64,000 nucleotides of DNA, taken from NCBI RefSeq assembly GCF_947648125.1, contig NZ_CANSMR010000007.1:124001-188000 (forward strand). The letters run 5' to 3'. How positions within the stretch are numbered: position 1 is the first letter of the stretch; each line of letters opens with the position of its first letter. The notes below the pieces were generated by a model. That model ran no database searches. It was given only the letters and a program-made list of their open reading frames with translations, and had not been told where the DNA came from. This stretch comes from an uncultured Bradyrhizobium sp. (GTDB taxonomy: Bacteria > Pseudomonadota > Alphaproteobacteria > Rhizobiales > Xanthobacteraceae). The position numbers and the translations under genes are program-made. Below are positions 1 through 64,000 of this stretch, piece by piece.

Positions 1-2
1 GC

Positions 3-107
3 GAGTTCATCACACTCCTCGGCGGCGCGGCGACGTGGCCGCTTGCGGCGCGCAGCGCGTCGCCTTTGGTCCTCGAGCGGATCGTACCGACAACGTGGTG
101 CCCTTAG
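3..107 (+). pseudogene. Remnant N-terminus of a secreted substrate-binding protein
   Basis: The third frame from the window edge reads EFITLLGGAATWPLAAR. This is the tail of the signal peptide seen on many Bradyrhizobium ABC-type substrate-binding proteins. The frame then leaves the family pattern (no AQQ-P... mature start) and stops at 105-107. The true start lies before the window. It is either a truncated gene or a signal peptide joined to unrelated sequence; I see no mature domain downstream. Confidence 0.4.
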
Positions 108-109
108 TC

Positions 110-373
110 ATGCAGAAGGGGCGCCAGCTGCTTGCAAGCGCGGGAGAGCGTGATCCGATCATCCGCGTAAGCGGCGTCCAGGCGGCCGGGCCGAAGGCCG
201 ATAGAACCCGCATTGCTCGGAAGGTGGCGACCGGTTATTATTTGGGCTCCAAGGGCTATTATTTGAGCTTCGAAGACAATGTTTGGCCAGCTTGGCCGAG
301 AGCGAGCTCTGGCCGCAATTATTGGCGGGTCTCTTACGTGGATGATGCTGAGGTAAATGGAGTGCTGGGGTGA
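110..373 (+). CDS. Hypothetical short ORF, doubtful
   Basis: An 87-codon frame from ATG 110; the frame stays open upstream to a start at 35. I recognise no family. The C-terminal half is rich in Tyr, Trp and Ser (GYYLGSKGYYLSFEDN), there is no signal peptide, and no Shine-Dalgarno is visible. It overlaps the end of the signal-peptide remnant at 3-107. It may be debris between that remnant and the sCache operon. If this is not a gene, positions 108-412 hold nothing else I can support apart from the hairpin at 376-394. Confidence 0.15.
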   Translation: MQKGRQLLASAGERDPIIRVSGVQAAGPKADRTRIARKVATGYYLGSKGYYLSFEDNVWPAWPRASSGRNYWRVSYVDDAEVNGVLG

Positions 374-375
374 TC

Positions 376-394
376 GCCCCTCTCCGGAGGGGGC
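376..394 (+). terminator. GC-rich hairpin, possible weak terminator
   Basis: GCCCC and GGGGC arms close a short loop just after the stop at 373 and before the sCache gene. There is no T-run, so intrinsic termination is doubtful. It could equally be a relic of a palindromic repeat. Confidence 0.25.
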
Positions 395-412
395 CTAGGC
401 GAGACCAGAGAG

Positions 413-883
413 ATGCCGAGATCGATTTTATGGGTCTTATCCATTGCCGTGGCGACGGCAGGGCTTGGCCTCGCCTTCGCGGGCACTCCGGAAAACGACT
501 CGGAGCGCGTGAAGAAGCTGGCGACAGACGGCGCCGCCTTGATTGCCGGCGAAGGCATCGAAAACGCTTGCAAGATGCTTCGCGTGCAGAACGGACCCTA
601 CTTCCATGGGGAGTATTACGTCTTTGTTTTCGATTTTGCCGGTGTCTGGCGCTGCTACCCACCCCATCCCGAGGCGGAAGGCCAGTCGATCATTGATCTC
701 AGGGATCCTGTTGATGGCAGGCCGCTGGTGCGGGACATGATCTCTCTCGCTAAAGAGCGGGGGGAAGGATGGTTGGACTATCATTGGACTGATCCGGTGA
801 ACGGCAAGATCGAGATCAAATCCACCTTTGTGAAACGTGTGCCGGGCGCCGAACTCTTTGCGGCATCCGGTTACTATCATTGA
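413..883 (+). CDS. Secreted sCache_2 domain protein (first of a pair)
   Basis: 156 aa. Residues 1-23 form a signal peptide (SILWVLSIAVATAGLGLAFA). The rest is one single-Cache type 2 sensor domain, shown by the end motif GEGWLDYHW followed by DPVNGKIEIKSTFVKRVPG. Such domains bind small organic ligands outside the membrane. Here the domain is free-standing and probably periplasmic, with no transmembrane anchor of its own. Two cysteines (NACKML and VWRCYP) are shared with the next gene and may form a disulfide. The next gene starts 10 nt downstream, and the kinase, Hpt and cyclase genes follow with little or no gap, so I infer a ligand-binding partner for the kinase at 1430. Domain call is firm; ligand unknown. 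Confidence 0.8.
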   Translation: MPRSILWVLSIAVATAGLGLAFAGTPENDSERVKKLATDGAALIAGEGIENACKMLRVQNGPYFHGEYYVFVFDFAGVWRCYPPHPEAEGQSIIDLRDPVDGRPLVRDMISLAKERGEGWLDYHWTDPVNGKIEIKSTFVKRVPGAELFAASGYYH

Positions 884-893
884 GGGCGACGAC

Positions 894-1418
894 ATGCGGT
901 GGCTATTGATTCCTATCTGGGCGGCGCTGCTCCTAACAAGCGCAGCCGTCCCAGCTCTTGCGCAACCAGCAGCGGACCGGACAAGAGCAACCGAAGCAAA
1001 GGCGGACCAATCGACCGGTGACCAAGCAAAAGCAGACCACGCAAAACAATTGGCGATCGAGGCTGCGGATTTGATCCGCAAGAAGGGGCTCGAAGGCGGT
1101 TGCGCAGAGATGCGCACTCCTGACGGTTATTTCTATCAGGGCGAGACCTACGCCTTCATCATGGACCTCAAGGGCGTTTGGCGATGCTTCCCACCGAAAC
1201 CTGCCGCCGAGGGCTTGTCTGCACTTGAGGTGCAGGACCCCGATGGAAAACTGCTGGTCAAGCAAATGAATGAGATCGCCACCACTAAAGGTGAAGGTTG
1301 GATCGACTATCGTTGGAATAATCCGGCGACCGGGAGGATAGAACCCAAATCGACGTACGTGAAGCGCATTCTGGGAACCGATTTGTACGCGTGCTCCGGA
1401 TATTACAATTCAAAATAA
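894..1418 (+). CDS. Secreted sCache_2 domain protein (second of a pair)
   Basis: 174 aa from ATG 894; an upstream in-frame start at 837 overlaps the previous gene and is rejected. A signal peptide ends near ALAQP (residue 23). A short Ala/Lys/Asp-rich linker follows, then one sCache_2 domain with GEGWIDYRW and [13 protein letters not shown]. It is a diverged tandem paralogue of the preceding protein: both keep the cysteine pair, the FxGVWRC core and the GYY end. The kinase gene starts 11 nt after its stop. Two tandem free Cache proteins suggest binding of two related ligands or a heterodimer; this is inference. Confidence 0.8.
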
Positions 1419-1429
1419 GAGCAGTTGTA

Positions 1430-4360
<2,931 letters not shown>

Positions 4361-4367
4361 GGATAAC

Positions 4368-4715
4368 ATGGACGAATCAGTCATTGACCGGGCAGTTTAC
4401 GCGGAGCTGCGGAACACAACCGGTGCTGAATTCGCGGCCGAACTTGCTGACACGTTCATCGAGGAGGCGCCTGGCATGCTCGCAGAGCTGCGCGCTGCCC
4501 ACGCTGACGGCAATGCCGAACGCTTCCGGCGCGCCGCGCACTCGCTCAAATCAAATGGGAGAATCTTCGGTGCAGTGAAATTGACGACGCTGGCGCGAGA
4601 GTTCGAGCTCAAAGGACTGGATGCTGATCCGGCCGGCGACTTGGCCTGCTTGGCGGCGCTGGAAGCAGAATACGTCCGTGCCGCAGCCGAACTGAAAGCC
4701 CTACGTAATGGCTAA
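4368..4715 (+). CDS. Hpt domain phosphotransfer protein
   Basis: 115 aa, entirely one Hpt four-helix domain. The phosphorylatable His58 lies in RRAAHSLKSNGRIFGA, the usual AHxLKG-type motif with Ser-Asn in place of the common Gly. The gene sits 7 nt after the hybrid kinase and overlaps the next gene by 8 nt, so translation is likely coupled. The expected role is phosphate relay between the hybrid kinase receivers and the REC domain of the cyclase encoded next. A separate Hpt between a hybrid kinase and an output protein is a standard four-step phosphorelay layout. Confidence 0.9.
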   Translation: MDESVIDRAVYAELRNTTGAEFAAELADTFIEEAPGMLAELRAAHADGNAERFRRAAHSLKSNGRIFGAVKLTTLAREFELKGLDADPAGDLACLAALEAEYVRAAAELKALRNG

Positions 4716-5760
4716 AGACAGTTCTCGTGTGCTAATCGCTGACGACAACAAGGTTAATCGCCTGCTGCTGTCGCGCAGCGTCGAGCTGCTGGGGCACGAT
4801 GTCTCGCTCGCCGAGAACGGCCGCATCGCGCTGGAGTGGTTGCGAACCAAGCCATTCGATCTACTGCTGCTCGACATCGAAATGCCCGAACTGGATGGTT
4901 TCGCGGTACTCGAGCAGCTCAAGGCCGATCCACAGTTGCGTGAAATGCCGGTCATCGTCACCTCGTCGGTCGAAGGGCTAGATACCATCGTCCGCTGCAT
5001 CAACCTGGGAGCCGAGGACTATCTGCACAAGCCGGTAAACCAGGTACTCCTAAAAGCGCGCATCGGCGCCAGTCTCGAGAAGAAGCGCCTGCGCGATCAG
5101 CAGAAGGCAATGGTACGACGCTTTGTCACCTCCGAGGTGGCGGATGACATCCTGCAGTCGGGCTTCGCGCTACGCGGGAAACGCATCCACGCGTCAGTGT
5201 TGTTCTGCGACATCCGCGGGTTCACGGCCATGGTCGAGAGCCAGGGGCCGGAGGAAACGATCGATCTGCTCAACACGTATTACATGCTGATGTTCGACGC
5301 CATCGGCAGCCATGGCGGCGTCGTCAACCAGATGATCGGCGACGGCCTGATGGCGTTGTTTGGCGCGCCGCTCCCACTCGACAATTGTGCCGTCAGTGCC
5401 GTGGCGGCAGCGCTGGAAATGGTCGAGCTGATCGAGCAATTCAACCATGAGCGCAAGGCTGTAGACAGAGCAGCGATTAGGATTGGCGTGGGCGTTGCCA
5501 CCGGCGATGTCGTGGCGGGCTATATCGGAACCCAGCAGCGCGCCATGTATACCTGCATTGGCGACGCGGTGAACTTGGCGGCACGGCTGGAGGCGCACAC
5601 CAAAGTGGCTGGGTGCGGCATCCTGATTGATGACGCTACCCAACGTGCCCTGGGCGGCAGTGTGCCGACGCAGTCGTTGGGCGAGGTGTCGTTCAAGGGC
5701 AAGGCCGCTGCCATCGGAATTTTTTCGGTGATGGCCGGCCAGCCAAACGAACAACCCTGA
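4708..5760 (+). CDS. Response regulator with class III adenylate cyclase output
   Basis: 350 aa. The N-terminal REC domain (residues 5-125) has IADDNKVN, Asp56 in LLLLDIEMPELDG and a KPV ending. A short helix leads to a class III nucleotide cyclase domain (about 155-340). Metal-binding Asp168 lies in LFCDIRGF and Asp212 in IGDG; CIGDAVNLAARLE supplies the base-recognition Asp and the transition-state Asn and Arg. The usual substrate Lys before IGD appears to be Gln208 (VNQMIGDG), so purine choice should be tested. As the last gene of the operon it is the probable output: phosphorylation would tune cAMP production. A guanylate cyclase is less likely but not excluded. Confidence 0.85.
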   Translation: MAKDSSRVLIADDNKVNRLLLSRSVELLGHDVSLAENGRIALEWLRTKPFDLLLLDIEMPELDGFAVLEQLKADPQLREMPVIVTSSVEGLDTIVRCINLGAEDYLHKPVNQVLLKARIGASLEKKRLRDQQKAMVRRFVTSEVADDILQSGFALRGKRIHASVLFCDIRGFTAMVESQGPEETIDLLNTYYMLMFDAIGSHGGVVNQMIGDGLMALFGAPLPLDNCAVSAVAAALEMVELIEQFNHERKAVDRAAIRIGVGVATGDVVAGYIGTQQRAMYTCIGDAVNLAARLEAHTKVAGCGILIDDATQRALGGSVPTQSLGEVSFKGKAAAIGIFSVMAGQPNEQP

Positions 5761-5843
5761 ATTTCGAACGAACTGAATTACATCCTGGCGCGGCCCTCGA
5801 CTATCGCGGATGCTCTCGTTCCAACGAATCGATTGGTTCCATC

Positions 5844-5996
5844 ATGCGAAACCTTTGCCTGCTCTTATCAACGACGCTGCTCGTTTCAGCCGACGAGGGG
5901 CGGAAATCTTCGCCGGATTTTGCAGTGCATATGTCGGCTGCTGGCCCAAAACCGACATGCCGTGGTCACCCGGCGATATCAGGTTTTAGGAGGTAG
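5844..5996 (+). CDS. Doubtful 50-codon ORF in the gap after the cyclase
   Basis: ATG 5844 opens a 50-codon frame with a hydrophobic start (MRNLCLLLSTTLLVSA), then a short polar tail with no recognised motif. It lies in the gap between the cyclase and the convergent acyl-CoA dehydrogenase-like gene (5761-6053). A good Shine-Dalgarno (AGGAGG, about 5989) sits inside its 3' end but leads only to a four-codon frame at 6004. The segment looks more like gene debris than a working gene; I see nothing else in this gap. Confidence 0.15.
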   Translation: MRNLCLLLSTTLLVSADEGRKSSPDFAVHMSAAGPKPTCRGHPAISGFRR

Positions 5997-6053
5997 AGCC
6001 GACATGGCGGATTGATGAGTACACGCCACGGTTCAATATGATTTCATCGCGCT

Positions 6054-7226
6054 TCACCGCGCGGTCGGCGGAGCGCCGAGATTGCCAGCCAGGATCGCCT
6101 TGCCGGCGTCCTCATACTGGGTGTCACGGGCCTGGATCTGCTGCGCGATCGCATGCATGTCACGAAACCGTCGCTCGAACGGATTCTTCGCAAACACCGC
6201 CGTGGCCCCCGACATGTGATAGGCGATGTCGACGACCGAGGCCGACTGGTGGATGGTCCAGGTCGAGGCGATGCGGATCGCGATGCGATGCGCCTCGCTG
6301 ATCGGATCGCCGCGGGTGAGATCGCTCCAGACCTCGTTCGCCGTCGCATACAGATAGGCGCGCGCGGCGCGCAGGCTTGCCTCGGTGCGGCCGATCTGGC
6401 CCTGCACGGCGTTGTTGTCGCGCATCGCCTTGAGGCCCTGCGGGGTCTTGCCGCGGGCAAGCTCGGTCGCCGCATCCAGCATGGCGCGGGCGACGCCGAG
6501 CGAGGTCGCGGCAAAGCCCATGCTGAACACCATGTTGGTGGAGAGCTTGTAGAGCGGGCCGCCCTCGCGGCACGCGGCGGGATCGTCGCGCAGCGCGGCG
6601 AATGCCTCGGGGATGAAGAGGTTATCGACCGAATAGGAATCGGTGCCGGTGCCCTTCAGGCCGATCACGTCCCAGACGTCGTACATCGCAGCTGACGACA
6701 CCGGAAACAGGATGGTGCGGATCTCCGGCGAGCCGTCGGCCTTCTTGCGTGGTGAGCCGTCGGCCTCGACGACGCGGACATGGGCGCCGAGCCAGCTCGC
6801 CTGCCGCGAGCCCGAGGCGAAATCCCAGCGCGCAGTGGCGCGATAGCCGCCGGGCTCGGCGCGCACCTCGTGGGCGATCGCGCCCCAGGCCAGGATGCCG
6901 GGCGCGGTGTTGAAGATTTCGTTTGCTGCGTCAGGCTCGAGATAGGCCGCGGTCATGGCGCAGACGCTGCATTGGCCGAGGCACCAGGCGGTCGATGCAT
7001 CGGCCTTGGCGATCTCTTCCTGCATCTGCATGAACGCGTCCAGCGTCGCCTCGGCGCCGCCGAAGCGTTTCGGCAGCAGCGCGCGATACAGCCCGTTCTC
7101 GACCAGTGCCGCGGTGACGGAAGGCGTCAGCCGCCGCGTCCGTTCGATCTCGTCGGCTTCGCTCATGATCAGCGGCGCCAGCGCGCGCGCCCGCTCGACA
7201 AGGTCGAATCCCTGCGGCTTGTTCAT
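6054..7226 (-). CDS. Acyl-CoA dehydrogenase-fold protein, possible flavin-dependent monooxygenase
   Basis: 390 aa from ATG 7226, with GAGGA upstream; the frame continues open far upstream on the same strand without support. The N-terminus (helical, then LPKRFGGAEATLDAFMQ) and the middle (ADASTAWCLGQCS, later GTGTDSYSVDNLFIP) match the acyl-CoA dehydrogenase fold, especially the branch of two-component group D flavin monooxygenases (HsaA, DszC, HpaB C2 type). The catalytic Glu of true acyl-CoA dehydrogenases is not obvious. The neighbouring MFS gene is on the same strand about 150 nt upstream, so the pair may import and oxidise an organic substrate. Fold is firm; reaction is inference. Confidence 0.75.
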   Translation of the reverse strand: MNKPQGFDLVERARALAPLIMSEADEIERTRRLTPSVTAALVENGLYRALLPKRFGGAEATLDAFMQMQEEIAKADASTAWCLGQCSVCAMTAAYLEPDAANEIFNTAPGILAWGAIAHEVRAEPGGYRATARWDFASGSRQASWLGAHVRVVEADGSPRKKADGSPEIRTILFPVSSAAMYDVWDVIGLKGTGTDSYSVDNLFIPEAFAALRDDPAACREGGPLYKLSTNMVFSMGFAATSLGVARAMLDAATELARGKTPQGLKAMRDNNAVQGQIGRTEASLRAARAYLYATANEVWSDLTRGDPISEAHRIAIRIASTWTIHQSASVVDIAYHMSGATAVFAKNPFERRFRDMHAIAQQIQARDTQYEDAGKAILAGNLGAPPTAR

Positions 7227-7372
7227 GCGTGTCCTCGGCGCCCCTTCTGACGTTCTTGTTGGGCGGGTTGAGGCGATGGTGGCCCATCCGGCAAAGGAGG
7301 GCAAGGCGGGGCGGCGCCGATGCAGATCAGCTATCCATCGCGGCGGCGCGCGATCGACGGATGCATCCGCGC

Positions 7373-8599
7373 TCAGGCGGCGGCACGGCCGAGATCGAGC
7401 GCCGGCTGGCGCTTGGTCGAGAAACTCAGCGCCACGGCGACCGCGGCAAGGCCGATCGCGAAGGAACCGGCGTGCAGCCACGTGTAGCCGTGGAAGGTGT
7501 CGAACACGTAACCGCCGGCCCACGGCCCGAGCGCCATGCCGAGGCTCGCGAAGGCCGACACCGCGCCGAACACGGTGCCCATGATGCGCGCGCCGAAGAA
7601 CTCGCGCACCAGCACGGCATAGAGCGGCATCACGCCGCCATAGGCGAGGCCGAACACCACCGACAGCGCGTAGAACTCGCCGAGTTGCGCCACCGCGAGA
7701 TAGGTCGCGATCGACAGCGCCTGCACCAGCAGGCCGCCGACCAGCACCGGCTTGGCGCCGAGCCGGTCTGCGAGCACCCCGAGCAGCAGCCGTCCGCCGA
7801 GCCCGGAGAAGCCGGCGAGGCTGTAGACCGTGACCGCGGTGAGCGGCGCGATGCCGCACACCATGGCGTAGGACACCATGTGGAAGATCGGACCCGAATG
7901 CGCCGCGCAGCAGGCGAAATGGGCCAATGCGAGCGTGATGAATTGCGGCGTGCGCAGCGCCTGCGCGACGGTCCATTCCGCTTGCGGCGCGTTGCCCGCC
8001 GTTGCGATCGCGACGGTCGTTCCCTGCGGTGCCGGGCGCACCAGGAACGATGCGGGGATCAGCAGCGCCCATGCGGCGATGCCGATCACGAGCATCGCGA
8101 AGCGCCAGTCATAGGCCGTGATCAGCCAGCTGGCGGATGGTGCGACCGTCAGGGGCGATACACCCATGCCGGCCGACACCAGTGCGACGGCGAGGCTGCG
8201 ATGCTTGTCGATCCAGGCGCTCGCAAGCGCCATCATCGGCGCATAGAAGCTGCCGGCGGCGATCCCGATCAGCACGCCGAAGCAGAGCTGGAATTGCCAC
8301 AGGGTCTGCGCCTGGCTTGCTGTCACGAGGCCAAGCCCGAGCAGCACGCTGCCGGCCAGCACCACGACGCGGGTGCCGAAGCGGTCGGACAGCGTGCCCC
8401 AGGCGAACGCCGCAAAACCCATGCAGAGGAAATCCAGCGTCGCGGCCGCCGATACGCCGGCGCGCGACCAGCCCATCGCATCCGAGATCGGTTGCAGGAA
8501 CACGGCGAGCGACAGCATGGTGCCGAAGCCGACGCAGGTCATCAGCGCGCCCGCGCCGACGACGACCCAGCCATAGTCGAACCGAGCGTCCTTGCTCAT
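7373..8599 (-). CDS. Major facilitator superfamily transporter
   Basis: 408 aa from ATG 8599, with about 12 hydrophobic segments along the whole length. The loop 2-3 signature is visible as GTLSDRFGTR and a similar motif GVLADRLGAK recurs in the second half, as expected for two six-helix repeats. The N-terminus (FDYGWVVVGAGALMTCVGFG) resembles the oxalate/formate antiporter-like and monocarboxylate branch. It is an inner membrane carrier, probably for an organic anion. It precedes the acyl-CoA dehydrogenase-like gene on the same strand with a gap of about 146 nt. Substrate not determinable by eye. Confidence 0.85.
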   Translation of the reverse strand: MSKDARFDYGWVVVGAGALMTCVGFGTMLSLAVFLQPISDAMGWSRAGVSAAATLDFLCMGFAAFAWGTLSDRFGTRVVVLAGSVLLGLGLVTASQAQTLWQFQLCFGVLIGIAAGSFYAPMMALASAWIDKHRSLAVALVSAGMGVSPLTVAPSASWLITAYDWRFAMLVIGIAAWALLIPASFLVRPAPQGTTVAIATAGNAPQAEWTVAQALRTPQFITLALAHFACCAAHSGPIFHMVSYAMVCGIAPLTAVTVYSLAGFSGLGGRLLLGVLADRLGAKPVLVGGLLVQALSIATYLAVAQLGEFYALSVVFGLAYGGVMPLYAVLVREFFGARIMGTVFGAVSAFASLGMALGPWAGGYVFDTFHGYTWLHAGSFAIGLAAVAVALSFSTKRQPALDLGRAAA

Positions 8600-8750
8600 G
8601 CGTTTCCCCGGCGCTGTTGTTTGTTGTGGTGCGCGCAGGGAGGATGGTGGCCTATCTGAGGTCCGGGGGCAATATGACGGGCAACATGCCTCTCATTCCG
8701 GGATCAGCGGATCGTGCGTTGCATGCGCAAGATGTCGCAGCGACGCGCGG

Positions 8751-9086
8751 CTAGCCGCACTGCCAAGCGCGGCCGATCGGCGTCCAGACCCAGCACGGGC
8801 CATAGCTGCCGCCATTATAGCGCCCGCCGCCGTGGAAGCCGGGGCGGCCGAAATAGTGCCAATCGCCGCCATAGTAATATTCCGGCGAAAAGTCCGGATA
8901 GCCGCGGGCGGCGCCGCGCGGACCGAGCACCGGAATGGTCTCGTTGGGCGGCTGGCGGTAGCCGGGCAGGAAGCCGTAGCCATGCCAGCTGGTGCTGCCG
9001 TGCCGCTTCTTCGGGGAGGCGGCCGAGCTCAGGTCCGGCTGCAGCAGTGCGAGGATGACGATCGAGAGGGACAGGATGCGCAACAT
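8751..9086 (-). CDS. Small secreted Gly/Tyr/Trp-rich protein
   Basis: 111 aa. A signal peptide (MLRILSLSIVILALLQPDLSSA) is followed by a mature part rich in Gly, Tyr, Trp, Pro and His (FLPGYRQPP, EYYYGGDWHYFGRPGF, PCWVWTPIGRAWQCG). Two cysteines near the end may pair. Proteins of this composition are frequent in Bradyrhizobium and remain uncharacterised. Start ATG 9086. It lies just outside the left lepA-like repeat. Function unknown; possibly envelope-associated. Confidence 0.65.
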   Translation of the reverse strand: MLRILSLSIVILALLQPDLSSAASPKKRHGSTSWHGYGFLPGYRQPPNETIPVLGPRGAARGYPDFSPEYYYGGDWHYFGRPGFHGGGRYNGGSYGPCWVWTPIGRAWQCG

Positions 9087-9182
9087 GACGGCAGCTTAGT
9101 CGGGCCGTCGTGCGATGGCGATTCAAATCATGGTGCGTTTTGTTGCCGGGACAAGAATGGGCAACAAGTGCGCCTGCGACAG

Positions 9183-9241
9183 CGTCGCCTCAGCTATCCA
9201 CCTTGAGCGCGGCGATGAAGGCTTCCTGCGGGATGTCGACC
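9183..9241 (-). repeat. Copy of the lepA 3' end (left junction of island)
   Basis: 59 bases starting CGTCGCCTCAGCTATCCACC are identical to 11981-12039, which spans the stop codon and last codons of lepA. The match breaks down after one missing T. A third, degraded copy lies at 11787-11830. Identical copies at both ends of an AT-richer segment look like the duplicated attachment site of an integrated element that used the lepA 3' end; no integrase gene remains inside. Confidence 0.75.
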
Positions 9242-9311
9242 TGCCGAACTGCCGGGCGAACGTATGAAACGACCCGAACCAGAAGAATTTCTATGAGAAT
9301 GTTCCCGGATG

Positions 9312-10085
9312 TTACGCTTGACCGGCGTTATGCAGCTTTCTTCGCTCTGCCTCTTGAATCCCCGACTTCGTTATCTGGAATTTGTCCACTTCAGAGTGAA
9401 TGAAGGCTCGATCGTGCTCCAATTGATCAAGAGTGCGCCTGAGGTTCTTTCTCATTTTTGGATGAACCCAGGTCGACAACTGCTCGAACGATGCGCGTTC
9501 CGCCCCGCGTTCATACAACAACAGTAGGACGCGATCGCTAACCTGAAGATCAGTCCGCAAGACCTTCAAAAATCCAGCAAAATCCTCCACGGTTGGAGCT
9601 CGCCGGGCGACAAGATTGCCGATAATTTGCTGGGCTTGGTTTGCGGACACCCCGTGATGCAGGCGAACAAACTCAGCGAGAATCCAATCCAGTGTCGAGG
9701 ATACAAACGTCGCATCTTGCTCATTCGGATCTATTCCATCTCCCAGATGAGCAGCATCTCGCTTATTTCTAATGTCGTAAACAACGCGAAGCGCACGTGG
9801 AATATGAAGCCGGATAGAATCGGACGCCTGTGTACTTTGAGCCAGAGTGGCGATTATCTTTTCTGTCCGAAGCTGGGTTCCTATGGGCGTAAAGCTTCCG
9901 CCGACTGCCTGCTCAAGCATTCGAAAGGCTGCTTCGCAGAAGCGCCCACCCTCGACCGCGCTGAGTCGAAGTCCGCCTAGATAGAAATTGCGCTTGGCGT
10001 CGTTGTAAGCGGCTAAGAGCTCGTCCACCAATTTTCCATCGAACGACTTCTTGAGGCCGTGTTCAATCTCCACGAATGACGTCAT
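9312..10085 (-). CDS. Unassigned island protein with possible HEPN-like RNase motif
   Basis: 257 aa, not assigned to a named family. The N-terminal two-thirds is helical. It contains IRNKRDAAH (residues 105-113), that is Arg106-Asn107-x5-His113, which fits the RX4-6H active-site pattern of HEPN ribonucleases. The last 80 residues (VLLLLYERG ... LRRTLDQLEHDRAFIHSE) look like a winged-helix domain. The gene is the last of three co-oriented genes (gaps of 30 and 15 nt) inside the lepA-flanked island, and base composition is clearly lower in GC than the neighbours. HEPN proteins are common in defence and toxin systems, so a defence role is a reasonable but unproven idea. Confidence 0.6.
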   Translation of the reverse strand: MTSFVEIEHGLKKSFDGKLVDELLAAYNDAKRNFYLGGLRLSAVEGGRFCEAAFRMLEQAVGGSFTPIGTQLRTEKIIATLAQSTQASDSIRLHIPRALRVVYDIRNKRDAAHLGDGIDPNEQDATFVSSTLDWILAEFVRLHHGVSANQAQQIIGNLVARRAPTVEDFAGFLKVLRTDLQVSDRVLLLLYERGAERASFEQLSTWVHPKMRKNLRRTLDQLEHDRAFIHSEVDKFQITKSGIQEAERRKLHNAGQA

Positions 10086-10115
10086 GATGGGTGCTCGGTT
10101 TTGTGGCTAACTAAC

Positions 10116-10664
10116 TTACTTTGTCAGATTGAGAATGATTGCTGCGCCTTGCTTTAGTCCGGGCGCAGTTAGCGTCCAGCCCTTTTCCTTTGATCCCGTA
10201 AATTCATTTCCACCCTTCATGTACTTCATATGGTTGGTGCCGTCGAAAAAGCCGTAGCGCTCGCATAGGGCTCGAGCCTCTCTGTCATCGAATCTCGGCT
10301 CATTCGATGAAATCAATCCGGCAATTCCGAGCAGGACGTACGCGTTTCGAACCTTGTCTCGATTTCCCTTACCAGGAATCTCCGAGATGATGATTTCAAC
10401 TCCGTCGCTGCTTGTGTGAAATACTTGTTGAACTTGATTTACCGACAGATGGTTCTGTTTCATCCATGTGCGGGCGCGAGCAGGAACGTCATTGCCGTAA
10501 TCTGTTTCGCTTTGCGCCTCAGGCAATTTCTTGCCGACTGCCAAGGGCGACTCGCCCAACAAAACGAGCGATGCCTGGATGACGCGTTGTCGTTCATCAG
10601 ATTGTAGTGGTGTTAGCTCAGCGACGATTGCCGCAACAATGTCTGTGATGCTTTTCTGGGTCAT
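10116..10664 (-). CDS. Unassigned island protein, middle gene of three
   Basis: 182 aa, no recognised family. The N-terminus (ITDIVAAIVAELTPLQSDERQRVIQAS) is helical. The centre has ISEIPGKGNRDKVRNAYVLLGIAGLI, and the end reads EKGWTLTAPGLKQGAAIILNL, resembling the last strand and helix of a winged-helix DNA-binding domain. There is no signal peptide or membrane segment. It lies 15 nt after the 120-aa gene and 30 nt before the 257-aa gene on the same strand, so one transcript is likely. Atypical composition marks it as acquired. Confidence 0.6.
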   Translation of the reverse strand: MTQKSITDIVAAIVAELTPLQSDERQRVIQASLVLLGESPLAVGKKLPEAQSETDYGNDVPARARTWMKQNHLSVNQVQQVFHTSSDGVEIIISEIPGKGNRDKVRNAYVLLGIAGLISSNEPRFDDREARALCERYGFFDGTNHMKYMKGGNEFTGSKEKGWTLTAPGLKQGAAIILNLTK

Positions 10665-10679
10665 TGAAGTTGCCTGTTG

Positions 10680-11042
10680 CTAGCCGACATACGTCCAGCG
10701 CTTTCCGTCCTTGAGGCGGCGCAATTCCTTGCGACGCACAAGTCGCAGCATCAACGGGGACAAAGTCGTTACCGGATAAAAATGGCCCTGTTCTTCCAAA
10801 GCCTGTCGTACTGAGCCCAGTTCCTTGGGAGTTGAGAAAAACCCGCTTCCGATTAACTCGGCTAACAAACCCATCGGAGTTGGCCTGGATTTCGGCGCCA
10901 ACCGTGTTGATCTAGCTTCAGGCGGGGAAGACGTCTTCCGCTCGCCTTGTTCGAATAGGCCAAGCAACGCCGTTACCTCGCTCTGGGTCCCCTCAATTGC
11001 AACGGTTGCGCCGCTTGGAGTCGTGATGACCGCTCTCGGCAT
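10680..11042 (-). CDS. Unassigned island protein, first gene of three
   Basis: 120 aa with a strong Shine-Dalgarno (AAGGAGTG) before ATG 11042. Residues 1-35 form a short beta/helix unit (AVITTPSGATVAIEGTQSEV), a Ser/Pro/Arg-rich linker follows, and residues 55-120 resemble a winged-helix domain ending LVRRKELRRLKDGKRWTYV. I do not recognise a named family. As the first gene of the three-gene set it could be the regulator or a structural subunit. Its 5' side faces the duplicated 245-bp repeats. Confidence 0.6.
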   Translation of the reverse strand: MPRAVITTPSGATVAIEGTQSEVTALLGLFEQGERKTSSPPEARSTRLAPKSRPTPMGLLAELIGSGFFSTPKELGSVRQALEEQGHFYPVTTLSPLMLRLVRRKELRRLKDGKRWTYVG

Positions 11043-11071
11043 GCTTCACTCCTTCAGTTGACGGAAAGTTC

Positions 11072-11190
11072 AATAACTGAAATCTAGGAGGCCGTCAAGA
11101 ACATATAAAGAACCAATATTTGCAATAACTACAGTGCAGATGGCAGGTATCCTTGGCAACATCAGTCGTTAACGATGATTTTCAGTTATT
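11072..11190. repeat. Inverted 11-bp motif upstream of the island operon
   Basis: AATAACTGAAA at 11072-11082 is mirrored exactly by TTTCAGTTATT at 11180-11190, spaced 97 nt, upstream of the leftward three-gene set. It could be paired regulator sites or the edge of a mobile unit. The right arm touches the start of the first 245-bp repeat. Confidence 0.4.
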
Positions 11191-11429
11191 CATATCGTCT
11201 ATCAACGAGGATGATGGACGTGGGGTCTGCCGCTGGAAACGGCGGAGCGAGGTCGTAGGCTCCTTGAAGGTTGGGAGTTCGGACGCCAAATGCGATTTCT
11301 CGGCCAAATTCTGGTCATATCTGACAGCTAGCGAATATTCAAATGCGCCGAATAGTTGCTTGCGGTGGGGAAAATTCGCCCGACTGGGCCAAGGCGATGC
11401 TTCTGTCGTTCGGATTGTTGATTCAGTAT
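11185..11429. repeat. 245-bp direct repeat, copy A (possible structured RNA)
   Basis: This copy aligns without any gap to 11478-11722 at an offset of 293, with about 30 mismatches counted by eye. Neither copy holds a convincing protein frame. Several short hairpins are kept in both copies, for example TCTGCCG/CGGCGGA around CTGGAAA, and CTTG/TGGG around CGG. Changes inside these stems mostly swap a Watson-Crick pair for a G-U pair. This supports an RNA gene, though decay by transitions alone is not excluded. The wider gap 11043-11987 holds only these repeats, a promoter-like site and lepA-end debris. Confidence 0.6.
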
Positions 11430-11446
11430 TGATATGGAAATATAAT
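11418..11446 (+). promoter_or_regulatory. Near-consensus sigma-70 promoter ahead of repeat copy B
   Basis: TTGATT, a spacer of 17 nt, then TATAAT, in an AT-rich stretch (GGAAATATAATATAAC). Transcription would start near 11453 and run into copy B. The -35 box is inside the end of copy A. The equivalent -35 in copy B (TTGACG, 11708) has no good -10. Confidence 0.5.
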
Positions 11447-11477
11447 ATAACTAATTGATATCATGGTATTTTATTGC

Positions 11478-11722
11478 GTTATTCCGACTGTCTATATACG
11501 ACGATGTTGGATGTGGAGTCTGCCGCTGGAAACGGCAGAGCGAGGTCGTAGGTCCCTTGAAGGTTGGGAGTTCGGACGTCAAATGCGATTTCCCGGCCAG
11601 ATTCTGGCCATAACCGACAGCCAGCGAATATTCAAATGCGCCGAATAGTTGCCTGCGGCAGGGAAAATTCGCCGGACTGGGCCGAGGCGATGCCTCTGTC
11701 GTTCGGATTGACGGTTCAGTAT
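11478..11722 (+). ncRNA. 245-bp direct repeat, copy B: candidate structured RNA
   Basis: Second copy of the repeat, lying directly behind a promoter-like site at 11418-11446. Its stems are better paired than in copy A: TCTGCCG/CGGCAGA around CTGGAAA, GGCCAG/CTGGCC around ATT, CCTG/CAGG around CGG, and GAGGC/GCCTC around GAT. No T-run terminator follows. No Rfam family comes to mind. The plus strand is inferred only from the promoter; the RNA could be read from the other strand. Confidence 0.4.
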
Positions 11723-11786
11723 GCCATTTGTGATGTCGTGAGGCCGGTGGTCCCACGAAGATCAAGGATTCGGCCGTCTAGTGAGA

Positions 11787-11830
11787 TGCCTCAGCTGTCC
11801 ACCTTGAGCGCGGCGATGAAAGCTTCATGC
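11787..11830 (-). repeat. Degraded third copy of the lepA 3' end
   Basis: TGCCTCAGCTGTCCACC and the following bases match the lepA end with several substitutions, diverging after AAAGCTTC. It lies between the 245-bp repeats and lepA itself. It may be the scar of an older insertion at the same site. Confidence 0.6.
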
Positions 11831-11898
11831 TGCCGCTGTTTTGCCCGACATGTCACATGTCCTCAGCGTTGCCCGAACACCCTGGCCGACGCCTACCG

Positions 11899-11921
11899 GC
11901 TACTTTGCATGGGGTTGTTTT
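11899..11921. repeat. 23-bp intergenic repeat (also at 52170)
   Basis: A 23-base stretch containing CTACTTTGCATGGGGTTG is identical to 52170-52192, and both copies continue into a T-rich tail (GATTTT). Both lie in non-coding gaps. It could be a small repeat family or a shared control site. Confidence 0.5.
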
Positions 11922-11980
11922 CGAGATTTTCACCCAGAGCGGGACTGGCCCGCTTGTCGTCAAGCCGGCGACAGCCGTGA

Positions 11981-12039
11981 CGTCGCCTCAGCTATCCACC
12001 TTGAGCGCGGCGATGAAGGCTTCCTGCGGGATGTCGACC
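11981..12039 (-). repeat. lepA 3' end, right junction of island
   Basis: These 59 bases, spanning the lepA stop and its last codons, are identical to 9183-9241. If the 2.8-kb segment between is an integrated element, this is the copy that keeps lepA intact. Confidence 0.7.
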
Positions 12040-13799
12040 TTGCCGAACTGCCGCATCTTCTTCTTGCCTTCCTTCTGCTTCTCCAGAAGCTTGCGTTTGC
12101 GCGTGATGTCGCCGCCATAGCACTTCGCGGTGACGTCCTTGCGCAGCGCGCGCACGGTTTCGCGCGCGATCACCTTGCCGCCGATCGCCGCCTGGATCGG
12201 GATCTGGAACATGTGCGGCGGGATCAGCTCCTTCATCTTCTCGACCATGGCGCGGCCGCGGCCCTCGGCGCGGGTGCGATGCACCAGCATCGACAGCGCG
12301 TCGACCGGCTCGGCATTGACCAGGATCTGCATCTTGACCAGATCGGCCGGCTTGTAGTCGGTCAGATGATAGTCGAACGAGGCGTAGCCCTTGGAGACCG
12401 ACTTCAGGCGATCGTAGAAATCGAACACCACCTCGTTGAGCGGCAGGTCGTATTTCACCATCGCGCGGGAGCCGACATAGGTGAGCTCCTTCTGCGCGCC
12501 TCGGCGGTCCTGGCACAGCTTCAGCACGCTGCCGAGATATTCGTCTGGCGTCAGGATGGTGGCCTCGATCCACGGCTCCTCGATCTCGGCGATCTTGACC
12601 ACGTCGGGCATGTCGACCGGGTTGTGGATCTCGAGCTCGGTGCCGTCGGTCAGCTTCATCTTGTAGATGACGCTCGGCGCGGTCGCGATCAAATTGAGGT
12701 CGAACTCGCGCGACAGCCGCTCCTGGATGATCTCCAGATGCAACAGCCCGAGGAAGCCGCAGCGGAAGCCGAAACCGAGTGCGGCCGAGGTTTCCATCTC
12801 GAAGGAGAAGCTGGCGTCGTTCAAGCGCAGCTTGCCCATCGCCGCGCGCAGCGTCTCGAAATCGTCGGCGTCGACCGGGAACAGGCCGCAGAACACGACC
12901 GGGATCGCCGGCTTGAAGCCTGGCAGCATCTCGGTGACCGGCTTCTTGTCGTCGGTGATGGTGTCGCCGACGCGGGTGTCGGCGACTTCCTTGATCGCCG
13001 CGGTGATGAAGCCGATCTCGCCGGGGCCGAGCTCCTCGACCTGCTGCATCTTCGGCGTGAAGAAGCCGACGCGCTCGATGTCATAGGCCGCGCCGGTGCC
13101 CATCATGCGGATGCGGCTGCCCTTCTTCATCACGCCGTCGACGACGCGGATCAGCACGACCACGCCGAGATAGACGTCGTACCAGCTGTCGACCAGCAGC
13201 GCCTTCAAGGTCGCGTCGCGGTCGCCCTTCGGTGGCGGCAGGCGGGTGACGACGGCCTCCAGCACGTCGGGCACGCCGAGGCCGGTCTTGGCCGAGATCA
13301 TCACGGCGTCGGAGGCGTCGATGCCGATCACGTCCTCGATCTGCTGCTTGACCTTCTCGGGCTCGGCCGCGGGCAGGTCGACCTTGTTCAGGACCGGCAC
13401 GATCTCGTGACCGGCGTCGAGCGCATGGTAGACGTTGGCGAGCGTCTGCGCCTCGACGCCCTGGCTGGCGTCGACCACGAGCAGGGAACCCTCGCAGGCC
13501 GCCAGCGACCGCGAGACCTCGTAGGCGAAGTCGACGTGGCCGGGCGTGTCCATCAGGTTGAAGATGTAATCCTTGCCGTCCTTGGCGCGGTAGTTCAGCC
13601 GGACGGTCTGCGCCTTGATGGTGATGCCGCGCTCGCGCTCGATATCCATCGAATCGAGCACCTGCTCCTTGCCCGCCATTTCGCGATCCGACAGGCCGCC
13701 CGTCATCTGGATCAGGCGGTCGGCAAGGGTCGATTTGCCATGGTCGATATGGGCGACGATGGAGAAGTTGCGGATGTTCGAAATCGGGGCAGTTGTCAT
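11988..13799 (-). CDS. lepA: Elongation factor 4 (LepA)
   Basis: 603 aa, the usual length for the family. It is a translational GTPase that back-translocates ribosomes. The G domain shows [14 protein letters not shown] (G1), DTPGHVDF (G3) and [11 protein letters not shown] (G4). Domain II and EF-G-like domains follow, then the LepA-specific C-terminus with [18 protein letters not shown] and the lysine-rich [19 protein letters not shown]. Start ATG 13799. The 3' end is the sequence duplicated at 9183 and, degraded, at 11787, which makes this gene the apparent attachment site of the neighbouring island. The coding sequence itself is complete. Confidence 0.97.
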
Positions 13800-13960
13800 G
13801 GGGCGCGGGATAGCATCCGCACCCCCGCACGGGCAACCATATTGCGGTATTTTGCAGGGATGTGACGGCGAATCACGGCCGTGTTTCAGTCAGATCTGCC
13901 GTGATCGATTTTCGGGCATGTTTCTGCTAGGTGTTTCGGCCCAAAACCCTGGATCTGACG

Positions 13961-15334
13961 ATGCGCTGGACCCTTCTCGCCGCCGGATTGCTCGCCGTGT
14001 TGTTCGCCGCGCCGGCGGCCGCCGACAAGCGTGTCGCGCTGGTGGTCGGCAATTCGACCTATCAGAACGTGTCGCGGTTGCAGAACCCGAAGGACGATGC
14101 AGAGCTGGTGGCCGGCACGCTGCAGCGGCTCGGCTTTGCGCTGGTCGGCGGGCAGGCCCAGGTCGATCTGGACAAGGCCGGTTTCGATGCCGCGATCCAG
14201 CGCTTCGGCAGCCAGCTGATCGGCGCGGACGTCGCGCTGTTCTATTACGCCGGGCATGGCATCCAGGTGCGCGGAACGAATTATCTGGTGCCGGTCTCGG
14301 CGAACCCCACGCGCGAAGCCGATGTCGATTTCCAGATGGTCGATGTCGGCCTGGTGCTGCGGCAGATGGAAGGCGCGGGCACGCGGCTCAACATCGTCAT
14401 CCTGGACGCCTGCCGGAACAATCCGTTCGGCGGGCGCGGCTTGCGCGCCGCCGACGGTGGCCTCGCCCAGATCCGCGCGCCGGAGGGCACGCTGTTGTCC
14501 TACGCGACCCAGCCGGGCAACGTTGCGCTGGATGGCGACGATGGCCACAGCCCCTACACGCGCGCCCTTGTCGACACCATGCAGAAGCCCGGGCTCGACG
14601 TGCTGCAGGCTTTCAATCAGGTCGGCCTCGTCGTCAAACGCGCGACCGGCAGCGCGCAGCAGCCCTGGGTCTCGACCTCGCCGATCGACGGCTCGTTCTA
14701 TTTCGCCGGCAACACACCGGCTCAGGTCGCGACCGCCGATCCGCCGGCGACCGTGATCCCGCCGCAGCAAAGCCTGCCGCCGCAAAACGTGTCGCCGTCG
14801 GCGCCGCCGGTGGTGCGCACGCAATCGGATTTCATCATTGCGGATTCCGACAGCCGCCTGCTGTCGGAGAGCGATCTTAGGGCACTGACCAAGGACGATC
14901 TGCGGATCGCCCGTAATGAAATCTTCGCGCGGCGCGGACGCTACTTCAACGCGCCGGACCTCACCGCGCGATTCAGCAGGTTCGCGTGGTACGTGCCCCG
15001 CTCATGGGATCCGCCGCTCAATGCGATCGAGAGCGCGAATGTCGCGCTGATCGATCGCTTCGAGTCCGGTGGCGGTGCGGCGCCGAGCGGTTTCATCTTC
15101 CCGGACTCCGACCGGCGCTTGCTGACGCCGGCCGATCTGCGTCGGCTGTCGCGCGACGAGTTGCGGATCGCACGCAACGAGATCTTCGCCCGCAGGGGAC
15201 GCTATTTCGATTCCGCCGATCTCAAGGCGTATTTTTCGCGCTTCGCGTGGTACGCGCCGAACAGCTGGAATCCGAAGCTGAATGCGATCGAGGAGGCCAA
15301 CGTCGCGCTGATCGATCAGGCCGGAAAGCGCTGA
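13961..15334 (+). CDS. Secreted caspase-fold (C14) protein with two YARHG domains
   Basis: 457 aa from ATG 13961; a GTG at 13931 in the same frame is possible but would place extra residues before the signal peptide (LLAAGLLAVLFAAPAAADK). The caspase-like domain (about 25-255) keeps the dyad: His99 in FYYAGHGIQ and Cys151 in LDACRNNPF. After a Pro-rich linker come two copies of a YARHG-type domain (about 305-367 and 380-447), each with LRIARNEIFARRGRYF and a FAWY motif. The export signal places it in the periplasm. The M15 peptidase gene begins at the next base after its stop, suggesting joint work on the cell wall or envelope; substrate unknown. Confidence 0.85.
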   Translation: MRWTLLAAGLLAVLFAAPAAADKRVALVVGNSTYQNVSRLQNPKDDAELVAGTLQRLGFALVGGQAQVDLDKAGFDAAIQRFGSQLIGADVALFYYAGHGIQVRGTNYLVPVSANPTREADVDFQMVDVGLVLRQMEGAGTRLNIVILDACRNNPFGGRGLRAADGGLAQIRAPEGTLLSYATQPGNVALDGDDGHSPYTRALVDTMQKPGLDVLQAFNQVGLVVKRATGSAQQPWVSTSPIDGSFYFAGNTPAQVATADPPATVIPPQQSLPPQNVSPSAPPVVRTQSDFIIADSDSRLLSESDLRALTKDDLRIARNEIFARRGRYFNAPDLTARFSRFAWYVPRSWDPPLNAIESANVALIDRFESGGGAAPSGFIFPDSDRRLLTPADLRRLSRDELRIARNEIFARRGRYFDSADLKAYFSRFAWYAPNSWNPKLNAIEEANVALIDQAGKR

Positions 15335-16102
15335 ATGGCCGCGCGCGGCACAGCCTGCATTGTTGCCTTGCTGGCGCTGCTGCCGCCACTCGCGCACGCT
15401 GAGAGCAACAGCGAACTGCTCGACCGCCTGGTGCGCGCCTATCCCGATGCGCTGTCCGCCCATGACGACACCACGATCACCTGGCGCGACGGCACGGTGA
15501 TGCCGGTCGACGACGGCGTCTCCGGCAAGCCGTTCGATCAGCTGCTGCGCAATGCATCGATCCTGGACCAGATGCGGCAGCCTTATCCGTCCGGGCCGGC
15601 GGCGGCGCCGGCCCCGGATGTCGATCCGGGCCGCTTCCGCAACGAGGCGTTCTTCAAGAAGATGTATGGCGACTGTCATACGGCCGAGGTCAGGCGGAAC
15701 CTGGTGACCATCACCTGGCTACCGCGGTCCTGGGGCAAGCCGGTTCAGGTCACGCGGGTCAATGGCGTCGCCGAGCGTCTGAAGCAGATCTCCGCCGAGA
15801 TCGACGCGCTCGATCCGGCGCTGCGCGCCGCGGCCTTTCCGATCGCGGGTGTGCTATCTTGTCGCGCCGTCGCCGATACCGGGCGGATGAGCATGCATGG
15901 CTATGCGGCCGCGATCGACCTCAACCTGAAAGTCTCGGATTACTGGCTATGGGCGGGCAAGAGCAAAACCATCCCCTATAAAAACCGGATGCCGCGCGAG
16001 ATCGTCGACATTTTCGAGCGCCACGGCTTCATCTGGGGCGGCAAGTGGTACCACTACGATACCATGCATTTCGAGTACCGGCCGGAGCTTCTCGAGAAGT
16101 GA
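15335..16102 (+). CDS. Secreted M15-family (VanY-type) peptidase
   Basis: 255 aa with a signal peptide ending near AHAES (residue 23). The zinc-site residues of the M15 fold are visible: His188 and Asp195 in SMHGYAAAID, and His245 in DTMHFEYRPE. These enzymes cleave D-Ala or L-Ala/D-Glu bonds of peptidoglycan peptides. ATG 15335 directly follows the TGA of the caspase-fold gene, so translation is likely coupled and both proteins reach the periplasm. Family assignment is firm; whether it is a carboxypeptidase or an endopeptidase is open. Confidence 0.88.
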   Translation: MAARGTACIVALLALLPPLAHAESNSELLDRLVRAYPDALSAHDDTTITWRDGTVMPVDDGVSGKPFDQLLRNASILDQMRQPYPSGPAAAPAPDVDPGRFRNEAFFKKMYGDCHTAEVRRNLVTITWLPRSWGKPVQVTRVNGVAERLKQISAEIDALDPALRAAAFPIAGVLSCRAVADTGRMSMHGYAAAIDLNLKVSDYWLWAGKSKTIPYKNRMPREIVDIFERHGFIWGGKWYHYDTMHFEYRPELLEK

Positions 16103-16276
16103 AGGGGCCGATTGGAGGCGTTCTCACGCCAAGCTGATTACACTGGCCACAAAAACGCGCTAAAGCGCGAGGAAATGCTGGTGAGCAATCACTCATCGCC
16201 CCTTCCGCTTCCATTCGGCATGATCGTTCCGGGAAACCGCTTTCCACGTTTCCAGGTCATGCCTCAGGCACAGGCC

Positions 16277-17890
16277 ATGTCGACCGCCACCACTCTCCCT
16301 GCCGCAAGGCGCAGCACGCGCAGACTGACGATCCGGCGGATCGCCGCCTGGATTGCCTCGCGCGCCACCGATCCTAGGACCAGCCTGTGGTTCGTGATCG
16401 GCTTCGCATTGGTTCACGCGGTGTTGTGGACGCTGATCCTGGTCAGGCTCAAGGCTGCGCAGGACGTCCATATGGATGTCGCGGAGGCCTATGCCTGGGG
16501 CCAGCGCTTCCTGCTCGGCTATGGCAAGCATCCGCCGCTGTCGGGCTGGATCGCCGGGGTCTGGTTCAGGATCTTCCCGGTCACCAACTGGTCGACCTAC
16601 GCGCTTGCGATGGCAACTGCCAGCTTCGCGCTGGTGGTGTGCTGGCTGATCGCACTGCGTGTCGTCGATCGCCGGCGTGCGTTCTTCATGGTGGTGATGC
16701 TGGCGCTCTACCCGATCTTCAATTTCAAGGGCTTCAAGTACAACGCCGACCTCGCACAGCTGGTGCCGTTGCCGCTGCTGGTGCTGGCCTATCTGAACGC
16801 GTTCGAGAAGCGCAGCTTCAAATCGGGGCTCTTGCTCGGCTTTGCCGGCATGCTGGCGCTGATGACCAAGTACTGGGTGGTGACGATGATCGGCGCGATC
16901 GGGCTTGCCGCGCTGATCCATCCGCAGCGGATGCAATTCCTGCGCTCGCCGGCGCCATGGGTTGCGATCGGCACGATGGTCGTGACGATGATCCCGCATC
17001 TGGTGTGGCTGGAGGAGGTGAACTTCGTGCCGTTCACCTATGCCGGCGACGTCTACGCGCTGTCGAGCCGCGAGCTCAACGTCCAGCTCGTGATCGGTTA
17101 TATCGTGCACAATCTCGGCCTGCTCGCGATTCCGACCGTGCTGGGCCTGGTGGCGCTGCTGCTGGGGTCGGTGCCGTGGCGGCCGTCGGACGTGCTGGCG
17201 CGGATCTGGTCGCGCGGTCCCAATCCGGCCGTCAACTTTCCGCAGGCGCTCAACATCTGGATCATCCAGCTGATCGTCGCGATCGGGCCGCCGCTCGGTG
17301 CGCTGGCGTTCACCGTCTATATCAAGACCGATTGGGGCATCCCGCTGTTCTTCCTGGTGCCGCTTGCGCTTGTTGCGATCCCCTCGCTGCGTTTCCCACG
17401 CATGGCGCTGTTCTCGATCACGGCGGTCTGGTTCGTGGCCACGATCGCCACGCTGATCGCCGCGCCCAGCATCGCCACGCAGGAGATCGCGTCCAACCGT
17501 GTCGGCGGCTCGACCTACGCCGCGCGCTCCGAATTGGCGCGCGAGCTCACCCAGACCTGGCAGGACAGATTCCATTCGCGCTGGGCGGTGGTCGTTGCAC
17601 GCTCCGACATCGGCGAGCCGATGACGTTCTACAGTCCGGATCATCCGGCCTCGCTCGTGCCGGGCGAAGCGTGGTCGTCGGGGCTGACGTCGCTCGACGA
17701 AGCCAAGCGCCTCGGCTTCATCGGCGTCTGCGACACCACCGATCCGGTGTTCCTGCAGCCATGCGAGGCGTGGATGGCGGAGCATGCCAAGAATGCCGAG
17801 CCGCTGGTGATGAACACCATGCGCTTCTTCAACGGCCATCCCGGTCCGTCGACGGTGTGGAAGGTCTATCTGGTGCCGCCGGCGAAGTAG
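16277..17890 (+). CDS. Family 39-type membrane glycosyltransferase
   Basis: 537 aa from ATG 16277 (MSTATTLP). The frame stays open to 16112, but the upstream residues look non-coding; ATG 16259 is an alternative. There are about ten hydrophobic segments. The first periplasmic loop carries DVHMDVAEAYAWGQRF and YGKHPPLSGW, the acidic and HPPL signatures of the ArnT/PMT-like family that moves a sugar from a polyprenyl phosphate donor. A soluble periplasmic C-terminal part follows (SRWAVVVARSDIGEPMTFY). It probably decorates lipid A, a polysaccharide or a protein; acceptor unknown. It stands about 175 nt after the M15 gene. Confidence 0.85.
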   Translation: MSTATTLPAARRSTRRLTIRRIAAWIASRATDPRTSLWFVIGFALVHAVLWTLILVRLKAAQDVHMDVAEAYAWGQRFLLGYGKHPPLSGWIAGVWFRIFPVTNWSTYALAMATASFALVVCWLIALRVVDRRRAFFMVVMLALYPIFNFKGFKYNADLAQLVPLPLLVLAYLNAFEKRSFKSGLLLGFAGMLALMTKYWVVTMIGAIGLAALIHPQRMQFLRSPAPWVAIGTMVVTMIPHLVWLEEVNFVPFTYAGDVYALSSRELNVQLVIGYIVHNLGLLAIPTVLGLVALLLGSVPWRPSDVLARIWSRGPNPAVNFPQALNIWIIQLIVAIGPPLGALAFTVYIKTDWGIPLFFLVPLALVAIPSLRFPRMALFSITAVWFVATIATLIAAPSIATQEIASNRVGGSTYAARSELARELTQTWQDRFHSRWAVVVARSDIGEPMTFYSPDHPASLVPGEAWSSGLTSLDEAKRLGFIGVCDTTDPVFLQPCEAWMAEHAKNAEPLVMNTMRFFNGHPGPSTVWKVYLVPPAK

Positions 17891-17922
17891 CGCCGCCTCA
17901 AAGGCCGCGAATTAGCCAACTC

Positions 17923-18006
17923 GTCATTGCGAGGAGCGATAGCGACGAAGCAATCCATCTCTGTACCTGACGCGCGATGGATTGCTTCGCTTCGCTCGCA
18001 ATGACG
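17923..18006. repeat. Palindromic repeat (GCAATCCA family)
   Basis: CGTCATTGCGAGGAGCGA, then GACGAAGCAATCCA, is mirrored by TGGATTGCTTCG and CTCGCAATGACG. The same family recurs at 27772-27892. It fills the gap between the convergent glycosyltransferase and HPr genes, so it may also fold at the transcript ends. Confidence 0.85.
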
Positions 18007-18044
18007 GGACGGATAGATCACGGCCGCTCAGGGAGAGGCGGCCC

Positions 18045-18371
18045 TTACGTGCCTTCCTCGTTGAACTTGCTGGCGACGAGCTCGGCGATGGCGTCGAGCG
18101 CCTGCTGCGCCTGGTCGCCCTTCGCGGAGACCACGACCGTGGTGCCGGGCCCTGCGGCCAGCATCATCAGGCCCATGATCGAGGTGCCGCCGACGGTCTC
18201 GCCGCCGCGCGTCACCCAGATCTCGGCGTTGAAGCGCTCGACCAGCTGGACGAACTTGGCCGATGCCCGCGCATGCAGGCCGCGCTTGTTGACGATCAGG
18301 AGTTCGCGCGAAATGGCGCCCGCTGGCACGCCCGGGCCGACATGGTTTTCGCCCGGGGCCGCGCCGCTCAT
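18045..18371 (-). CDS. HPr phosphocarrier protein of the regulatory PTS
   Basis: 108 aa. Phosphorylation His33 lies in NKRGLHARAS and the regulatory Ser64 in GTSIMGLMML, which HprK would modify. About 20 extra residues precede the usual HPr start. ATG overlaps the stop of the EIIA gene by 4 nt (ATGA), so they are translated together. No sugar permease is nearby; in Rhizobiales this is a regulatory phosphotransfer chain. Often called ptsH or npr in relatives. Confidence 0.95.
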   Translation of the reverse strand: MSGAAPGENHVGPGVPAGAISRELLIVNKRGLHARASAKFVQLVERFNAEIWVTRGGETVGGTSIMGLMMLAAGPGTTVVVSAKGDQAQQALDAIAELVASKFNEEGT

Positions 18372-18769
18372 TTGCCTGCGAGAACGCGGCTGGCGATGGT
18401 GACGTATTTGCGGCCGGCTTCCTGCGCCATCGCGATCGCGTCGGGCAGCGAACGCTCTTCGCGAACCTTGGCGAGCTTGACCAGCATGGGAAGATTGATG
18501 CCCGCGAGCACTTCCACCTTCGGGCGGCTCATGCAGGAGATCGCAAGGTTCGACGGCGTGCCGCCGAACATGTCGGTGAGGATCGCAACGCCGTCGCCGC
18601 TATCGACGCGGTTCACCGCTTCGATGATGTCGCTTCGACAGAGATCGGAATCGTCCTCGGCCCCGATCGTAATTGCTTCAATTTGTTTCTGCGGACCCAT
18701 GACGTGTTCGAGCGCGGCTCGGAACTCGTCGGCAAGGCGCCCATGGGTCACCAGCACTAGACCAATCAT
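18368..18769 (-). CDS. PTS EIIA component, mannose family
   Basis: 133 aa from ATG 18769, preceded by GAGGAGT; the frame extends 19 codons upstream without support. The domain is a single EIIA(Man) fold: active His9 in LVLVTHGRLADEF, DMFGGTPSN, and the closing KYVTIASRVLAGK. No EIIB, EIIC or EIID partners are encoded beside it, so it is a regulatory acceptor of phosphate from HPr rather than part of a transporter. It overlaps HPr by 4 nt. The gap to hprK is about 215 nt. Confidence 0.93.
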   Translation of the reverse strand: MIGLVLVTHGRLADEFRAALEHVMGPQKQIEAITIGAEDDSDLCRSDIIEAVNRVDSGDGVAILTDMFGGTPSNLAISCMSRPKVEVLAGINLPMLVKLAKVREERSLPDAIAMAQEAGRKYVTIASRVLAGK

Positions 18770-18983
18770 CGGAAACTCCTCGCGGGCGCCCTTTGGTGCA
18801 CCGCACGAACGCGCCACTTTGACCATCCAGAGGCCCTGCGCAAGAGGGCATCTTGGCTAGTCTCCCGGTTCCTGGCGGTAGAGAGGGGAGGCTGCGCCGG
18901 CAAAATCCGACGCGATAGTGGATGTGATATGGTTACCAATTCCCTTCCCACAATTGGCCCCAAGATTACGGGAGGATGAACTT

Positions 18984-19424
18984 TCAGGTTGTCGTCAGCG
19001 CAGCGACAACCAGCGGCAGGGGTTGGAAGCCGGCCGGCACGGGAATTCTCGGTATTGAAACACCATTAAGGCAGATATTGAGCGCCTCGGGCGGCGGCAG
19101 CCGCTCGGCGTCATCCGCGGCAAGGTCGACGACCAAGCCGACCACGGCCTCGCCGGCGAACGGACAATGGCGGATTCCGAGGCCTCGGATCTCGATCAGA
19201 CCGGCCAATTGCTGTGCCGGGCGAACCCACAATTGTTCGCCGGCTGTGTCGAGATGGACACGGTCATCCCCCACCAAAATGGCCGGCGGAAGCGCTCCGG
19301 TGCGTCCGGCGAGAATCAGATCGAAGGCCAGACGCGACTTGCCGGCGCCCGACGGGCCGCGGATCAGCACGGCACGCTCGCCGACCAGAACGGCGGATGC
19401 GTGCACGCTTGAATTGTCGCTCAT
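18984..19424 (-). CDS. hprK: HPr kinase/phosphorylase, short alphaproteobacterial form
   Basis: 146 aa, about half the length of the Bacillus enzyme, because only the C-terminal kinase domain is present. It begins NSSVHASAVLVGERAVLIRGPSGAGKSRLAFDLI; the P-loop is at 23-31. VGDDRVHL and EIRGLGIR match the catalytic core. It phosphorylates HPr on serine. Its 3' neighbours are EIIA and HPr, and its 5' end overlaps chvG by 4 nt, linking the phosphotransfer chain to the ChvG/ChvI envelope and acid-response system, as in other Rhizobiales. Confidence 0.93.
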   Translation of the reverse strand: MSDNSSVHASAVLVGERAVLIRGPSGAGKSRLAFDLILAGRTGALPPAILVGDDRVHLDTAGEQLWVRPAQQLAGLIEIRGLGIRHCPFAGEAVVGLVVDLAADDAERLPPPEALNICLNGVSIPRIPVPAGFQPLPLVVAALTTT

Positions 19425-21235
19425 AGTGTTGGCAGCCTGACCACGAAACGAGCGCCGGCGACCGCGGGCTTGCCGTCTTCGTCCGCAGGGCCCGCGCGGT
19501 TCTCGGCCCAGATGCGCCCGCCATGCGCTTCGATGATCTGCTTCGAGATCGAGAGCCCAAGGCCGGAGTTCTGGCCAAAGCCCTGGTGCGGCCGGTCGGT
19601 GTAGAAGCGCTCGAAGATCCGCTCCAGCGCGTCCTCGCCGATACCGGGCCCGTCGTCGTCGACCACGATCTCGACCTCGCCGCGGGTGCGGCGGCAGACG
19701 ATACGGACCTTGTCGCCCGGCTTGGAGAACGATTGCGCGTTCGACAGCAGGTTCGAGATCACCTGGCCGAGCCGGGAATCATGGCCCGGCACCGAGAGCG
19801 TGTCGGTCGGTCCACGGCCCTCGAAGCGGGCTTCGACGGCGACGTCGTGGCCGAGCCGGGTCTCGTTGGCGACGCTGGTCAACGTGGTCAGCAGCCGGCG
19901 CAGATCGACCGGTGCCATATCCTGGCGCTGCAATTCGGCGTCGAGCCGGCTCGCGTCGGAGATGTCGGAGATCAGGCGGTCGAGCCGCCTGACGTCATGC
20001 TCGATCACGGCGAGCAGCCGCGCGCGGCTGTTCTCGTTGCGCGCCAGGGGCAGCGTCTCGACCGCCGAGCGTAGCGAGGTCAGCGGGTTCTTCAGCTCAT
20101 GGGCGACGTCGGCGGCGAACATCTCGATCGCCTCGATGCGGCTGTAGAGCGCGTTGGTCATGTCGCGCAGCGCGCCCGAGAGATGCCCGATCTCGTCGCG
20201 GCGTCCGGTGAAGTCGGGAATCTCGACGCGGGTCTGGATGCGGTGACGGACACGCTCGGCGCTTTCGGCGAGCCGCCGCACCGGGCCCGCGATCGTGCTC
20301 GCCAGCAGCAGCGACAGCATGATCATGACGGCGGATGCGACCCCGCCGATCTTGAGGATGGCGAGGCGCTCGGACATCACCAGCTGGTCGATGTCGTCGC
20401 CCTGCGTGGTCAGCATCAATGCGCCGCGCACGGCGCGGAAATGCTGCACCGGAACGGCAACCGAGACGATGATCGCGCCGCGGTCGGTGACGCGCACCGC
20501 GCTGCCCTTCATGCCCTCGAGCGATTGTGCGACTTCGGAATAGCCCTTGCCGCCTTCGGGGCCGAGCTCGCGGTAGATCGGCAGGTCGCCGCGATTGAGC
20601 CAGGTCTTGATCGTGGCCTTGGTCTTCTCATACAGCGACGGCTTCTCCGACGGCGGCGGCAGCTCCATGCGCAGCACGTCGCCACGCGCGAACAGATTGC
20701 GGCTGTCGAGGATCAGGCCGCCGTCGCGGTCGAAGATGCGGGCCCGCGTCTTGGTCGGCGCGATCAGGCGGCGCAGGGTCGGCGCGACGCGCTCGGGATT
20801 GATCGGGAAATCCGCCGATTCATCCGGCTGGCCGAAGCTCTCGCCGGGCTTGAGGTCGAGCAGCCGGTCGGGATCGATGGTGACGGTGTTGCCTTCGACG
20901 GTCGCAGACGCCGCGATCGCCTCCGAGATGATCTCGGCATAGACTAGGAGGCTCTGCGTGCGCGCCTCGATCAGGCCGGCGCGGAATTGCGACAGATAGA
21001 GGATGCTGGCGACTAGCGCGACGAGGCCGGCGAGGTTGAGCGAGACGATGCGGCGCGTCAGGCTCGAGAACGACAGCGCGAAGAAAAACTGACCGGCGCG
21101 GCGCACCCAGCCGAGCGGACGGCGCCAGCCTTTGTCCTGCGCCAAATCGTCGGCCACGGCCTCTTGATCGAGGAGCTGTGACGCGTCCTCGGGGTTCAGT
21201 CCCTGCTCGAGCTGCGTTCGATCAAGCACTGGCAA
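19421..21235 (-). CDS. chvG: Sensor histidine kinase ChvG
   Basis: 604 aa from a TTG at 21235; a GTG at 21229 is an equal alternative. TM1 is near residues 60-85 (RIVSLNLAGLVALVASILYL). A large periplasmic domain follows, then TM2 (about 310-330), HAMP, HisKA with DVAHELKNPLTSLRS (His379) and HATPase with NSGLGLSISKQIIEAHGG. It is the ChvG/ExoS kinase that pairs with ChvI and controls envelope, exopolysaccharide and acid-response genes in Rhizobiales. It lies about 100 nt after chvI and overlaps hprK. Confidence 0.93.
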   Translation of the reverse strand: MPVLDRTQLEQGLNPEDASQLLDQEAVADDLAQDKGWRRPLGWVRRAGQFFFALSFSSLTRRIVSLNLAGLVALVASILYLSQFRAGLIEARTQSLLVYAEIISEAIAASATVEGNTVTIDPDRLLDLKPGESFGQPDESADFPINPERVAPTLRRLIAPTKTRARIFDRDGGLILDSRNLFARGDVLRMELPPPSEKPSLYEKTKATIKTWLNRGDLPIYRELGPEGGKGYSEVAQSLEGMKGSAVRVTDRGAIIVSVAVPVQHFRAVRGALMLTTQGDDIDQLVMSERLAILKIGGVASAVMIMLSLLLASTIAGPVRRLAESAERVRHRIQTRVEIPDFTGRRDEIGHLSGALRDMTNALYSRIEAIEMFAADVAHELKNPLTSLRSAVETLPLARNENSRARLLAVIEHDVRRLDRLISDISDASRLDAELQRQDMAPVDLRRLLTTLTSVANETRLGHDVAVEARFEGRGPTDTLSVPGHDSRLGQVISNLLSNAQSFSKPGDKVRIVCRRTRGEVEIVVDDDGPGIGEDALERIFERFYTDRPHQGFGQNSGLGLSISKQIIEAHGGRIWAENRAGPADEDGKPAVAGARFVVRLPTL

Positions 21236-21339
21236 AGCTGCCGGTTGGTATGGATGTCGTCCCGCGAAGCAGGTCCTCGCCCGAGCTTACCCCAGCCGTG
21301 CGGAGCCTGTCAGTTAACAAGCCGTTCCGGAAGCGCAGA

Positions 21340-22041
21340 TCAGGCTTCCTTGAAGCGATAGCCGACGCCGTACAGCGTCTCGATCATCTCGAAATCGTCG
21401 TCGACCACCTTGAACTTCTTGCGCAGCCGCTTGATGTGGCTGTCGATGGTGCGGTCGTCGACATAGACCTGGTCGTCATAAGCCGCGTCCATTAGCGCGT
21501 TGCGGCTCTTCACGACGCCGGGCCGGGTGGCGAGCGCCTGCAGGATCAGGAATTCGGTCACGGTGAGCGTCACCGGCTCGTTCTTCCAGGTGCAGGTGTG
21601 GCGCTCCGGATCCATCCGCAGCAGGCCGCGGTCGAGCGCGCGGGCGTCCGGCTCCTTCGGTGCCGCGGTCGGATCCTTCGGCTGGCCGCGGCGGAGCACG
21701 GCCTTGACGCGCTCGACCAAGAGGCGCTGGGAGAACGGCTTCCGGATGAAATCGTCGGCGCCCATCTTCAGGCCGAACAATTCGTCGATCTCCTCATCCT
21801 TCGAGGTGAGGAAGATCACCGGCAGGTCGGACTTCTGGCGCAGCCGGCGCAGCGTTTCCATGCCGTCCATGCGCGGCATCTTGATATCGAGGATCGCAAG
21901 ATCGGGCGGCGACGTGCGAAACCCATCCAGCGCCGACGCACCGTCCGTGTAGGTCATGATGCGATAGCCTTCGGCTTCGAGCGCGATCGAGACCGACGTG
22001 AGAATGTTGCGGTCGTCGTCGACCAAGGCGATTGTGGGCAT
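21340..22041 (-). CDS. chvI: OmpR-family response regulator ChvI
   Basis: 233 aa. Receiver with [11 protein letters not shown], Asp52 in [13 protein letters not shown], and KPFSQR. The winged-helix effector has [21 protein letters not shown] and ends [17 protein letters not shown] ... GVGYRF. It is the partner of ChvG encoded about 100 nt downstream. Start ATG 22041. A divergent gene begins at 22282, so 22042-22281 should hold both promoters; I could not pin their boxes. Confidence 0.95.
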
Positions 22042-22281
22042 GAGCTGCTTTCACAATGAGAGTGGCTTAGACGGCGGGCACTCTGGCGACTCGCCGTAGA
22101 ATATGGGCTTCGAACGCGGTCAACGAGCAATGCAAGCTGGGCTGAAGTGTGACCGAGTTCCGCAAAAAACGTTCTGCGACCCACGCGTTGGACCCCCATA
22201 TAGCACCCTGAGACCGTGAGAAAAGGCTCTTTTTTCAACGGGAACCGGCCCGATTCGCCTTCAAAATGACCCGATAGGCCC

Positions 22282-23016
22282 ATGCAACCGACCGCCGACT
22301 TCGACCCCGCCCACCTTGCCCGCTCGCTGCTCCGCCGCAGCCGCCAGGGCGCGCTCGCCACGCTGATGGCCGGCTCCGGCGATCCCTATTGCTCGCTGGT
22401 CAACCTGGCCAGCCACCCCGATGGCTCGCCGATCCTGCTGATTTCCCGGCTGGCGCTGCACACCAGGAATATCCTGGCCGACAGCAGGGTGTCGCTGATG
22501 CTGGACGAGCGTGCCGAGGGCGACCCGCTGGAGGGCGCCCGGATCATGCTGGCCGGCCGGGCGGAGGAGGTCGCGGAGGCCGAGCAGGAGCTCGTCCGCC
22601 GGCGCTACCTTGGCGCTCATCCATCGGCGGAAGCCTTTGTAGAATTTAAGGATTTCTCGTTTTTCGTGATCCGGCCGAGCGGCGCCCATCTGGTCGCCGG
22701 GTTCGGCCGGATCGTCGACCTCAAGCCTGCGCAGTTTCTGACCGATCTCGGTGGTGCCGAAGCACTGCTGGAGGCCGAGCCGGGCGCGGTGGCGCATATG
22801 AACGAGGATCACCGCGAGGCCATGAACCTCTACGCCACACGGCTGCTGGCTGCGGAAGGCGCCGAGTGGCTGTGCACCGGCTGCGACCCCGGCGGCATCG
22901 ACATGCAGGCCGGCCGCGACACCCTGCGGCTCGATTTCCCGGAGCGGGTCACCAACGGCACCGAGCTGCGCAAGATGCTGGTGCGGCTCGCCGGCGAGGC
23001 GCGCGCCAAGGGATAG
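22282..23016 (+). CDS. HugZ-like split-barrel protein with DUF2470
   Basis: 244 aa. The N-terminal part (about 10-150) is a pyridoxamine 5'-phosphate oxidase-like split barrel (ALATLMAGSGDPYCSLVNLASHP). The C-terminal part (about 165-240) is a DUF2470 domain (VAHMNEDHREAMNLYAT ... GCDPGGIDM). This pairing is typical of the HugZ family, some of which degrade or bind haem; others bind flavin. Start ATG 22282, divergent from chvI. A haem-related role is inferred from the family only. Confidence 0.85.
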   Translation: MQPTADFDPAHLARSLLRRSRQGALATLMAGSGDPYCSLVNLASHPDGSPILLISRLALHTRNILADSRVSLMLDERAEGDPLEGARIMLAGRAEEVAEAEQELVRRRYLGAHPSAEAFVEFKDFSFFVIRPSGAHLVAGFGRIVDLKPAQFLTDLGGAEALLEAEPGAVAHMNEDHREAMNLYATRLLAAEGAEWLCTGCDPGGIDMQAGRDTLRLDFPERVTNGTELRKMLVRLAGEARAKG

Positions 23017-23277
23017 AGGGAGGGATCGGGAGCACGATCTGCCGACACCCCGAGCGGCGGTCCCGTGCGCGACGAGGCATGGTGTCGCATAGTGCGGCTC
23101 TGCGCGCGGTTGCCGTGGCCGGGTGCAGCGTCTTTGACAGCGCGATCATTTCGCGCCTCCCCCGATCTGGTCGCCGGTGAGCGCGATGCGGGTTGCGAGA
23201 ATTTCCGGCGCTGCTGCTCCGGGAAATCGTTCGGATCGCGAGGTTCAATCGCGCTGAGCGCACGTGCAACGCGGTGA
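23017..23277. other. Non-coding gap with no recognised feature
   Basis: Between the HugZ-like gene and the CHAT remnant. Several short frames exist on both strands, none with a start signal or recognisable motif. The stretch looks like decayed coding sequence, but I cannot name a source. Confidence 0.3.
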
Positions 23278-23724
23278 TTGCGTTATCATCGATCGTTGCG
23301 GTCGGTGATCTTGCTGCCGCCGAACGCAGTCCGCGTTGCGGAACATTCGCCGTGGCCGGGCATTGAAATCATCCAGCTTCGACGACGAGGTGTTGAGCTC
23401 GATCGAATGCGGCTCAATGCCGACCAAGTGGTGCTATCCGCGTGCAACATGGTCGTGGACGACATGCCTGGCACCGTAGCGCAGCGTCAACTCGCGGCGG
23501 TCCATTTCAACGACACATCCTCAGCGCGAAACGCATACCCGGCATTCTCCGTGCCTGCTGCGTTGCCCGGTGCGTGTACACGCCAATCGCTGGCACTCTT
23601 TGTGCATCGCAATGCCTTGCTCGCAGCGGGAAAGGCGACGAAACGTCGCCCGATCGCGGCGAAAACAATGAGAAAGCGAAAGCAAAGCGAAAGCGTTTCG
23701 CGCTGCGGTATTTGCGCCCAATGA
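23278..23724 (+). pseudogene. Remnant of a CHAT-domain (caspase-like) protein
   Basis: In this frame RLNADQVVLSACNMVVDD (about 23410-23463) matches the catalytic-cysteine block of CHAT proteases, normally RLNADWVVLSACNTAAGD. The preceding GIEIIQLRRRG resembles the segment just before it. The upstream catalytic His region and the following segment of intact CHAT domains are missing, and downstream sequence is unrelated. No start signal is visible. I read this as a decayed gene fragment upstream of pckA. Confidence 0.55.
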
Positions 23725-23904
23725 TGTACCCGCCTTGGAATAAACCAAAAGCCGTTCGACTGGCTTGGCAAGCCCGGCGATCCCCACTATTAGGTCGCCG
23801 GACCGGGGCCGAGAGGCTATATTCTGATGACGGTCATCACCGCGACGAGGCGCGACTAGCGACATTCGCGCGAACAAGGATACGCGGGTTCGAGGAGGTT
23901 CTTC

Positions 23905-25521
<1,617 letters not shown>

Positions 25522-25545
25522 ACAGCGCAAGCGATACGCGATTTG

Positions 25546-25575
25546 AAAAGGCGGCCTGCGTGGCCGCCTTTTTTG
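25546..25575 (+). terminator. Intrinsic terminator of pckA
   Basis: AAAGGCGGCC, a five-base loop (TGCGT), GGCCGCCTTT and a run of T. It lies 25 nt after the pckA stop. Classic rho-independent form. Confidence 0.93.
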
Positions 25576-25617
25576 TTTGCAGTTGTCTTCCTCAATACGC
25601 GCGACACTTCCTCAATC

Positions 25618-25744
25618 CGTCACCCCCGCGCAAAGGGCGAAGCCTTTGTCGCTGGAGGAGCGCGAAGCGCGTCTCGAAGGGTCGACGGCCGCACTGTGGC
25701 CGTGCATCCTTCGAGGCTCGCTCCGCTCGCACCTCAGGATGACG
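25618..25744. repeat. Long palindromic repeat between pckA and arginase
   Basis: The outer arms CGTCACCCCC and CAGGATGACG, the blocks GAGCGCGAAGCGCG and CTCGCTCCGCTCGC, and the inner hairpin ACGGCC/GGCCGT fold as one imperfect stem of about 125 nt. This is a dispersed repeat type familiar from Bradyrhizobium. It lies between the convergent pckA and arginase genes. Confidence 0.8.
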
Positions 25745-25763
25745 GGACTAGAAGAGTGCTTCG

Positions 25764-26741
25764 CTACTCGCCCAACTCCGGCAACACCGCATTGCTCGGC
25801 GTTTGCCTGTCGGTGATCTGCAGGCCGAACAGGCTGCCGATCAATTCGACCGCGACGCGCGCGGTGCGGCCGCGTTCGTCGAGGAACGGATTGAGCTCGA
25901 CGATATCGAGCGAGCGCACCAGTCCGGAATCGTGCAGCAGCTCCATGATGAGATGGGCTTCCCGATAAGTCGCGCCCCCCGGCACCGTGGTGCCGACCCC
26001 GGGCGCGACTTCCGGATCGAGGAAGTCGACGTCGAACGAGACATGCAGCACGCCGTTCTTGGCCCTGACGCGGTCGATGACGCGGCGGGTGAGCACGGCG
26101 ACGCCGAACTCGTCGATCTGGCGCATGTCCGCGATCGAGACGTTGCGCTGCCGCAGCAGCTTGCGCTCCAGCGGGTCGACCGAGCGCGTGCCGATCAGGT
26201 CGAGCTGATCCGGCGGGATCGAGGCGCGCGGCAGCCCGCCGAGCAGGTCGTCGAGACCGGGCTCGCCGCACAGGAAAGCCGCCGACATGCCGTGCATGTT
26301 GCCGGTGATGGTGGTGGCCGGCGTGTTGTAGTCGGCATGCGCGTCGACCCACAGCGCGAACAGCGGCCGGCCTTTTTCCTGCCAGTAGCGTGCGACGCCG
26401 TTGATCGACCCCATCGACAAGGAGTGATCGCCGCCCATGAAGATCGGGATCGCGCCGGAATGCGCCAGCCAGTAGGCGCGCTCGGAGAGCGCGCGGGTCC
26501 AGGTCTTCACCTCGTCGTAAAATTTGGTGTTTGCCGGCACCGGGCCGTCGGCGACCACGCCCGGGATCGCAAGGTTGCCGTGGTCGTCAACGTGGAAGTC
26601 GAGCTGCTCGAGCAGGCGCGCGATGCCCGCGGTGCGCAGCGCATCCGGGCCCATCAGCGGGCCGGGCTGCGACGCGCCGATCTCGATGGGAACGCCCAGC
26701 AAGGCGATGCGCGAGGGCTTGGAATTGTCGGCTTCGGACAT
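25764..26741 (-). CDS. Arginase
   Basis: 325 aa from ATG 26741 (MSEADNSKPSR); the frame runs on upstream over unrelated sequence. Arginase cleaves arginine to ornithine and urea with a binuclear manganese centre. The metal motifs are complete: GGDHSLSMG, DAHADYNTP and SFDVDFLDP. EIGASQPGPLMGPDALR and the NPFLDERGRTA end are typical of true arginases rather than agmatinases. It stands alone. Urea produced here would connect to the urea/allophanate genes at 54-58 kb only through metabolism, not by operon. Confidence 0.93.
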   Translation of the reverse strand: MSEADNSKPSRIALLGVPIEIGASQPGPLMGPDALRTAGIARLLEQLDFHVDDHGNLAIPGVVADGPVPANTKFYDEVKTWTRALSERAYWLAHSGAIPIFMGGDHSLSMGSINGVARYWQEKGRPLFALWVDAHADYNTPATTITGNMHGMSAAFLCGEPGLDDLLGGLPRASIPPDQLDLIGTRSVDPLERKLLRQRNVSIADMRQIDEFGVAVLTRRVIDRVRAKNGVLHVSFDVDFLDPEVAPGVGTTVPGGATYREAHLIMELLHDSGLVRSLDIVELNPFLDERGRTARVAVELIGSLFGLQITDRQTPSNAVLPELGE

Positions 26742-26931
26742 GCGGCAGGGCTCCCAAAGGCGTGGAACAGAAGCGACGCGCCAATGTTCCCTCAACCCTT
26801 GAAATAGGCAACCCGGTCCAATCCGGCCATGTGGATAGTTGAGTTGTGCGTCCGGATTTGACGCGTTTTCTGCACCGCGAACCGGCGCCCATCCCGCATC
26901 ACGTACGGGACAGGCTTCGCTCGAAAACGCT

Positions 26932-27750
26932 TCAGGCCTTGAAATAGGCGATCTGCGTCGTGGTGGCGAGCAGGCGGCCGGACGGCGACCACAATTCGCC
27001 GTGCTGGTCGCCGTAGCTCTTGTGGAAGGTCTTGGCGTCGGCGGTGGCGAGCACGCGGGTGGTATCCTCCGCATCCATGTCGGCCGTATCAACGTGGAAA
27101 TAGGTCGTCAGCGACACCGTGCCGAACGGCACCAGCTCGTGCCGCGCGTGGAAGACGCGGCCGAAGAACGCGTCCGACATCGACATCAGCGACAGCGCAT
27201 CGAGCTTGCGCGGCACGCGGTCGGCGATCCAGAGTTTTGAATAGGGGCTCGACGGCTGCTTCGCGGCGCGGCCGCCGAGCTTCGGCTCGCCCTCGGCGAA
27301 GCGGAAATCATACTGGTTGGCCCAGGTCATCGCGAGCTTCGGATAGGGCCGCAGCTCTTCGAACGGCACGGCGCCGGGAAACTCCGCAGGTTGGTGCGAC
27401 CACGACGGGCGGCGTTCGGCGAACACGGCCGTCGCCAAGGTCGCGACCTCGCCACCACCTTGCGTCATCTCGATCGACCAGTGCTGGCTCGAGCGGTTGG
27501 CCCTGACCAGCCGGACATCGAGATCGAACACACCCTCGGCGGCCGGCGCGCAGTAATTGACCGTCAGCGCCAGCGGATCGCCCGCGCGCTGCGGGTGCTG
27601 CATCAGGGCGCGCAGGATCGTCGCGGCCGTGCAGCCGCCGAACGGGCCGACGAACGCCCAGTAATCCGGGCTGGTCCGCCCCTGCCAGCGGCTGTCGCCG
27701 GCAGTCACAGCGGTGGCTTCATCGAAGAGGTGCGGAGCCTTGGTGAGCAT
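26932..27750 (-). CDS. Acyl-CoA thioesterase (TesB-like double hotdog)
   Basis: 272 aa from ATG 27750, with GAGGAA before it; the longer frame upstream runs into a palindromic repeat and is rejected. Two hotdog-like halves are visible: FVGPFGGCTAATILRALMQHP with a product-release-type segment, and the second half SLMSMSDAFFGRVFHARHELVPFGTVSLTTYFHVD. It should hydrolyse acyl-CoA esters in the cytoplasm. The stop falls in TTGAAATAGG (reverse strand), a string that also occurs at about 26800. The gap 26742-26931 holds no gene. Confidence 0.82.
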   Translation of the reverse strand: MLTKAPHLFDEATAVTAGDSRWQGRTSPDYWAFVGPFGGCTAATILRALMQHPQRAGDPLALTVNYCAPAAEGVFDLDVRLVRANRSSQHWSIEMTQGGGEVATLATAVFAERRPSWSHQPAEFPGAVPFEELRPYPKLAMTWANQYDFRFAEGEPKLGGRAAKQPSSPYSKLWIADRVPRKLDALSLMSMSDAFFGRVFHARHELVPFGTVSLTTYFHVDTADMDAEDTTRVLATADAKTFHKSYGDQHGELWSPSGRLLATTTQIAYFKA

Positions 27751-27771
27751 GCAATTCCTCAAGTACCAATC

Positions 27772-27892
27772 CGTCATTGCGAGGAGCGAAGCGACGAAGC
27801 AATCCATCGATCCGCATATGACGCGCGATGGATTGCTTCGCGGAGCCTGTCATCCGGCGGCGCCTTGCGCCGACCGGGTGGCTCGCAATGAC
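27772..27892. repeat. Palindromic repeat (GCAATCCA family), longer variant
   Basis: CGTCATTGCGAGGAGCGAAG, GACGAAGCAATCCA and later GATGGATTGCTTCG, CTCGCAATGAC match the repeat at 17923-18006. An extra block of about 40 nt (GTCATCCGGCGGCGCC...) is inserted in the right arm. It sits between the thioesterase start and the glgP stop. Confidence 0.85.
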
Positions 27893-27974
27893 TGCGTGAA
27901 GTTCACTGACTATATCGCGGGCTATCGTGCCGAATTCAATGATGTCGGACGTAATCGATTTCCGCGTCCCGGGA

Positions 27975-30485
<2,511 letters not shown>

Positions 30486-30728
30486 TGCGCCAATCCCTGC
30501 CGTTCAGACTTCCGGATCATGATGCGATCATATTGTCCGGATCATGCCCCAAGTCGATGATACGCGCGTTGCATGGCAATCGAAACCGCCCGAAGCGTTG
30601 CCGCGCATCGCGCTGCCGATATTTTATGCAAGGACCGGGCCGATTTAGAGGCCTTCGGAACCGTCATTGCCGGTGCTACGATCGGCCGTGAAGCCGGGAT
30701 TTTGCGGCAATCTGGCGGAGGATGCGTG

Positions 30729-30962
30729 ATGAGACTCTTGATCGAGATCGCGGCAGCGGCATTGCTCATGGTGTGCATCACGGCGACCAGCGCAGCCTAT
30801 GCGGCGGGCAAGCCGGGCCGCAGCGCCGACGGCCTGAGCTGCAGCTTCAGCGTGACGCAGGACGCATCGCCGGCCGCGCGCTGTGCCGCCATCAAGCGGC
30901 AATGCGGCGGCAAGTTCTACGCGAATGCCTGCGGCGACAAGCTGCTGTCCGCAACGAATTAG
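30729..30962 (+). CDS. Small secreted cysteine-containing protein
   Basis: 77 aa from ATG 30729, with GGAGG nine bases upstream; an in-frame start at 30573 is rejected. A clear signal peptide (LLIEIAAAALLMVCITATSAAYA) precedes a basic mature part with four cysteines (LSCSF, ARCAA, RQCGG, NACGD), likely two disulfides. Family unknown. It is divergent from glgP, and a strong hairpin at 31101 may end its transcript. Confidence 0.6.
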   Translation: MRLLIEIAAAALLMVCITATSAAYAAGKPGRSADGLSCSFSVTQDASPAARCAAIKRQCGGKFYANACGDKLLSATN

Positions 30963-31100
30963 GTGGCTGCACAAATCGCCCTCACGCGCGATCGCGAACA
31001 CCGGAGTGATACGGATTTCCAAGGCTTAACGAGTTCTTTACAAACACAGCTGTCGCGCATGGGGCGGGCACATTTTTCAGCTCCGACGCATTTCATTCCG

Positions 31101-31148
31101 AAGCAATTTTCACCGGGCCGCTGACCTAGTCAGCGGCCCGAATTGCTT
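31101..31148 (+). terminator. Strong hairpin, probable terminator
   Basis: CGGGCCGCTGA and TCAGCGGCCCG form an 11-bp perfect stem around CCTAG (31114-31140). Outer arms AAGCAATT and AATTGCTT extend it. The 3' side has only a few T residues, so it may instead be a stable RNA end. Confidence 0.55.
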
Positions 31149-31189
31149 TGCGGACAGGCATATGCGTGACAGAGCGATGGTGCCTCCTT

Positions 31190-31590
31190 CGTCGTCCTGG
31201 CGAAAGCCAGGACCCATTACCCCAATCGTCAAATGAGGCCCGACAGGTCGTTCCAATCCGGATTTTCCACTTCAATCAGCTTGATCTTCCAATCGCGCTT
31301 CCAGAACTTCAGCTGCTTCTCGCGGGCGATGGCTTCCTGCGGTGTGGCGAATTCCTCGAGGTGAACGAGACGGAAGATCTGGTACTTGTAGACGAACGTG
31401 GAGCCGCGGCCCGAACGATGCAGTTCGAGCCGCAGGCGAATGTCGTTGGTGACGCCGATGTAAAGCGTTCCGTGATGGCGGCTTGCCAGGATGTAGACGT
31501 AGTAGCAGCTTGCAGCGCTCATGGTTTGGCCCAAGCTCGTGAGACGGCGACCAGCCGGGGTAATGGGTCCTGGCTTTCGCCAGGACGACG
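31190..31590. mobile_element. GIY-YIG gene enclosed by perfect 34-bp inverted repeats
   Basis: The left arm 31190-31223 (starting CGTCGTCCTGGCGAAAGCC) and the right arm 31557-31590 are exact reverse complements over 34 bases. They frame only the GIY-YIG gene, leaving 5 nt on the stop side and 34 on the start side. The same arms occur close together, without a gene, at 39585-39706 and 46861-46981. I therefore treat this as a gene-bearing form of a palindromic repeat family. Target-site duplications are not evident. Confidence 0.6.
31229..31522 (-). CDS. Small GIY-YIG domain nuclease-like protein
   Basis: 97 aa from ATG 31522 (MSAASCYYVYILAS); a TTG at 31534 is the alternative. The whole protein is one GIY-YIG domain: YYVYILAS, then GTLYIGVTNDIRLRLELH with the catalytic Arg, the HLEEFATPQEAIAREKQLK helix with its Glu, and WKRDWKIKLIE. 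This matches the UPF0213/YhbQ-like small nuclease group. The stop lies only 5 nt inside one arm of the flanking inverted repeat. The domain call is firm; action on the repeat is a hypothesis. Confidence 0.88.
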   Translation of the reverse strand: MSAASCYYVYILASRHHGTLYIGVTNDIRLRLELHRSGRGSTFVYKYQIFRLVHLEEFATPQEAIAREKQLKFWKRDWKIKLIEVENPDWNDLSGLI

Positions 31591-31719
31591 TCTGTGGGCG
31601 ACGCCTATTAACCCATCAGAACGAATTAAGAACACTTTAGCAAGTCTTTGATATATCATTGTGATTCGGCGCCTGCGCCGACACAATATCTATGGTCTCC
31701 CAGTCTCCGCGAGGACTAC

Positions 31720-32151
31720 ATGTCCACCATCGCCTTTGATCAATTCGCTCTGACCCGGATTGCCGATTTCGCGCGGTCGCTGTCGCGGCTGCACCAGGCC
31801 TCGCGGCGCCAGCCGATCGACGACGACCAGCTCGACCGCGAGTTCAATGCGGTCTGCATGTCGATCTGGGGCTACACCACGGATGATTTCAGCGACGAGC
31901 TGTTCTCGAACGAGGATCACGCCTGGCTCGACTCGCTCGATGAAGCGCATGCGCGGATCTTCGCGGGCGAGCAGGGTTACGACCTCGTCGACGATCACGG
32001 CATGCTGACGGACTGGTGGGGCTATTGCTGGATGATCCTCGCCGAGAAGCGCGGCCTGCTCAACCCGGAGAACCGCGCCGCGGCGCGGGCCGCGATCGAG
32101 GAGAAATACATGGCCGCGCCGAACGTGATCGGCGTGATCGTGGCGCGCTGA
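31720..32151 (+). CDS. Hypothetical acidic protein
   Basis: 143 aa from ATG 31720 with GAGGA upstream; the frame opens earlier at 31648 without support. It is acidic and largely helical, rich in Trp and Asp (EDHAWLDSLDEAHARIF, DWWGYCWMILAEKRGL), with no signal peptide or membrane segment. I recognise no family. It is probably cytoplasmic. It converges on the DUF2865 gene with a 19-nt gap. Confidence 0.6.
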   Translation: MSTIAFDQFALTRIADFARSLSRLHQASRRQPIDDDQLDREFNAVCMSIWGYTTDDFSDELFSNEDHAWLDSLDEAHARIFAGEQGYDLVDDHGMLTDWWGYCWMILAEKRGLLNPENRAAARAAIEEKYMAAPNVIGVIVAR

Positions 32152-32170
32152 GTGGCGCAGCTCGAAGCCG

Positions 32171-32968
32171 TCAGTTCGCCTCGGCCCGCTTGGCGGGCTT
32201 GGCGGCATTGCCCTTCGGCGCAACAGACGATGGCGTCGCCGGCGCGGCGTCGCGGCTGGTTTCCGGCAGCGGCGCGTCGCTGGCGATCTCGGCGTTGACG
32301 GGCGCGACCTTCATTTCGCCGAGCCGCGCGCGAACCGCTGCGGTCAATCCGGGATATGAGGCGATCGGCGTGAAGTCGAACGATTGCTCGTTGCCGACAC
32401 GGACGCCGGTATAGGCGACGAGGCCGTCGGTGGTTGCGATCACGTCGCCGGCCTTCAGCGAGGCATCGAGCGCGAGGTCGACCGGCGCGAGCCCGGCCGG
32501 GTCGCGGCCGTTGCAGGTGCAGTCGGCGCGCAGCGCCTTGCGATAGGCGAAGGCGTTCTCGCTGTCGGCGTAGCGCTCGCCCGTGGTCGATGCCGAGCTG
32601 TCGATATGGCTGCCGTAATAGACCTTGGTCGCGCTCGCCGGGCAGAACGCCTGGCAGAGCTGCGCCGGCGTCGCGTTGCCGCGCATCGTCAGCGGGAAAT
32701 ACTTGCCGTCGCAGCTGCGCACGCAATACGCCGGTCCGGAACCGGCCACGCGCGGCGCCGAGACCGGCGCAGACTGCTGCCGTTCCGGCTGCTGGTTGAG
32801 GCCGAACGGATCGGCGAAGAAATTGGCCTGCGGCGGGGCCTGCCGGCCCTGCTGCTTCTGGGAACCGCCGAAGAAGAAGTCGAACAGCCCTTCGGCTGAG
32901 ACGGGAGCGGGCACGACCAGGATGGAACCCGCAAACGCAGCGGCGGCAAGCATCACGCAGCGCCGCAT
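32171..32968 (-). CDS. Secreted DUF2865 protein
   Basis: 265 aa from ATG 32968; a GTG at 33007 would add 13 residues. A signal peptide ends at VSAEG. A Gln/Pro-rich stretch follows, then the DUF2865 core with CVRSCDGKYFPLTMRGN, QLCQAFCPAS, TKVYYGSHID and YRKALRADCTCNG. Several cysteines are conserved in the family. The C-terminal 70 residues are Ala/Pro-rich and low in complexity. Periplasmic or envelope location is likely; function unknown. Confidence 0.8.
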   Translation of the reverse strand: MRRCVMLAAAAFAGSILVVPAPVSAEGLFDFFFGGSQKQQGRQAPPQANFFADPFGLNQQPERQQSAPVSAPRVAGSGPAYCVRSCDGKYFPLTMRGNATPAQLCQAFCPASATKVYYGSHIDSSASTTGERYADSENAFAYRKALRADCTCNGRDPAGLAPVDLALDASLKAGDVIATTDGLVAYTGVRVGNEQSFDFTPIASYPGLTAAVRARLGEMKVAPVNAEIASDAPLPETSRDAAPATPSSVAPKGNAAKPAKRAEAN

Positions 32969-33170
32969 GCGCCGATCACTCAACTCTGTACGCAACGCCA
33001 ACTCCACCCGACGCGCCTCGCCGCGGCGACAAGGTGCCCCGGCAGATTCACCTTAAGGCGGGATGGTAAACGAGCGATTGATTGTGCGGCTGCAGACTAC
33101 TTCCACGTCGCGCCGCTGGCGGCAGGACTATCGCTTATGTGGTTTGAGGTGTAACCGCATCGGTACAGCG

Positions 33171-33296
33171 CTCCCTCTCCCGCTTGCGGGGGAGGGCTGG
33201 GGTGGGGGTCTCACCGCAATGGGACTCGTGGAAAGAGCCCCCACCCGGATCGCATCTGTCGATGCGATCCGGCCTCCCCCGCAAGCGGGAGAGGCG
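33171..33296. repeat. 126-bp palindromic repeat, copy 1 of 3
   Basis: CTCCCTCTCCCGCTTGCGGG begins the left hairpin and CCCCGCAAGCGGGAGAGG ends the right. Between them is an inner hairpin GGATCGCATC/GATGCGATCC. Further copies are at 49976 and 61492. It lies in the 407-nt gap 32969-33375 between two genes on the same strand; nothing else in that gap is recognisable. Confidence 0.9.
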
Positions 33297-33375
33297 AAGC
33301 GAGTTCGCGGATCGACCCGGTATAGGTCCCTCGATAGGTGTAAGCGCGGAGAACGGGGGAGGGAGGGAAAGACCC

Positions 33376-33939
33376 TCAATCCTTCAAAAACTCGCCGGCC
33401 TTGTACAGCGCGCGGAACGGCAGCCCGGCTTCGGCAAACGTCTCGGTGGCACCTTCCTCGCGGTCGACCATGGTGAAGACCAGCGCGATCTCGCCGCCGG
33501 CCTCGCGCACGGCTTCCACTGCCTTCAGCGCCGAGCCGCCTGTCGTGGTGACGTCCTCGACGATCACGATGCGCTTGCCCGCCAGGCTCTCGCCCTTGGC
33601 GAGCCCTTCGACGGCAAGCCGCGCGCCGTGCTCCTTCGGCTTCTTGCGCACGAAGAAGGCGGCGATCGGATGACCCTTCAGCCATGACAGCTGCGCGATG
33701 GCGCCGGCGAGCGGCACCGCGCCCATCTCGAGCCCGCCGACGAAATCGAGCCGGTCGTCCTTCAGCGCCTCATAGGTGAGCTCGGCGAGCAGCGCTGCGC
33801 CTTCGGGATCGAGCATCGTCGGCTTCAGGTTGAAATAGAAATCGCTCTTGCGCCCCGACGCCAAGGTGATCTCTCCGCGGCCGAACGAGCGCTTGCGGAT
33901 GATCTCGGCGAGGCGGGCGCGGGAGGCTGATTTGGACAA
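33376..33939 (-). CDS. pyrE: Orotate phosphoribosyltransferase
   Basis: 187 aa from TTG 33939 ([14 protein letters not shown], read as Met). It makes orotidine 5'-phosphate from orotate and PRPP in pyrimidine synthesis. The PRPP-binding loop is [19 protein letters not shown], and [11 protein letters not shown] carries the catalytic lysines. The length fits the short bacterial form. The 126-bp repeat lies after its 3' end. Confidence 0.94.
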
Positions 33940-34164
33940 AGGCTTTTTCCCTTGGGGGTTCTTTGGAGGCTTTCAGGCGGCCGGCAATCTATCGGCGGTC
34001 TCCCGCACATTCCAGCGGGTCAATCCCGCCGTCAACAGTGCCCGCGCCGCCATTTCAGCGCAGCCGCGTGCGGAAAGCGCGGGTTGTGCGGCCGTTCCAA
34101 TCCCCGTAAGCAGGCGCCAAAGACTCGCAAAACGCTCGGCCAAACATTTGTACGGGAAGCGGAA

Positions 34165-34791
34165 ATGACCATCGAGCTGCACACCTGGAACACCCCCAAT
34201 GGCCGCAAGATCTCGGTGGCGCTGGAGGAAATGGGGCTGCCCTACAAGGTGATCCCGGTGAATATCGGCAAGGGCGAGCAGATGGCGCCCGCCTTCCTGG
34301 CAATCAGCCCGAACAACAAGATCCCGGCGATCGTGGATCCCGACGGCCCCGGCGGCAAGCCGGTCAGCATCTTCGAGTCCGGCGCGATCCTGCTCTATCT
34401 CGGCGAGAAGACCGGCAAGTTCCTGCCGAAACCGCTCATCGAGCGGATCCCGGTCTATGAGTGGCTGATGTGGCAGATGGGCGGTTTCGGCCCGATGCCG
34501 GGCCAGGTGCACCATTTCATCGCGCTGGAGAACGAGCAGGACCGCGCCTATGGCCTGAAGCGCTACATGGCCGAGACTCGGCGGCTCTACGGCGTGCTGG
34601 ACCGCCGGCTGGATGGCCGCGAATTCGTCGCGGGCGATCTGTCGGTGGCCGATTTCGCCATCCTCGGCTGGGCCTGGCGCCATCCGCGCCACAAGGTTGA
34701 TCTGGCCGACTTTCCCAACGTCAAGCGCTGGTACGAGGCGTTGATGGCCCGCCCGGCGACGAAGCGCGGCATGGACGCGAAGCTGGATTGA
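34165..34791 (+). CDS. Glutathione S-transferase family protein (Nu/YfcG-like)
   Basis: 208 aa from ATG 34165; the longer open frame from 33952 is not supported. The N-terminal thioredoxin fold reads IELHTWNTPNGRKISVALEE, with Thr-Pro-Asn at the active position typical of the YfcG/Ure2p-like group, and NNKIPAIVD then FESGAILLYL for glutathione binding. The C-terminal helical domain includes LSVADFAILGW. A cytoplasmic thiol-disulfide or detoxifying role is inferred from the family. Confidence 0.88.
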   Translation: MTIELHTWNTPNGRKISVALEEMGLPYKVIPVNIGKGEQMAPAFLAISPNNKIPAIVDPDGPGGKPVSIFESGAILLYLGEKTGKFLPKPLIERIPVYEWLMWQMGGFGPMPGQVHHFIALENEQDRAYGLKRYMAETRRLYGVLDRRLDGREFVAGDLSVADFAILGWAWRHPRHKVDLADFPNVKRWYEALMARPATKRGMDAKLD

Positions 34792-34803
34792 GGGTTGCTG
34801 ATT

Positions 34804-34887
34804 GTAGGATGGGTAGAGCGAAGCGAAACCCATCACTTCGAATCCGCGGCAGACATGATGGGTTTCGCTGCGCTCTACCCATCCTAC
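34804..34887. repeat. 84-bp palindromic repeat
   Basis: GTAGGATGGGTAGAGCGAAG is mirrored by CGCTCTACCCATCCTAC around ATCACTTCGAATCCGCGG. It lies between the convergent GST and LysE genes and may serve as a two-way transcript end. Family typical of Bradyrhizobium. Confidence 0.88.
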
Positions 34888-34896
34888 GTGCTCGCG

Positions 34897-35532
34897 CTAC
34901 GCCCTTCGCGCCTCGAGCGCCATCTTCATCGCAAGCCCCGCGAGCACCGTGCCCATCAGCCAGCGCTGCACCAGGAGCCAGGTCGGGCGGGTGCCGAGGA
35001 ACACCGCGATCGAGCCGGCGGCGAGCGCGATCATCGCATTGACGCTGACGCTGATCACGATCTGGATCGAGCCGAGCGCGAGCGACTGCGTCAGCACGCT
35101 GCCGCCGGCGGGATCGATGAACTGCGGTAGCAGCGCGAGATAAAGCATCGCGATCTTCGGGTTCAGCAAATTGGTGAGAAAGCCCATCGCGAACAATTTG
35201 CGCGGGCCGTCGACCTTCAGCGCCTTGACCTGGAACGGCGAGCGGCCGCCGGGCCTCACGGCCTGCCATGCCAGCCAGAGCAGATAGGCGGCGCCGGCGA
35301 AACGCAGCGCGTCATAGGCGTAGGGAATCGCAAACAGCAGCGCGGTGATGCCGAACGCTGCACACAGCATGTAGAACACGAAGCCGAGCGCCACGCCACC
35401 GAGCGAGACGATGCCGGCCGCCGGACCCTGCGTGATCGAGCGCGAGATCAGGTACATCATGTTCGGCCCTGGTGTCAGCACCATGCCGAGGCAGACGAGC
35501 GCAAAGCCGAGCAACGCGGATGTGTGGGGCAT
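34897..35532 (-). CDS. LysE-family exporter
   Basis: 211 aa from ATG 35532; a GTG 8 codons upstream is possible. Six hydrophobic segments and the family signature LTPGPNMMYLISRS near the N-terminus, then GFLTNLLNPKIAMLYLALLPQF. Such inner membrane proteins export amino acids or homoserine-lactone-like compounds. A second LysE gene on the same strand begins about 860 nt upstream, separated by two palindromes; the two are clearly distinct in sequence. Confidence 0.9.
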   Translation of the reverse strand: MPHTSALLGFALVCLGMVLTPGPNMMYLISRSITQGPAAGIVSLGGVALGFVFYMLCAAFGITALLFAIPYAYDALRFAGAAYLLWLAWQAVRPGGRSPFQVKALKVDGPRKLFAMGFLTNLLNPKIAMLYLALLPQFIDPAGGSVLTQSLALGSIQIVISVSVNAMIALAAGSIAVFLGTRPTWLLVQRWLMGTVLAGLAMKMALEARRA

Positions 35533-35619
35533 GACGGGTCTCGCTTGGGGATGCACGCACTTCTAGCGTGTCATCCGCCGCGCGGCCATGCTGGAATTGC
35601 TCTCGGAGCAATCTAGCGG

Positions 35620-35694
35620 CTAGTGTCCCGAATCCGAAGTTCGTATCATTCGCCACACCTTCGGATCGAACTTCGGATTCGATAAGGACACTAG
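35620..35694. repeat. 75-bp palindrome ending in CTAG, copy 1
   Basis: CTAGTGTCCCGAATCCGAAG and CTTCGGATTCGATAAGGACACTAG (split across the right arm) are mirror images with small mismatches. Its ends and the AATCCGAAGTTCG core resemble the neighbouring element at 35708. Small non-autonomous element shape. Confidence 0.8.
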
Positions 35695-35707
35695 CAAACT
35701 TATGATT

Positions 35708-35784
35708 CTAGTGTGCTTTATGAATGCGAAGTTCGTGAAAGCGGCTGCCGCGAAATCGCACGAACTTCGCATTCAGCACACTAG
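35708..35784. repeat. 77-bp palindrome ending in CTAG, copy 2
   Basis: CTAGTGTGC ... GAATGCGAAGTTCGTG is mirrored by CACGAACTTCGCATTC ... GCACACTAG. It is related to the element at 35620 but not identical. Its right end CTAG supplies the stop codon of the adjacent LysE gene (35781-35783, reverse strand). Confidence 0.8.
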
Positions 35785-36398
35785 CCGGTCGCGACCGCGA
35801 ACCAGATAGCGATGCCGACAAGCGCGAGCGCGAATCCGCCGCGGATGATCCGGCGGTTGCTGGCGACGTCGATCATCGACTGCATCGAACCGGCCAGGGT
35901 GACGATCACAGCATGGATCAGCGTTGCGATCGCGACATAGATGAGGCTCAGCAAAAGCGTTTGCGACGTGACAGATCCGGCCTCCGGACGAACGAACTCG
36001 GGCAATATGGCAACATAGAAAACTGCGGCCTTGGGATTGAGCAGATTGGTGATCAGGCCGCGACGGAAGGCTGGCCGCGGCCGCTCGTTGAGGTCGACCG
36101 CTTCCGAGCCGCCATGGCCCGACCAGGCCTCCGACGCCAACCACAGCAGATAGAGCACGCCGCCCCAACGCAAGAGGCCATAGAGCAGCGGCGAATTGTC
36201 TATCACGGCTGCGAGGCCGAAGGACGCGATCACGCCGTAAGTCATCAGGCCAAGTGCGATGCCGGCGACTGCGGCGAACCCGGTCCGCATGCCGTTCGAG
36301 AGCGACAGTGCGGCGAGGTAGGTCATGTTGGGGCCGGGCGTGATCTCGATGACGAGAGCGGTCAGCGCGAAGGCAAGCAAGGGATGGAGGTCAGCCAA
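35781..36398 (-). CDS. LysE-family exporter, second paralogue
   Basis: 205 aa. TTG 36398 is preceded by an unusually strong GGAGGGAGGTCG, which supports this start. It has six hydrophobic segments, EITPGPNMTYLAALSLSNG near the N-terminus and RRGLITNLLNPKAAVFYVAILPEF in the middle. It exports a small amino compound by family. The TAG stop is formed by the end of the palindrome at 35708-35784, so insertion of that element may have reset the C-terminus. It starts 46 nt after the polA stop on the same strand. Confidence 0.88.
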   Translation of the reverse strand: MADLHPLLAFALTALVIEITPGPNMTYLAALSLSNGMRTGFAAVAGIALGLMTYGVIASFGLAAVIDNSPLLYGLLRWGGVLYLLWLASEAWSGHGGSEAVDLNERPRPAFRRGLITNLLNPKAAVFYVAILPEFVRPEAGSVTSQTLLLSLIYVAIATLIHAVIVTLAGSMQSMIDVASNRRIIRGGFALALVGIAIWFAVATG

Positions 36399-36443
36399 CG
36401 ACCTCCCTCCGACCCGGCGGGCTGCTGAAGCTTTCGACTTGGC

Positions 36444-39400
36444 TCAATGCGCCTCGTCCCAGTTGTTCGCGGCGCGGGCGTCGACCTGCAGCGGCAGCGA
36501 CAGGATCACCGCCGGGAACGGCGCGTCCTGCATCACCTTCTGCACCACCGGCAGCGTCGCTGCGACCTCGTTGTCAGGCACCTCGAAGATCAATTCGTCA
36601 TGCACCTGCAGCAGCATCTGTGCCGAGAGCTTCTTCTCGGCGAGCGCGTCCTCGACCCGGATCATGGCGCGGCGGATGATGTCGGCCGCGGTGCCCTGCA
36701 AGCGCGCGTTGATCGAGGCGCGTTCGTTGAAGGCGCGCACCGAGGCGTTGGACGCCTTGATGTCGGGGTAGTAGCACTTGCGCCCGAACAGCGTCGTCAC
36801 ATAGCCGTTGCGGCGGCAGAAGTCCTTGGTCTCGTCCATGTAGGCGCGGATGCCGGGGAAGCGCTCGAAATACTTCTTGATGTAGGCGGAAGCTTCCTCG
36901 CGCGCGATGCCAAGCTGGTTGGCAAGGCCGAACGCCGAGATGCCGTAGATGATGCCGAAGTTGATCGCCTTGGCGCGGCGCCGCACCTCGCTCGGCATGT
37001 CCTTGATCGGCACGCCGAACATTTCGGAGGCGGTCATGGCGTGAATGTCGAGCCCATCGCGGAACGCCTGGCGCAGCACCGGCACGTCGGCGATCTCGGC
37101 CAGCAGCCGCAGTTCGATCTGGGAGTAATCGGCCGACACCAGCTTGTGGCCGGGTGTTGCGATGAAGGCGCGGCGAATCTTGCGGCCGTCCTCGGTACGA
37201 ACAGGGATGTTTTGCAAGTTCGGCTCGTTGGACGACAGCCGTCCTGTGGTCGTCGCGGCGAGAGCGTAGGTCGTGTGCACGCGGTGGGTCTGCGGGTTGA
37301 CGTAGGTCGGCAGCGCGTCGGTGTAGGTCGATTTCAGCTTCGAGACTTGGCGCCACTCCAGGATCTTCTTCGGGAATTCGTGGCCCTGCTCGGCGAGATC
37401 GTCGAGCACCTGCGCGGTGGTCGACCAGGCGCCGGTCTTGGTTTTGGTGCCGCCGGGCAATCCCATCTTGCCGAAGATGATGTCGCCGATCTGCTTCGGA
37501 CTGCCGACATTGACCGGCTCGCCGGCGATCTCCTGGATCTCGGCCTCGACCCGTGCCGCGGTCTGGGCGAAATCGCCCGACAGCCGCGACAGCACCTGGC
37601 GGTCGATCGAGATGCCGCGACGCTCCATCCGCGCCAGCACCGACACCAGCGGCCGCTCCAGCGTCTCGTAGACCGTCATCATCCGCTCGGCGACGAGGCG
37701 GGGCTTCAGCACCCGCCACAGCCGCAGGATCAGGTCGGCGCTTTCGGCCGCGTATTCGGTGGCCTTGTCGATCGTGACCTGATCGAAGGTCAACTTGCCC
37801 TTGCCGCTGCCGACGAGGCCGCCGTAGCTGACGACGGCATGGCCGAACCAGCGCTCGGCCAGCGCCTCCAGCGCATGCGAGCCGCGGCCGGCATCGAGCG
37901 CGTAGGACATCAGCTGGGCGTCATCGATGTTGCGCAGCGTGACGCCGTGCTGCGCCAAGGTCACTGCGGTGAACTTGACGTTGAAGCCGACCTTCTGGAT
38001 GCCGGCGGACTCCAGCAGCGGCTTTAGCGCCTTCAACGCATCGGCAGTCTTGATCTGGCCGGGCGCGAGGCCCGCATCGAACAGCCCGGCGCCGCCACCA
38101 GCCTGCCGGTGGCTGAGCGGGATGTAGCAGGCATCGTTCGGCGCCACCGCCAGTGCCAGTCCCGACAACTCGGCCTGCATCGGGTCGATCGATTCCGACA
38201 TCGCCTCGATTGCGATGTAGCCGCTGTCGTGCGCGCGCGCGACAAAGGCGTTGAGCTGATCGAGACTGCCGATCGCCTGGTAGGCCTTGCGATCGAAGCC
38301 GGTCTTGCGGATCGCTTCGCCGCGGGCCTCGGCCAAGATTGCCGGCGTGCCCTTCAGGCTGGAGTTCTTGTCGTCGCGTGCGCCGGTCGGTTTGGTGCGC
38401 TCCCTCGTTGGCGAACCCGCCGGCGCGGCGGCCGACGGAGTGTCTCCCGGCGCGGGCGTCACGTCCGACGGCGGCAAGGGTGAGAACACGCTGGCGCCGC
38501 TCTTGTTGCCGGGATCGGCATCGACATTGGCGGGGTCGATCTGCGCATAGTCGGCGACACGGCGGGTGAGGGTGGAAAACTCCATCGCCTTGAGGAAGGC
38601 GACCAGCCGGCGCGAGTCGGGCTCGTGCACCGCGAGGTCGTCGAGCGGCACCTCGAGATCGACCTTGTCGTCGAGCAGCACGAGCTGGCGCGAGATGCGC
38701 GCCTTCTCGGCGTTCTCGAGCAGCGCCTCGCGCCGCTTCGGCTGCTTGATCTCGCCGGCGCGGAACAGCAGCTGATCGAGGTCGCCATACTCGATGATCA
38801 ACTGGGCTGCGGTCTTGATGCCGATGCCGGGCACACCAGGCACGTTGTCGGTGGAATCGCCGGCCAGCGCCTGCACCTCGACCACCTTCTCGGGCGGCAC
38901 GCCGAATTTCTCGATCACCTCGTCGCGGCCGATGCGGCGATCCTTCATCGTGTCGTACATCACGACCTTGTCGTTGACGAGCTGCATCAGATCCTTGTCG
39001 GACGACACGATCGTCGTGGTCGCGCCGCGCTCGGTGGCGAGCCGCGCATAGGTCGCGATCAGGTCGTCGGCCTCGAAGCCGGCCTGCTCGAGGCAGGGCA
39101 GCTCGAAGGCGCGCACCGCCTCGCGGATCAGGGCGAATTGCGGGATCAGATCGTCGGGCGCCGGCGGCCGGTGCGCCTTGTAGTCGGGATAGAGCTTGTT
39201 GCGGAACGTGATCTCCGACTTGTCGAAGACGATCGCAAGATGGGTCGGCCGGTGGTCCTCCGGCATGTCGCGGAGCAGCTTCCACAGCATGTTGCAGAAG
39301 CCGAGCACGGCGTTGACCTGCAGCCCGTCGGACTTACGGTTCAGCGGCGGCAGCGCGTGATAGGCGCGGAAGATGTAGCCCGAACCATCGACCAGGAAGA

Positions 39401-39509
39401 CGTGGTCCCCCTTGGCCGTGGGCTTGCTCGCAACCGGCTTGGCGGCGACGGGATTGGCTGAGGTCTTCGGGGCGGGCTTGGCGGGGTCTTTGGAGGCTGT
39501 TTTCGGCAT
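36444..39509 (-). CDS. polA: DNA polymerase I
   Basis: 1021 aa. The N-terminal extension is rich in Lys, Ala and Pro, then comes the 5'-3' exonuclease (VFLVDGSGYIFRAYHALP, FEADDLIATYA, ALAGDSTDNVPGVPGIG). A 3'-5' exonuclease-fold domain follows (about 400-600), and the polymerase has motif A DYSQIELRLLAEIAD, motif B RRRAKAINFGIIYGIS and motif C LLQVHDELIFEV. The proofreading motif DxE of exo I is replaced: the segment reads YIAIEAMSESID (about 431-442), with no Asp-x-Glu pair, so proofreading is probably lost while the fold remains. ATG 39509. Confidence 0.97.
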   Translation of the reverse strand: MPKTASKDPAKPAPKTSANPVAAKPVASKPTAKGDHVFLVDGSGYIFRAYHALPPLNRKSDGLQVNAVLGFCNMLWKLLRDMPEDHRPTHLAIVFDKSEITFRNKLYPDYKAHRPPAPDDLIPQFALIREAVRAFELPCLEQAGFEADDLIATYARLATERGATTTIVSSDKDLMQLVNDKVVMYDTMKDRRIGRDEVIEKFGVPPEKVVEVQALAGDSTDNVPGVPGIGIKTAAQLIIEYGDLDQLLFRAGEIKQPKRREALLENAEKARISRQLVLLDDKVDLEVPLDDLAVHEPDSRRLVAFLKAMEFSTLTRRVADYAQIDPANVDADPGNKSGASVFSPLPPSDVTPAPGDTPSAAAPAGSPTRERTKPTGARDDKNSSLKGTPAILAEARGEAIRKTGFDRKAYQAIGSLDQLNAFVARAHDSGYIAIEAMSESIDPMQAELSGLALAVAPNDACYIPLSHRQAGGGAGLFDAGLAPGQIKTADALKALKPLLESAGIQKVGFNVKFTAVTLAQHGVTLRNIDDAQLMSYALDAGRGSHALEALAERWFGHAVVSYGGLVGSGKGKLTFDQVTIDKATEYAAESADLILRLWRVLKPRLVAERMMTVYETLERPLVSVLARMERRGISIDRQVLSRLSGDFAQTAARVEAEIQEIAGEPVNVGSPKQIGDIIFGKMGLPGGTKTKTGAWSTTAQVLDDLAEQGHEFPKKILEWRQVSKLKSTYTDALPTYVNPQTHRVHTTYALAATTTGRLSSNEPNLQNIPVRTEDGRKIRRAFIATPGHKLVSADYSQIELRLLAEIADVPVLRQAFRDGLDIHAMTASEMFGVPIKDMPSEVRRRAKAINFGIIYGISAFGLANQLGIAREEASAYIKKYFERFPGIRAYMDETKDFCRRNGYVTTLFGRKCYYPDIKASNASVRAFNERASINARLQGTAADIIRRAMIRVEDALAEKKLSAQMLLQVHDELIFEVPDNEVAATLPVVQKVMQDAPFPAVILSLPLQVDARAANNWDEAH

Positions 39510-39584
39510 GGCCGAAACTTAGGGATTTTTGCGCGGATTGACAGCCTTTGTGTCGTTGAATCCACCCGTGCCACACAACGATTT

Positions 39585-39706
39585 GTCGTCCTGGCGAAAG
39601 CCAGGACCCATTACCCCAGATGTCAGTCGTAATGCGACGCTGGGGCCGTGAATCCCGCTCACAATCAAAAACGGTGGTTATGGGTCCTGGCTTTCGCCAG
39701 GACGAC
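39585..39706. repeat. Palindromic repeat with GIY-YIG-type arms, no gene (copy 2)
   Basis: GTCGTCCTGGCGAAAGCCAG at the left and CTTTCGCCAGGACGAC at the right match the arms around the GIY-YIG gene at 31190-31590. The middle of about 57 nt (GGGGCCGTGAATCCCGCTC...) has no frame and is shared with the copy at 46861. Lies between polA and the response regulator. Confidence 0.88.
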
Positions 39707-39715
39707 GCCGAGAAG

Positions 39716-40453
39716 CTACGCCTTGTCCCCGGTCGGCGAGAACAGATAGCCGCCGCCGCGGATGGTCCGGATCACCGACGGCTTGGTCGGGTCGAATTCG
39801 ATCTTGCGGCGGATGCGCATGATGCGCAGGTCGACGGCGCGGTCGAAGGCTTCCGCGTCGCGGGCATTGGCCAGTTCCAGCAGCCGCTCGCGCGACAGCA
39901 CGCGCTTCGGATTGGCCGCGAACACCTTCAGCAGGCCGAATTCGGAAGCGGTCAGCGGATGCTCATTGCCCTCGTCGTCGCGCAGCGCCTGGGCCTCGAG
40001 ATCGAGCCATTTGGTGCCGAACCGCACCAGCTGCTCTTTTTCGGCCTTCGCGCTTGCCGGTTCCGGCGCGGCAGTCTTGGCGGGCCCGCTCCGCCGCAGC
40101 ACCGAGCGGATGCGCGCCATCAATTCGCGCAGCTCGCAGGGCTTTGCCACGTAATCGTCGGCGCCGAGCTCGAGCCCGACCACCCGGTCGATCGGGCTGG
40201 CGGTAGCTGTCAGCATGATGACGGGGACGTTGATCTTGCTCTTGAGGTCGCGAATGATCGACAGACCATCCTCCTCGGGCATGTTGAGGTCCAGCACCAC
40301 GAGATCGGGCGTGCTGCTCTCGATCTCCTTGCGCAGGCTCTTGCCGCCATCGCACAGCGTCACGCCGAAGCCGTGCATCTTGAGGTAATCGCCGACCATC
40401 TCGCGGGCGGGCGCCTCATCGTCGACGATGAAGATATGCGGGTTCTGGTTCAT
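39716..40453 (-). CDS. OmpR-family response regulator
   Basis: 245 aa. Receiver with IFIVDDEAPAREM, Asp55 in LVVLDLNMPEEDG and AKPCEL. A linker rich in Ala and Pro leads to a winged-helix effector with LTASEFGLLKVFAANPKRVLSR and IMRIRRKIEFD ending RGGGYLF. ATG 40453 overlaps the stop of the upstream REC-kinase by 4 nt. It is the probable DNA-binding output of the TRAP-binding-protein/two-kinase cluster (45246 to 39716). Target genes unknown. Confidence 0.92.
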   Translation of the reverse strand: MNQNPHIFIVDDEAPAREMVGDYLKMHGFGVTLCDGGKSLRKEIESSTPDLVVLDLNMPEEDGLSIIRDLKSKINVPVIMLTATASPIDRVVGLELGADDYVAKPCELRELMARIRSVLRRSGPAKTAAPEPASAKAEKEQLVRFGTKWLDLEAQALRDDEGNEHPLTASEFGLLKVFAANPKRVLSRERLLELANARDAEAFDRAVDLRIMRIRRKIEFDPTKPSVIRTIRGGGYLFSPTGDKA

Positions 40454-42198
40454 GATGTCTCTGTCGCCGGGAGTGTAACCGTAAAGGTCGACCCCTGTCC
40501 GGGGCCCGGGCTCTGTGCGGTCACATGGCCGCCATGCATGTCGATGATGCGCTTGACGATGGAAAGGCCGAGGCCGGTCGAGCTTTCGCCCGCGGTCGGC
40601 TTGGCCGACAGCCGCTGGAACCGGCCGAACAGCCGGCCGAGATCCTCGGGGCTGAGGCCGGGGCCCTGGTCGGCGATCCGGATCACCGTGTCGTCACCCT
40701 CGTGGCTGACCGCGACCGTGATCTTGCCGCCGATCGGCGAGTATTTGATCGCGTTGCTGACGAGGTTGTCGATCGCCTCGCGGATACGGTCGGAGTCGCA
40801 CATCGTGACGAAGTGCTGCGGCCCCGAGACCGAGATGCTCTGCTGCTTGTTGACGGCCGAGGGCAAATTGGCCTCGGTGACCTCGTTGACGAGCGCCGCG
40901 ACGTCGACCGGCTCGCGGCGGATGGTGATGTCGAAGGCGTCGGCCATCGCGTCCGAGATCAAATGGTCGACCATCGAGGTCAGCCGCTTGGTGGCGTCCC
41001 TGATGTGCTCGACCTGGGCGGTGACGCTTTCCTTCGGCGAGCCGGCGCCGATCAATTCGGTCAGCATCTCGGTGCGGCCGAGGATCACGCCGAGCGGATT
41101 CTTCAGATCGTGTGCGACGGTGCCGAGGATTTCATTCTTGAAGCCGTTGGCGCGCTGCAGCCGCAGCCATTGCGCCGACAGCCGCCGGTTGGCCTGCATC
41201 AGCGCGCGGGTGCGCTGCGCGACGCGGTCCTCGAGCTGGGCGTTGGCCTCTTGAAGCTGCTGGTAGAGGATCACGTTGTCGAACGCGATCGACAGCCGGC
41301 TGGAGAAGATCTCGACCAGCGCGCGGTCGGTGTCGGAGAGCTGGCGCTCGGCCTGCAGCAGCACAACGACCTCGCGGCCGCTGCCGGTGCGCGAATAGAG
41401 CACGCTGCGGTGGTCGGCGAACTCGTTCTTGCGGCGCTGGAAGGCTTCCTCCACCATGTGCCGCAGGTCGGGATCGAGCGCCTTCGAGGACGTCGTGCCG
41501 ATGAAGCGGCTGTAGCAGCCCGAGCAGGCCAGCACCGAGAAATCGGCGGCCGCCGAATTGCCGTCGTCGCGCAGCACCAGGATGCCGGCGCAATCGACAT
41601 TGAGCAGCGAGGCGAGTTGCGTCAGCACGCCTTCGGCCAGCCGCTGCATCGACTTGAAGTCGTACAGCGTCGAGGCCGCGTCGATGATGATCTCGAGGCC
41701 GCGCCTGGTCTGCACCATGCGCTCGAGCTGCTGGTAGCTGCGCAGCGCGGCGGTCAGCGAGGTGAACAGCTTGTCGGCGGTGAGCTCGGTCTTCGCCTTG
41801 TAGTCGTTGATGTCGTATTGCACGATGACGCGCCGCTCCGGCGCCTGGCCGGGCTGGCCGGTGCGCAGGATGATGCGGACGGTCTCGTTCTTGATCTCGT
41901 TGCGGATGTACTCGACGAGCTCGAGGCCGGCGACGTCGGTCTCCATGATGACGTCGAGCAGCACGGCTGCGATGTCGGGATTGTCCCGCATCAGCGTGCG
42001 GCCTTCGGCCGCAGAGTAGGCCGACAGGATCTCCAGCGTCGCGCCGTTCAGATTGTAATCGCTGAGTGCAAAACGGGTGCCTTCATGGACGGCGTGATCG
42101 TCGTCGATCACGGCGATCTTCCATTTCCGTACCGGCGAGTCCTCCTGGGGGCTCTCGGTGTCGTCGATCAGTTGGAGGACATCGTCCTGTTCGGCCAT
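40450..42198 (-). CDS. Receiver-DUF3369-histidine kinase
   Basis: 582 aa, no membrane segment. Order: REC (about 27-150; AVIDDDHAVHEG, Asp82), a DUF3369 GAF-like sensor domain (about 170-320; NVDCAGILVLRDDG with a Cys pair CSGCYSRF), a coiled coil, HisKA with GTVAHDLKNPLG (His363) and HATPase ending STGLGLSIVKRIIDMHGG. A soluble kinase with its own N-terminal receiver can accept phosphate from the upstream membrane kinase and pass a signal to the regulator encoded next. It overlaps the upstream gene by 31 nt and the downstream one by 4 nt. Confidence 0.9.
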   Translation of the reverse strand: MAEQDDVLQLIDDTESPQEDSPVRKWKIAVIDDDHAVHEGTRFALSDYNLNGATLEILSAYSAAEGRTLMRDNPDIAAVLLDVIMETDVAGLELVEYIRNEIKNETVRIILRTGQPGQAPERRVIVQYDINDYKAKTELTADKLFTSLTAALRSYQQLERMVQTRRGLEIIIDAASTLYDFKSMQRLAEGVLTQLASLLNVDCAGILVLRDDGNSAAADFSVLACSGCYSRFIGTTSSKALDPDLRHMVEEAFQRRKNEFADHRSVLYSRTGSGREVVVLLQAERQLSDTDRALVEIFSSRLSIAFDNVILYQQLQEANAQLEDRVAQRTRALMQANRRLSAQWLRLQRANGFKNEILGTVAHDLKNPLGVILGRTEMLTELIGAGSPKESVTAQVEHIRDATKRLTSMVDHLISDAMADAFDITIRREPVDVAALVNEVTEANLPSAVNKQQSISVSGPQHFVTMCDSDRIREAIDNLVSNAIKYSPIGGKITVAVSHEGDDTVIRIADQGPGLSPEDLGRLFGRFQRLSAKPTAGESSTGLGLSIVKRIIDMHGGHVTAQSPGPGQGSTFTVTLPATETS

Positions 42199-44249
42199 TG
42201 ACTGGTTCCGTCGGCTGCTGCGTCAGTGATCGTGGGCTGTCCCTTGGCGATCCTGGGCATGATAATGCGAAAAGTGGTGCCTTGTCCTACCCTTGACTCC
42301 AGCATCATGCGTCCGCCGAGCTGCTGGGTGACGAGGTTATAGACGATATGAAGGCCGAGGCCCGTACCACCTTCGTTGCGGCGCGTCGTAAAGAACGGGT
42401 CGAACGCCTGTCGCTGCACGTCCGGCGTCATGCCAGCCCCGTCGTCCGCGAAGATGATCTCGACATCATCAGCGCCGCGGCCGCGGGCCGAGATCGTGAT
42501 GTTGCCGGAGCGGCCGCCCGCGAAGGCATGATTGACGGCGTTGAGGAAAAGATTGGTTAAGATCTGGCCATAGGCGCCGGGATAGCCGTCGATCAGGAGG
42601 CCGTCGGGCACATCGACGGACAGCGCGATCGCGGCCTTCTTCAGCACCGGCCGCAGGCTCGCCACGATCTGGTCGGTCGATTCACTCAAGGCAAACTGGC
42701 GGCGCTCGGCATGCGAGCGATCGACGGCGACTTGTTTGAACGACTGGATCAGTTCGCCGGCGCGCTGCAGATTCGAGACCAGTTGCTGCGATGCGTCACG
42801 CGAGGCGCGCACGAATTCGTCGAGTTTGGAACGGCGCAGCGGCTCGGTATTCAGGTCGTTCTCGAACATCTCGCTGCGGCGGGCAAAGCTCGAGGCGACC
42901 GTCAGGCTGATGCCGATCGGGTTGTTGACCTCGTGGGCGACGCCCGCAACGAGGCCGCCGAGCGCGGCGAGGCGCTCGGCATCGATCAGGTTCTGCTGGG
43001 CGGCGTTGAGCTCGAGCAGCGCGCTCTCGGCCTTCTCCTTGGCGGTGCGCAGCTCGTCCTCGGTCTTGCGCTTGGCGATCGCGTTTTCGCGGAACACCTC
43101 GACCGCACGCGCCATCGCGCCGACCTCGTCCTTGGCAGAGGTGCCCTGTACCGGCCGGTCGAGGTCGCCCGAGGTGATGGTGCGCATCGCGGCCATGATC
43201 TGCGCCAGCGGCAGCCGGATCGACAATGCAATCATGACGCCGGCCGACATGATGACGCCGAGGAAGATCACGGCGATCGACAGCACCCGGCGCGAGATCG
43301 ACGTCAGCGTCTTGTCGAACGTCTCCTGCGCCTTCTGCTCGCGCTGGCGCATCTTCACCGAGAGATCGTCGATCGCGCCGATCGCATCCGCCTGGCTGGC
43401 GTCGATCGAGTTGCGCAACAGATCGGTGCGGTTGGTGAGCTGTTCGCTGAGCTTGCCTAATCCGTCGCGCAGCTCGGCGGTCTTGACCTTGAGCCGCGCC
43501 AGCGCCATGCGCTGCAGATCGTTCTCGGCGAGATCGGTCATGACGGGAATCGTCTTCTCGATCGTATCGATGTTGCGGCGGGCTTCCTCGGCCGACGAGG
43601 AGGCCAGCGAGAGGTAGTAGGCGTTGGCGGCGACCAGCAGCGAAGTGAAGGCTTCGCGCGACTTGCCGAGCGCGGGCCAGATCAGCGCGTCGCGATGGCC
43701 GGTGGCGCCCTCGATGATCGAATAGAGCCCCGCCATGTCCTTGGTCGGCGTCAGCACCTCTTCGTCATAGGTCTTGGAGATCTTGGTCTGTACGGTGCGC
43801 AATTCGCCGAAGCCGTCGAGGAAACGACTGGTGACGCGCTCCAGCTGCTCGACCGAGCCCGACAGCATCGGGTCGGTCGAAGCCCGGTTGGTCAGCGTGC
43901 CGAGCACCGCTTCGCGGAGCAGCAGGATTTCCGCGAACAGGTCCGGGCTCGGCTGGTTGATGTAGCGATGGATCAGGTTCTGCAGACGGCTGGTCTCGCT
44001 TTCGAGCTTGGCCAGGATCTTGTCGGATTCCCGGACCTGGCGGACATCGTCCCAGGCCGAGCCGAGCACCTTCGAGCCGTTCCAGATCAGCACCGCGAGC
44101 ACGACCACGACGGCGGAATTGAGCAGCGCGATCGAAAGAATGCGCCAGCGGATCGGCACCGCGCGCAGCAACTGGACGATCCGGAAACGGCCCTGCGGCC
44201 CAAAGGCCGCCCGCCGTCGCATCGTCCCGTCCTGTTTGGGCGCGTCCAA
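42168..44249 (-). CDS. Membrane sensor histidine kinase with HAMP
   Basis: 693 aa from TTG 44249 with GGAG about 10 nt upstream; ATG 44222 is the alternative. TM1 is near 35-57, a long helical periplasmic domain (about 60-320) follows, TM2 is near 325-345, then HAMP, a coiled coil, HisKA with AGVAHEVNNPIGI (His439) and HATPase with EGGTGLGLHIVYNLVTQQ. The domain set resembles DctB/TorS-like kinases that work with a periplasmic binding protein. The TRAP solute-binding protein gene ends 7 nt upstream, which supports a partner role. Confidence 0.9.
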   Translation of the reverse strand: MDAPKQDGTMRRRAAFGPQGRFRIVQLLRAVPIRWRILSIALLNSAVVVVLAVLIWNGSKVLGSAWDDVRQVRESDKILAKLESETSRLQNLIHRYINQPSPDLFAEILLLREAVLGTLTNRASTDPMLSGSVEQLERVTSRFLDGFGELRTVQTKISKTYDEEVLTPTKDMAGLYSIIEGATGHRDALIWPALGKSREAFTSLLVAANAYYLSLASSSAEEARRNIDTIEKTIPVMTDLAENDLQRMALARLKVKTAELRDGLGKLSEQLTNRTDLLRNSIDASQADAIGAIDDLSVKMRQREQKAQETFDKTLTSISRRVLSIAVIFLGVIMSAGVMIALSIRLPLAQIMAAMRTITSGDLDRPVQGTSAKDEVGAMARAVEVFRENAIAKRKTEDELRTAKEKAESALLELNAAQQNLIDAERLAALGGLVAGVAHEVNNPIGISLTVASSFARRSEMFENDLNTEPLRRSKLDEFVRASRDASQQLVSNLQRAGELIQSFKQVAVDRSHAERRQFALSESTDQIVASLRPVLKKAAIALSVDVPDGLLIDGYPGAYGQILTNLFLNAVNHAFAGGRSGNITISARGRGADDVEIIFADDGAGMTPDVQRQAFDPFFTTRRNEGGTGLGLHIVYNLVTQQLGGRMMLESRVGQGTTFRIIMPRIAKGQPTITDAAADGTSQWPNRTMSSN

Positions 44250-44256
44250 GATCCGG

Positions 44257-45246
44257 TCACTCCATGTTGCGGATGCGTTCGATCAGCGCTGATATCGTCG
44301 GATCGCGCTCCGCCTTGGCATAGATGCCGGCCATCGCCGCCTCGAACGGCTTACGGTCGAAATCGGTCACGACCTTGACGCCGGCCAGCTCCGCCTGCTT
44401 GCGCGAGCGCTCCTCGAGCTCCCGCCACTTCTCGCGCATGTAGATGCTGGAGCGCTGCGCGGCTTCGCGGAAGATGGTCTGCTCGTCCGGCGTGAGGCTG
44501 GCCCAGGCCTTGCGTGACATCACCAGCACTTCGGGGCTCACGGTGTGCTGGGTCAAGGTGTAGTAGCCGGCGTATTTGTAGTGGCCGGTGGTGACGAAGG
44601 ACGGCCAGTTGTTCTCCGCGCCATCGATCAGCCGGTTGGCGAGCCCGGTCAGCACCTGGCCGTAGGCCATCTCGACCGGCTGGGCGCCGAGCGCGCGGAT
44701 CATCTCCGACATCTGTGCGGATTGCTGCACACGCAGCCGCAGCCCCTTGAGGTCGTCGAGCGAACGCACCGGGCGGACGCTGTTATAGATCGAGCGGGCG
44801 CCGGAATCGTAGAAGGTCAGCCCGACGAAGCCGTGGGCCTCGAGACTGTTCAGGATCTCGTTGCCGATCGGTCCATCCAGCACATGTTGCAGGTGCTCAA
44901 GGGATCGAAACAGGAACGGCATCGCCAGCACATTCACGGAAGGCACCATGGTTCCGATCAGCGCCACATTGGTCCGGTTCAGGTCGATGGCGCCGGCCCG
45001 CGTCTGCTCCAGCGTCTCCTTTTCCTCGCCGAGCTGGCGGGAATGGAAGACCACGATGCGGTGTCGGCCGCCGGTGCGCTCGGCGATCAGGCGGTCCATG
45101 TAATTCAGCGCCTGGACCGTCGGATAGTCTTCATTCTGGGTATCGGCGGTGCGGAATTCGCGCGCGAAAGCGCTCGCCGAGACCGCTGTCCATAGCAGCG
45201 CAACGGCAAGCGTTATTGTCCGCGAAAGGCCGGCGCGGCGATACAC
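44257..45246 (-). CDS. TRAP-type solute-binding protein (DctP family) without permease
   Basis: 329 aa from GTG 45246 with GGGGAA upstream. A signal peptide ends at SASAFA. The DctP family pattern is seen in DYPTVQALNYMDRLIAERTGG, QTRAGAIDLNRTNVALIG, DLKGLRLRVQQS and ANRLIDGAENNWPSF; Arg in GLRLRVQ normally binds the ligand carboxylate. No DctQ or DctM permease genes are in the window. Instead the gene leads a kinase-kinase-regulator set, so it probably presents an organic acid to the sensor rather than to a transporter. Ligand unknown. Confidence 0.88.
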   Translation of the reverse strand: MYRRAGLSRTITLAVALLWTAVSASAFAREFRTADTQNEDYPTVQALNYMDRLIAERTGGRHRIVVFHSRQLGEEKETLEQTRAGAIDLNRTNVALIGTMVPSVNVLAMPFLFRSLEHLQHVLDGPIGNEILNSLEAHGFVGLTFYDSGARSIYNSVRPVRSLDDLKGLRLRVQQSAQMSEMIRALGAQPVEMAYGQVLTGLANRLIDGAENNWPSFVTTGHYKYAGYYTLTQHTVSPEVLVMSRKAWASLTPDEQTIFREAAQRSSIYMREKWRELEERSRKQAELAGVKVVTDFDRKPFEAAMAGIYAKAERDPTISALIERIRNME

Positions 45247-45429
45247 AGGCTACAATTCCCCTTGTGATTTGTGTCCGGGACGGGAGCAAAAGGTTCAACG
45301 CTTTTAGCAGAAGGGCAGTGGTTCGCCCATCGGCCAAAACGTTAAAACCGCGCCGCAACCAGCGGTGTCGATTGAATTTGCGGTTGTAGCGCCGTATGAC
45401 CGCGTGTTGGCATCCGGGAACGGCTCGTC

Positions 45430-46773
45430 GTGAAGTTCGCCTTGAAGCTCGCCTTGAAGCTCTTGCACCTCGTCCCGCACCTCGTCGTCGCGGCCCTTCT
45501 GCTTGTGGCGCCAGCGCAGGCGGCAACCGAGATCATGTGGTGGCACGCGATGTCGGGCGAGCTCGGCAAGCAGCTCGAGCGGCTCGCCGCCGACTTCAAC
45601 GCCTCGCAATCCGACTACCGGATCGTGCCCGCCTACAAGGGCAACTATACGGAGACCGTCACCGCGGCGATCTTCGCGTTCCGCTCGCGCAGCCAGCCGG
45701 CGATCGTTCAGGTCAATGAGATTGCCACCGCAACCATGATGGCGGCGCGCGGTGCGATCTATCCGGTGTTCGAGCTGATGCGCGATCAATCGGAGGCGTT
45801 CGCGCCGTCGGCCTATCTGCCCGCGGTGGCCGGCTACTATGCCGATGTCGACGGCAACATGCTGTCGTTCCCGTTCAATGCCTCGACGCCGATCCTCTAC
45901 TACAACAAGGATATGTTCCGCTCCGCCGGGCTCGATCCGAGCGTGCCTCCGAAGACCTGGCCGGAGCTCGGCGTCGTCGCCAAGCGGCTGCGTGCGGCCG
46001 GTGCGATGTGCGGCGTGACCACATCATGGCCATCCTGGATCAATGTCGAGAACTTCTCGGCGTTTCACAATCTGCCGATCGCGACCAAGGCCAACGGCTT
46101 CTCCGGGCTCGACGCGCAGCTGATCTTCAACAACCCGCTGGTGGTGCGCCACATCGCGCAACTCGCGCAGTGGCAGGCCGACAAGACCTTCGACTATAGC
46201 GGCCGCGGCCAGACCGCCGAGCCGCGCTTTCAGAAGGGGGAGTGCGGTGTCTTCATCGGCTCGTCGGGCACGCGCGCCGACATCAAGGCCAATTCGAAAT
46301 TCGAGGTCGGCTACGGCATGATGCCGTATGATCCCGACGTGCAGGGCGCGCCGCAGAATTCGATCATCGGCGGCGCGACGCTGTGGGTGCTGCGCGACCG
46401 GCCGCGCGCCGAATATGCCGGGGTGGCAAAATTCTTCGCCTATCTGTCGCGGCCCGAGGTGCAGGCCGCCTGGCACCAGAACACGGGTTACCTGCCGATC
46501 ACCCGCGCCGCATTCGATCTCAGTCGCACGCAGGGATTCTACGAGCGCAATCCCGGCGCCTCGATCTCGATCGAGGAGGTCACGCTGAAGCCGCCGACCG
46601 ACAATTCCAAGGGCATCCGGCTCGGCTCGTTCGTCCTGATCCGCGACGTGATCGAGGAAGAGCTCGAGCAGGTGTTCGCCGGCAAGCGTTCGGCGCAGGC
46701 CGCGATGGACAACGCCGTCGAACGCGGCAACCGCCTGCTGCGCCAGTTCGAGCGCGCCAATCCGGACCGGTGA
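45430..46773 (+). CDS. UgpB-like sugar/glycerol-phosphate-binding protein
   Basis: 447 aa from GTG 45430. A signal peptide ends at AQAATE. The extracellular solute-binding family 1 fold is shown by IMWWHAMSGELGKQLERLAADFNASQ, PFNASTPILYYNKDMFR, and a UgpB-type C-terminus (NTGYLPITRAAFD). UgpB binds sn-glycerol 3-phosphate. The ugpA, ugpE and ugpC genes that normally accompany it are not here, and the gene is divergent from the TRAP sensor cluster. It may serve a distant transporter or act in sensing. Confidence 0.85.
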   Translation: MKFALKLALKLLHLVPHLVVAALLLVAPAQAATEIMWWHAMSGELGKQLERLAADFNASQSDYRIVPAYKGNYTETVTAAIFAFRSRSQPAIVQVNEIATATMMAARGAIYPVFELMRDQSEAFAPSAYLPAVAGYYADVDGNMLSFPFNASTPILYYNKDMFRSAGLDPSVPPKTWPELGVVAKRLRAAGAMCGVTTSWPSWINVENFSAFHNLPIATKANGFSGLDAQLIFNNPLVVRHIAQLAQWQADKTFDYSGRGQTAEPRFQKGECGVFIGSSGTRADIKANSKFEVGYGMMPYDPDVQGAPQNSIIGGATLWVLRDRPRAEYAGVAKFFAYLSRPEVQAAWHQNTGYLPITRAAFDLSRTQGFYERNPGASISIEEVTLKPPTDNSKGIRLGSFVLIRDVIEEELEQVFAGKRSAQAAMDNAVERGNRLLRQFERANPDR

Positions 46774-46860
46774 GGGTGGCCGTCTGGTCTGCTCAACTCC
46801 TTGTCCGTCATCCTGAGAGGATGTGAATGTATCGCTCACAAGCGGCGCCACACACTCAGG

Positions 46861-46981
46861 GTCGTCCTGGCGAAAGCCAGGACCCATTACCCCGGCCGCT
46901 CATCGTTGCGCGAGGCTAGGGCCGCGATCCCGCTTACAATCAAATTCGGTGGTTATGGGTCCTGGCTTTCGCCAGGACGAC
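46861..46981. repeat. Palindromic repeat with GIY-YIG-type arms, no gene (copy 3)
   Basis: GTCGTCCTGGCGAAAGCCAG at the left, CTTTCGCCAGGACGAC at the right, with a middle close to that of the element at 39585 (GGGCCGCGATCCCGCTTAC). It lies 22 nt before the start of the phosphotransferase gene. Confidence 0.88.
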
Positions 46982-47003
46982 AGTGTTGAGAGGCCGCGCG
47001 CGA

Positions 47004-47951
47004 ATGCATCTTCCTTCCCTCACCGACTACGATTCCTACCGCGCCTGGCGCGGCGACACGTCGCGCTGGCTGCCGGTGGCGCGTGACATCGCCGACGGCC
47101 ACGGCCTGCGCTGCGACGATCCGCATGTGTTCTCGACCGGCACCAATCTCGTCGTCGGGCTCGACCGTGAGCTGATCCTGAAACTGTTCCCGCCGTTTCT
47201 GCGGCCGCAATTCGTGTCCGAACGCGGTGCGCTCGCACAACTGCGCGGACGGCTCGGCATTCCGATCCCCGATCTTGTCGCGGAGGGCGAGCGCGACGGC
47301 TGGCCCTATCTCGTCATCACGCACCTCGCCGGCACCGTCGGCTCGGAGGTATGGCCATCGCTGTCGGAAGCCGAACGGGAGCGCGTGCTCGGTGAGATCG
47401 GCGCCGTGATCGCCGAGGTGCAGCGCGTGCCGCCCGGCAGCCTGCTGGCGATCGAGCCGCGCTGGGAGGCCTTCATGCGCGGGCAGATCGCGCAGTGCCG
47501 GGCGCGGCATGAGCGGCTCGGTCTGCCGGCGAAATTCCTCACCTCGCTCGACGATCTCCTGCGTGACGCCGTTGAGTTGATCCCGATGCGCGCGCCGCCG
47601 GTGATCCTGACCGGCGAGTACATTCCGGAGAATTTCCTGCTCGGCCGCCGCGCCGACGGCTGGCACGTCGCCGGCCTGTTCGACTTCGGCGACGTCCGCA
47701 CGGGGTGGGGCGAGTACGACCTGCTCGGTCCCAGCGCCTTCATGGCCGCCGGTCATCCGCGCCGGGTCCGCAGCCTGTTCGACGGCTACGGCATCCCGCG
47801 CAGCGAGGTGACGTTCGCGCTGAAGCGGCGGCTGATGGCGCTCATGATGCTGCACTCGGCCAGCGATCCGCTCCGGCACATCTGCATCGCGGGCTGGCCG
47901 GACCGGGTCGACGATCTCGTGCAGTTGCAGGAGCTGATCTGGCCCGGCTAG
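47004..47951 (+). CDS. Aminoglycoside phosphotransferase-fold protein
   Basis: 315 aa from ATG 47004; a GTG at 46983 falls in the palindromic repeat. It has an APH/choline-kinase-like protein kinase fold: GTNLVVGLDRELILKLFPP in the N-lobe with the Lys, LVITHLAGT at the hinge, TGEYIPENFLL in place of the usual HGDxxxxN catalytic loop, and GLFDFGDVRTG with the metal Asp. Both the His and the catalytic Asp are changed (Thr and Glu, about 203-205), so activity may be altered. No resistance role should be assumed. Confidence 0.75.
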   Translation: MHLPSLTDYDSYRAWRGDTSRWLPVARDIADGHGLRCDDPHVFSTGTNLVVGLDRELILKLFPPFLRPQFVSERGALAQLRGRLGIPIPDLVAEGERDGWPYLVITHLAGTVGSEVWPSLSEAERERVLGEIGAVIAEVQRVPPGSLLAIEPRWEAFMRGQIAQCRARHERLGLPAKFLTSLDDLLRDAVELIPMRAPPVILTGEYIPENFLLGRRADGWHVAGLFDFGDVRTGWGEYDLLGPSAFMAAGHPRRVRSLFDGYGIPRSEVTFALKRRLMALMMLHSASDPLRHICIAGWPDRVDDLVQLQELIWPG

Positions 47952-48138
47952 CTGGTTGGGTGCGATATCGGTCGCCAGCCAGAAAGCGAGCAGTGTCTGG
48001 GAAGTGCTCATTCATTGAGCAGACAGCCTTCCTTTGTATGCAATGCATGCCGTGCTGATCGACGTCAGAACAAGGTGCCTTCGACGATTTCTTCCATATC
48101 TCCTGCGTGTTAGCGCTCCATAAGGTTTCGTTAAGGGT

Positions 48139-48153
48139 TGGCACAATCCTTGC
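48139..48153 (+). promoter_or_regulatory. Sigma-54 (RpoN) type promoter
   Basis: TGGCAC, five bases, TTGC: an exact match to the -24/-12 consensus (TGGCAC-N5-TTGC). It is 44 nt upstream of the binding-protein start, giving a transcript start near 48165. Sigma-54 control fits nitrogen scavenging by the genes that follow. An enhancer site for NtrC was not identified. Confidence 0.75.
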
Positions 48154-48196
48154 GATTCGAGTTCCAAGGCCGTTCTCAAGGGCGTTGGAGCATCAC

Positions 48197-49819
48197 ATGA
48201 AGCGTCGCGATTTCCTCAAATCGGTGTCCGGGCTGGCAGCGGGGGCGCTGGCGCCGACCGCGCCCGCGATCTGGTCGCCGGCCAAGGCCGACGCGCGCTC
48301 CGAGACGCTGCTGATCGTCTCCGAAGGCGGTCCCAACAATCTCGATATCCACGGCATCGGCACCAACGTGCCCGGCTATGAAGTGTCGTGGAATTGCTAC
48401 GACCGGCTGATCAGCCACGAGATGAAGAGCGGTCCGGGCGGCGTGCCCTATTACGACCGCGACAAATTCAAGCCCGAGCTCGCCGAGGACTTCAACATCG
48501 GCGACATGTCGGTCACCTTCAAGCTGCGCAAGAACGCCAAATTCCACGACGGCACGCCGGTGACGGCGAAGGACGTCAAATGGTCGCTCGACCGTGCCGT
48601 CAGCGTCGGCGGCTTCCCGACCTTCCAGATGAGCGCGGGCTCGCTGACCAAGCCCGAGCAGTTCGTTGTCGTCGATGACCACACGGTGCGCGTCGACTTC
48701 CTCAAGAAAGACAAGCTCACGATCCCCGACCTCGCGGTCATCGTGCCCTGCGTCGTCAACTCCGAGCTCGTGAAGAAGAACGCCAGCGAGAAGGATCCGT
48801 GGGGCCTCGAATTCACCAAGCAGCAGACCGCCGGCTCCGGCGCCTACAAGGTGACCAAATGGACCGCGGGCACCGAAGTGGTCATGGAGCGCAACGACGA
48901 CTGGGTCTGCGGTCCGATGCCGAAGATCAAGCGCGTGATCTGGCGCATGGTGCCGCAGGCCGGCAACCGCCGTGCGCTGCTCGAACGCGGCGATGCCGAT
49001 ATCTCCTATGAGCTGCCGTTCAAGGATTTCCAGGAGATGAAGGCGAACGGCAAGCTCAACGTGGTCTCGCTACCGTTCTCCAACGGCATCCAGTACATCG
49101 GCATGAACGTCACCAAGCCGCCGTTCGACAATCCCAAGGTACGGCAGGCGATGGCCTACGCGATGCCGTATCAGAAGATCATGGATGCGGTGCTGTTCGG
49201 CCTCGCCAACCCGATGTTCGGCGCACCAAAGGACAAGCCGACCGAGGTCGCCTGGCCGCAGCCGACCAAATATGTCACCGACATGGAAAAGGCCAAGGCG
49301 CTGCTCGCTGAAGCCGGCTATGCCAACGGCTTCGAGACCACGATCTCGTTCGATCTGAACTTCGCCGGCGTCAACGAGCCGCTCTGCGTGCTGGTGCAGG
49401 AGAGCCTCGCGCAGCTCGGCATCAAGACCACCATCAACAAGGTGCCCGGCGCCAACTGGCGCACCGAACTCACCAAGAAGGAAATGCCGCTGTTCACCAA
49501 CGTGTTCTCGGGCTGGCTCGATTACCCCGAGTACTTCTTCTACTGGTGCTATCACGGCAACAATTCGATCTTCAACACGATGAGCTACAAGTCGCCCGAG
49601 ATGGACAAGCTCATCGACGGTGCGCGCATCGCTGCCGCCACCGGCGACACCGCGGCCTACGACGCCGACGTCAAGGGCTTCATCGATCTCGCCTTCGCCG
49701 ACATCCCGCGCATCCCGCTGTATCAGCCGTTCGTCAACGTCGCGATGCAGAAGAACATCTCGGGCTACCAATACTGGTTCCACCGCCGCCTCGACTATCG
49801 CGCGATGGCGAAGGGGTGA
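48197..49819 (+). CDS. ABC importer substrate-binding protein, peptide family (SBP_bac_5)
   Basis: 540 aa from ATG 48197. The start MKRRDFLKSVSGLAAG is a Tat-type signal (RRDFLK), so it may be exported folded. The body follows the family 5 pattern: NNLDIHGIGTNVPGYEVSWNCY, KLRKNAKFHDGTPVTAKDVKWS, NPKVRQAMAYAMPYQKI. It is the first gene of the sigma-54-type unit; two permeases and a fused ATPase follow. Given the AtzE/AtzF-like enzymes downstream, the ligand may be a urea or ureide derivative rather than a peptide (inference). Confidence 0.9.
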   Translation: MKRRDFLKSVSGLAAGALAPTAPAIWSPAKADARSETLLIVSEGGPNNLDIHGIGTNVPGYEVSWNCYDRLISHEMKSGPGGVPYYDRDKFKPELAEDFNIGDMSVTFKLRKNAKFHDGTPVTAKDVKWSLDRAVSVGGFPTFQMSAGSLTKPEQFVVVDDHTVRVDFLKKDKLTIPDLAVIVPCVVNSELVKKNASEKDPWGLEFTKQQTAGSGAYKVTKWTAGTEVVMERNDDWVCGPMPKIKRVIWRMVPQAGNRRALLERGDADISYELPFKDFQEMKANGKLNVVSLPFSNGIQYIGMNVTKPPFDNPKVRQAMAYAMPYQKIMDAVLFGLANPMFGAPKDKPTEVAWPQPTKYVTDMEKAKALLAEAGYANGFETTISFDLNFAGVNEPLCVLVQESLAQLGIKTTINKVPGANWRTELTKKEMPLFTNVFSGWLDYPEYFFYWCYHGNNSIFNTMSYKSPEMDKLIDGARIAAATGDTAAYDADVKGFIDLAFADIPRIPLYQPFVNVAMQKNISGYQYWFHRRLDYRAMAKG

Positions 49820-49975
49820 GATCATGATGAGCGCGCGCAGCGTGTTCGCGTCTCTCTCGATCGCTCCAGGTGAGGTGAGCACCGCTCTCTTATTCCCTTC
49901 CTCTTTGCGGAGCACCCTGCAAGGGGGCAGTGCAATCGCACATGAAATTGGAGTGGTAACGGCATCGGCAGCCGG

Positions 49976-50101
49976 CTCCCTCTCCCGCTTGCGGGGGAGG
50001 GTTGGGGTGGGGGCTCTCTCCGCGAGTCATATCGTGGAGAGAGCCCCCACCCGCCGCGCGCTGAGCGCGCGTCGGCCTCCCCCGCAAGCGGGAGAGGCGA
50101 A
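49976..50101. repeat. 126-bp palindromic repeat, copy 2 of 3
   Basis: Same outer hairpins as the copy at 33171 (CTCCCTCTCCCGCTTGCGGG / CCGCAAGCGGGAGAGG) and the shared GAGAGCCCCCACCC. The inner stem is different in sequence (CCGCGCGCTGAGCGCGCG) but still palindromic. It takes up a third of the 393-nt gap between the binding-protein and permease genes (49820-50212); no promoter is recognisable in the rest. Confidence 0.9.
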
Positions 50102-50212
50102 GGGGGCCCGCGGACGATCTCCGCAGACGTCATATGCGATAGCCCTACCCCGCAAGGGGGAAGGGAGTCCCGTCAGTCCCGTTGCCTCACGCTCTTCAAG
50201 CCGGGGCATCGT

Positions 50213-51226
50213 ATGCTGACCCTCATCGGCAAGCGGTTGCTGTTCGCGATCCCGTCGCTGATCGGGGTCGTGATCGTGACGTTCCTGCTGACACGTGCGC
50301 TGCCGGGCGATCCGGCGGCGTATTTTGCAGGGCCTGCGGCGACCAAGGAGGCGGTCGACCAGATCAGGAAGAAGCTCGGCTTCGACAAGCCGTTGATCGA
50401 GCAGTTCGTCCGCTACACCAATGATCTCGCTCATGGCGATCTCGGCACGTCGCTCACCACGGGGCAGCCGGTCGCCGCCGAGCTGCGCAACCGTCTGCCG
50501 GCGTCGGCCGAACTCACTCTGCTCGGCCTTGTCGTTTCGATCGTGATCGCGATCCCGCTCGGCGTGCTGGCGGCGACGCGGCCGGGCTCCTGGATCGACC
50601 ATCTCTGTCGCGTCACCACGACGGCGGGCGTGTCGCTGCCGGTGTTCTTCACCGGCCTCGTGCTGGTTTACGTATTTTATTTTCGGCTCGGCTGGTCGCC
50701 GGCGCCGCTCGGCCGGCTCGACGTGTTCTACAGCGCACCGCCGACCGTCACCGGCTTCTATCTCATCGATACGCTCATCGCGCGCGACTTCGAGGCGTTC
50801 CGTTCGGCGTTCAGCCAGCTGATCCTGCCGGCGGTGACGCTCGCGATCTTCTCGCTGGCGCCGATCGCGCGCATGACGCGCGCCTCGATGCTGGCGGTGC
50901 TGGCGTCCGATTTCGTTCGCACCGCGCGCGCCAGCGGCCTGTCGCCCGGCAAGGTGATTGTGACCTACGCGTTCCGTAACGCGATGCTGCCGGTCATCAC
51001 CACGCTCAGCATGGTGTTCTCGTTCCTGCTCGGGGCCAACGTGCTGGTGGAGAAGGTGTTCGCCTGGCCCGGCATCGGCTCCTACGCGGTGGAAGCGCTG
51101 ATCGCGTCCGACTTCGCGCCGGTGCAGGGTTTCGTGCTGACCATGGCGGTCATGTACGTGCTGCTGAATCTGTTGATCGACATCCTCTATGGCGTGATCG
51201 ATCCGCGCGTCAGGCTGGAAGGGTAG
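50213..51226 (+). CDS. ABC importer permease, DppB type
   Basis: 337 aa with six hydrophobic segments. It starts MLTLIGKRLLFAIPSLIGVV, as DppB-type permeases do. TRALPGDPAAYFAGPAA and the EAA-like coupling loop FVRTARASGLSPGKVI are visible. It forms a heterodimer with the next gene product in the inner membrane. A 9-nt gap precedes the DppC-type gene. Confidence 0.93.
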   Translation: MLTLIGKRLLFAIPSLIGVVIVTFLLTRALPGDPAAYFAGPAATKEAVDQIRKKLGFDKPLIEQFVRYTNDLAHGDLGTSLTTGQPVAAELRNRLPASAELTLLGLVVSIVIAIPLGVLAATRPGSWIDHLCRVTTTAGVSLPVFFTGLVLVYVFYFRLGWSPAPLGRLDVFYSAPPTVTGFYLIDTLIARDFEAFRSAFSQLILPAVTLAIFSLAPIARMTRASMLAVLASDFVRTARASGLSPGKVIVTYAFRNAMLPVITTLSMVFSFLLGANVLVEKVFAWPGIGSYAVEALIASDFAPVQGFVLTMAVMYVLLNLLIDILYGVIDPRVRLEG

Positions 51227-51235
51227 GGAGGACAG

Positions 51236-52135
51236 ATGAGCAGCGTTGCCCCCACTGTTGAGCCGGTCGGTCCCGCGCGCACCTCCGGGCTCGCCGCAGT
51301 CTTCGAGCAGACCCGCTACGTGCTGAGCGAAAACAAGGTCACCGGCTTTGCCTTCGCACTCCTGATCCTGATCATGTTTGCCGCGCTGTTCGGGCCTTAC
51401 GTGGTGCCTTACGATCCGCTTGCCTCGAACACCGCTGCGGCACTGAAGCCGCCGTCCGCCGCGCACTGGTTCGGCACCGATCAGCTCGGCCGCGACATCT
51501 TCAGCCGGGTCATCGTGGCAACCAGGCTCGACACTTTCATCGCGGTCGCCTCCGTGGTGCTGGTGTTCCTGATGGGTGGGCTGGCCGGCATCGCCGCCGG
51601 CTATTTCGGCGGCTGGACCGATCGCATCGTCGGCCGCATCGCCGATACCATCATGGCGTTCCCGCTGTTCGTGCTGGCGATGGGCATCGTCGCGGCGCTC
51701 GGCAACACCGTGCAGAACATCATCATCGCGACCGCGATCGTGAACTTCCCGCTCTATGCCCGCGTCGCACGCGCCGAAGCAAACGTCCGCCGCAACGCCG
51801 GCTTCGTGCAGGCGGCTCGGCTCTCCGGCAACGGCGAGTACCGCATCCTGCTCGGGCACATCCTGCCCAACATCATGCCGATCATGATCGTGCAGATGTC
51901 GCTCACCATGGGCTATGCAATCCTCAATGCCGCGGGTCTCTCCTTCATCGGCCTCGGCGTCCGGCCGCCGACCGCGGAGTGGGGCATCATGGTTGCCGAG
52001 GGCGCCGGCTTCATGGTGTCGGGCGAATGGTGGATCGCGCTATTCCCGGGCCTTGCGCTGATGATCGCGGTGTTCTGCTTCAATTTGCTCGGCGACGGGC
52101 TGCGCGACATCGTCGACCCGCAGCGGAGGACGTGA
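51236..52135 (+). CDS. ABC importer permease, DppC type
   Basis: 299 aa. It has an N-terminal cytoplasmic segment and six hydrophobic segments. The family blocks FGTDQLGRDIFSRVI and PLYARVARAEANVRRNAGFV (EAA loop) are clear, and it ends FNLLGDGLRDIVDPQRR, typical of DppC. It pairs with the DppB-type permease 9 nt upstream. The ATPase gene starts about 97 nt downstream, after a gap that carries a 23-bp repeat. Confidence 0.93.
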   Translation: MSSVAPTVEPVGPARTSGLAAVFEQTRYVLSENKVTGFAFALLILIMFAALFGPYVVPYDPLASNTAAALKPPSAAHWFGTDQLGRDIFSRVIVATRLDTFIAVASVVLVFLMGGLAGIAAGYFGGWTDRIVGRIADTIMAFPLFVLAMGIVAALGNTVQNIIIATAIVNFPLYARVARAEANVRRNAGFVQAARLSGNGEYRILLGHILPNIMPIMIVQMSLTMGYAILNAAGLSFIGLGVRPPTAEWGIMVAEGAGFMVSGEWWIALFPGLALMIAVFCFNLLGDGLRDIVDPQRRT

Positions 52136-52169
52136 TGACTGTCTCAGCACGGTGTTACGCTACCGTTTC

Positions 52170-52192
52170 GCTACTTTGCATGGGGTTGTTTT
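52170..52192. repeat. 23-bp intergenic repeat (also at 11899)
   Basis: Identical over 23 bases (CTACTTTGCATGGGGTTG core) to 11899-11921 and followed by a T-rich tail. It lies in the 97-nt gap between the permease and ATPase genes of one operon. Confidence 0.5.
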
Positions 52193-52232
52193 GCAGATTT
52201 TTGGATGACGCCCCGCGTGAGGGGAGCCGCGC

Positions 52233-54047
52233 ATGACCGCCCAGCCCCTGCTCGACGTCCAGGACCTCACGGTCGAGTTCACGACGCGTCGGGGCATCGT
52301 CAAGGCGGTGCAGCACGTGAACATATCGGTCGGCAAGGGCGAGACCGTCGGCATCGTCGGTGAGTCCGGCTCCGGCAAGTCGGTGACATCATATGCGGTG
52401 ATGCGCATCCTCGATCGCGCCGGCCGGATCGCCGAAGGCTCGGTGATGTTTTCCGGCATCGACGTCAAGTCGGCCTCGGAGAGCCAGATGCGCGATCTGC
52501 GCGGCCGCGAAGTCTCGATGATCTTCCAGAATCCGCGCGCGGCGCTCAATCCGATCCGCAAGGTCGGGCACCAGATCGAGGACGTGCTGCGCCAGCATGT
52601 GCAGCAGGCGCAGGTCGCCGATCGCGGCGAGAAGGCGATCGAGGCGTTGGAGCAGGTCAAGATCGCGCGTCCGCGCGAGCGCTATCACGCCTATCCGTTC
52701 GAGCTCTCCGGCGGCATGTGCCAGCGCGTCGTCATCGCACTGGCGCTGGCCTGCAACCCGCAGCTTCTGATCGCCGACGAGCCGACCACCGGCCTCGACG
52801 TCACCACCCAGAAGGCGGTGATGGACCTGATCGTGGAGCTGACCCGGCGCCGATCGATGTCGACGATCCTGATCACGCACGATCTCGGCCTCGCCGCCGC
52901 CTATTGCGACCGTGTCGTGGTGATGGAGAAGGGCCGCGTGGTCGAAACCGCAAAGTCGGCCGACATCTTCGCCGCGCCCCAGCATGACTATACCAAGAAG
53001 CTGATGCGCGCGACGCCGCGGATCGGGGTGTCGCTCAGGGACTTGTTGCCGGAGGAGGAGGCACCAACATCTCCGTCCGTCATGGCCGGGCATAGCCGTC
53101 CGAAGGACGGCGTCGCTTCCGCTCGCCTATGCCCGGCCATCCATCAACCTTCGCAAGACTCACCTTCCTCGATGGACCCCCGGGTCAAGCCCGGGGGCGA
53201 CGAGAGAAGAGAACCCCTCCTGCTCGTCGAAAAGCTCGTCAAGGAATACCCGCGCCAGGGCACAGGCTCCGTGCTGGCAAAATTGTTCGGTCGCAAGCCG
53301 CCGGTCGAGGAGGACATCTTCCGCGCCGTCGACGGCATCAGCTTTTCGATCGACCATGGCGAGAGCGTCGGGCTGGTCGGCGAATCCGGTTGCGGCAAGT
53401 CGACAACGTCGATGATGGTGATGCGGCTGCTCGACCAGACCTCCGGCCGCATCGTGTTCGATGGCGAGGACATCGGCGGCATCATGCCGCAATCCTTCGC
53501 GCGGCTGCCGCGACGCAGCCAGATCCAGATGGTGTTCCAGGATCCGACCGACAGCCTCAACCCGCGCTTCACCGCGGCGCGCGCGATCGCGGACCCGATC
53601 ATGCAGCTGGGCGACATCAGGGGGCGCGACGCGCTCCGCGACCGCTGCGAGGAGCTGGCGCGGCTGGTCGGCCTGCCGGTCAATTTTTTGGACCGCTTTC
53701 CGCATCAGCTCTCCGGCGGCCAGAAGGCCCGTGTCGGTATCGCGCGCGCGATTGCGCTGCATCCGAAACTCGTCATCCTCGACGAGCCGACCGCAGCACT
53801 CGACGTCTCGGTGCAGGCGGTGGTGCTCAATCTGCTGCAGGACCTCAAGCAGTCGATGGGCATGAGCTATCTGTTCGTGTCGCACGATCTCAACGTGGTG
53901 CGCCTGCTGTGTGATCGCGTCATCGTGATGCGCAGCGGTCGCATCGTCGAGCAGGGCGCATCCGAACACGTCTTGGGCAATCCGCAGGATGCCTATACAA
54001 GGGAGCTGCTCACGGCGATCCCGCATCCGCCGTTGCCGGTGGCTTGA
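52233..54047 (+). CDS. Fused DppD-DppF ABC ATPase with repeat-derived linker
   Basis: 604 aa holding two complete ATP-binding cassettes. The first (about 1-270) has GESGSGKSVTS, LSGGMCQRVVIALAL and LLIADEPTTGLDV. The second (about 330-600) has GESGCGKSTTS, LSGGQKARVGIARAI and LVILDEPTAALDV. The linker between them (about 283-325) is encoded by two palindromic repeats read in frame (53078-53200); residues such as MAGHSRPKDG and PRVKPGGDE come from them. The ATPase powers the DppB/DppC-type importer. The fusion itself is common in this family; the repeat-derived linker is the odd feature. Confidence 0.93.
   Translation: MTAQPLLDVQDLTVEFTTRRGIVKAVQHVNISVGKGETVGIVGESGSGKSVTSYAVMRILDRAGRIAEGSVMFSGIDVKSASESQMRDLRGREVSMIFQNPRAALNPIRKVGHQIEDVLRQHVQQAQVADRGEKAIEALEQVKIARPRERYHAYPFELSGGMCQRVVIALALACNPQLLIADEPTTGLDVTTQKAVMDLIVELTRRRSMSTILITHDLGLAAAYCDRVVVMEKGRVVETAKSADIFAAPQHDYTKKLMRATPRIGVSLRDLLPEEEAPTSPSVMAGHSRPKDGVASARLCPAIHQPSQDSPSSMDPRVKPGGDERREPLLLVEKLVKEYPRQGTGSVLAKLFGRKPPVEEDIFRAVDGISFSIDHGESVGLVGESGCGKSTTSMMVMRLLDQTSGRIVFDGEDIGGIMPQSFARLPRRSQIQMVFQDPTDSLNPRFTAARAIADPIMQLGDIRGRDALRDRCEELARLVGLPVNFLDRFPHQLSGGQKARVGIARAIALHPKLVILDEPTAALDVSVQAVVLNLLQDLKQSMGMSYLFVSHDLNVVRLLCDRVIVMRSGRIVEQGASEHVLGNPQDAYTRELLTAIPHPPLPVA
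53082..53140. repeat. Palindromic repeat inside the ABC ATPase gene, first
   Basis: ATGGCCGGGCATAG (53082-53095) is mirrored exactly by CTATGCCCGGCCAT (53127-53140), with an inner hairpin CGTCC/GGACG. A repeat of this type is widespread in Bradyrhizobium intergenic DNA. Here it is translated without a stop. Confidence 0.88.
53177..53197. repeat. Palindromic repeat inside the ABC ATPase gene, second
   Basis: CCCCCGGG, loop TCAAG, CCCGGGGG, framed by GATGGA and CGACGAG. It is a different repeat type from the one 37 nt upstream and is also read in frame. Confidence 0.8.
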
Positions 54048-54066
54048 GAAACTCATTGGGAGCGAA

Positions 54067-54246
54067 ATGGACGATCATCTCGACGATTACATGAACGCCG
54101 TCGCCCGGACGATGGCGTTGCCGCTGGAAGAAACCTGGCGTCCGGCGGTGCGCGCAAATCTCGAGGTCGCGCTGCGGCTGGCGCGGCTGGTCGATGACTT
54201 CCCGCTGCCCGATGACGTCGCCTCGGCCGCCGTCTACTCGACCTGA
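54067..54246 (+). CDS. atzG: AtzG-like small subunit (DUF4089)
   Basis: 59 aa from ATG 54067 with GGGAGC upstream. It reads MDDHLDDYMNAVARTMALPL, then EETWRPAVRANLEVALRLARL and FPLPDD, the DUF4089 pattern. AtzG is a small partner that stabilises the amidase AtzE in a complex like the glutamyl-tRNA amidotransferase subunits. The amidase gene starts 7 nt after its stop, as expected. Firm on context and pattern. Confidence 0.88.
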   Translation: MDDHLDDYMNAVARTMALPLEETWRPAVRANLEVALRLARLVDDFPLPDDVASAAVYST

Positions 54247-54253
54247 GATCGCG

Positions 54254-55651
54254 ATGTCCGAAACTCCCGCTTTCATGTCGGCCGCCGAAATCGCGCAGGC
54301 CGTATCGAGCCGCAAGATCTCCGCCCTCGCCGCGACCGAAGCGGTCCTCGCGCGCATCGCGGCGCACGACAAGGTCCTCAATGCCTTCACCGACGTCACC
54401 GCCGATCGCGCGCGGGCCAAAGCCAAGGCGGTCGACGCCGCGATCGCGACGGGCCAACCGGCCGGCCCGCTTGCCGGCGTGCCCTTCGCGGTGAAGAATC
54501 TGTTCGACGTGCAGGGCCTTGCGACCCGTGCCGGTTCCAAGATCAACCGCGACCTGCCGCCGTCGCAGCGCGATGCCACGCTGATCGAGCGGATGGAAGC
54601 GGCCGGCGCCGTGCTGGTCGGCGCGCTCAACATGGGCGAATACGCCTACGACTTCACCGGCGAGAACGCGCATGACGGTCCGTCGCGCAATCCGCATGAT
54701 CCGACGCGGATGGCCGGCGGCTCCTCGGGCGGCTCCGGCAGCGCCGTCGGCGGCGCGCTGGTGCCGATCGCGCTCGGCTCCGATACCAACGGCTCGATCC
54801 GGGTGCCGTCGTCATTCTGTGGCACGTTCGGCCTGAAGCCGACCTATGGCCGGCTGTCGCGCGCGCGCTCCTTTCCGTTCGTCGCAAGCTTCGATCATCT
54901 CGGTCCGTTTGCGCGCAGCGTGAAAGATCTCGCGCTCGGCTATGACGTGATGCAGGGGCCCGACGCTGAGGATCCCGCCTGCGTCGCGCGAGCGGTTGAG
55001 CCGACAGTGCCGCTACTTTCCGAGGGTATCAGCGGGCTGCGGGTTGCGATCGCCGGCGGCTATTTCCAAGAGAACTTGCTGCCGGAGGCTGTCGAGGCGG
55101 TCGCGCGCGTGGCAAAGGCGCTCGGCGCAACGCAGACCGTGGAGCTGCCGGAAGCGGCGCGCGCTCGCGCGGCCGCCTTCATCATGACGACGACCGAGGG
55201 CGCCGCGCTGCACCTCGATCGGCTGCGCAAACGGCCCCGCGACTTTGACCCGCCGGTGCGCGACCGCCTGATCGCGGGCGCGATGATTCCGGCGGTCTAT
55301 GTCGACAAGGCGCAGAAATTCCGCCGCTGGTACCGCGCCAAAGTGCTGGAGCTGTTCCAGTCGGTCGACGTGATCCTGGCGCCGGCAACGCCATGTGTGG
55401 CGCCGAAAATCGGTCAGGCCACCTTTACGCTCGACGGGGTCGATCTTCCGGTCCGCCCCAATATCGGGATCCACACCCAGCCGATCTCCTTCATCGGCCT
55501 GCCGGTGGCCGCCGTGCCGGTGCCGCTTGAACCGATGCCGATCGCCGTGCAGATCATTGCCGCGCCCTGGCGCGAGGACATCGCGCTGCGGGTAGCCTAC
55601 GCGCTGGAACAGATGGGTGTCGTGGCGGCTCCCGCGCCAAGAGGGATCTAA
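54254..55651 (+). CDS. atzE: AtzE-family amidase (1-carboxybiuret hydrolase type)
   Basis: 465 aa from ATG 54254. Amidase signature enzyme with the Ser-cisSer-Lys triad: Lys in [13 protein letters not shown], cis-Ser in [14 protein letters not shown], and the nucleophile Ser in [16 protein letters not shown]. With AtzG alongside and AtzF nearby, the best match is AtzE, which removes an amide from 1-carboxybiuret on the way from cyanuric acid to ammonia. No cyanuric acid hydrolase (AtzD) gene is in the window, so the true substrate may be another ureide. The AtzH-like gene starts one base after its stop. Confidence 0.9.
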
Positions 55652-55652
55652 A

Positions 55653-56045
55653 ATGGAGATCGATCTTCCCGACGTGCTCGCCGAGGTCACCGCGCAGTTC
55701 GAGCGTTACGAGCAAGCGCTGGTCTCGAACGATGTCGCCGTGCTCGACGAGCTGTTCCGCAACGACAGCCGGACGCTGCGCTATGGCATTGGCGAGAACC
55801 TTTACGGCTACGCCGAGATCGCGGCGTTTCGTGCGGGGCGGCTGGCGGCCGGGCTGATGCGCAAGATCGACCGTACCGTGATCACGACCTATGGCCGCGA
55901 CACCGCGATCGCCTCGACGCTGTTCTATCGGGACAGCGCACCTAGCCGGGTGGGGCGGCAGATGCAGACATGGATTCGCTTCCCTGAGGGCTGGAGAATC
56001 GTCGCCGCACATGTCAGCGTCATTGATGAACCCAAGGGTGTTTGA
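55653..56045 (+). CDS. AtzH/HpxZ-like SnoaL-fold protein (DUF3225)
   Basis: 130 aa from ATG 55653. It is an NTF2/SnoaL-like small fold with [24 protein letters not shown], a core [22 protein letters not shown] and the end [13 protein letters not shown]. This is the AtzH/HpxZ family found beside AtzE and oxalurate genes. AtzH has been linked to 1,3-dicarboxyurea hydrolysis in cyanuric acid breakdown. Close spacing to atzE supports co-function; exact reaction here is inferred. Confidence 0.88.
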
Positions 56046-56087
56046 ACAAGGGGGCTTGATCAGGGTGATTGAAAGGGCGTTTCAGCC

Positions 56088-56825
56088 ATGAGCCTGGACG
56101 ATCTTCCGACCCGCGTGCCGCAGCCGCAGGGCACCGAGCCGGAGCCGCTGGTGCGGCGTGTCGATCGCGCGTCGTCGCTGATCGACAAGACCACCCGCGC
56201 CGAAGAGCTGCGGCTGCAGCTCGCCGACGAGATCGTGCGCGGCACGCTGCCGCCGGGCGCGGGGCTCGATGAAACCGATCTGGCGCGCCGCTTCAACGTT
56301 TCGCGCACGCCGGTGCGCGAGGCGCTGCGGCAGCTGGCCGCCAGCGGCTTGATCGACGCGCGTGCGCATCGTGGCGCGGTGGTCGCGCGGCCCTCGCTCG
56401 AGCGGCTCACCGGCATGTTCGAGGCGATGGCCGAACTGGAGGCGATGTGCGCCGGCCTCGCCGCCGAGCGGATGACGGCGGCGGAGCGCCACGCGTTGGA
56501 GGCGGTCCACGAGGAGCTGCGGGTGCTGAGCTACACCGGCAATCCCGAGCGCTTCCACGAGGTCAATGAGCGCTTCCACAACGCGATCTATGTCGGGTCG
56601 CAGAACGCCTATATCGCCGAGATCACCCTGGCGACGCGGGTGCGCGTGCAGCCGTTCCGCCGCGCCCAGTTCCGCAATCTCGGGCGTCTGGCAAAATCCC
56701 ACGCCGAGCACGACCGCGTCGTCGTCGCCATCCTGCGCGGCGACAAGCTAGGTGCTGCGGCTGCGATGCGCGCCCATATCGAGCAGGTGCGCGGCGAATA
56801 CGAGACCTACGCGGTGTCGGTGTAG
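56088..56825 (+). CDS. GntR/FadR-family transcriptional regulator
   Basis: 245 aa. The N-terminal winged helix (about 40-105) has LADEIVRGTLPPGAGLDET, LARRFNVSRTPVREALRQLAASGLI. The C-terminal FCD-type helical ligand domain (about 115-235) has FEAMAELEAMCAGLAAERM and NERFHNAIYVGSQN, with the metal-site His residues of FadR-type regulators. It closes the importer/atz unit and faces atzF. Candidate operators TTGTGTACAA (58741) and ATTGCACAAT (58780) lie ahead of atzF. Confidence 0.92.
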   Translation: MSLDDLPTRVPQPQGTEPEPLVRRVDRASSLIDKTTRAEELRLQLADEIVRGTLPPGAGLDETDLARRFNVSRTPVREALRQLAASGLIDARAHRGAVVARPSLERLTGMFEAMAELEAMCAGLAAERMTAAERHALEAVHEELRVLSYTGNPERFHEVNERFHNAIYVGSQNAYIAEITLATRVRVQPFRRAQFRNLGRLAKSHAEHDRVVVAILRGDKLGAAAAMRAHIEQVRGEYETYAVSV

Positions 56826-56868
56826 GGCTCGCGCTTCGCGCGCCCCGGAATGACGGCAGGAAAGTCGG

Positions 56869-58689
56869 TTACGTCTTCGTCCGCTCCGCCATGAATGTCC
56901 GCCAGCCGCCATAGGCGGAGATATCCTTCGCGCCGGCGATCGCGGCGGGCTCCACGATGAAGCCCTTGGCCTGCCGTCCGTCGGCGAGCCGGAGCGTGCC
57001 GATCGCCATCGGCGGCGGAATCGCGGCGACGAATTTTCCGAACGCGGCCGGCGACATCGCCCATAGCTCAAGCTTGATCGTATGACCCGCACCCGCCTCG
57101 ATGCGCAGCATGCCGGGTTTCGGTGGCGTGGTGTCGAGCGCGTAGAGTCTGTAGTCCGGTGCGGTGACCGTCTGTTCCAGCAGGCGCGCATCGAGCGTTG
57201 TCAGCTCGTGATTCAGCGCCATGCCGGAGAGATGCGCGCCGACCACCGCGATCGTGATTTCGTCGGCGCCGGCCGTCGCCGGGATTGCGGCGAGCGGTGG
57301 CTGCGGCACTGCCTTGGCGCCGACGGCAAGTCCGGTGTCGGCGTGGAATACGCGGCCGATGCCGGCAAGCTCCGCGTCGCGGCCCGCGGGAGCGAGCAGC
57401 GTGATGCCGAACGGCGCGCCATCAGGCCGCATCGCCGCCGGCAGCGCCAGGCCGCACAGATCGAGCAGGTTGACGAAATTGGTGTAGGTGCCGAGCCGCG
57501 AGTTGAGCTCGATCGGGTTGGCCAGCACGTCGGCGGTGGAATAGATCGTCGGGGCAGTCGGCAGCACGATGGCATCGCACTGCGCGAAGGTGCGCGCGGC
57601 AATGCGGCGCAGCGCCTGCAGGCGGTAGAGCGCGGAGAAGGTATCGGCGGCGGTCGGCCGCGCGCCGCCGATCGTGATCTCGCGTGTCACCGGATGGATC
57701 GCGTCCGGCGACGACGCCAGGAGGTCGCGGATCACGAGATAGCGCTCGGCGACCCAGGGGCCCTCATAGAGCAGCCGCGCGGTCTCGTAGAACGGCTCGA
57801 GGTCGAATTCGACGAGCTCGGCGCCGATCGTCCGCCAGCGTTTCAGTGCTTCGCCATAGGCCTTCTCGGCCTCGCGGTCGCCGAAGAAGATCAATTGGCC
57901 GCCCTTGGGAATGCCGAGCTTGAGCTTGGCCGGAAACGCCGCGAGAGCTGCCAGCGGCCGGTCGCGCGAGAACGGATCGGCCTCATCCGGCCCGGCCATC
58001 ACGGCAAGCGTGGTCAATGCGTCATCGACGGTGAGCGAGAAAACCGAGATGCAGTCGAGCGTGCGGCAGGCCGGCACCAGCCCGGCGTTCGAGATCAACC
58101 CGAGGCTCGGCTTGAGGCCGACGATGTTGTTGAGCATCGCCGGCACGCGGCCGCTGCCCGCGGTGTCGGTGCCGAGCGATAGCGGTACGAGGCCCGCTGA
58201 CACCGCGACCGCGGAGCCCGAGCTCGATCCGCCCGGCACGAGATCGCCGCGGACCGGATTCTTGGGAATGCCGTAGGGCGAGCGCACGCCGACCAGGCCG
58301 GTGGCGAACTGGTCGAGATTGGTCTTGCCGATGATGATGGCGCCGGCCGCGCGCAGTTTTGCCACCGCCGTGGAGTCCTTCGCCGGCACATAGGAGAACG
58401 CCGGGCAGGCGGCCGTGGTCGGCAGGCCCTTGACGTCGATATTGTCCTTCACCGCGACCGGCACGCCATAAAGCGGCAGCGTCGGGTCCGCAAGCCGCGC
58501 GGCCTCGGCCAGCGCGTCCCTCTCGTCGCGGAGGCTGATGAAGATGGCCGCATCGTCGTGCTCGCGGATGCGCTGGTAGCTGCGCGCCACCGTTTGCGAC
58601 GGCGTCATGGTTCCGGCGCGGTGTGCAGCAACGATCGCGGCGACAGTTTCAGTCACGTGGTTGGCCTCGTCTCTGGCGCGGTGAGGCAT
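56869..58689 (-). CDS. atzF: Allophanate hydrolase (AtzF type)
   Basis: 606 aa from ATG 58689, the family length. The amidase part (about 1-470) has Lys in VPVAVKDNIDVKG, GGSSSGSAVAVSAG and the nucleophile Ser in LGTDTAGSGRVPA. The C-terminal part (about 480-606) is the allophanate hydrolase domain (ITIAVVGAHLSGMALNHEL). It splits allophanate to ammonia and carbon dioxide, the last step for urea-like nitrogen sources. It is transcribed toward the GntR gene, with its own upstream region of about 205 nt carrying two candidate operators. Confidence 0.93.
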   Translation of the reverse strand: MPHRARDEANHVTETVAAIVAAHRAGTMTPSQTVARSYQRIREHDDAAIFISLRDERDALAEAARLADPTLPLYGVPVAVKDNIDVKGLPTTAACPAFSYVPAKDSTAVAKLRAAGAIIIGKTNLDQFATGLVGVRSPYGIPKNPVRGDLVPGGSSSGSAVAVSAGLVPLSLGTDTAGSGRVPAMLNNIVGLKPSLGLISNAGLVPACRTLDCISVFSLTVDDALTTLAVMAGPDEADPFSRDRPLAALAAFPAKLKLGIPKGGQLIFFGDREAEKAYGEALKRWRTIGAELVEFDLEPFYETARLLYEGPWVAERYLVIRDLLASSPDAIHPVTREITIGGARPTAADTFSALYRLQALRRIAARTFAQCDAIVLPTAPTIYSTADVLANPIELNSRLGTYTNFVNLLDLCGLALPAAMRPDGAPFGITLLAPAGRDAELAGIGRVFHADTGLAVGAKAVPQPPLAAIPATAGADEITIAVVGAHLSGMALNHELTTLDARLLEQTVTAPDYRLYALDTTPPKPGMLRIEAGAGHTIKLELWAMSPAAFGKFVAAIPPPMAIGTLRLADGRQAKGFIVEPAAIAGAKDISAYGGWRTFMAERTKT

Positions 58690-58740
58690 CGGGTGCCCGC
58701 CGCGAGGGAATTGCAGCCTGATCGAAGCAAGCAATGTGCC

Positions 58741-58752
58741 ATTGTGTACAAT
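58741..58752. promoter_or_regulatory. Candidate GntR operator 1 upstream of atzF
   Basis: ATTGTGTACAAT, two mirrored ATTGT/ACAAT halves spaced by 2 nt. It fits the FadR-subfamily consensus (TNGTNNNACNA). It lies about 52 nt upstream of the atzF start. Confidence 0.5.
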
Positions 58753-58778
58753 TTGCCTGCACCCGCGGCGCGACGGAT

Positions 58779-58790
58779 TATTGCACAATA
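58779..58790. promoter_or_regulatory. Candidate GntR operator 2 upstream of atzF
   Basis: TATTGCACAATA, mirrored TATTG/CAATA halves spaced by 2 nt. It shares the ATTG..CAAT frame with the site at 58741, 38 nt away. Confidence 0.4.
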
Positions 58791-58894
58791 TCAGTTGCTT
58801 GAAATGGCCGCTGGGTGCCGCGGAGCGCGGGTGTGAGAGACGTGATTGCCCAATTTGAGGGCAGATTTGACCAAGCCGAAATCCGGTCGATCGA

Positions 58895-59425
58895 TCAGGT
58901 GAAGCAGGCAAGGATCTGCAACAGCCGCTCCCGGTTTTCCTTGCCGATCTTGTCGGCGACATGCCGCTCGTGCTCGGCGGCGAGCCGCTTGAATTGGGCC
59001 AGCGCGGTCTTGCCGCGCCCGGTCAGATGCAGCGCGTGGGAGCGGCGGTCGGTGGCGGAAGGGATGCGGCTGACGAAGGCGCGCTCTTCCAGACTGTCGA
59101 GCAGATGCACCAGCCGCGCGCGCTCGATCCCGAGCCGTTTCGCGACTGCCATCTGGCTCAGGCCCGGATTGGCCCCGATCACGGTCATGACCGAATATTG
59201 GGTCGGGCGGATGTCGACCGTTGCCAGCGTCTTGACGAAGTCCTGGAATATCCAGAGTTGGAAGCGCCGCACCGCATAGCCGGCGTGGCCGACCAGCGCG
59301 TCGAGGCCGATGTCATCGCCAGTGTCACCGCCATTCGCCCGGCCATTCGCCGCGCGCGCCTGGGGGCGGCGGATTGCCGCTCTTGTTCCTGCCGCCTTGC
59401 GCGACGTCTTTTGCTGGCTTGCCAT
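58895..59425 (-). CDS. MarR-family regulator of the feruloyl-CoA synthase gene
   Basis: 176 aa from ATG 59425. After a basic Ala/Arg-rich N-terminus, the MarR winged helix shows RPTQYSVMTVIGANPGLSQMAVAKRLGIERARLVHLLDSLEERAFVSR and the RxxxDRRSHALHLT wing. It is divergent from the feruloyl-CoA synthase gene. A perfect inverted repeat at 59463 in the shared promoter region is the likely operator, as with CouR/FerR-type repressors that respond to hydroxycinnamoyl-CoA. Repression is inferred. Confidence 0.9.
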   Translation of the reverse strand: MASQQKTSRKAAGTRAAIRRPQARAANGRANGGDTGDDIGLDALVGHAGYAVRRFQLWIFQDFVKTLATVDIRPTQYSVMTVIGANPGLSQMAVAKRLGIERARLVHLLDSLEERAFVSRIPSATDRRSHALHLTGRGKTALAQFKRLAAEHERHVADKIGKENRERLLQILACFT

Positions 59426-59462
59426 GACCGTAACGCTAGCGCGCTTGAGGCGGGAGGGAAAG

Positions 59463-59483
59463 ATTGTTGTTGACGACAACAAT
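59463..59483. promoter_or_regulatory. Candidate MarR operator
   Basis: ATTGTTGT and ACAACAAT are exact mirror halves separated by 5 nt. The site lies 38 nt upstream of the MarR start and about 100 nt upstream of the feruloyl-CoA synthase start, well placed to control both. Confidence 0.65.
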
Positions 59484-59581
59484 TGATGTCCGCAACATTA
59501 TGGCCAAAGAGCCCGGCCGGGACTGCGCCGCCGCACCATGTTGCAGCGCGATCCTGATAAGATACGGGCGAGGAGGAAACC

Positions 59582-61441
59582 ATGACGATGGCCGCCAGCG
59601 GAGACGATCCGCACCGCCTGTTCGCGACGCCTGCGATCGTTGCCGATATCAGGGATGACGGCAGCATCCTGGTCCGCTCCACCACGCCGCTGCAAGACAG
59701 CGCCCGCTGCGTCGGCGACTGGCTGGAGCACTGGGCGCGGCAGGCGCCGGATCGCATCTTCCTCGGCGAGCGCGCCAGCGCCGAAGCGCCCTGGAGCACC
59801 GTCAGCTATCGCGATGCGGTCGCCATCGTGCGGCGGGCCGCATCGTGGGTCTTGGCACAAGGGCTGAGCACGGAACGGCCGCTCGTCATCCTCGCCGACA
59901 ACGGCATCGATCACGCGCTGTTCGCGCTCGCCGCCCAGCATGTCGGCGTGCCTTCGGCTGCGATCTCGCCGGCCTATTCGCTGATGTCCCGGGATTTCGA
60001 CAAGCTGAAGAGTATGATTGCGCTGCTCGATCCCGGTGCGATCTATGTCGCGAGCACAAAATCGTTCGCCGCGGCGCTTGCGGCGATCGCGCCGCTGCAT
60101 CGGGCGACCGTCGTCAGCGGCAATCCCGAAGATGCCGATGCGCTGGCGTTCCGCACTGTCGCGGCGACGCCTGAATCACCTGATGTCGCCACCGCCTTCG
60201 CCGCGGTGACGCCGGACACGATCGCGAAATTCCTGTTCACCTCGGGCTCGACAGGCACGCCGAAGGCCGTGATTAACACCCAGCGCATGCTGACCTCGAG
60301 CCAGCAGGCGAAGGCGCAGACCTGGACGTTCCTGGAGCAGTCCCGCGAGGCGTTGGTGATCCTCGATTGGCTGCCCTGGAGCCACACCTTCGGCGCCAAC
60401 CACAATTTCAATCTGGTGCTGCGCAACGGCGGCACGCTCTATATCGACGGCGGCAAGCCGGCGCCCGGCCTGTTCGCGACCTCGCTCGCCAATCTGCGCA
60501 CCGTGGTGCCGACGGTCTATTTCAACGTGCCGCGCGGCTTCGACATGCTGATCGCGGCGCTGCGCACCGACGAGGAATTGCGCCGCAAGTTCTTCGAGGG
60601 CACCAAATTCGCCTTCTATGCCGGCGCGGCGCTGCCGCAGAATCTGTGGGACGCGCTGGAGGAATTGTCGCTGCAAACCGTGGGACGACGCCTGCCGATG
60701 GTGTCGGCTTGGGGATCGACCGAAACCTCGCCGCTGGCGACTGATTGCCACTTCCTCGCAAAGCGCTCCGGCAATATCGGGGTGCCGATCCCCGGCACGG
60801 AGCTGAAACTCGTGCCCTCCGGCGACAAGCTCGAGGTCCGCGTGCGCGGGCCCAATGTCACGCCAGGTTACTGGAAGGCGCCCGAACTTACCGCCGAGGC
60901 CTTCGATGACGAGGGCTTTTACAAAATCGGCGACGCCGTCACCTTCGCCGATCCCGCCCGGCCCGATCTCGGCCTGTTCTTCGACGGCCGTGTGGCGGAG
61001 GATTTCAAGCTCAATTCCGGCACCTGGGTCAGCGTCGGCACCTTGCGCGTGGCCGGTATCGCGGCGCTGGCGCCGCTTGCGCAGGATATCGTCGTCACCG
61101 GCCACGGCCGCGACGAGGTGCGCTTCCTGGTGTTCCCGAACCTCGCCGCCTGCCGTGCGCTCGCAGGACTGCCCGAGAGCGCCGGCGCGCAGGAGGCGAT
61201 CGGCCATCCGGCGGTCCGTTCCGCGATCGGGCAGGGGCTGGCACGGCTGAAGGCGCAGGGCGGCCATTCCTCCGGCCATGCCACCCGCGCGCTGCTGCTC
61301 GCTGAGCCTGCCTCGGTCGACGGCGGGGAGATCACCGACAAGGGCTACATCAACCAGCGCGCCGTGCTGACGCGCCGCAGCGCAGCGGTGGCGGTGCTCG
61401 AGGACGACGCGTCGGGTGAGCCGATAGCCTGCGCGGGCTGA
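59582..61441 (+). CDS. fcs: Feruloyl-CoA synthase
   Basis: 619 aa. ATG 59582 has a strong Shine-Dalgarno (GAGGAGGAAACC). It is an adenylate-forming CoA ligase: P-loop FLFTSGSTGTPKAVINTQ, YAGAALPQN, AWGSTETSPLATDCH and the hinge GLFFDGRVAEDFKL. The closing part and the N-terminal IRDDGSILVRSTTPLQ match the feruloyl-CoA synthase group, which activates ferulate or coumarate for side-chain shortening. The partner enoyl-CoA hydratase/aldolase and vanillin dehydrogenase genes are not in the window. Related aromatic acids are alternative substrates. Confidence 0.88.
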   Translation: MTMAASGDDPHRLFATPAIVADIRDDGSILVRSTTPLQDSARCVGDWLEHWARQAPDRIFLGERASAEAPWSTVSYRDAVAIVRRAASWVLAQGLSTERPLVILADNGIDHALFALAAQHVGVPSAAISPAYSLMSRDFDKLKSMIALLDPGAIYVASTKSFAAALAAIAPLHRATVVSGNPEDADALAFRTVAATPESPDVATAFAAVTPDTIAKFLFTSGSTGTPKAVINTQRMLTSSQQAKAQTWTFLEQSREALVILDWLPWSHTFGANHNFNLVLRNGGTLYIDGGKPAPGLFATSLANLRTVVPTVYFNVPRGFDMLIAALRTDEELRRKFFEGTKFAFYAGAALPQNLWDALEELSLQTVGRRLPMVSAWGSTETSPLATDCHFLAKRSGNIGVPIPGTELKLVPSGDKLEVRVRGPNVTPGYWKAPELTAEAFDDEGFYKIGDAVTFADPARPDLGLFFDGRVAEDFKLNSGTWVSVGTLRVAGIAALAPLAQDIVVTGHGRDEVRFLVFPNLAACRALAGLPESAGAQEAIGHPAVRSAIGQGLARLKAQGGHSSGHATRALLLAEPASVDGGEITDKGYINQRAVLTRRSAAVAVLEDDASGEPIACAG

Positions 61442-61491
61442 GATTACTCGCTGAATTGACCGACACTTCCAGTCGCCGCATCGGAAGTATG

Positions 61492-61617
61492 TTCCCTCTC
61501 CCGCTTGCGGGGGAGGGCTAGGGTGGGGGCTTTCTCCGCAAATCGCATCGTGGCGAGAGCCCCCACCCAGATCGCATCTTGCGATGCGATCTGACCTCCC
61601 CCGCAAGCGGGAGAGGT
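61492..61617. repeat. 126-bp palindromic repeat, copy 3 of 3
   Basis: TTCCCTCTCCCGCTTGCGGG / CCCCGCAAGCGGGAGAGG outer hairpins, and an inner stem AGATCGCATC/GATGCGATCT. Close to the copy at 33171. It lies in the 454-nt gap 61442-61895, which otherwise holds only the palindrome at 61723. Confidence 0.9.
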
Positions 61618-61722
61618 AAAGGGAGCCAGCGGATACAGTCGGCAAAAAGCGGCACGTTCGCCCCCCTCGTCCGAGCCGGTTCCGCCCTGCTTCCTCTCGC
61701 CGCGCCGCACACGCTCGCGTTT

Positions 61723-61742
61723 TTAGTTGCCATAGCAACTAA
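61723..61742. promoter_or_regulatory. Operator-like palindrome with no adjacent start codon
   Basis: TTAGTTGC, CATA, GCAACTAA: two perfect 8-base halves. The shape is typical of a MarR-type operator. It lies between the fcs stop and the 3' end of the second MarR gene, not in front of any gene I can support. Confidence 0.55.
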
Positions 61743-61895
61743 GCTGTGCGAGTTTCCGCACCCATAGGGACAGGGCCGGTCAACGGCCATGCATTTGGGA
61801 GGACAATGTTGCGCAGCACGGCGCGAACGGCACGAATGGACAACCGGGCGAGTATCACGAGGGCCCAGGGCGTCGCCGGCGGTCCCGCCGTCCGG

Positions 61896-62420
61896 TCAGG
61901 TCGTGCTTTGCCCGGTCACGGCGCCGAGATTCTCATGCAGCCGGCGCAGCAGGTCGATCAGCACCTCGCGCTCGTCCTTTTTCAGGCACGACAGCAGCCG
62001 CCGCTCGCGCTCCAGCGCCGCGACGATGACTTTGTCGTGGATCGCGCGGCCGCGCGCTGTCAGGGTGATCGAATGGGTGCGGCCGTCGTCGGGCGCGGTG
62101 CGGATCGTCAGCAGGCCGCGCTTCTGCAACGCCGCGAGGTTGCGGCTGACCGGGCCCTTGTCGAAGCCGATCACCTGGCAGATCCGGGAGGCGGGAATGC
62201 CCGGCTCGATCGCCAGTTGCGAGATGATCCGCCACTCGGTGACGTTGACGCCGAAATTCTTCTGGTAAAACGCGGTGGCGCTGTTCGACAGCTTGTTGCC
62301 GATAAAGGTGATGAACGCCGGCACATAGCGATTGAGGTCCAGCAGCGGGCCATCGGTGGCATCTGCGGGATCGGCCGGTCTTGGCCGGCGGGGCTTTCGG
62401 GGGAGGGGCTGGCTGCTCAT
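61896..62420 (-). CDS. MarR-family regulator, divergent from CYP199
   Basis: 174 aa from ATG 62420. The MarR fold is seen in FGVNVTEWRIISQLAIEPGIPASRICQVIGFDKGPVSRNLAALQKRGLL and the wing APDDGRTHSITLTARG. It is divergent from the P450 gene with an 82-nt shared region. Regulators of this type in the group control aromatic acid genes through a CoA-thioester or acid ligand. No mirror-symmetric operator was found in 62421-62502, but a good palindrome lies beyond its 3' end at 61723. Confidence 0.9.
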   Translation of the reverse strand: MSSQPLPRKPRRPRPADPADATDGPLLDLNRYVPAFITFIGNKLSNSATAFYQKNFGVNVTEWRIISQLAIEPGIPASRICQVIGFDKGPVSRNLAALQKRGLLTIRTAPDDGRTHSITLTARGRAIHDKVIVAALERERRLLSCLKKDEREVLIDLLRRLHENLGAVTGQSTT

Positions 62421-62502
62421 TTCTCAAATCATCGCTGCGAAACTGTTCGGGAGCAATAGACATGCGGCCCGTATTGACAAGATCAAACCTCGGGAGGTCC
62501 CG

Positions 62503-63705
62503 ATGACTGCAACAGAAGCCGCGTCCGTCCCGCATCTCGACGTCGATCCGTTCGCGCTCGAGTTCTTCGCCGACCCGTTCCCGACCCATCAGCGGCTGCG
62601 CGAGGCCGGGCCGGTGGTCTATCTCGACAAGTGGAATGTCTACGGCGTGGCACGCTATGCCGAGGTCCATGCCGTCCTGAACGATCCCGCGACGTTCTGC
62701 TCCAGCCGCGGCGTTGGCCTCAGCGACTTCTCCAAGGAGAAGCCATGGCGGCCGCCGAGCCTGATCCTGGAGGCCGACCCGCCGGCGCACACCCGCACCC
62801 GCACCGTGTTGAGCACCGTGCTGTCGGCGACCGTGATGAAGCAGCTTCGCGGGCAATTTGCCGCCGCGGCGGAGGCCCGGGTCGATGTGCTGCTGGAGAA
62901 GCGCCGTTTCGACGCGATCGAGGACCTCGCGGAAGCCTATCCGCTGTCGATCTTCCCGGACGCGCTGGGCTTGCGGCCGGAGGGCCGTGAGCATCTGCTG
63001 CCCTACGCAAGCCTGGTGTTCAACGCCTTCGGGCCGCCGAACGAACTGCGCAAGCAGGCGATCGAGCGCTCCGCGCCGCACCAGAGCTACATCGCCGAGC
63101 AGTGTCAGCGCGACAATCTCACCCCAGGCGGCATCGGCGCCTGTATCCACGCCCACGTCGATAGCGGCGCCATTACCGCGACCGAGGCGCCGCTGCTGGT
63201 GCGCTCGCTGCTCTCGGCCGGTCTCGACACCACCGTCAACGGCATCGGCGCCGCCGTCTACTGCCTCGCCCGCTTCCCCGACCAGTTCGAGAGGTTGCGC
63301 AGTGATCCGACGCTGGCGCGCAACGCATTCGAGGAAGCCGTGCGGTTCGAAAGTCCGGTCCAGACTTTCTTCCGCACCACGACCCGCGACGTCGAGCTCA
63401 GCGGGGCCACCATTCCCGAAGGCGAGAAGGTGCTGATGTTCCTGGCCGCGGCCAATCGTGATCCGCGCCGCTGGGAAGCGCCCGACAGCTACGACATCAC
63501 GCGCCGGACGTCGGGCCATGTCGGCTACGGCTCGGGCATCCATATGTGCGTCGGCCAGCTCGTCGCCCGCCTTGAGGGCGAAGTGATGATGGCGGCGCTG
63601 GCGCGTCGTGTCGCCAGGATCGAAATATCAGGCGAGCCGAAGCGGCTTTTCAACAACACGCTACGCGGGCTGAGCAGCCTGCCGGTCGAGATCACGCCGG
63701 CCTGA
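62503..63705 (+). CDS. Cytochrome P450, CYP199A2-like
   Basis: 400 aa from ATG 62503, with GGGAGG upstream; the frame runs open earlier opposite the MarR gene. Blocks in order: the N-terminal GPVVYLDKWNVYGVARYAEV, the I-helix SLLSAGLDTTVNG, EEAVRFESPVQTFFRTT, and the haem loop YGSGIHMCVGQ (Cys349). Sequence from end to end resembles CYP199A2 of Rhodopseudomonas palustris as I recall it, which oxidises para-substituted benzoates such as 4-methoxybenzoate. The matching ferredoxin and reductase genes are not in the window. Likely part of lignin-derived aromatic acid use. Confidence 0.92.
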   Translation: MTATEAASVPHLDVDPFALEFFADPFPTHQRLREAGPVVYLDKWNVYGVARYAEVHAVLNDPATFCSSRGVGLSDFSKEKPWRPPSLILEADPPAHTRTRTVLSTVLSATVMKQLRGQFAAAAEARVDVLLEKRRFDAIEDLAEAYPLSIFPDALGLRPEGREHLLPYASLVFNAFGPPNELRKQAIERSAPHQSYIAEQCQRDNLTPGGIGACIHAHVDSGAITATEAPLLVRSLLSAGLDTTVNGIGAAVYCLARFPDQFERLRSDPTLARNAFEEAVRFESPVQTFFRTTTRDVELSGATIPEGEKVLMFLAAANRDPRRWEAPDSYDITRRTSGHVGYGSGIHMCVGQLVARLEGEVMMAALARRVARIEISGEPKRLFNNTLRGLSSLPVEITPA

Positions 63706-63759
63706 CGAGACGCTCAATACCGCCAAAAGGTTGGTTGAGCAAACATGGGAGGGGATACG

Positions 63760-64000
63760 ATGAGGGGCTTCGGGTTTGGGCGATTGAGGATTGGACGATT
63801 TAGGATTGGACTTACGCTGGCGTTGGCCTGCGCCGCCGGCAGCGCACGTGCGGAGATATCCGACAATGTCGTGCGCGTCGGCGTGCTCAACGACATTTCG
63901 GGCATCTTCCAGGACACCAACGGCATGGGCTCGGTGGAAGCCGCGCGCATGGCGGCGGAGGATTTCAATGGCGGCGGCAAGGGCATCAAGGTCGAGATCG
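63760..64000 (+). CDS. ABC transporter substrate-binding protein, LivK-like (partial)
   Basis: The first 80 codons are present; the gene runs off the window. Start ATG 63760 with GGGAGGGG upstream. A signal peptide with an odd basic repeat (GRLRIGRFRIG) ends near ARAE. The mature start VRVGVLNDISGIFQDTNGMGSVEAARMAAEDF is the family 6 periplasmic binding fold, used for branched-chain amino acids or aromatic acids. Position after CYP199 suggests aromatic acid uptake. Confidence 0.85.
   Translation, partial: MRGFGFGRLRIGRFRIGLTLALACAAGSARAEISDNVVRVGVLNDISGIFQDTNGMGSVEAARMAAEDFNGGGKGIKVEI

Follow-up and report, generated by a model that had tools for sequence, protein, structure and literature searches.

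A GIY-YIG nuclease gene flanked by CGTC-tagged REP sequences in Bradyrhizobium

Described systems and the window locus

The closest described repeats are the CGTC-tagged REPs of Di Nocera 2013 (PMC3733652), which consist of a CGTC or TGTC tag, a stem of 8-9 bp, a loop of 4-5 nt, and a CCA tail, and which form head-to-head dimers. The class predominates in alphaproteobacteria, Bradyrhizobium is named as a carrier of CGTC-1 and CGTC-3, and the dRS3 repeats of Neisseria are CGTC-1 elements. The first two positions of the stem are "almost invariably" AT. In the sections of the paper that we draw on, no associated transposase gene is described, "GIY" is absent from the main text, and the question of what multiplies the class is left open (PMC3733652).

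A second comparison is with RAYTs and REPINs. In the portions of the two papers that we use (PMC3116915, PMC8266576), the gene lies beside its own REP type and is largely inherited with the species, a short conserved unpaired tag sits beside the hairpin, doublets are the multiplying unit, and there are several types, each with its own enzyme; our system is similar in these respects. RAYTs cleave their single-stranded cognate REP, with the tag and the loop as determinants (PMC8266576). But the RAYT is an HUH Y1 transposase with a covalent intermediate and the tag is GTAG, whereas here the enzyme is GIY-YIG and the tag is CGTC or TGTC (PMC3116915, PMC8266576).

Among the papers listed in our literature search, none links GIY-YIG genes to REPs. 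A study in Neisseria reported a small GIY-YIG enzyme, Ssn, that is said to be a single-stranded nuclease and to cut its own dispersed repeat (NTS). The cognate sequence is reportedly repeated hundreds of times, and many homologues are said to have different specificities. The target is reported to be a dRS3-type repeat, and the demonstrated role is reportedly modulation of transformation, not spread of the repeat. According to the preliminary description of our locus, a GIY-YIG enzyme cutting or spreading its own repeat would be a new repeat-mobilizing system; cutting of this kind has reportedly been published already for Neisseria. Here too the enzyme has a GIY-YIG domain with its key residues intact, and it is perhaps a relative of Ssn.

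The window is the whole stretch of 64,000 nucleotides that was analyzed. In it, a left REP arm (31190..31223, plus strand) and a right arm that is its exact inverted copy (31557..31590, minus strand) are complementary at 34/34 bases with a spacing of 333 nt. Between them is one open reading frame only, on the minus strand (31232..31522, with the stop codon at 31229-31231). It has 97 codons, counted from ATG, and encodes a GIY-YIG nuclease (PF01541, E 8.6e-16), which we call type A. So the two perfect 34-bp inverted arms around a lone 97-aa GIY-YIG gene, as first described, are there. On one side of the locus, the open reading frames include a gene (27975..30485, minus strand) that we take from its protein sequence to be glgP-like, and this flank is kept in relatives. 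On the other side is a 167-aa open reading frame (31648..32151, plus strand), whose DNA is the source of our locus tree.

A single 34-nt arm folds into four unpaired nucleotides (the CGTC tag), an 8-bp stem (GTCCTGGC), a 4-nt loop (GAAA), and an unpaired tail that starts with CCA (CCATTACCCC). Compared to shuffled sequences, the folds of the two arms have z scores of -4.7 and -4.6. Chance is excluded as the origin of the arrangement of arms and palindromes. The tag, 8-bp stem, 4-nt loop, and CCA tail are shared with the CGTC superfamily, as far as the sections cited above describe it, and so are the head-to-head dimers and the high copy number of the family. The AT at the start of the stem is not: types A, B', and C start with GT and type B with GC, while the types at loci L033-L035 do start with AT.

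PF01541 matched all 20 of the diverse relatives that we scanned. Eight residues do not vary among such relatives, namely V9, Y10, Y21, G23, R31, H35, E68, and N87 (numbered as in the window protein); these are presumably the key catalytic residues of GIY-YIG enzymes. Across five groups, median dN/dS values are 0.02-0.10, with 0.10 for type A (over 15 pairs). Judging from these alignments, purifying selection on the protein is strong, and the key residues of its family have been kept. The nearest solved chains by sequence are UPF0213 GIY-YIG proteins (PDB 1zg2, E 4e-8, and 1ywl, E 7e-5), for which we saw no repeat partner in a comparison by names only. We rejected a defense system as an explanation, as PADLOC gave no match of weight (best E 0.017).

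Arms and REP types in Bradyrhizobium and beyond

With up to three mismatches, which admits the sister type B', the 27-nt core of the REP is found 79 times forward and 76 times in reverse in the 8.57-Mb source genome, and a reversed control pattern is found 0 times. Exact cores number 33+35 (68) for REP-A, 48+52 for type C, and 24+22 for type B'. Arm type B (GCCCCGGC) was rejected as a dispersed repeat, with 0-2 copies per genome; the dispersed form is its near relative B' (GTCCCGGC). The same genome has seven GIY-YIG paralogues, six of them within inverted CGTC-like palindromes of different types: GTCCTGGC-GAAA (in the window), GTCCCTGC-GAAA, ATCGCCCGG-CTTGA, ATTGCCGGG-CTTGA paired with ATGGCCGGG-CTTGA, ATGGCCGGG-CTTGT, and a CGTCATTGCGAG-type palindrome, which was missed by the motif scan. 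The seventh and most distant paralogue (L037), near a contig end, has no flanking palindrome. An RNA family was also considered and rejected, given that nothing in Rfam matched positions 30900-47200 of the window at gathering scores.

The window contains other repeats. The palindrome at 34804-34887, whose 32-nt arms begin with GTAG, resembles a pair of REPs of the GTAG type (the class that goes with RAYTs); the window may therefore contain members of both REP superfamilies. Another family of dispersed palindromes (CCCTCTCCCGCTTGCGGGGGAGGG and its partners) is present in three copies (33157-33311, 49962-50114, and 61478-61634). There are large direct repeats at 11185-11429 and 11478-11722 (88% identical) and at 14830-15056 and 15091-15317 (70%), and a 32-nt sequence is found both at 11899-11930 and, 40 kb away, at 52170-52201 (94% identical).

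Every one of the 60 Bradyrhizobium genomes that we searched has at least one GIY-YIG homologue. We collected 116 loci, namely the 36 that were first returned and 80 further ones among the matches listed (some were omitted, including matches with internal stops), and left out L037, which had no tblastn match. If arms are defined as an inverted repeat with a score of at least 16, within 300 bp, on both sides of the gene, then 96 of these 115 loci have them, versus 0/228 shifted control positions. Among the 19 loci that lack arms by this definition, several have two hairpins with different stems. A strict test for outward CGTC hairpins was positive on both sides at 55/114 loci and on at least one side at 81/114, with 0/227 controls positive on both sides.

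For types A and C, the dispersed, unlinked copies of a REP largely follow the type of the gene. The preliminary description had suggested searching genomes of the genus for the repeat with and without the gene, and the result favors the association. An A gene, defined by a match of at least 79% identity, is present in nine genomes; it is interrupted by a stop codon in G058 and split into two pieces in G007. Exact copies of REP-A number 68, 55, 50, 45, 20, 19, 18, 9, and 9 in these nine, as compared to 0-3 copies in 46 of the 51 other genomes. The five exceptions are G004 (73), G044 (52), G003 (50), G017 (35), and G043 (24). In G003, G004, and G044, the place that the A gene occupies elsewhere is taken by a type B gene. 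In G017, a B-like gene lies about 1.2 kb away from the flank of this locus, and additional DNA separates the two. REP-A thus still has 35-73 copies in four genomes with a B gene there. G043 has no A or B gene among the protein matches listed; its locus does contain residues 58-96 of a truncated, decayed A gene (82% identity), together with a single type A arm (L399, 1174-1290 of the reverse complement).

If kinship is ignored, REP-A is more abundant with gene A (one-sided Mann-Whitney test, p = 6e-7) and REP-C with gene C (p = 9e-6), while the crossed pairings show no such effect (REP-A by gene C, p = 0.58; REP-C by gene A, p = 0.63). Gene C was scored from fetched loci, and two genomes that were scored as lacking it, with only partial matches, are nevertheless high in REP-C (144 copies in G004 and 62 in G052). 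With kinship controlled by the flank tree, we took independent pairs with unlike gene types and asked whether their REP types match. On average, the pairs agree 2.3 times and disagree 0.0 times out of 4 for A, and agree 2.7 times and disagree 0.1 times out of 8 for C. These trends are in the same direction and are not significant, because there are too few independent pairs. Also, B' REPs are abundant in several genomes with the A gene, so genes and REPs do not match one to one. A single enzyme may act on several REP types, or REPs may outlive their enzymes.

Across the phylum, 173/299 genomes have a GIY-YIG match. We examined 58 strong matches (30 that were returned and 28 picked down the list), 57 of which had enough flank, and found flanking inverted arms at 34 of the 57 (controls, 0/109). 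If the five matches that belong to the genus of the window are removed (two were already in the genus set), arms are present at 30/52 and absent from 22/52. Beyond the genus, then, arms are common without being universal. Equal numbers of homologues with and without arms had been named beforehand as speaking against the idea; neither here nor within the genus are homologues found as often without arms as with them. Weak matches had arms in 5/12 cases, with a different motif. Among named loci with enough flank, arms were found at 51/76 (24/25 type-A Bradyrhizobium loci and 27/51 others; controls, 1/144). The strict CGTC test succeeded on both sides for 13/57 strong matches, 0/12 weak matches, and 0 controls, and for 9/40 named loci that are not labelled Bradyrhizobium or Bradyrhizobiaceae.

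Loci with CGTC or TGTC arms, all from metagenome bins, include Nevskia (L389), Erythrobacter (L361), Rickettsiales (L369), Ignavibacteriae (L355), and Deltaproteobacteria (L382). A dRS3-like repeat is present in 10/10 genomes that were chosen for such or near-identical arms (5-246 copies, arms included) and is absent from 27/30 other genomes. The remaining three are G271 (4 copies), G321 (1), and G207 (16), and in G207 two of the copies flank a GIY-YIG gene. Separately, the weakly related GIY-YIG genes at L308 and L314-L317 are flanked by a different palindrome (TCATCCTGAG...CTCGAAGGATG and similar), which is perhaps a further enzyme-repeat pair.

We think that these genes and repeats are REP-nuclease pairs that work like RAYTs and REPINs, with a small GIY-YIG nuclease instead of the HUH transposase, and we would give this a probability of roughly 60%. 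As with RAYTs, the gene has its cognate REPs on both sides, and REPs of that type are also dispersed as doublets. The likeness to RAYTs in logic, with a nuclease of another fold, was part of the preliminary description, and both the arms at 96/115 loci and the REP copy number in trans, which follows the gene type, speak for it. The enzyme would bind and nick its own REP hairpin when this is single stranded (at a replication fork, in a cruciform, or in incoming DNA), and its specificity would come from the outer [CT]GTC tag and the loop. Host repair or replication would then copy or join the released dimer elsewhere. A resident enzyme would keep its own REP type multiplying in trans, and REPs without an enzyme would decay. 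GIY-YIG enzymes are hydrolytic nucleases and form no covalent intermediate with DNA, so, unlike for RAYTs, the joining must rely on host enzymes. That the enzyme cuts and spreads REPs is inferred.

Gene-less dimers and exchange at a fixed locus

The window has two palindromes without a gene (39585..39706 and 46861..46981). According to their arms and folds, both are head-to-head dimers of the window REP, with 31-nt arms that are 97% complementary, and are REPIN-like. In each, only one arm continues as CCATTACCCC while the other has CCATAACCACCG, so in both palindromes one arm has less than 34 bp in common with the copy that carries the gene. Hence the same arms were rightly recognized in these palindromes, which are real and consist of the same REP, except that one arm of each does not have the full 34 bp. 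At the first site, relatives carry other repeats: G010 and G044 have a B'-type dimer, G004 has a truncated remnant, and G003 and G042 have still other repeats. The second dimer is shared with G004 and G010; at that site, G044 has a C-type dimer and G042 and G003 have other repeats.

We assembled 41 dimers of types A, B', and C from the fetched sequences (orthologous copies in different species were counted separately). The length is 122-124 bp in 25 of the 41, and the inner sequence is conserved among the 16 pure A dimers. Because the inner part of the ~122-bp dimer is conserved, it seems from these alignments that the dimer multiplies as a unit, as it does for REPINs. The target-site duplication of an IS element with MITEs is missing: we found 3-bp duplications at 0/41 dimers (shuffled mean 0.9) and a 4-bp duplication at 1/41 (shuffled mean 0.2). 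The comparison of orthologous loci that had been suggested to reveal empty sites also came up short. Neither of the two window dimers, which we compared across 14 relatives (five alignable on both sides at each site), has a counterpart that is a clean empty site with a target duplication. The same holds for the dimers of three syntenic stretches, 328-400 kb long, in G000 (16 dimers), G004 (18), and G010 (10); many of these dimers had no alignable partner. Instead, several sites hold another repeat type.

In one case (G004, 59695-59816 in stretch coordinates), a comparison to G000 shows that DNA between short direct copies was deleted and one palindrome was left. A comparable lone palindrome with two tags lies at the glgP locus of G028 (L073). 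Both look like scars of deletion between two arms. Palindromes of this double-tagged kind are rare by pattern, with one in each stretch, so we do not base a mechanism on them.

The main rival to our reading is that the enzyme reads repeats and does not spread them, like Ssn with its NTS repeat in Neisseria as reported. It would cut single-stranded repeats to control DNA uptake or recombination, and the repeats would spread by other means, such as recombination or an unrelated transposase. GIY-YIG enzymes are hydrolytic nucleases, which fits such a role, and so does the lack of any insertion signature among the 41 dimers. Furthermore, some GIY-YIG genes of other genomes have dRS3-like arms on their flanks, and the dRS3 repeats of Neisseria belong to CGTC-1, according to the sections of Di Nocera 2013 cited above (PMC3733652). 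On its own, however, this rival does not account for why each gene type is flanked by its own REPs, nor for why the copy number follows the gene type. Also, Bradyrhizobium is not known to be naturally transformable. Overall, we consider it unlikely.

The REP-nuclease pair also has to be squared with where the genes are found. Flank clustering of 141 loci (115 from the genus and 26 named Bradyrhizobium loci) put 42 members in the cluster of the window locus, with at least two records counted twice because they came in through both the named and the unnamed collection (L039/L321 and L040/L330). The window is matched on both flanks by 41 of them and on one flank by the other, which is near a contig end. 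The cluster contains all 34 type-A loci (at least 79% identity to the window protein) and eight type B-like loci. Because type B was separated from type C partly by place, the type-A count alone is an independent test of a fixed locus, and type-A genes adjoin glgP in 34/34 loci examined. In some relatives the glgP locus lacks the gene (e.g., L092 and L093), and L073 has its lone palindrome; there are remnants in L094 and G043 and partial matches in G036 and G045.

Most of the flanking sequence of G004 is about 94-98% identical to that of the window, yet its gene is about 70% identical and its arms are of another type. We also built a flank tree of 40 genomes (G053 was dropped as it had no usable match). 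Two of the B labels, G014 and G041, rest on weak evidence (one fragment at a contig end and one partial arm). On this tree, the B label changes 9 times, which is the same as for shuffled labels, and at least 5 of these changes are forced by supported branches; the A label changes 7 times, with at least 4 forced. The forced changes, together with the swap in G004, imply that gene and arms change together. So far as the flanks tell, the gene and its arms are exchanged or lost together as a cassette at a fixed locus.

These same changes could be due to homing: the nuclease would cut at REP arms and drive the exchange of its own gene and arms at the fixed site, with repair from the homologous flanks, and the dispersed REPs would be by-products. 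The changes on the flank tree and the swap in G004 speak for this, but ordinary homologous recombination through the conserved flanks explains the swaps equally well. Homing enzymes do not recognize their own element, as stated in the part of PMC1564403 that we rely on, whereas here the repeats are at the element's own ends. Genes of homing endonucleases sit in an intron, an intein, or an otherwise uninterrupted target; the gene here is intergenic, with a repeat at each end. We find homing quite improbable.

A classical transposon, in which the gene hops with its terminal inverted repeats and the gene-less palindromes are its MITEs, seems more improbable still. In its favor, the repeat family has gene-bearing and gene-less copies, and type C genes are found at several loci, with two copies each in G031 and G001; the homology between the two in G031 spans 458 bp and ends in REP arms. 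But their dS is 0.325, so the duplication was not recent, and we reject a recent intragenomic duplication even though the proteins are 98% identical. There are no target duplications either, and with 34/34 type-A loci beside glgP, we reject a freely hopping autonomous element for type A. The earlier idea of an autonomous element and its derivatives therefore survives as one family with gene-bearing and gene-less members, and not in the sense of a hopping transposon. Similarly, a gene fixed at this locus without any movement had been named as a reason to abandon the idea: type A is indeed at one locus, but gene and arms are swapped and lost there, and type C is at several loci. Finally, the gene might merely sit in intergenic hot spots where REPs accumulate, as the different repeat types at 39585-39706 in different species might suggest, but this is scarcely credible given the armless shifted controls and an unlinked REP type that follows the gene type.

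A candidate partner for CGTC REPs

If the REP-nuclease pair is correct, then the GIY-YIG subfamily could be the dedicated mobilizing enzymes of the CGTC REP superfamily, and a second class of REP-spreading enzymes that is independent of the HUH RAYTs. These enzymes would cut single-stranded REP dimers by hydrolysis and leave the joining to the host, and the specificities of enzyme and repeat would be swapped together as a cassette at fixed loci. We offer this broader proposal tentatively, as its chances seem to be slightly below even.

What seems to be new is the type-by-type match between the enzyme, its arms, and the dispersed CGTC REPs, along with the exchange of cassettes. The enzyme is a likely missing partner for a large class of bacterial repeats, and a gene of about 95 codons is now a concrete candidate for what multiplies CGTC REPs. 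Since there are several naturally matched pairs of enzyme and substrate, the question of how these repeats multiply can be tested. If our reading is true, then two unrelated enzyme folds would have converged on one way of life.
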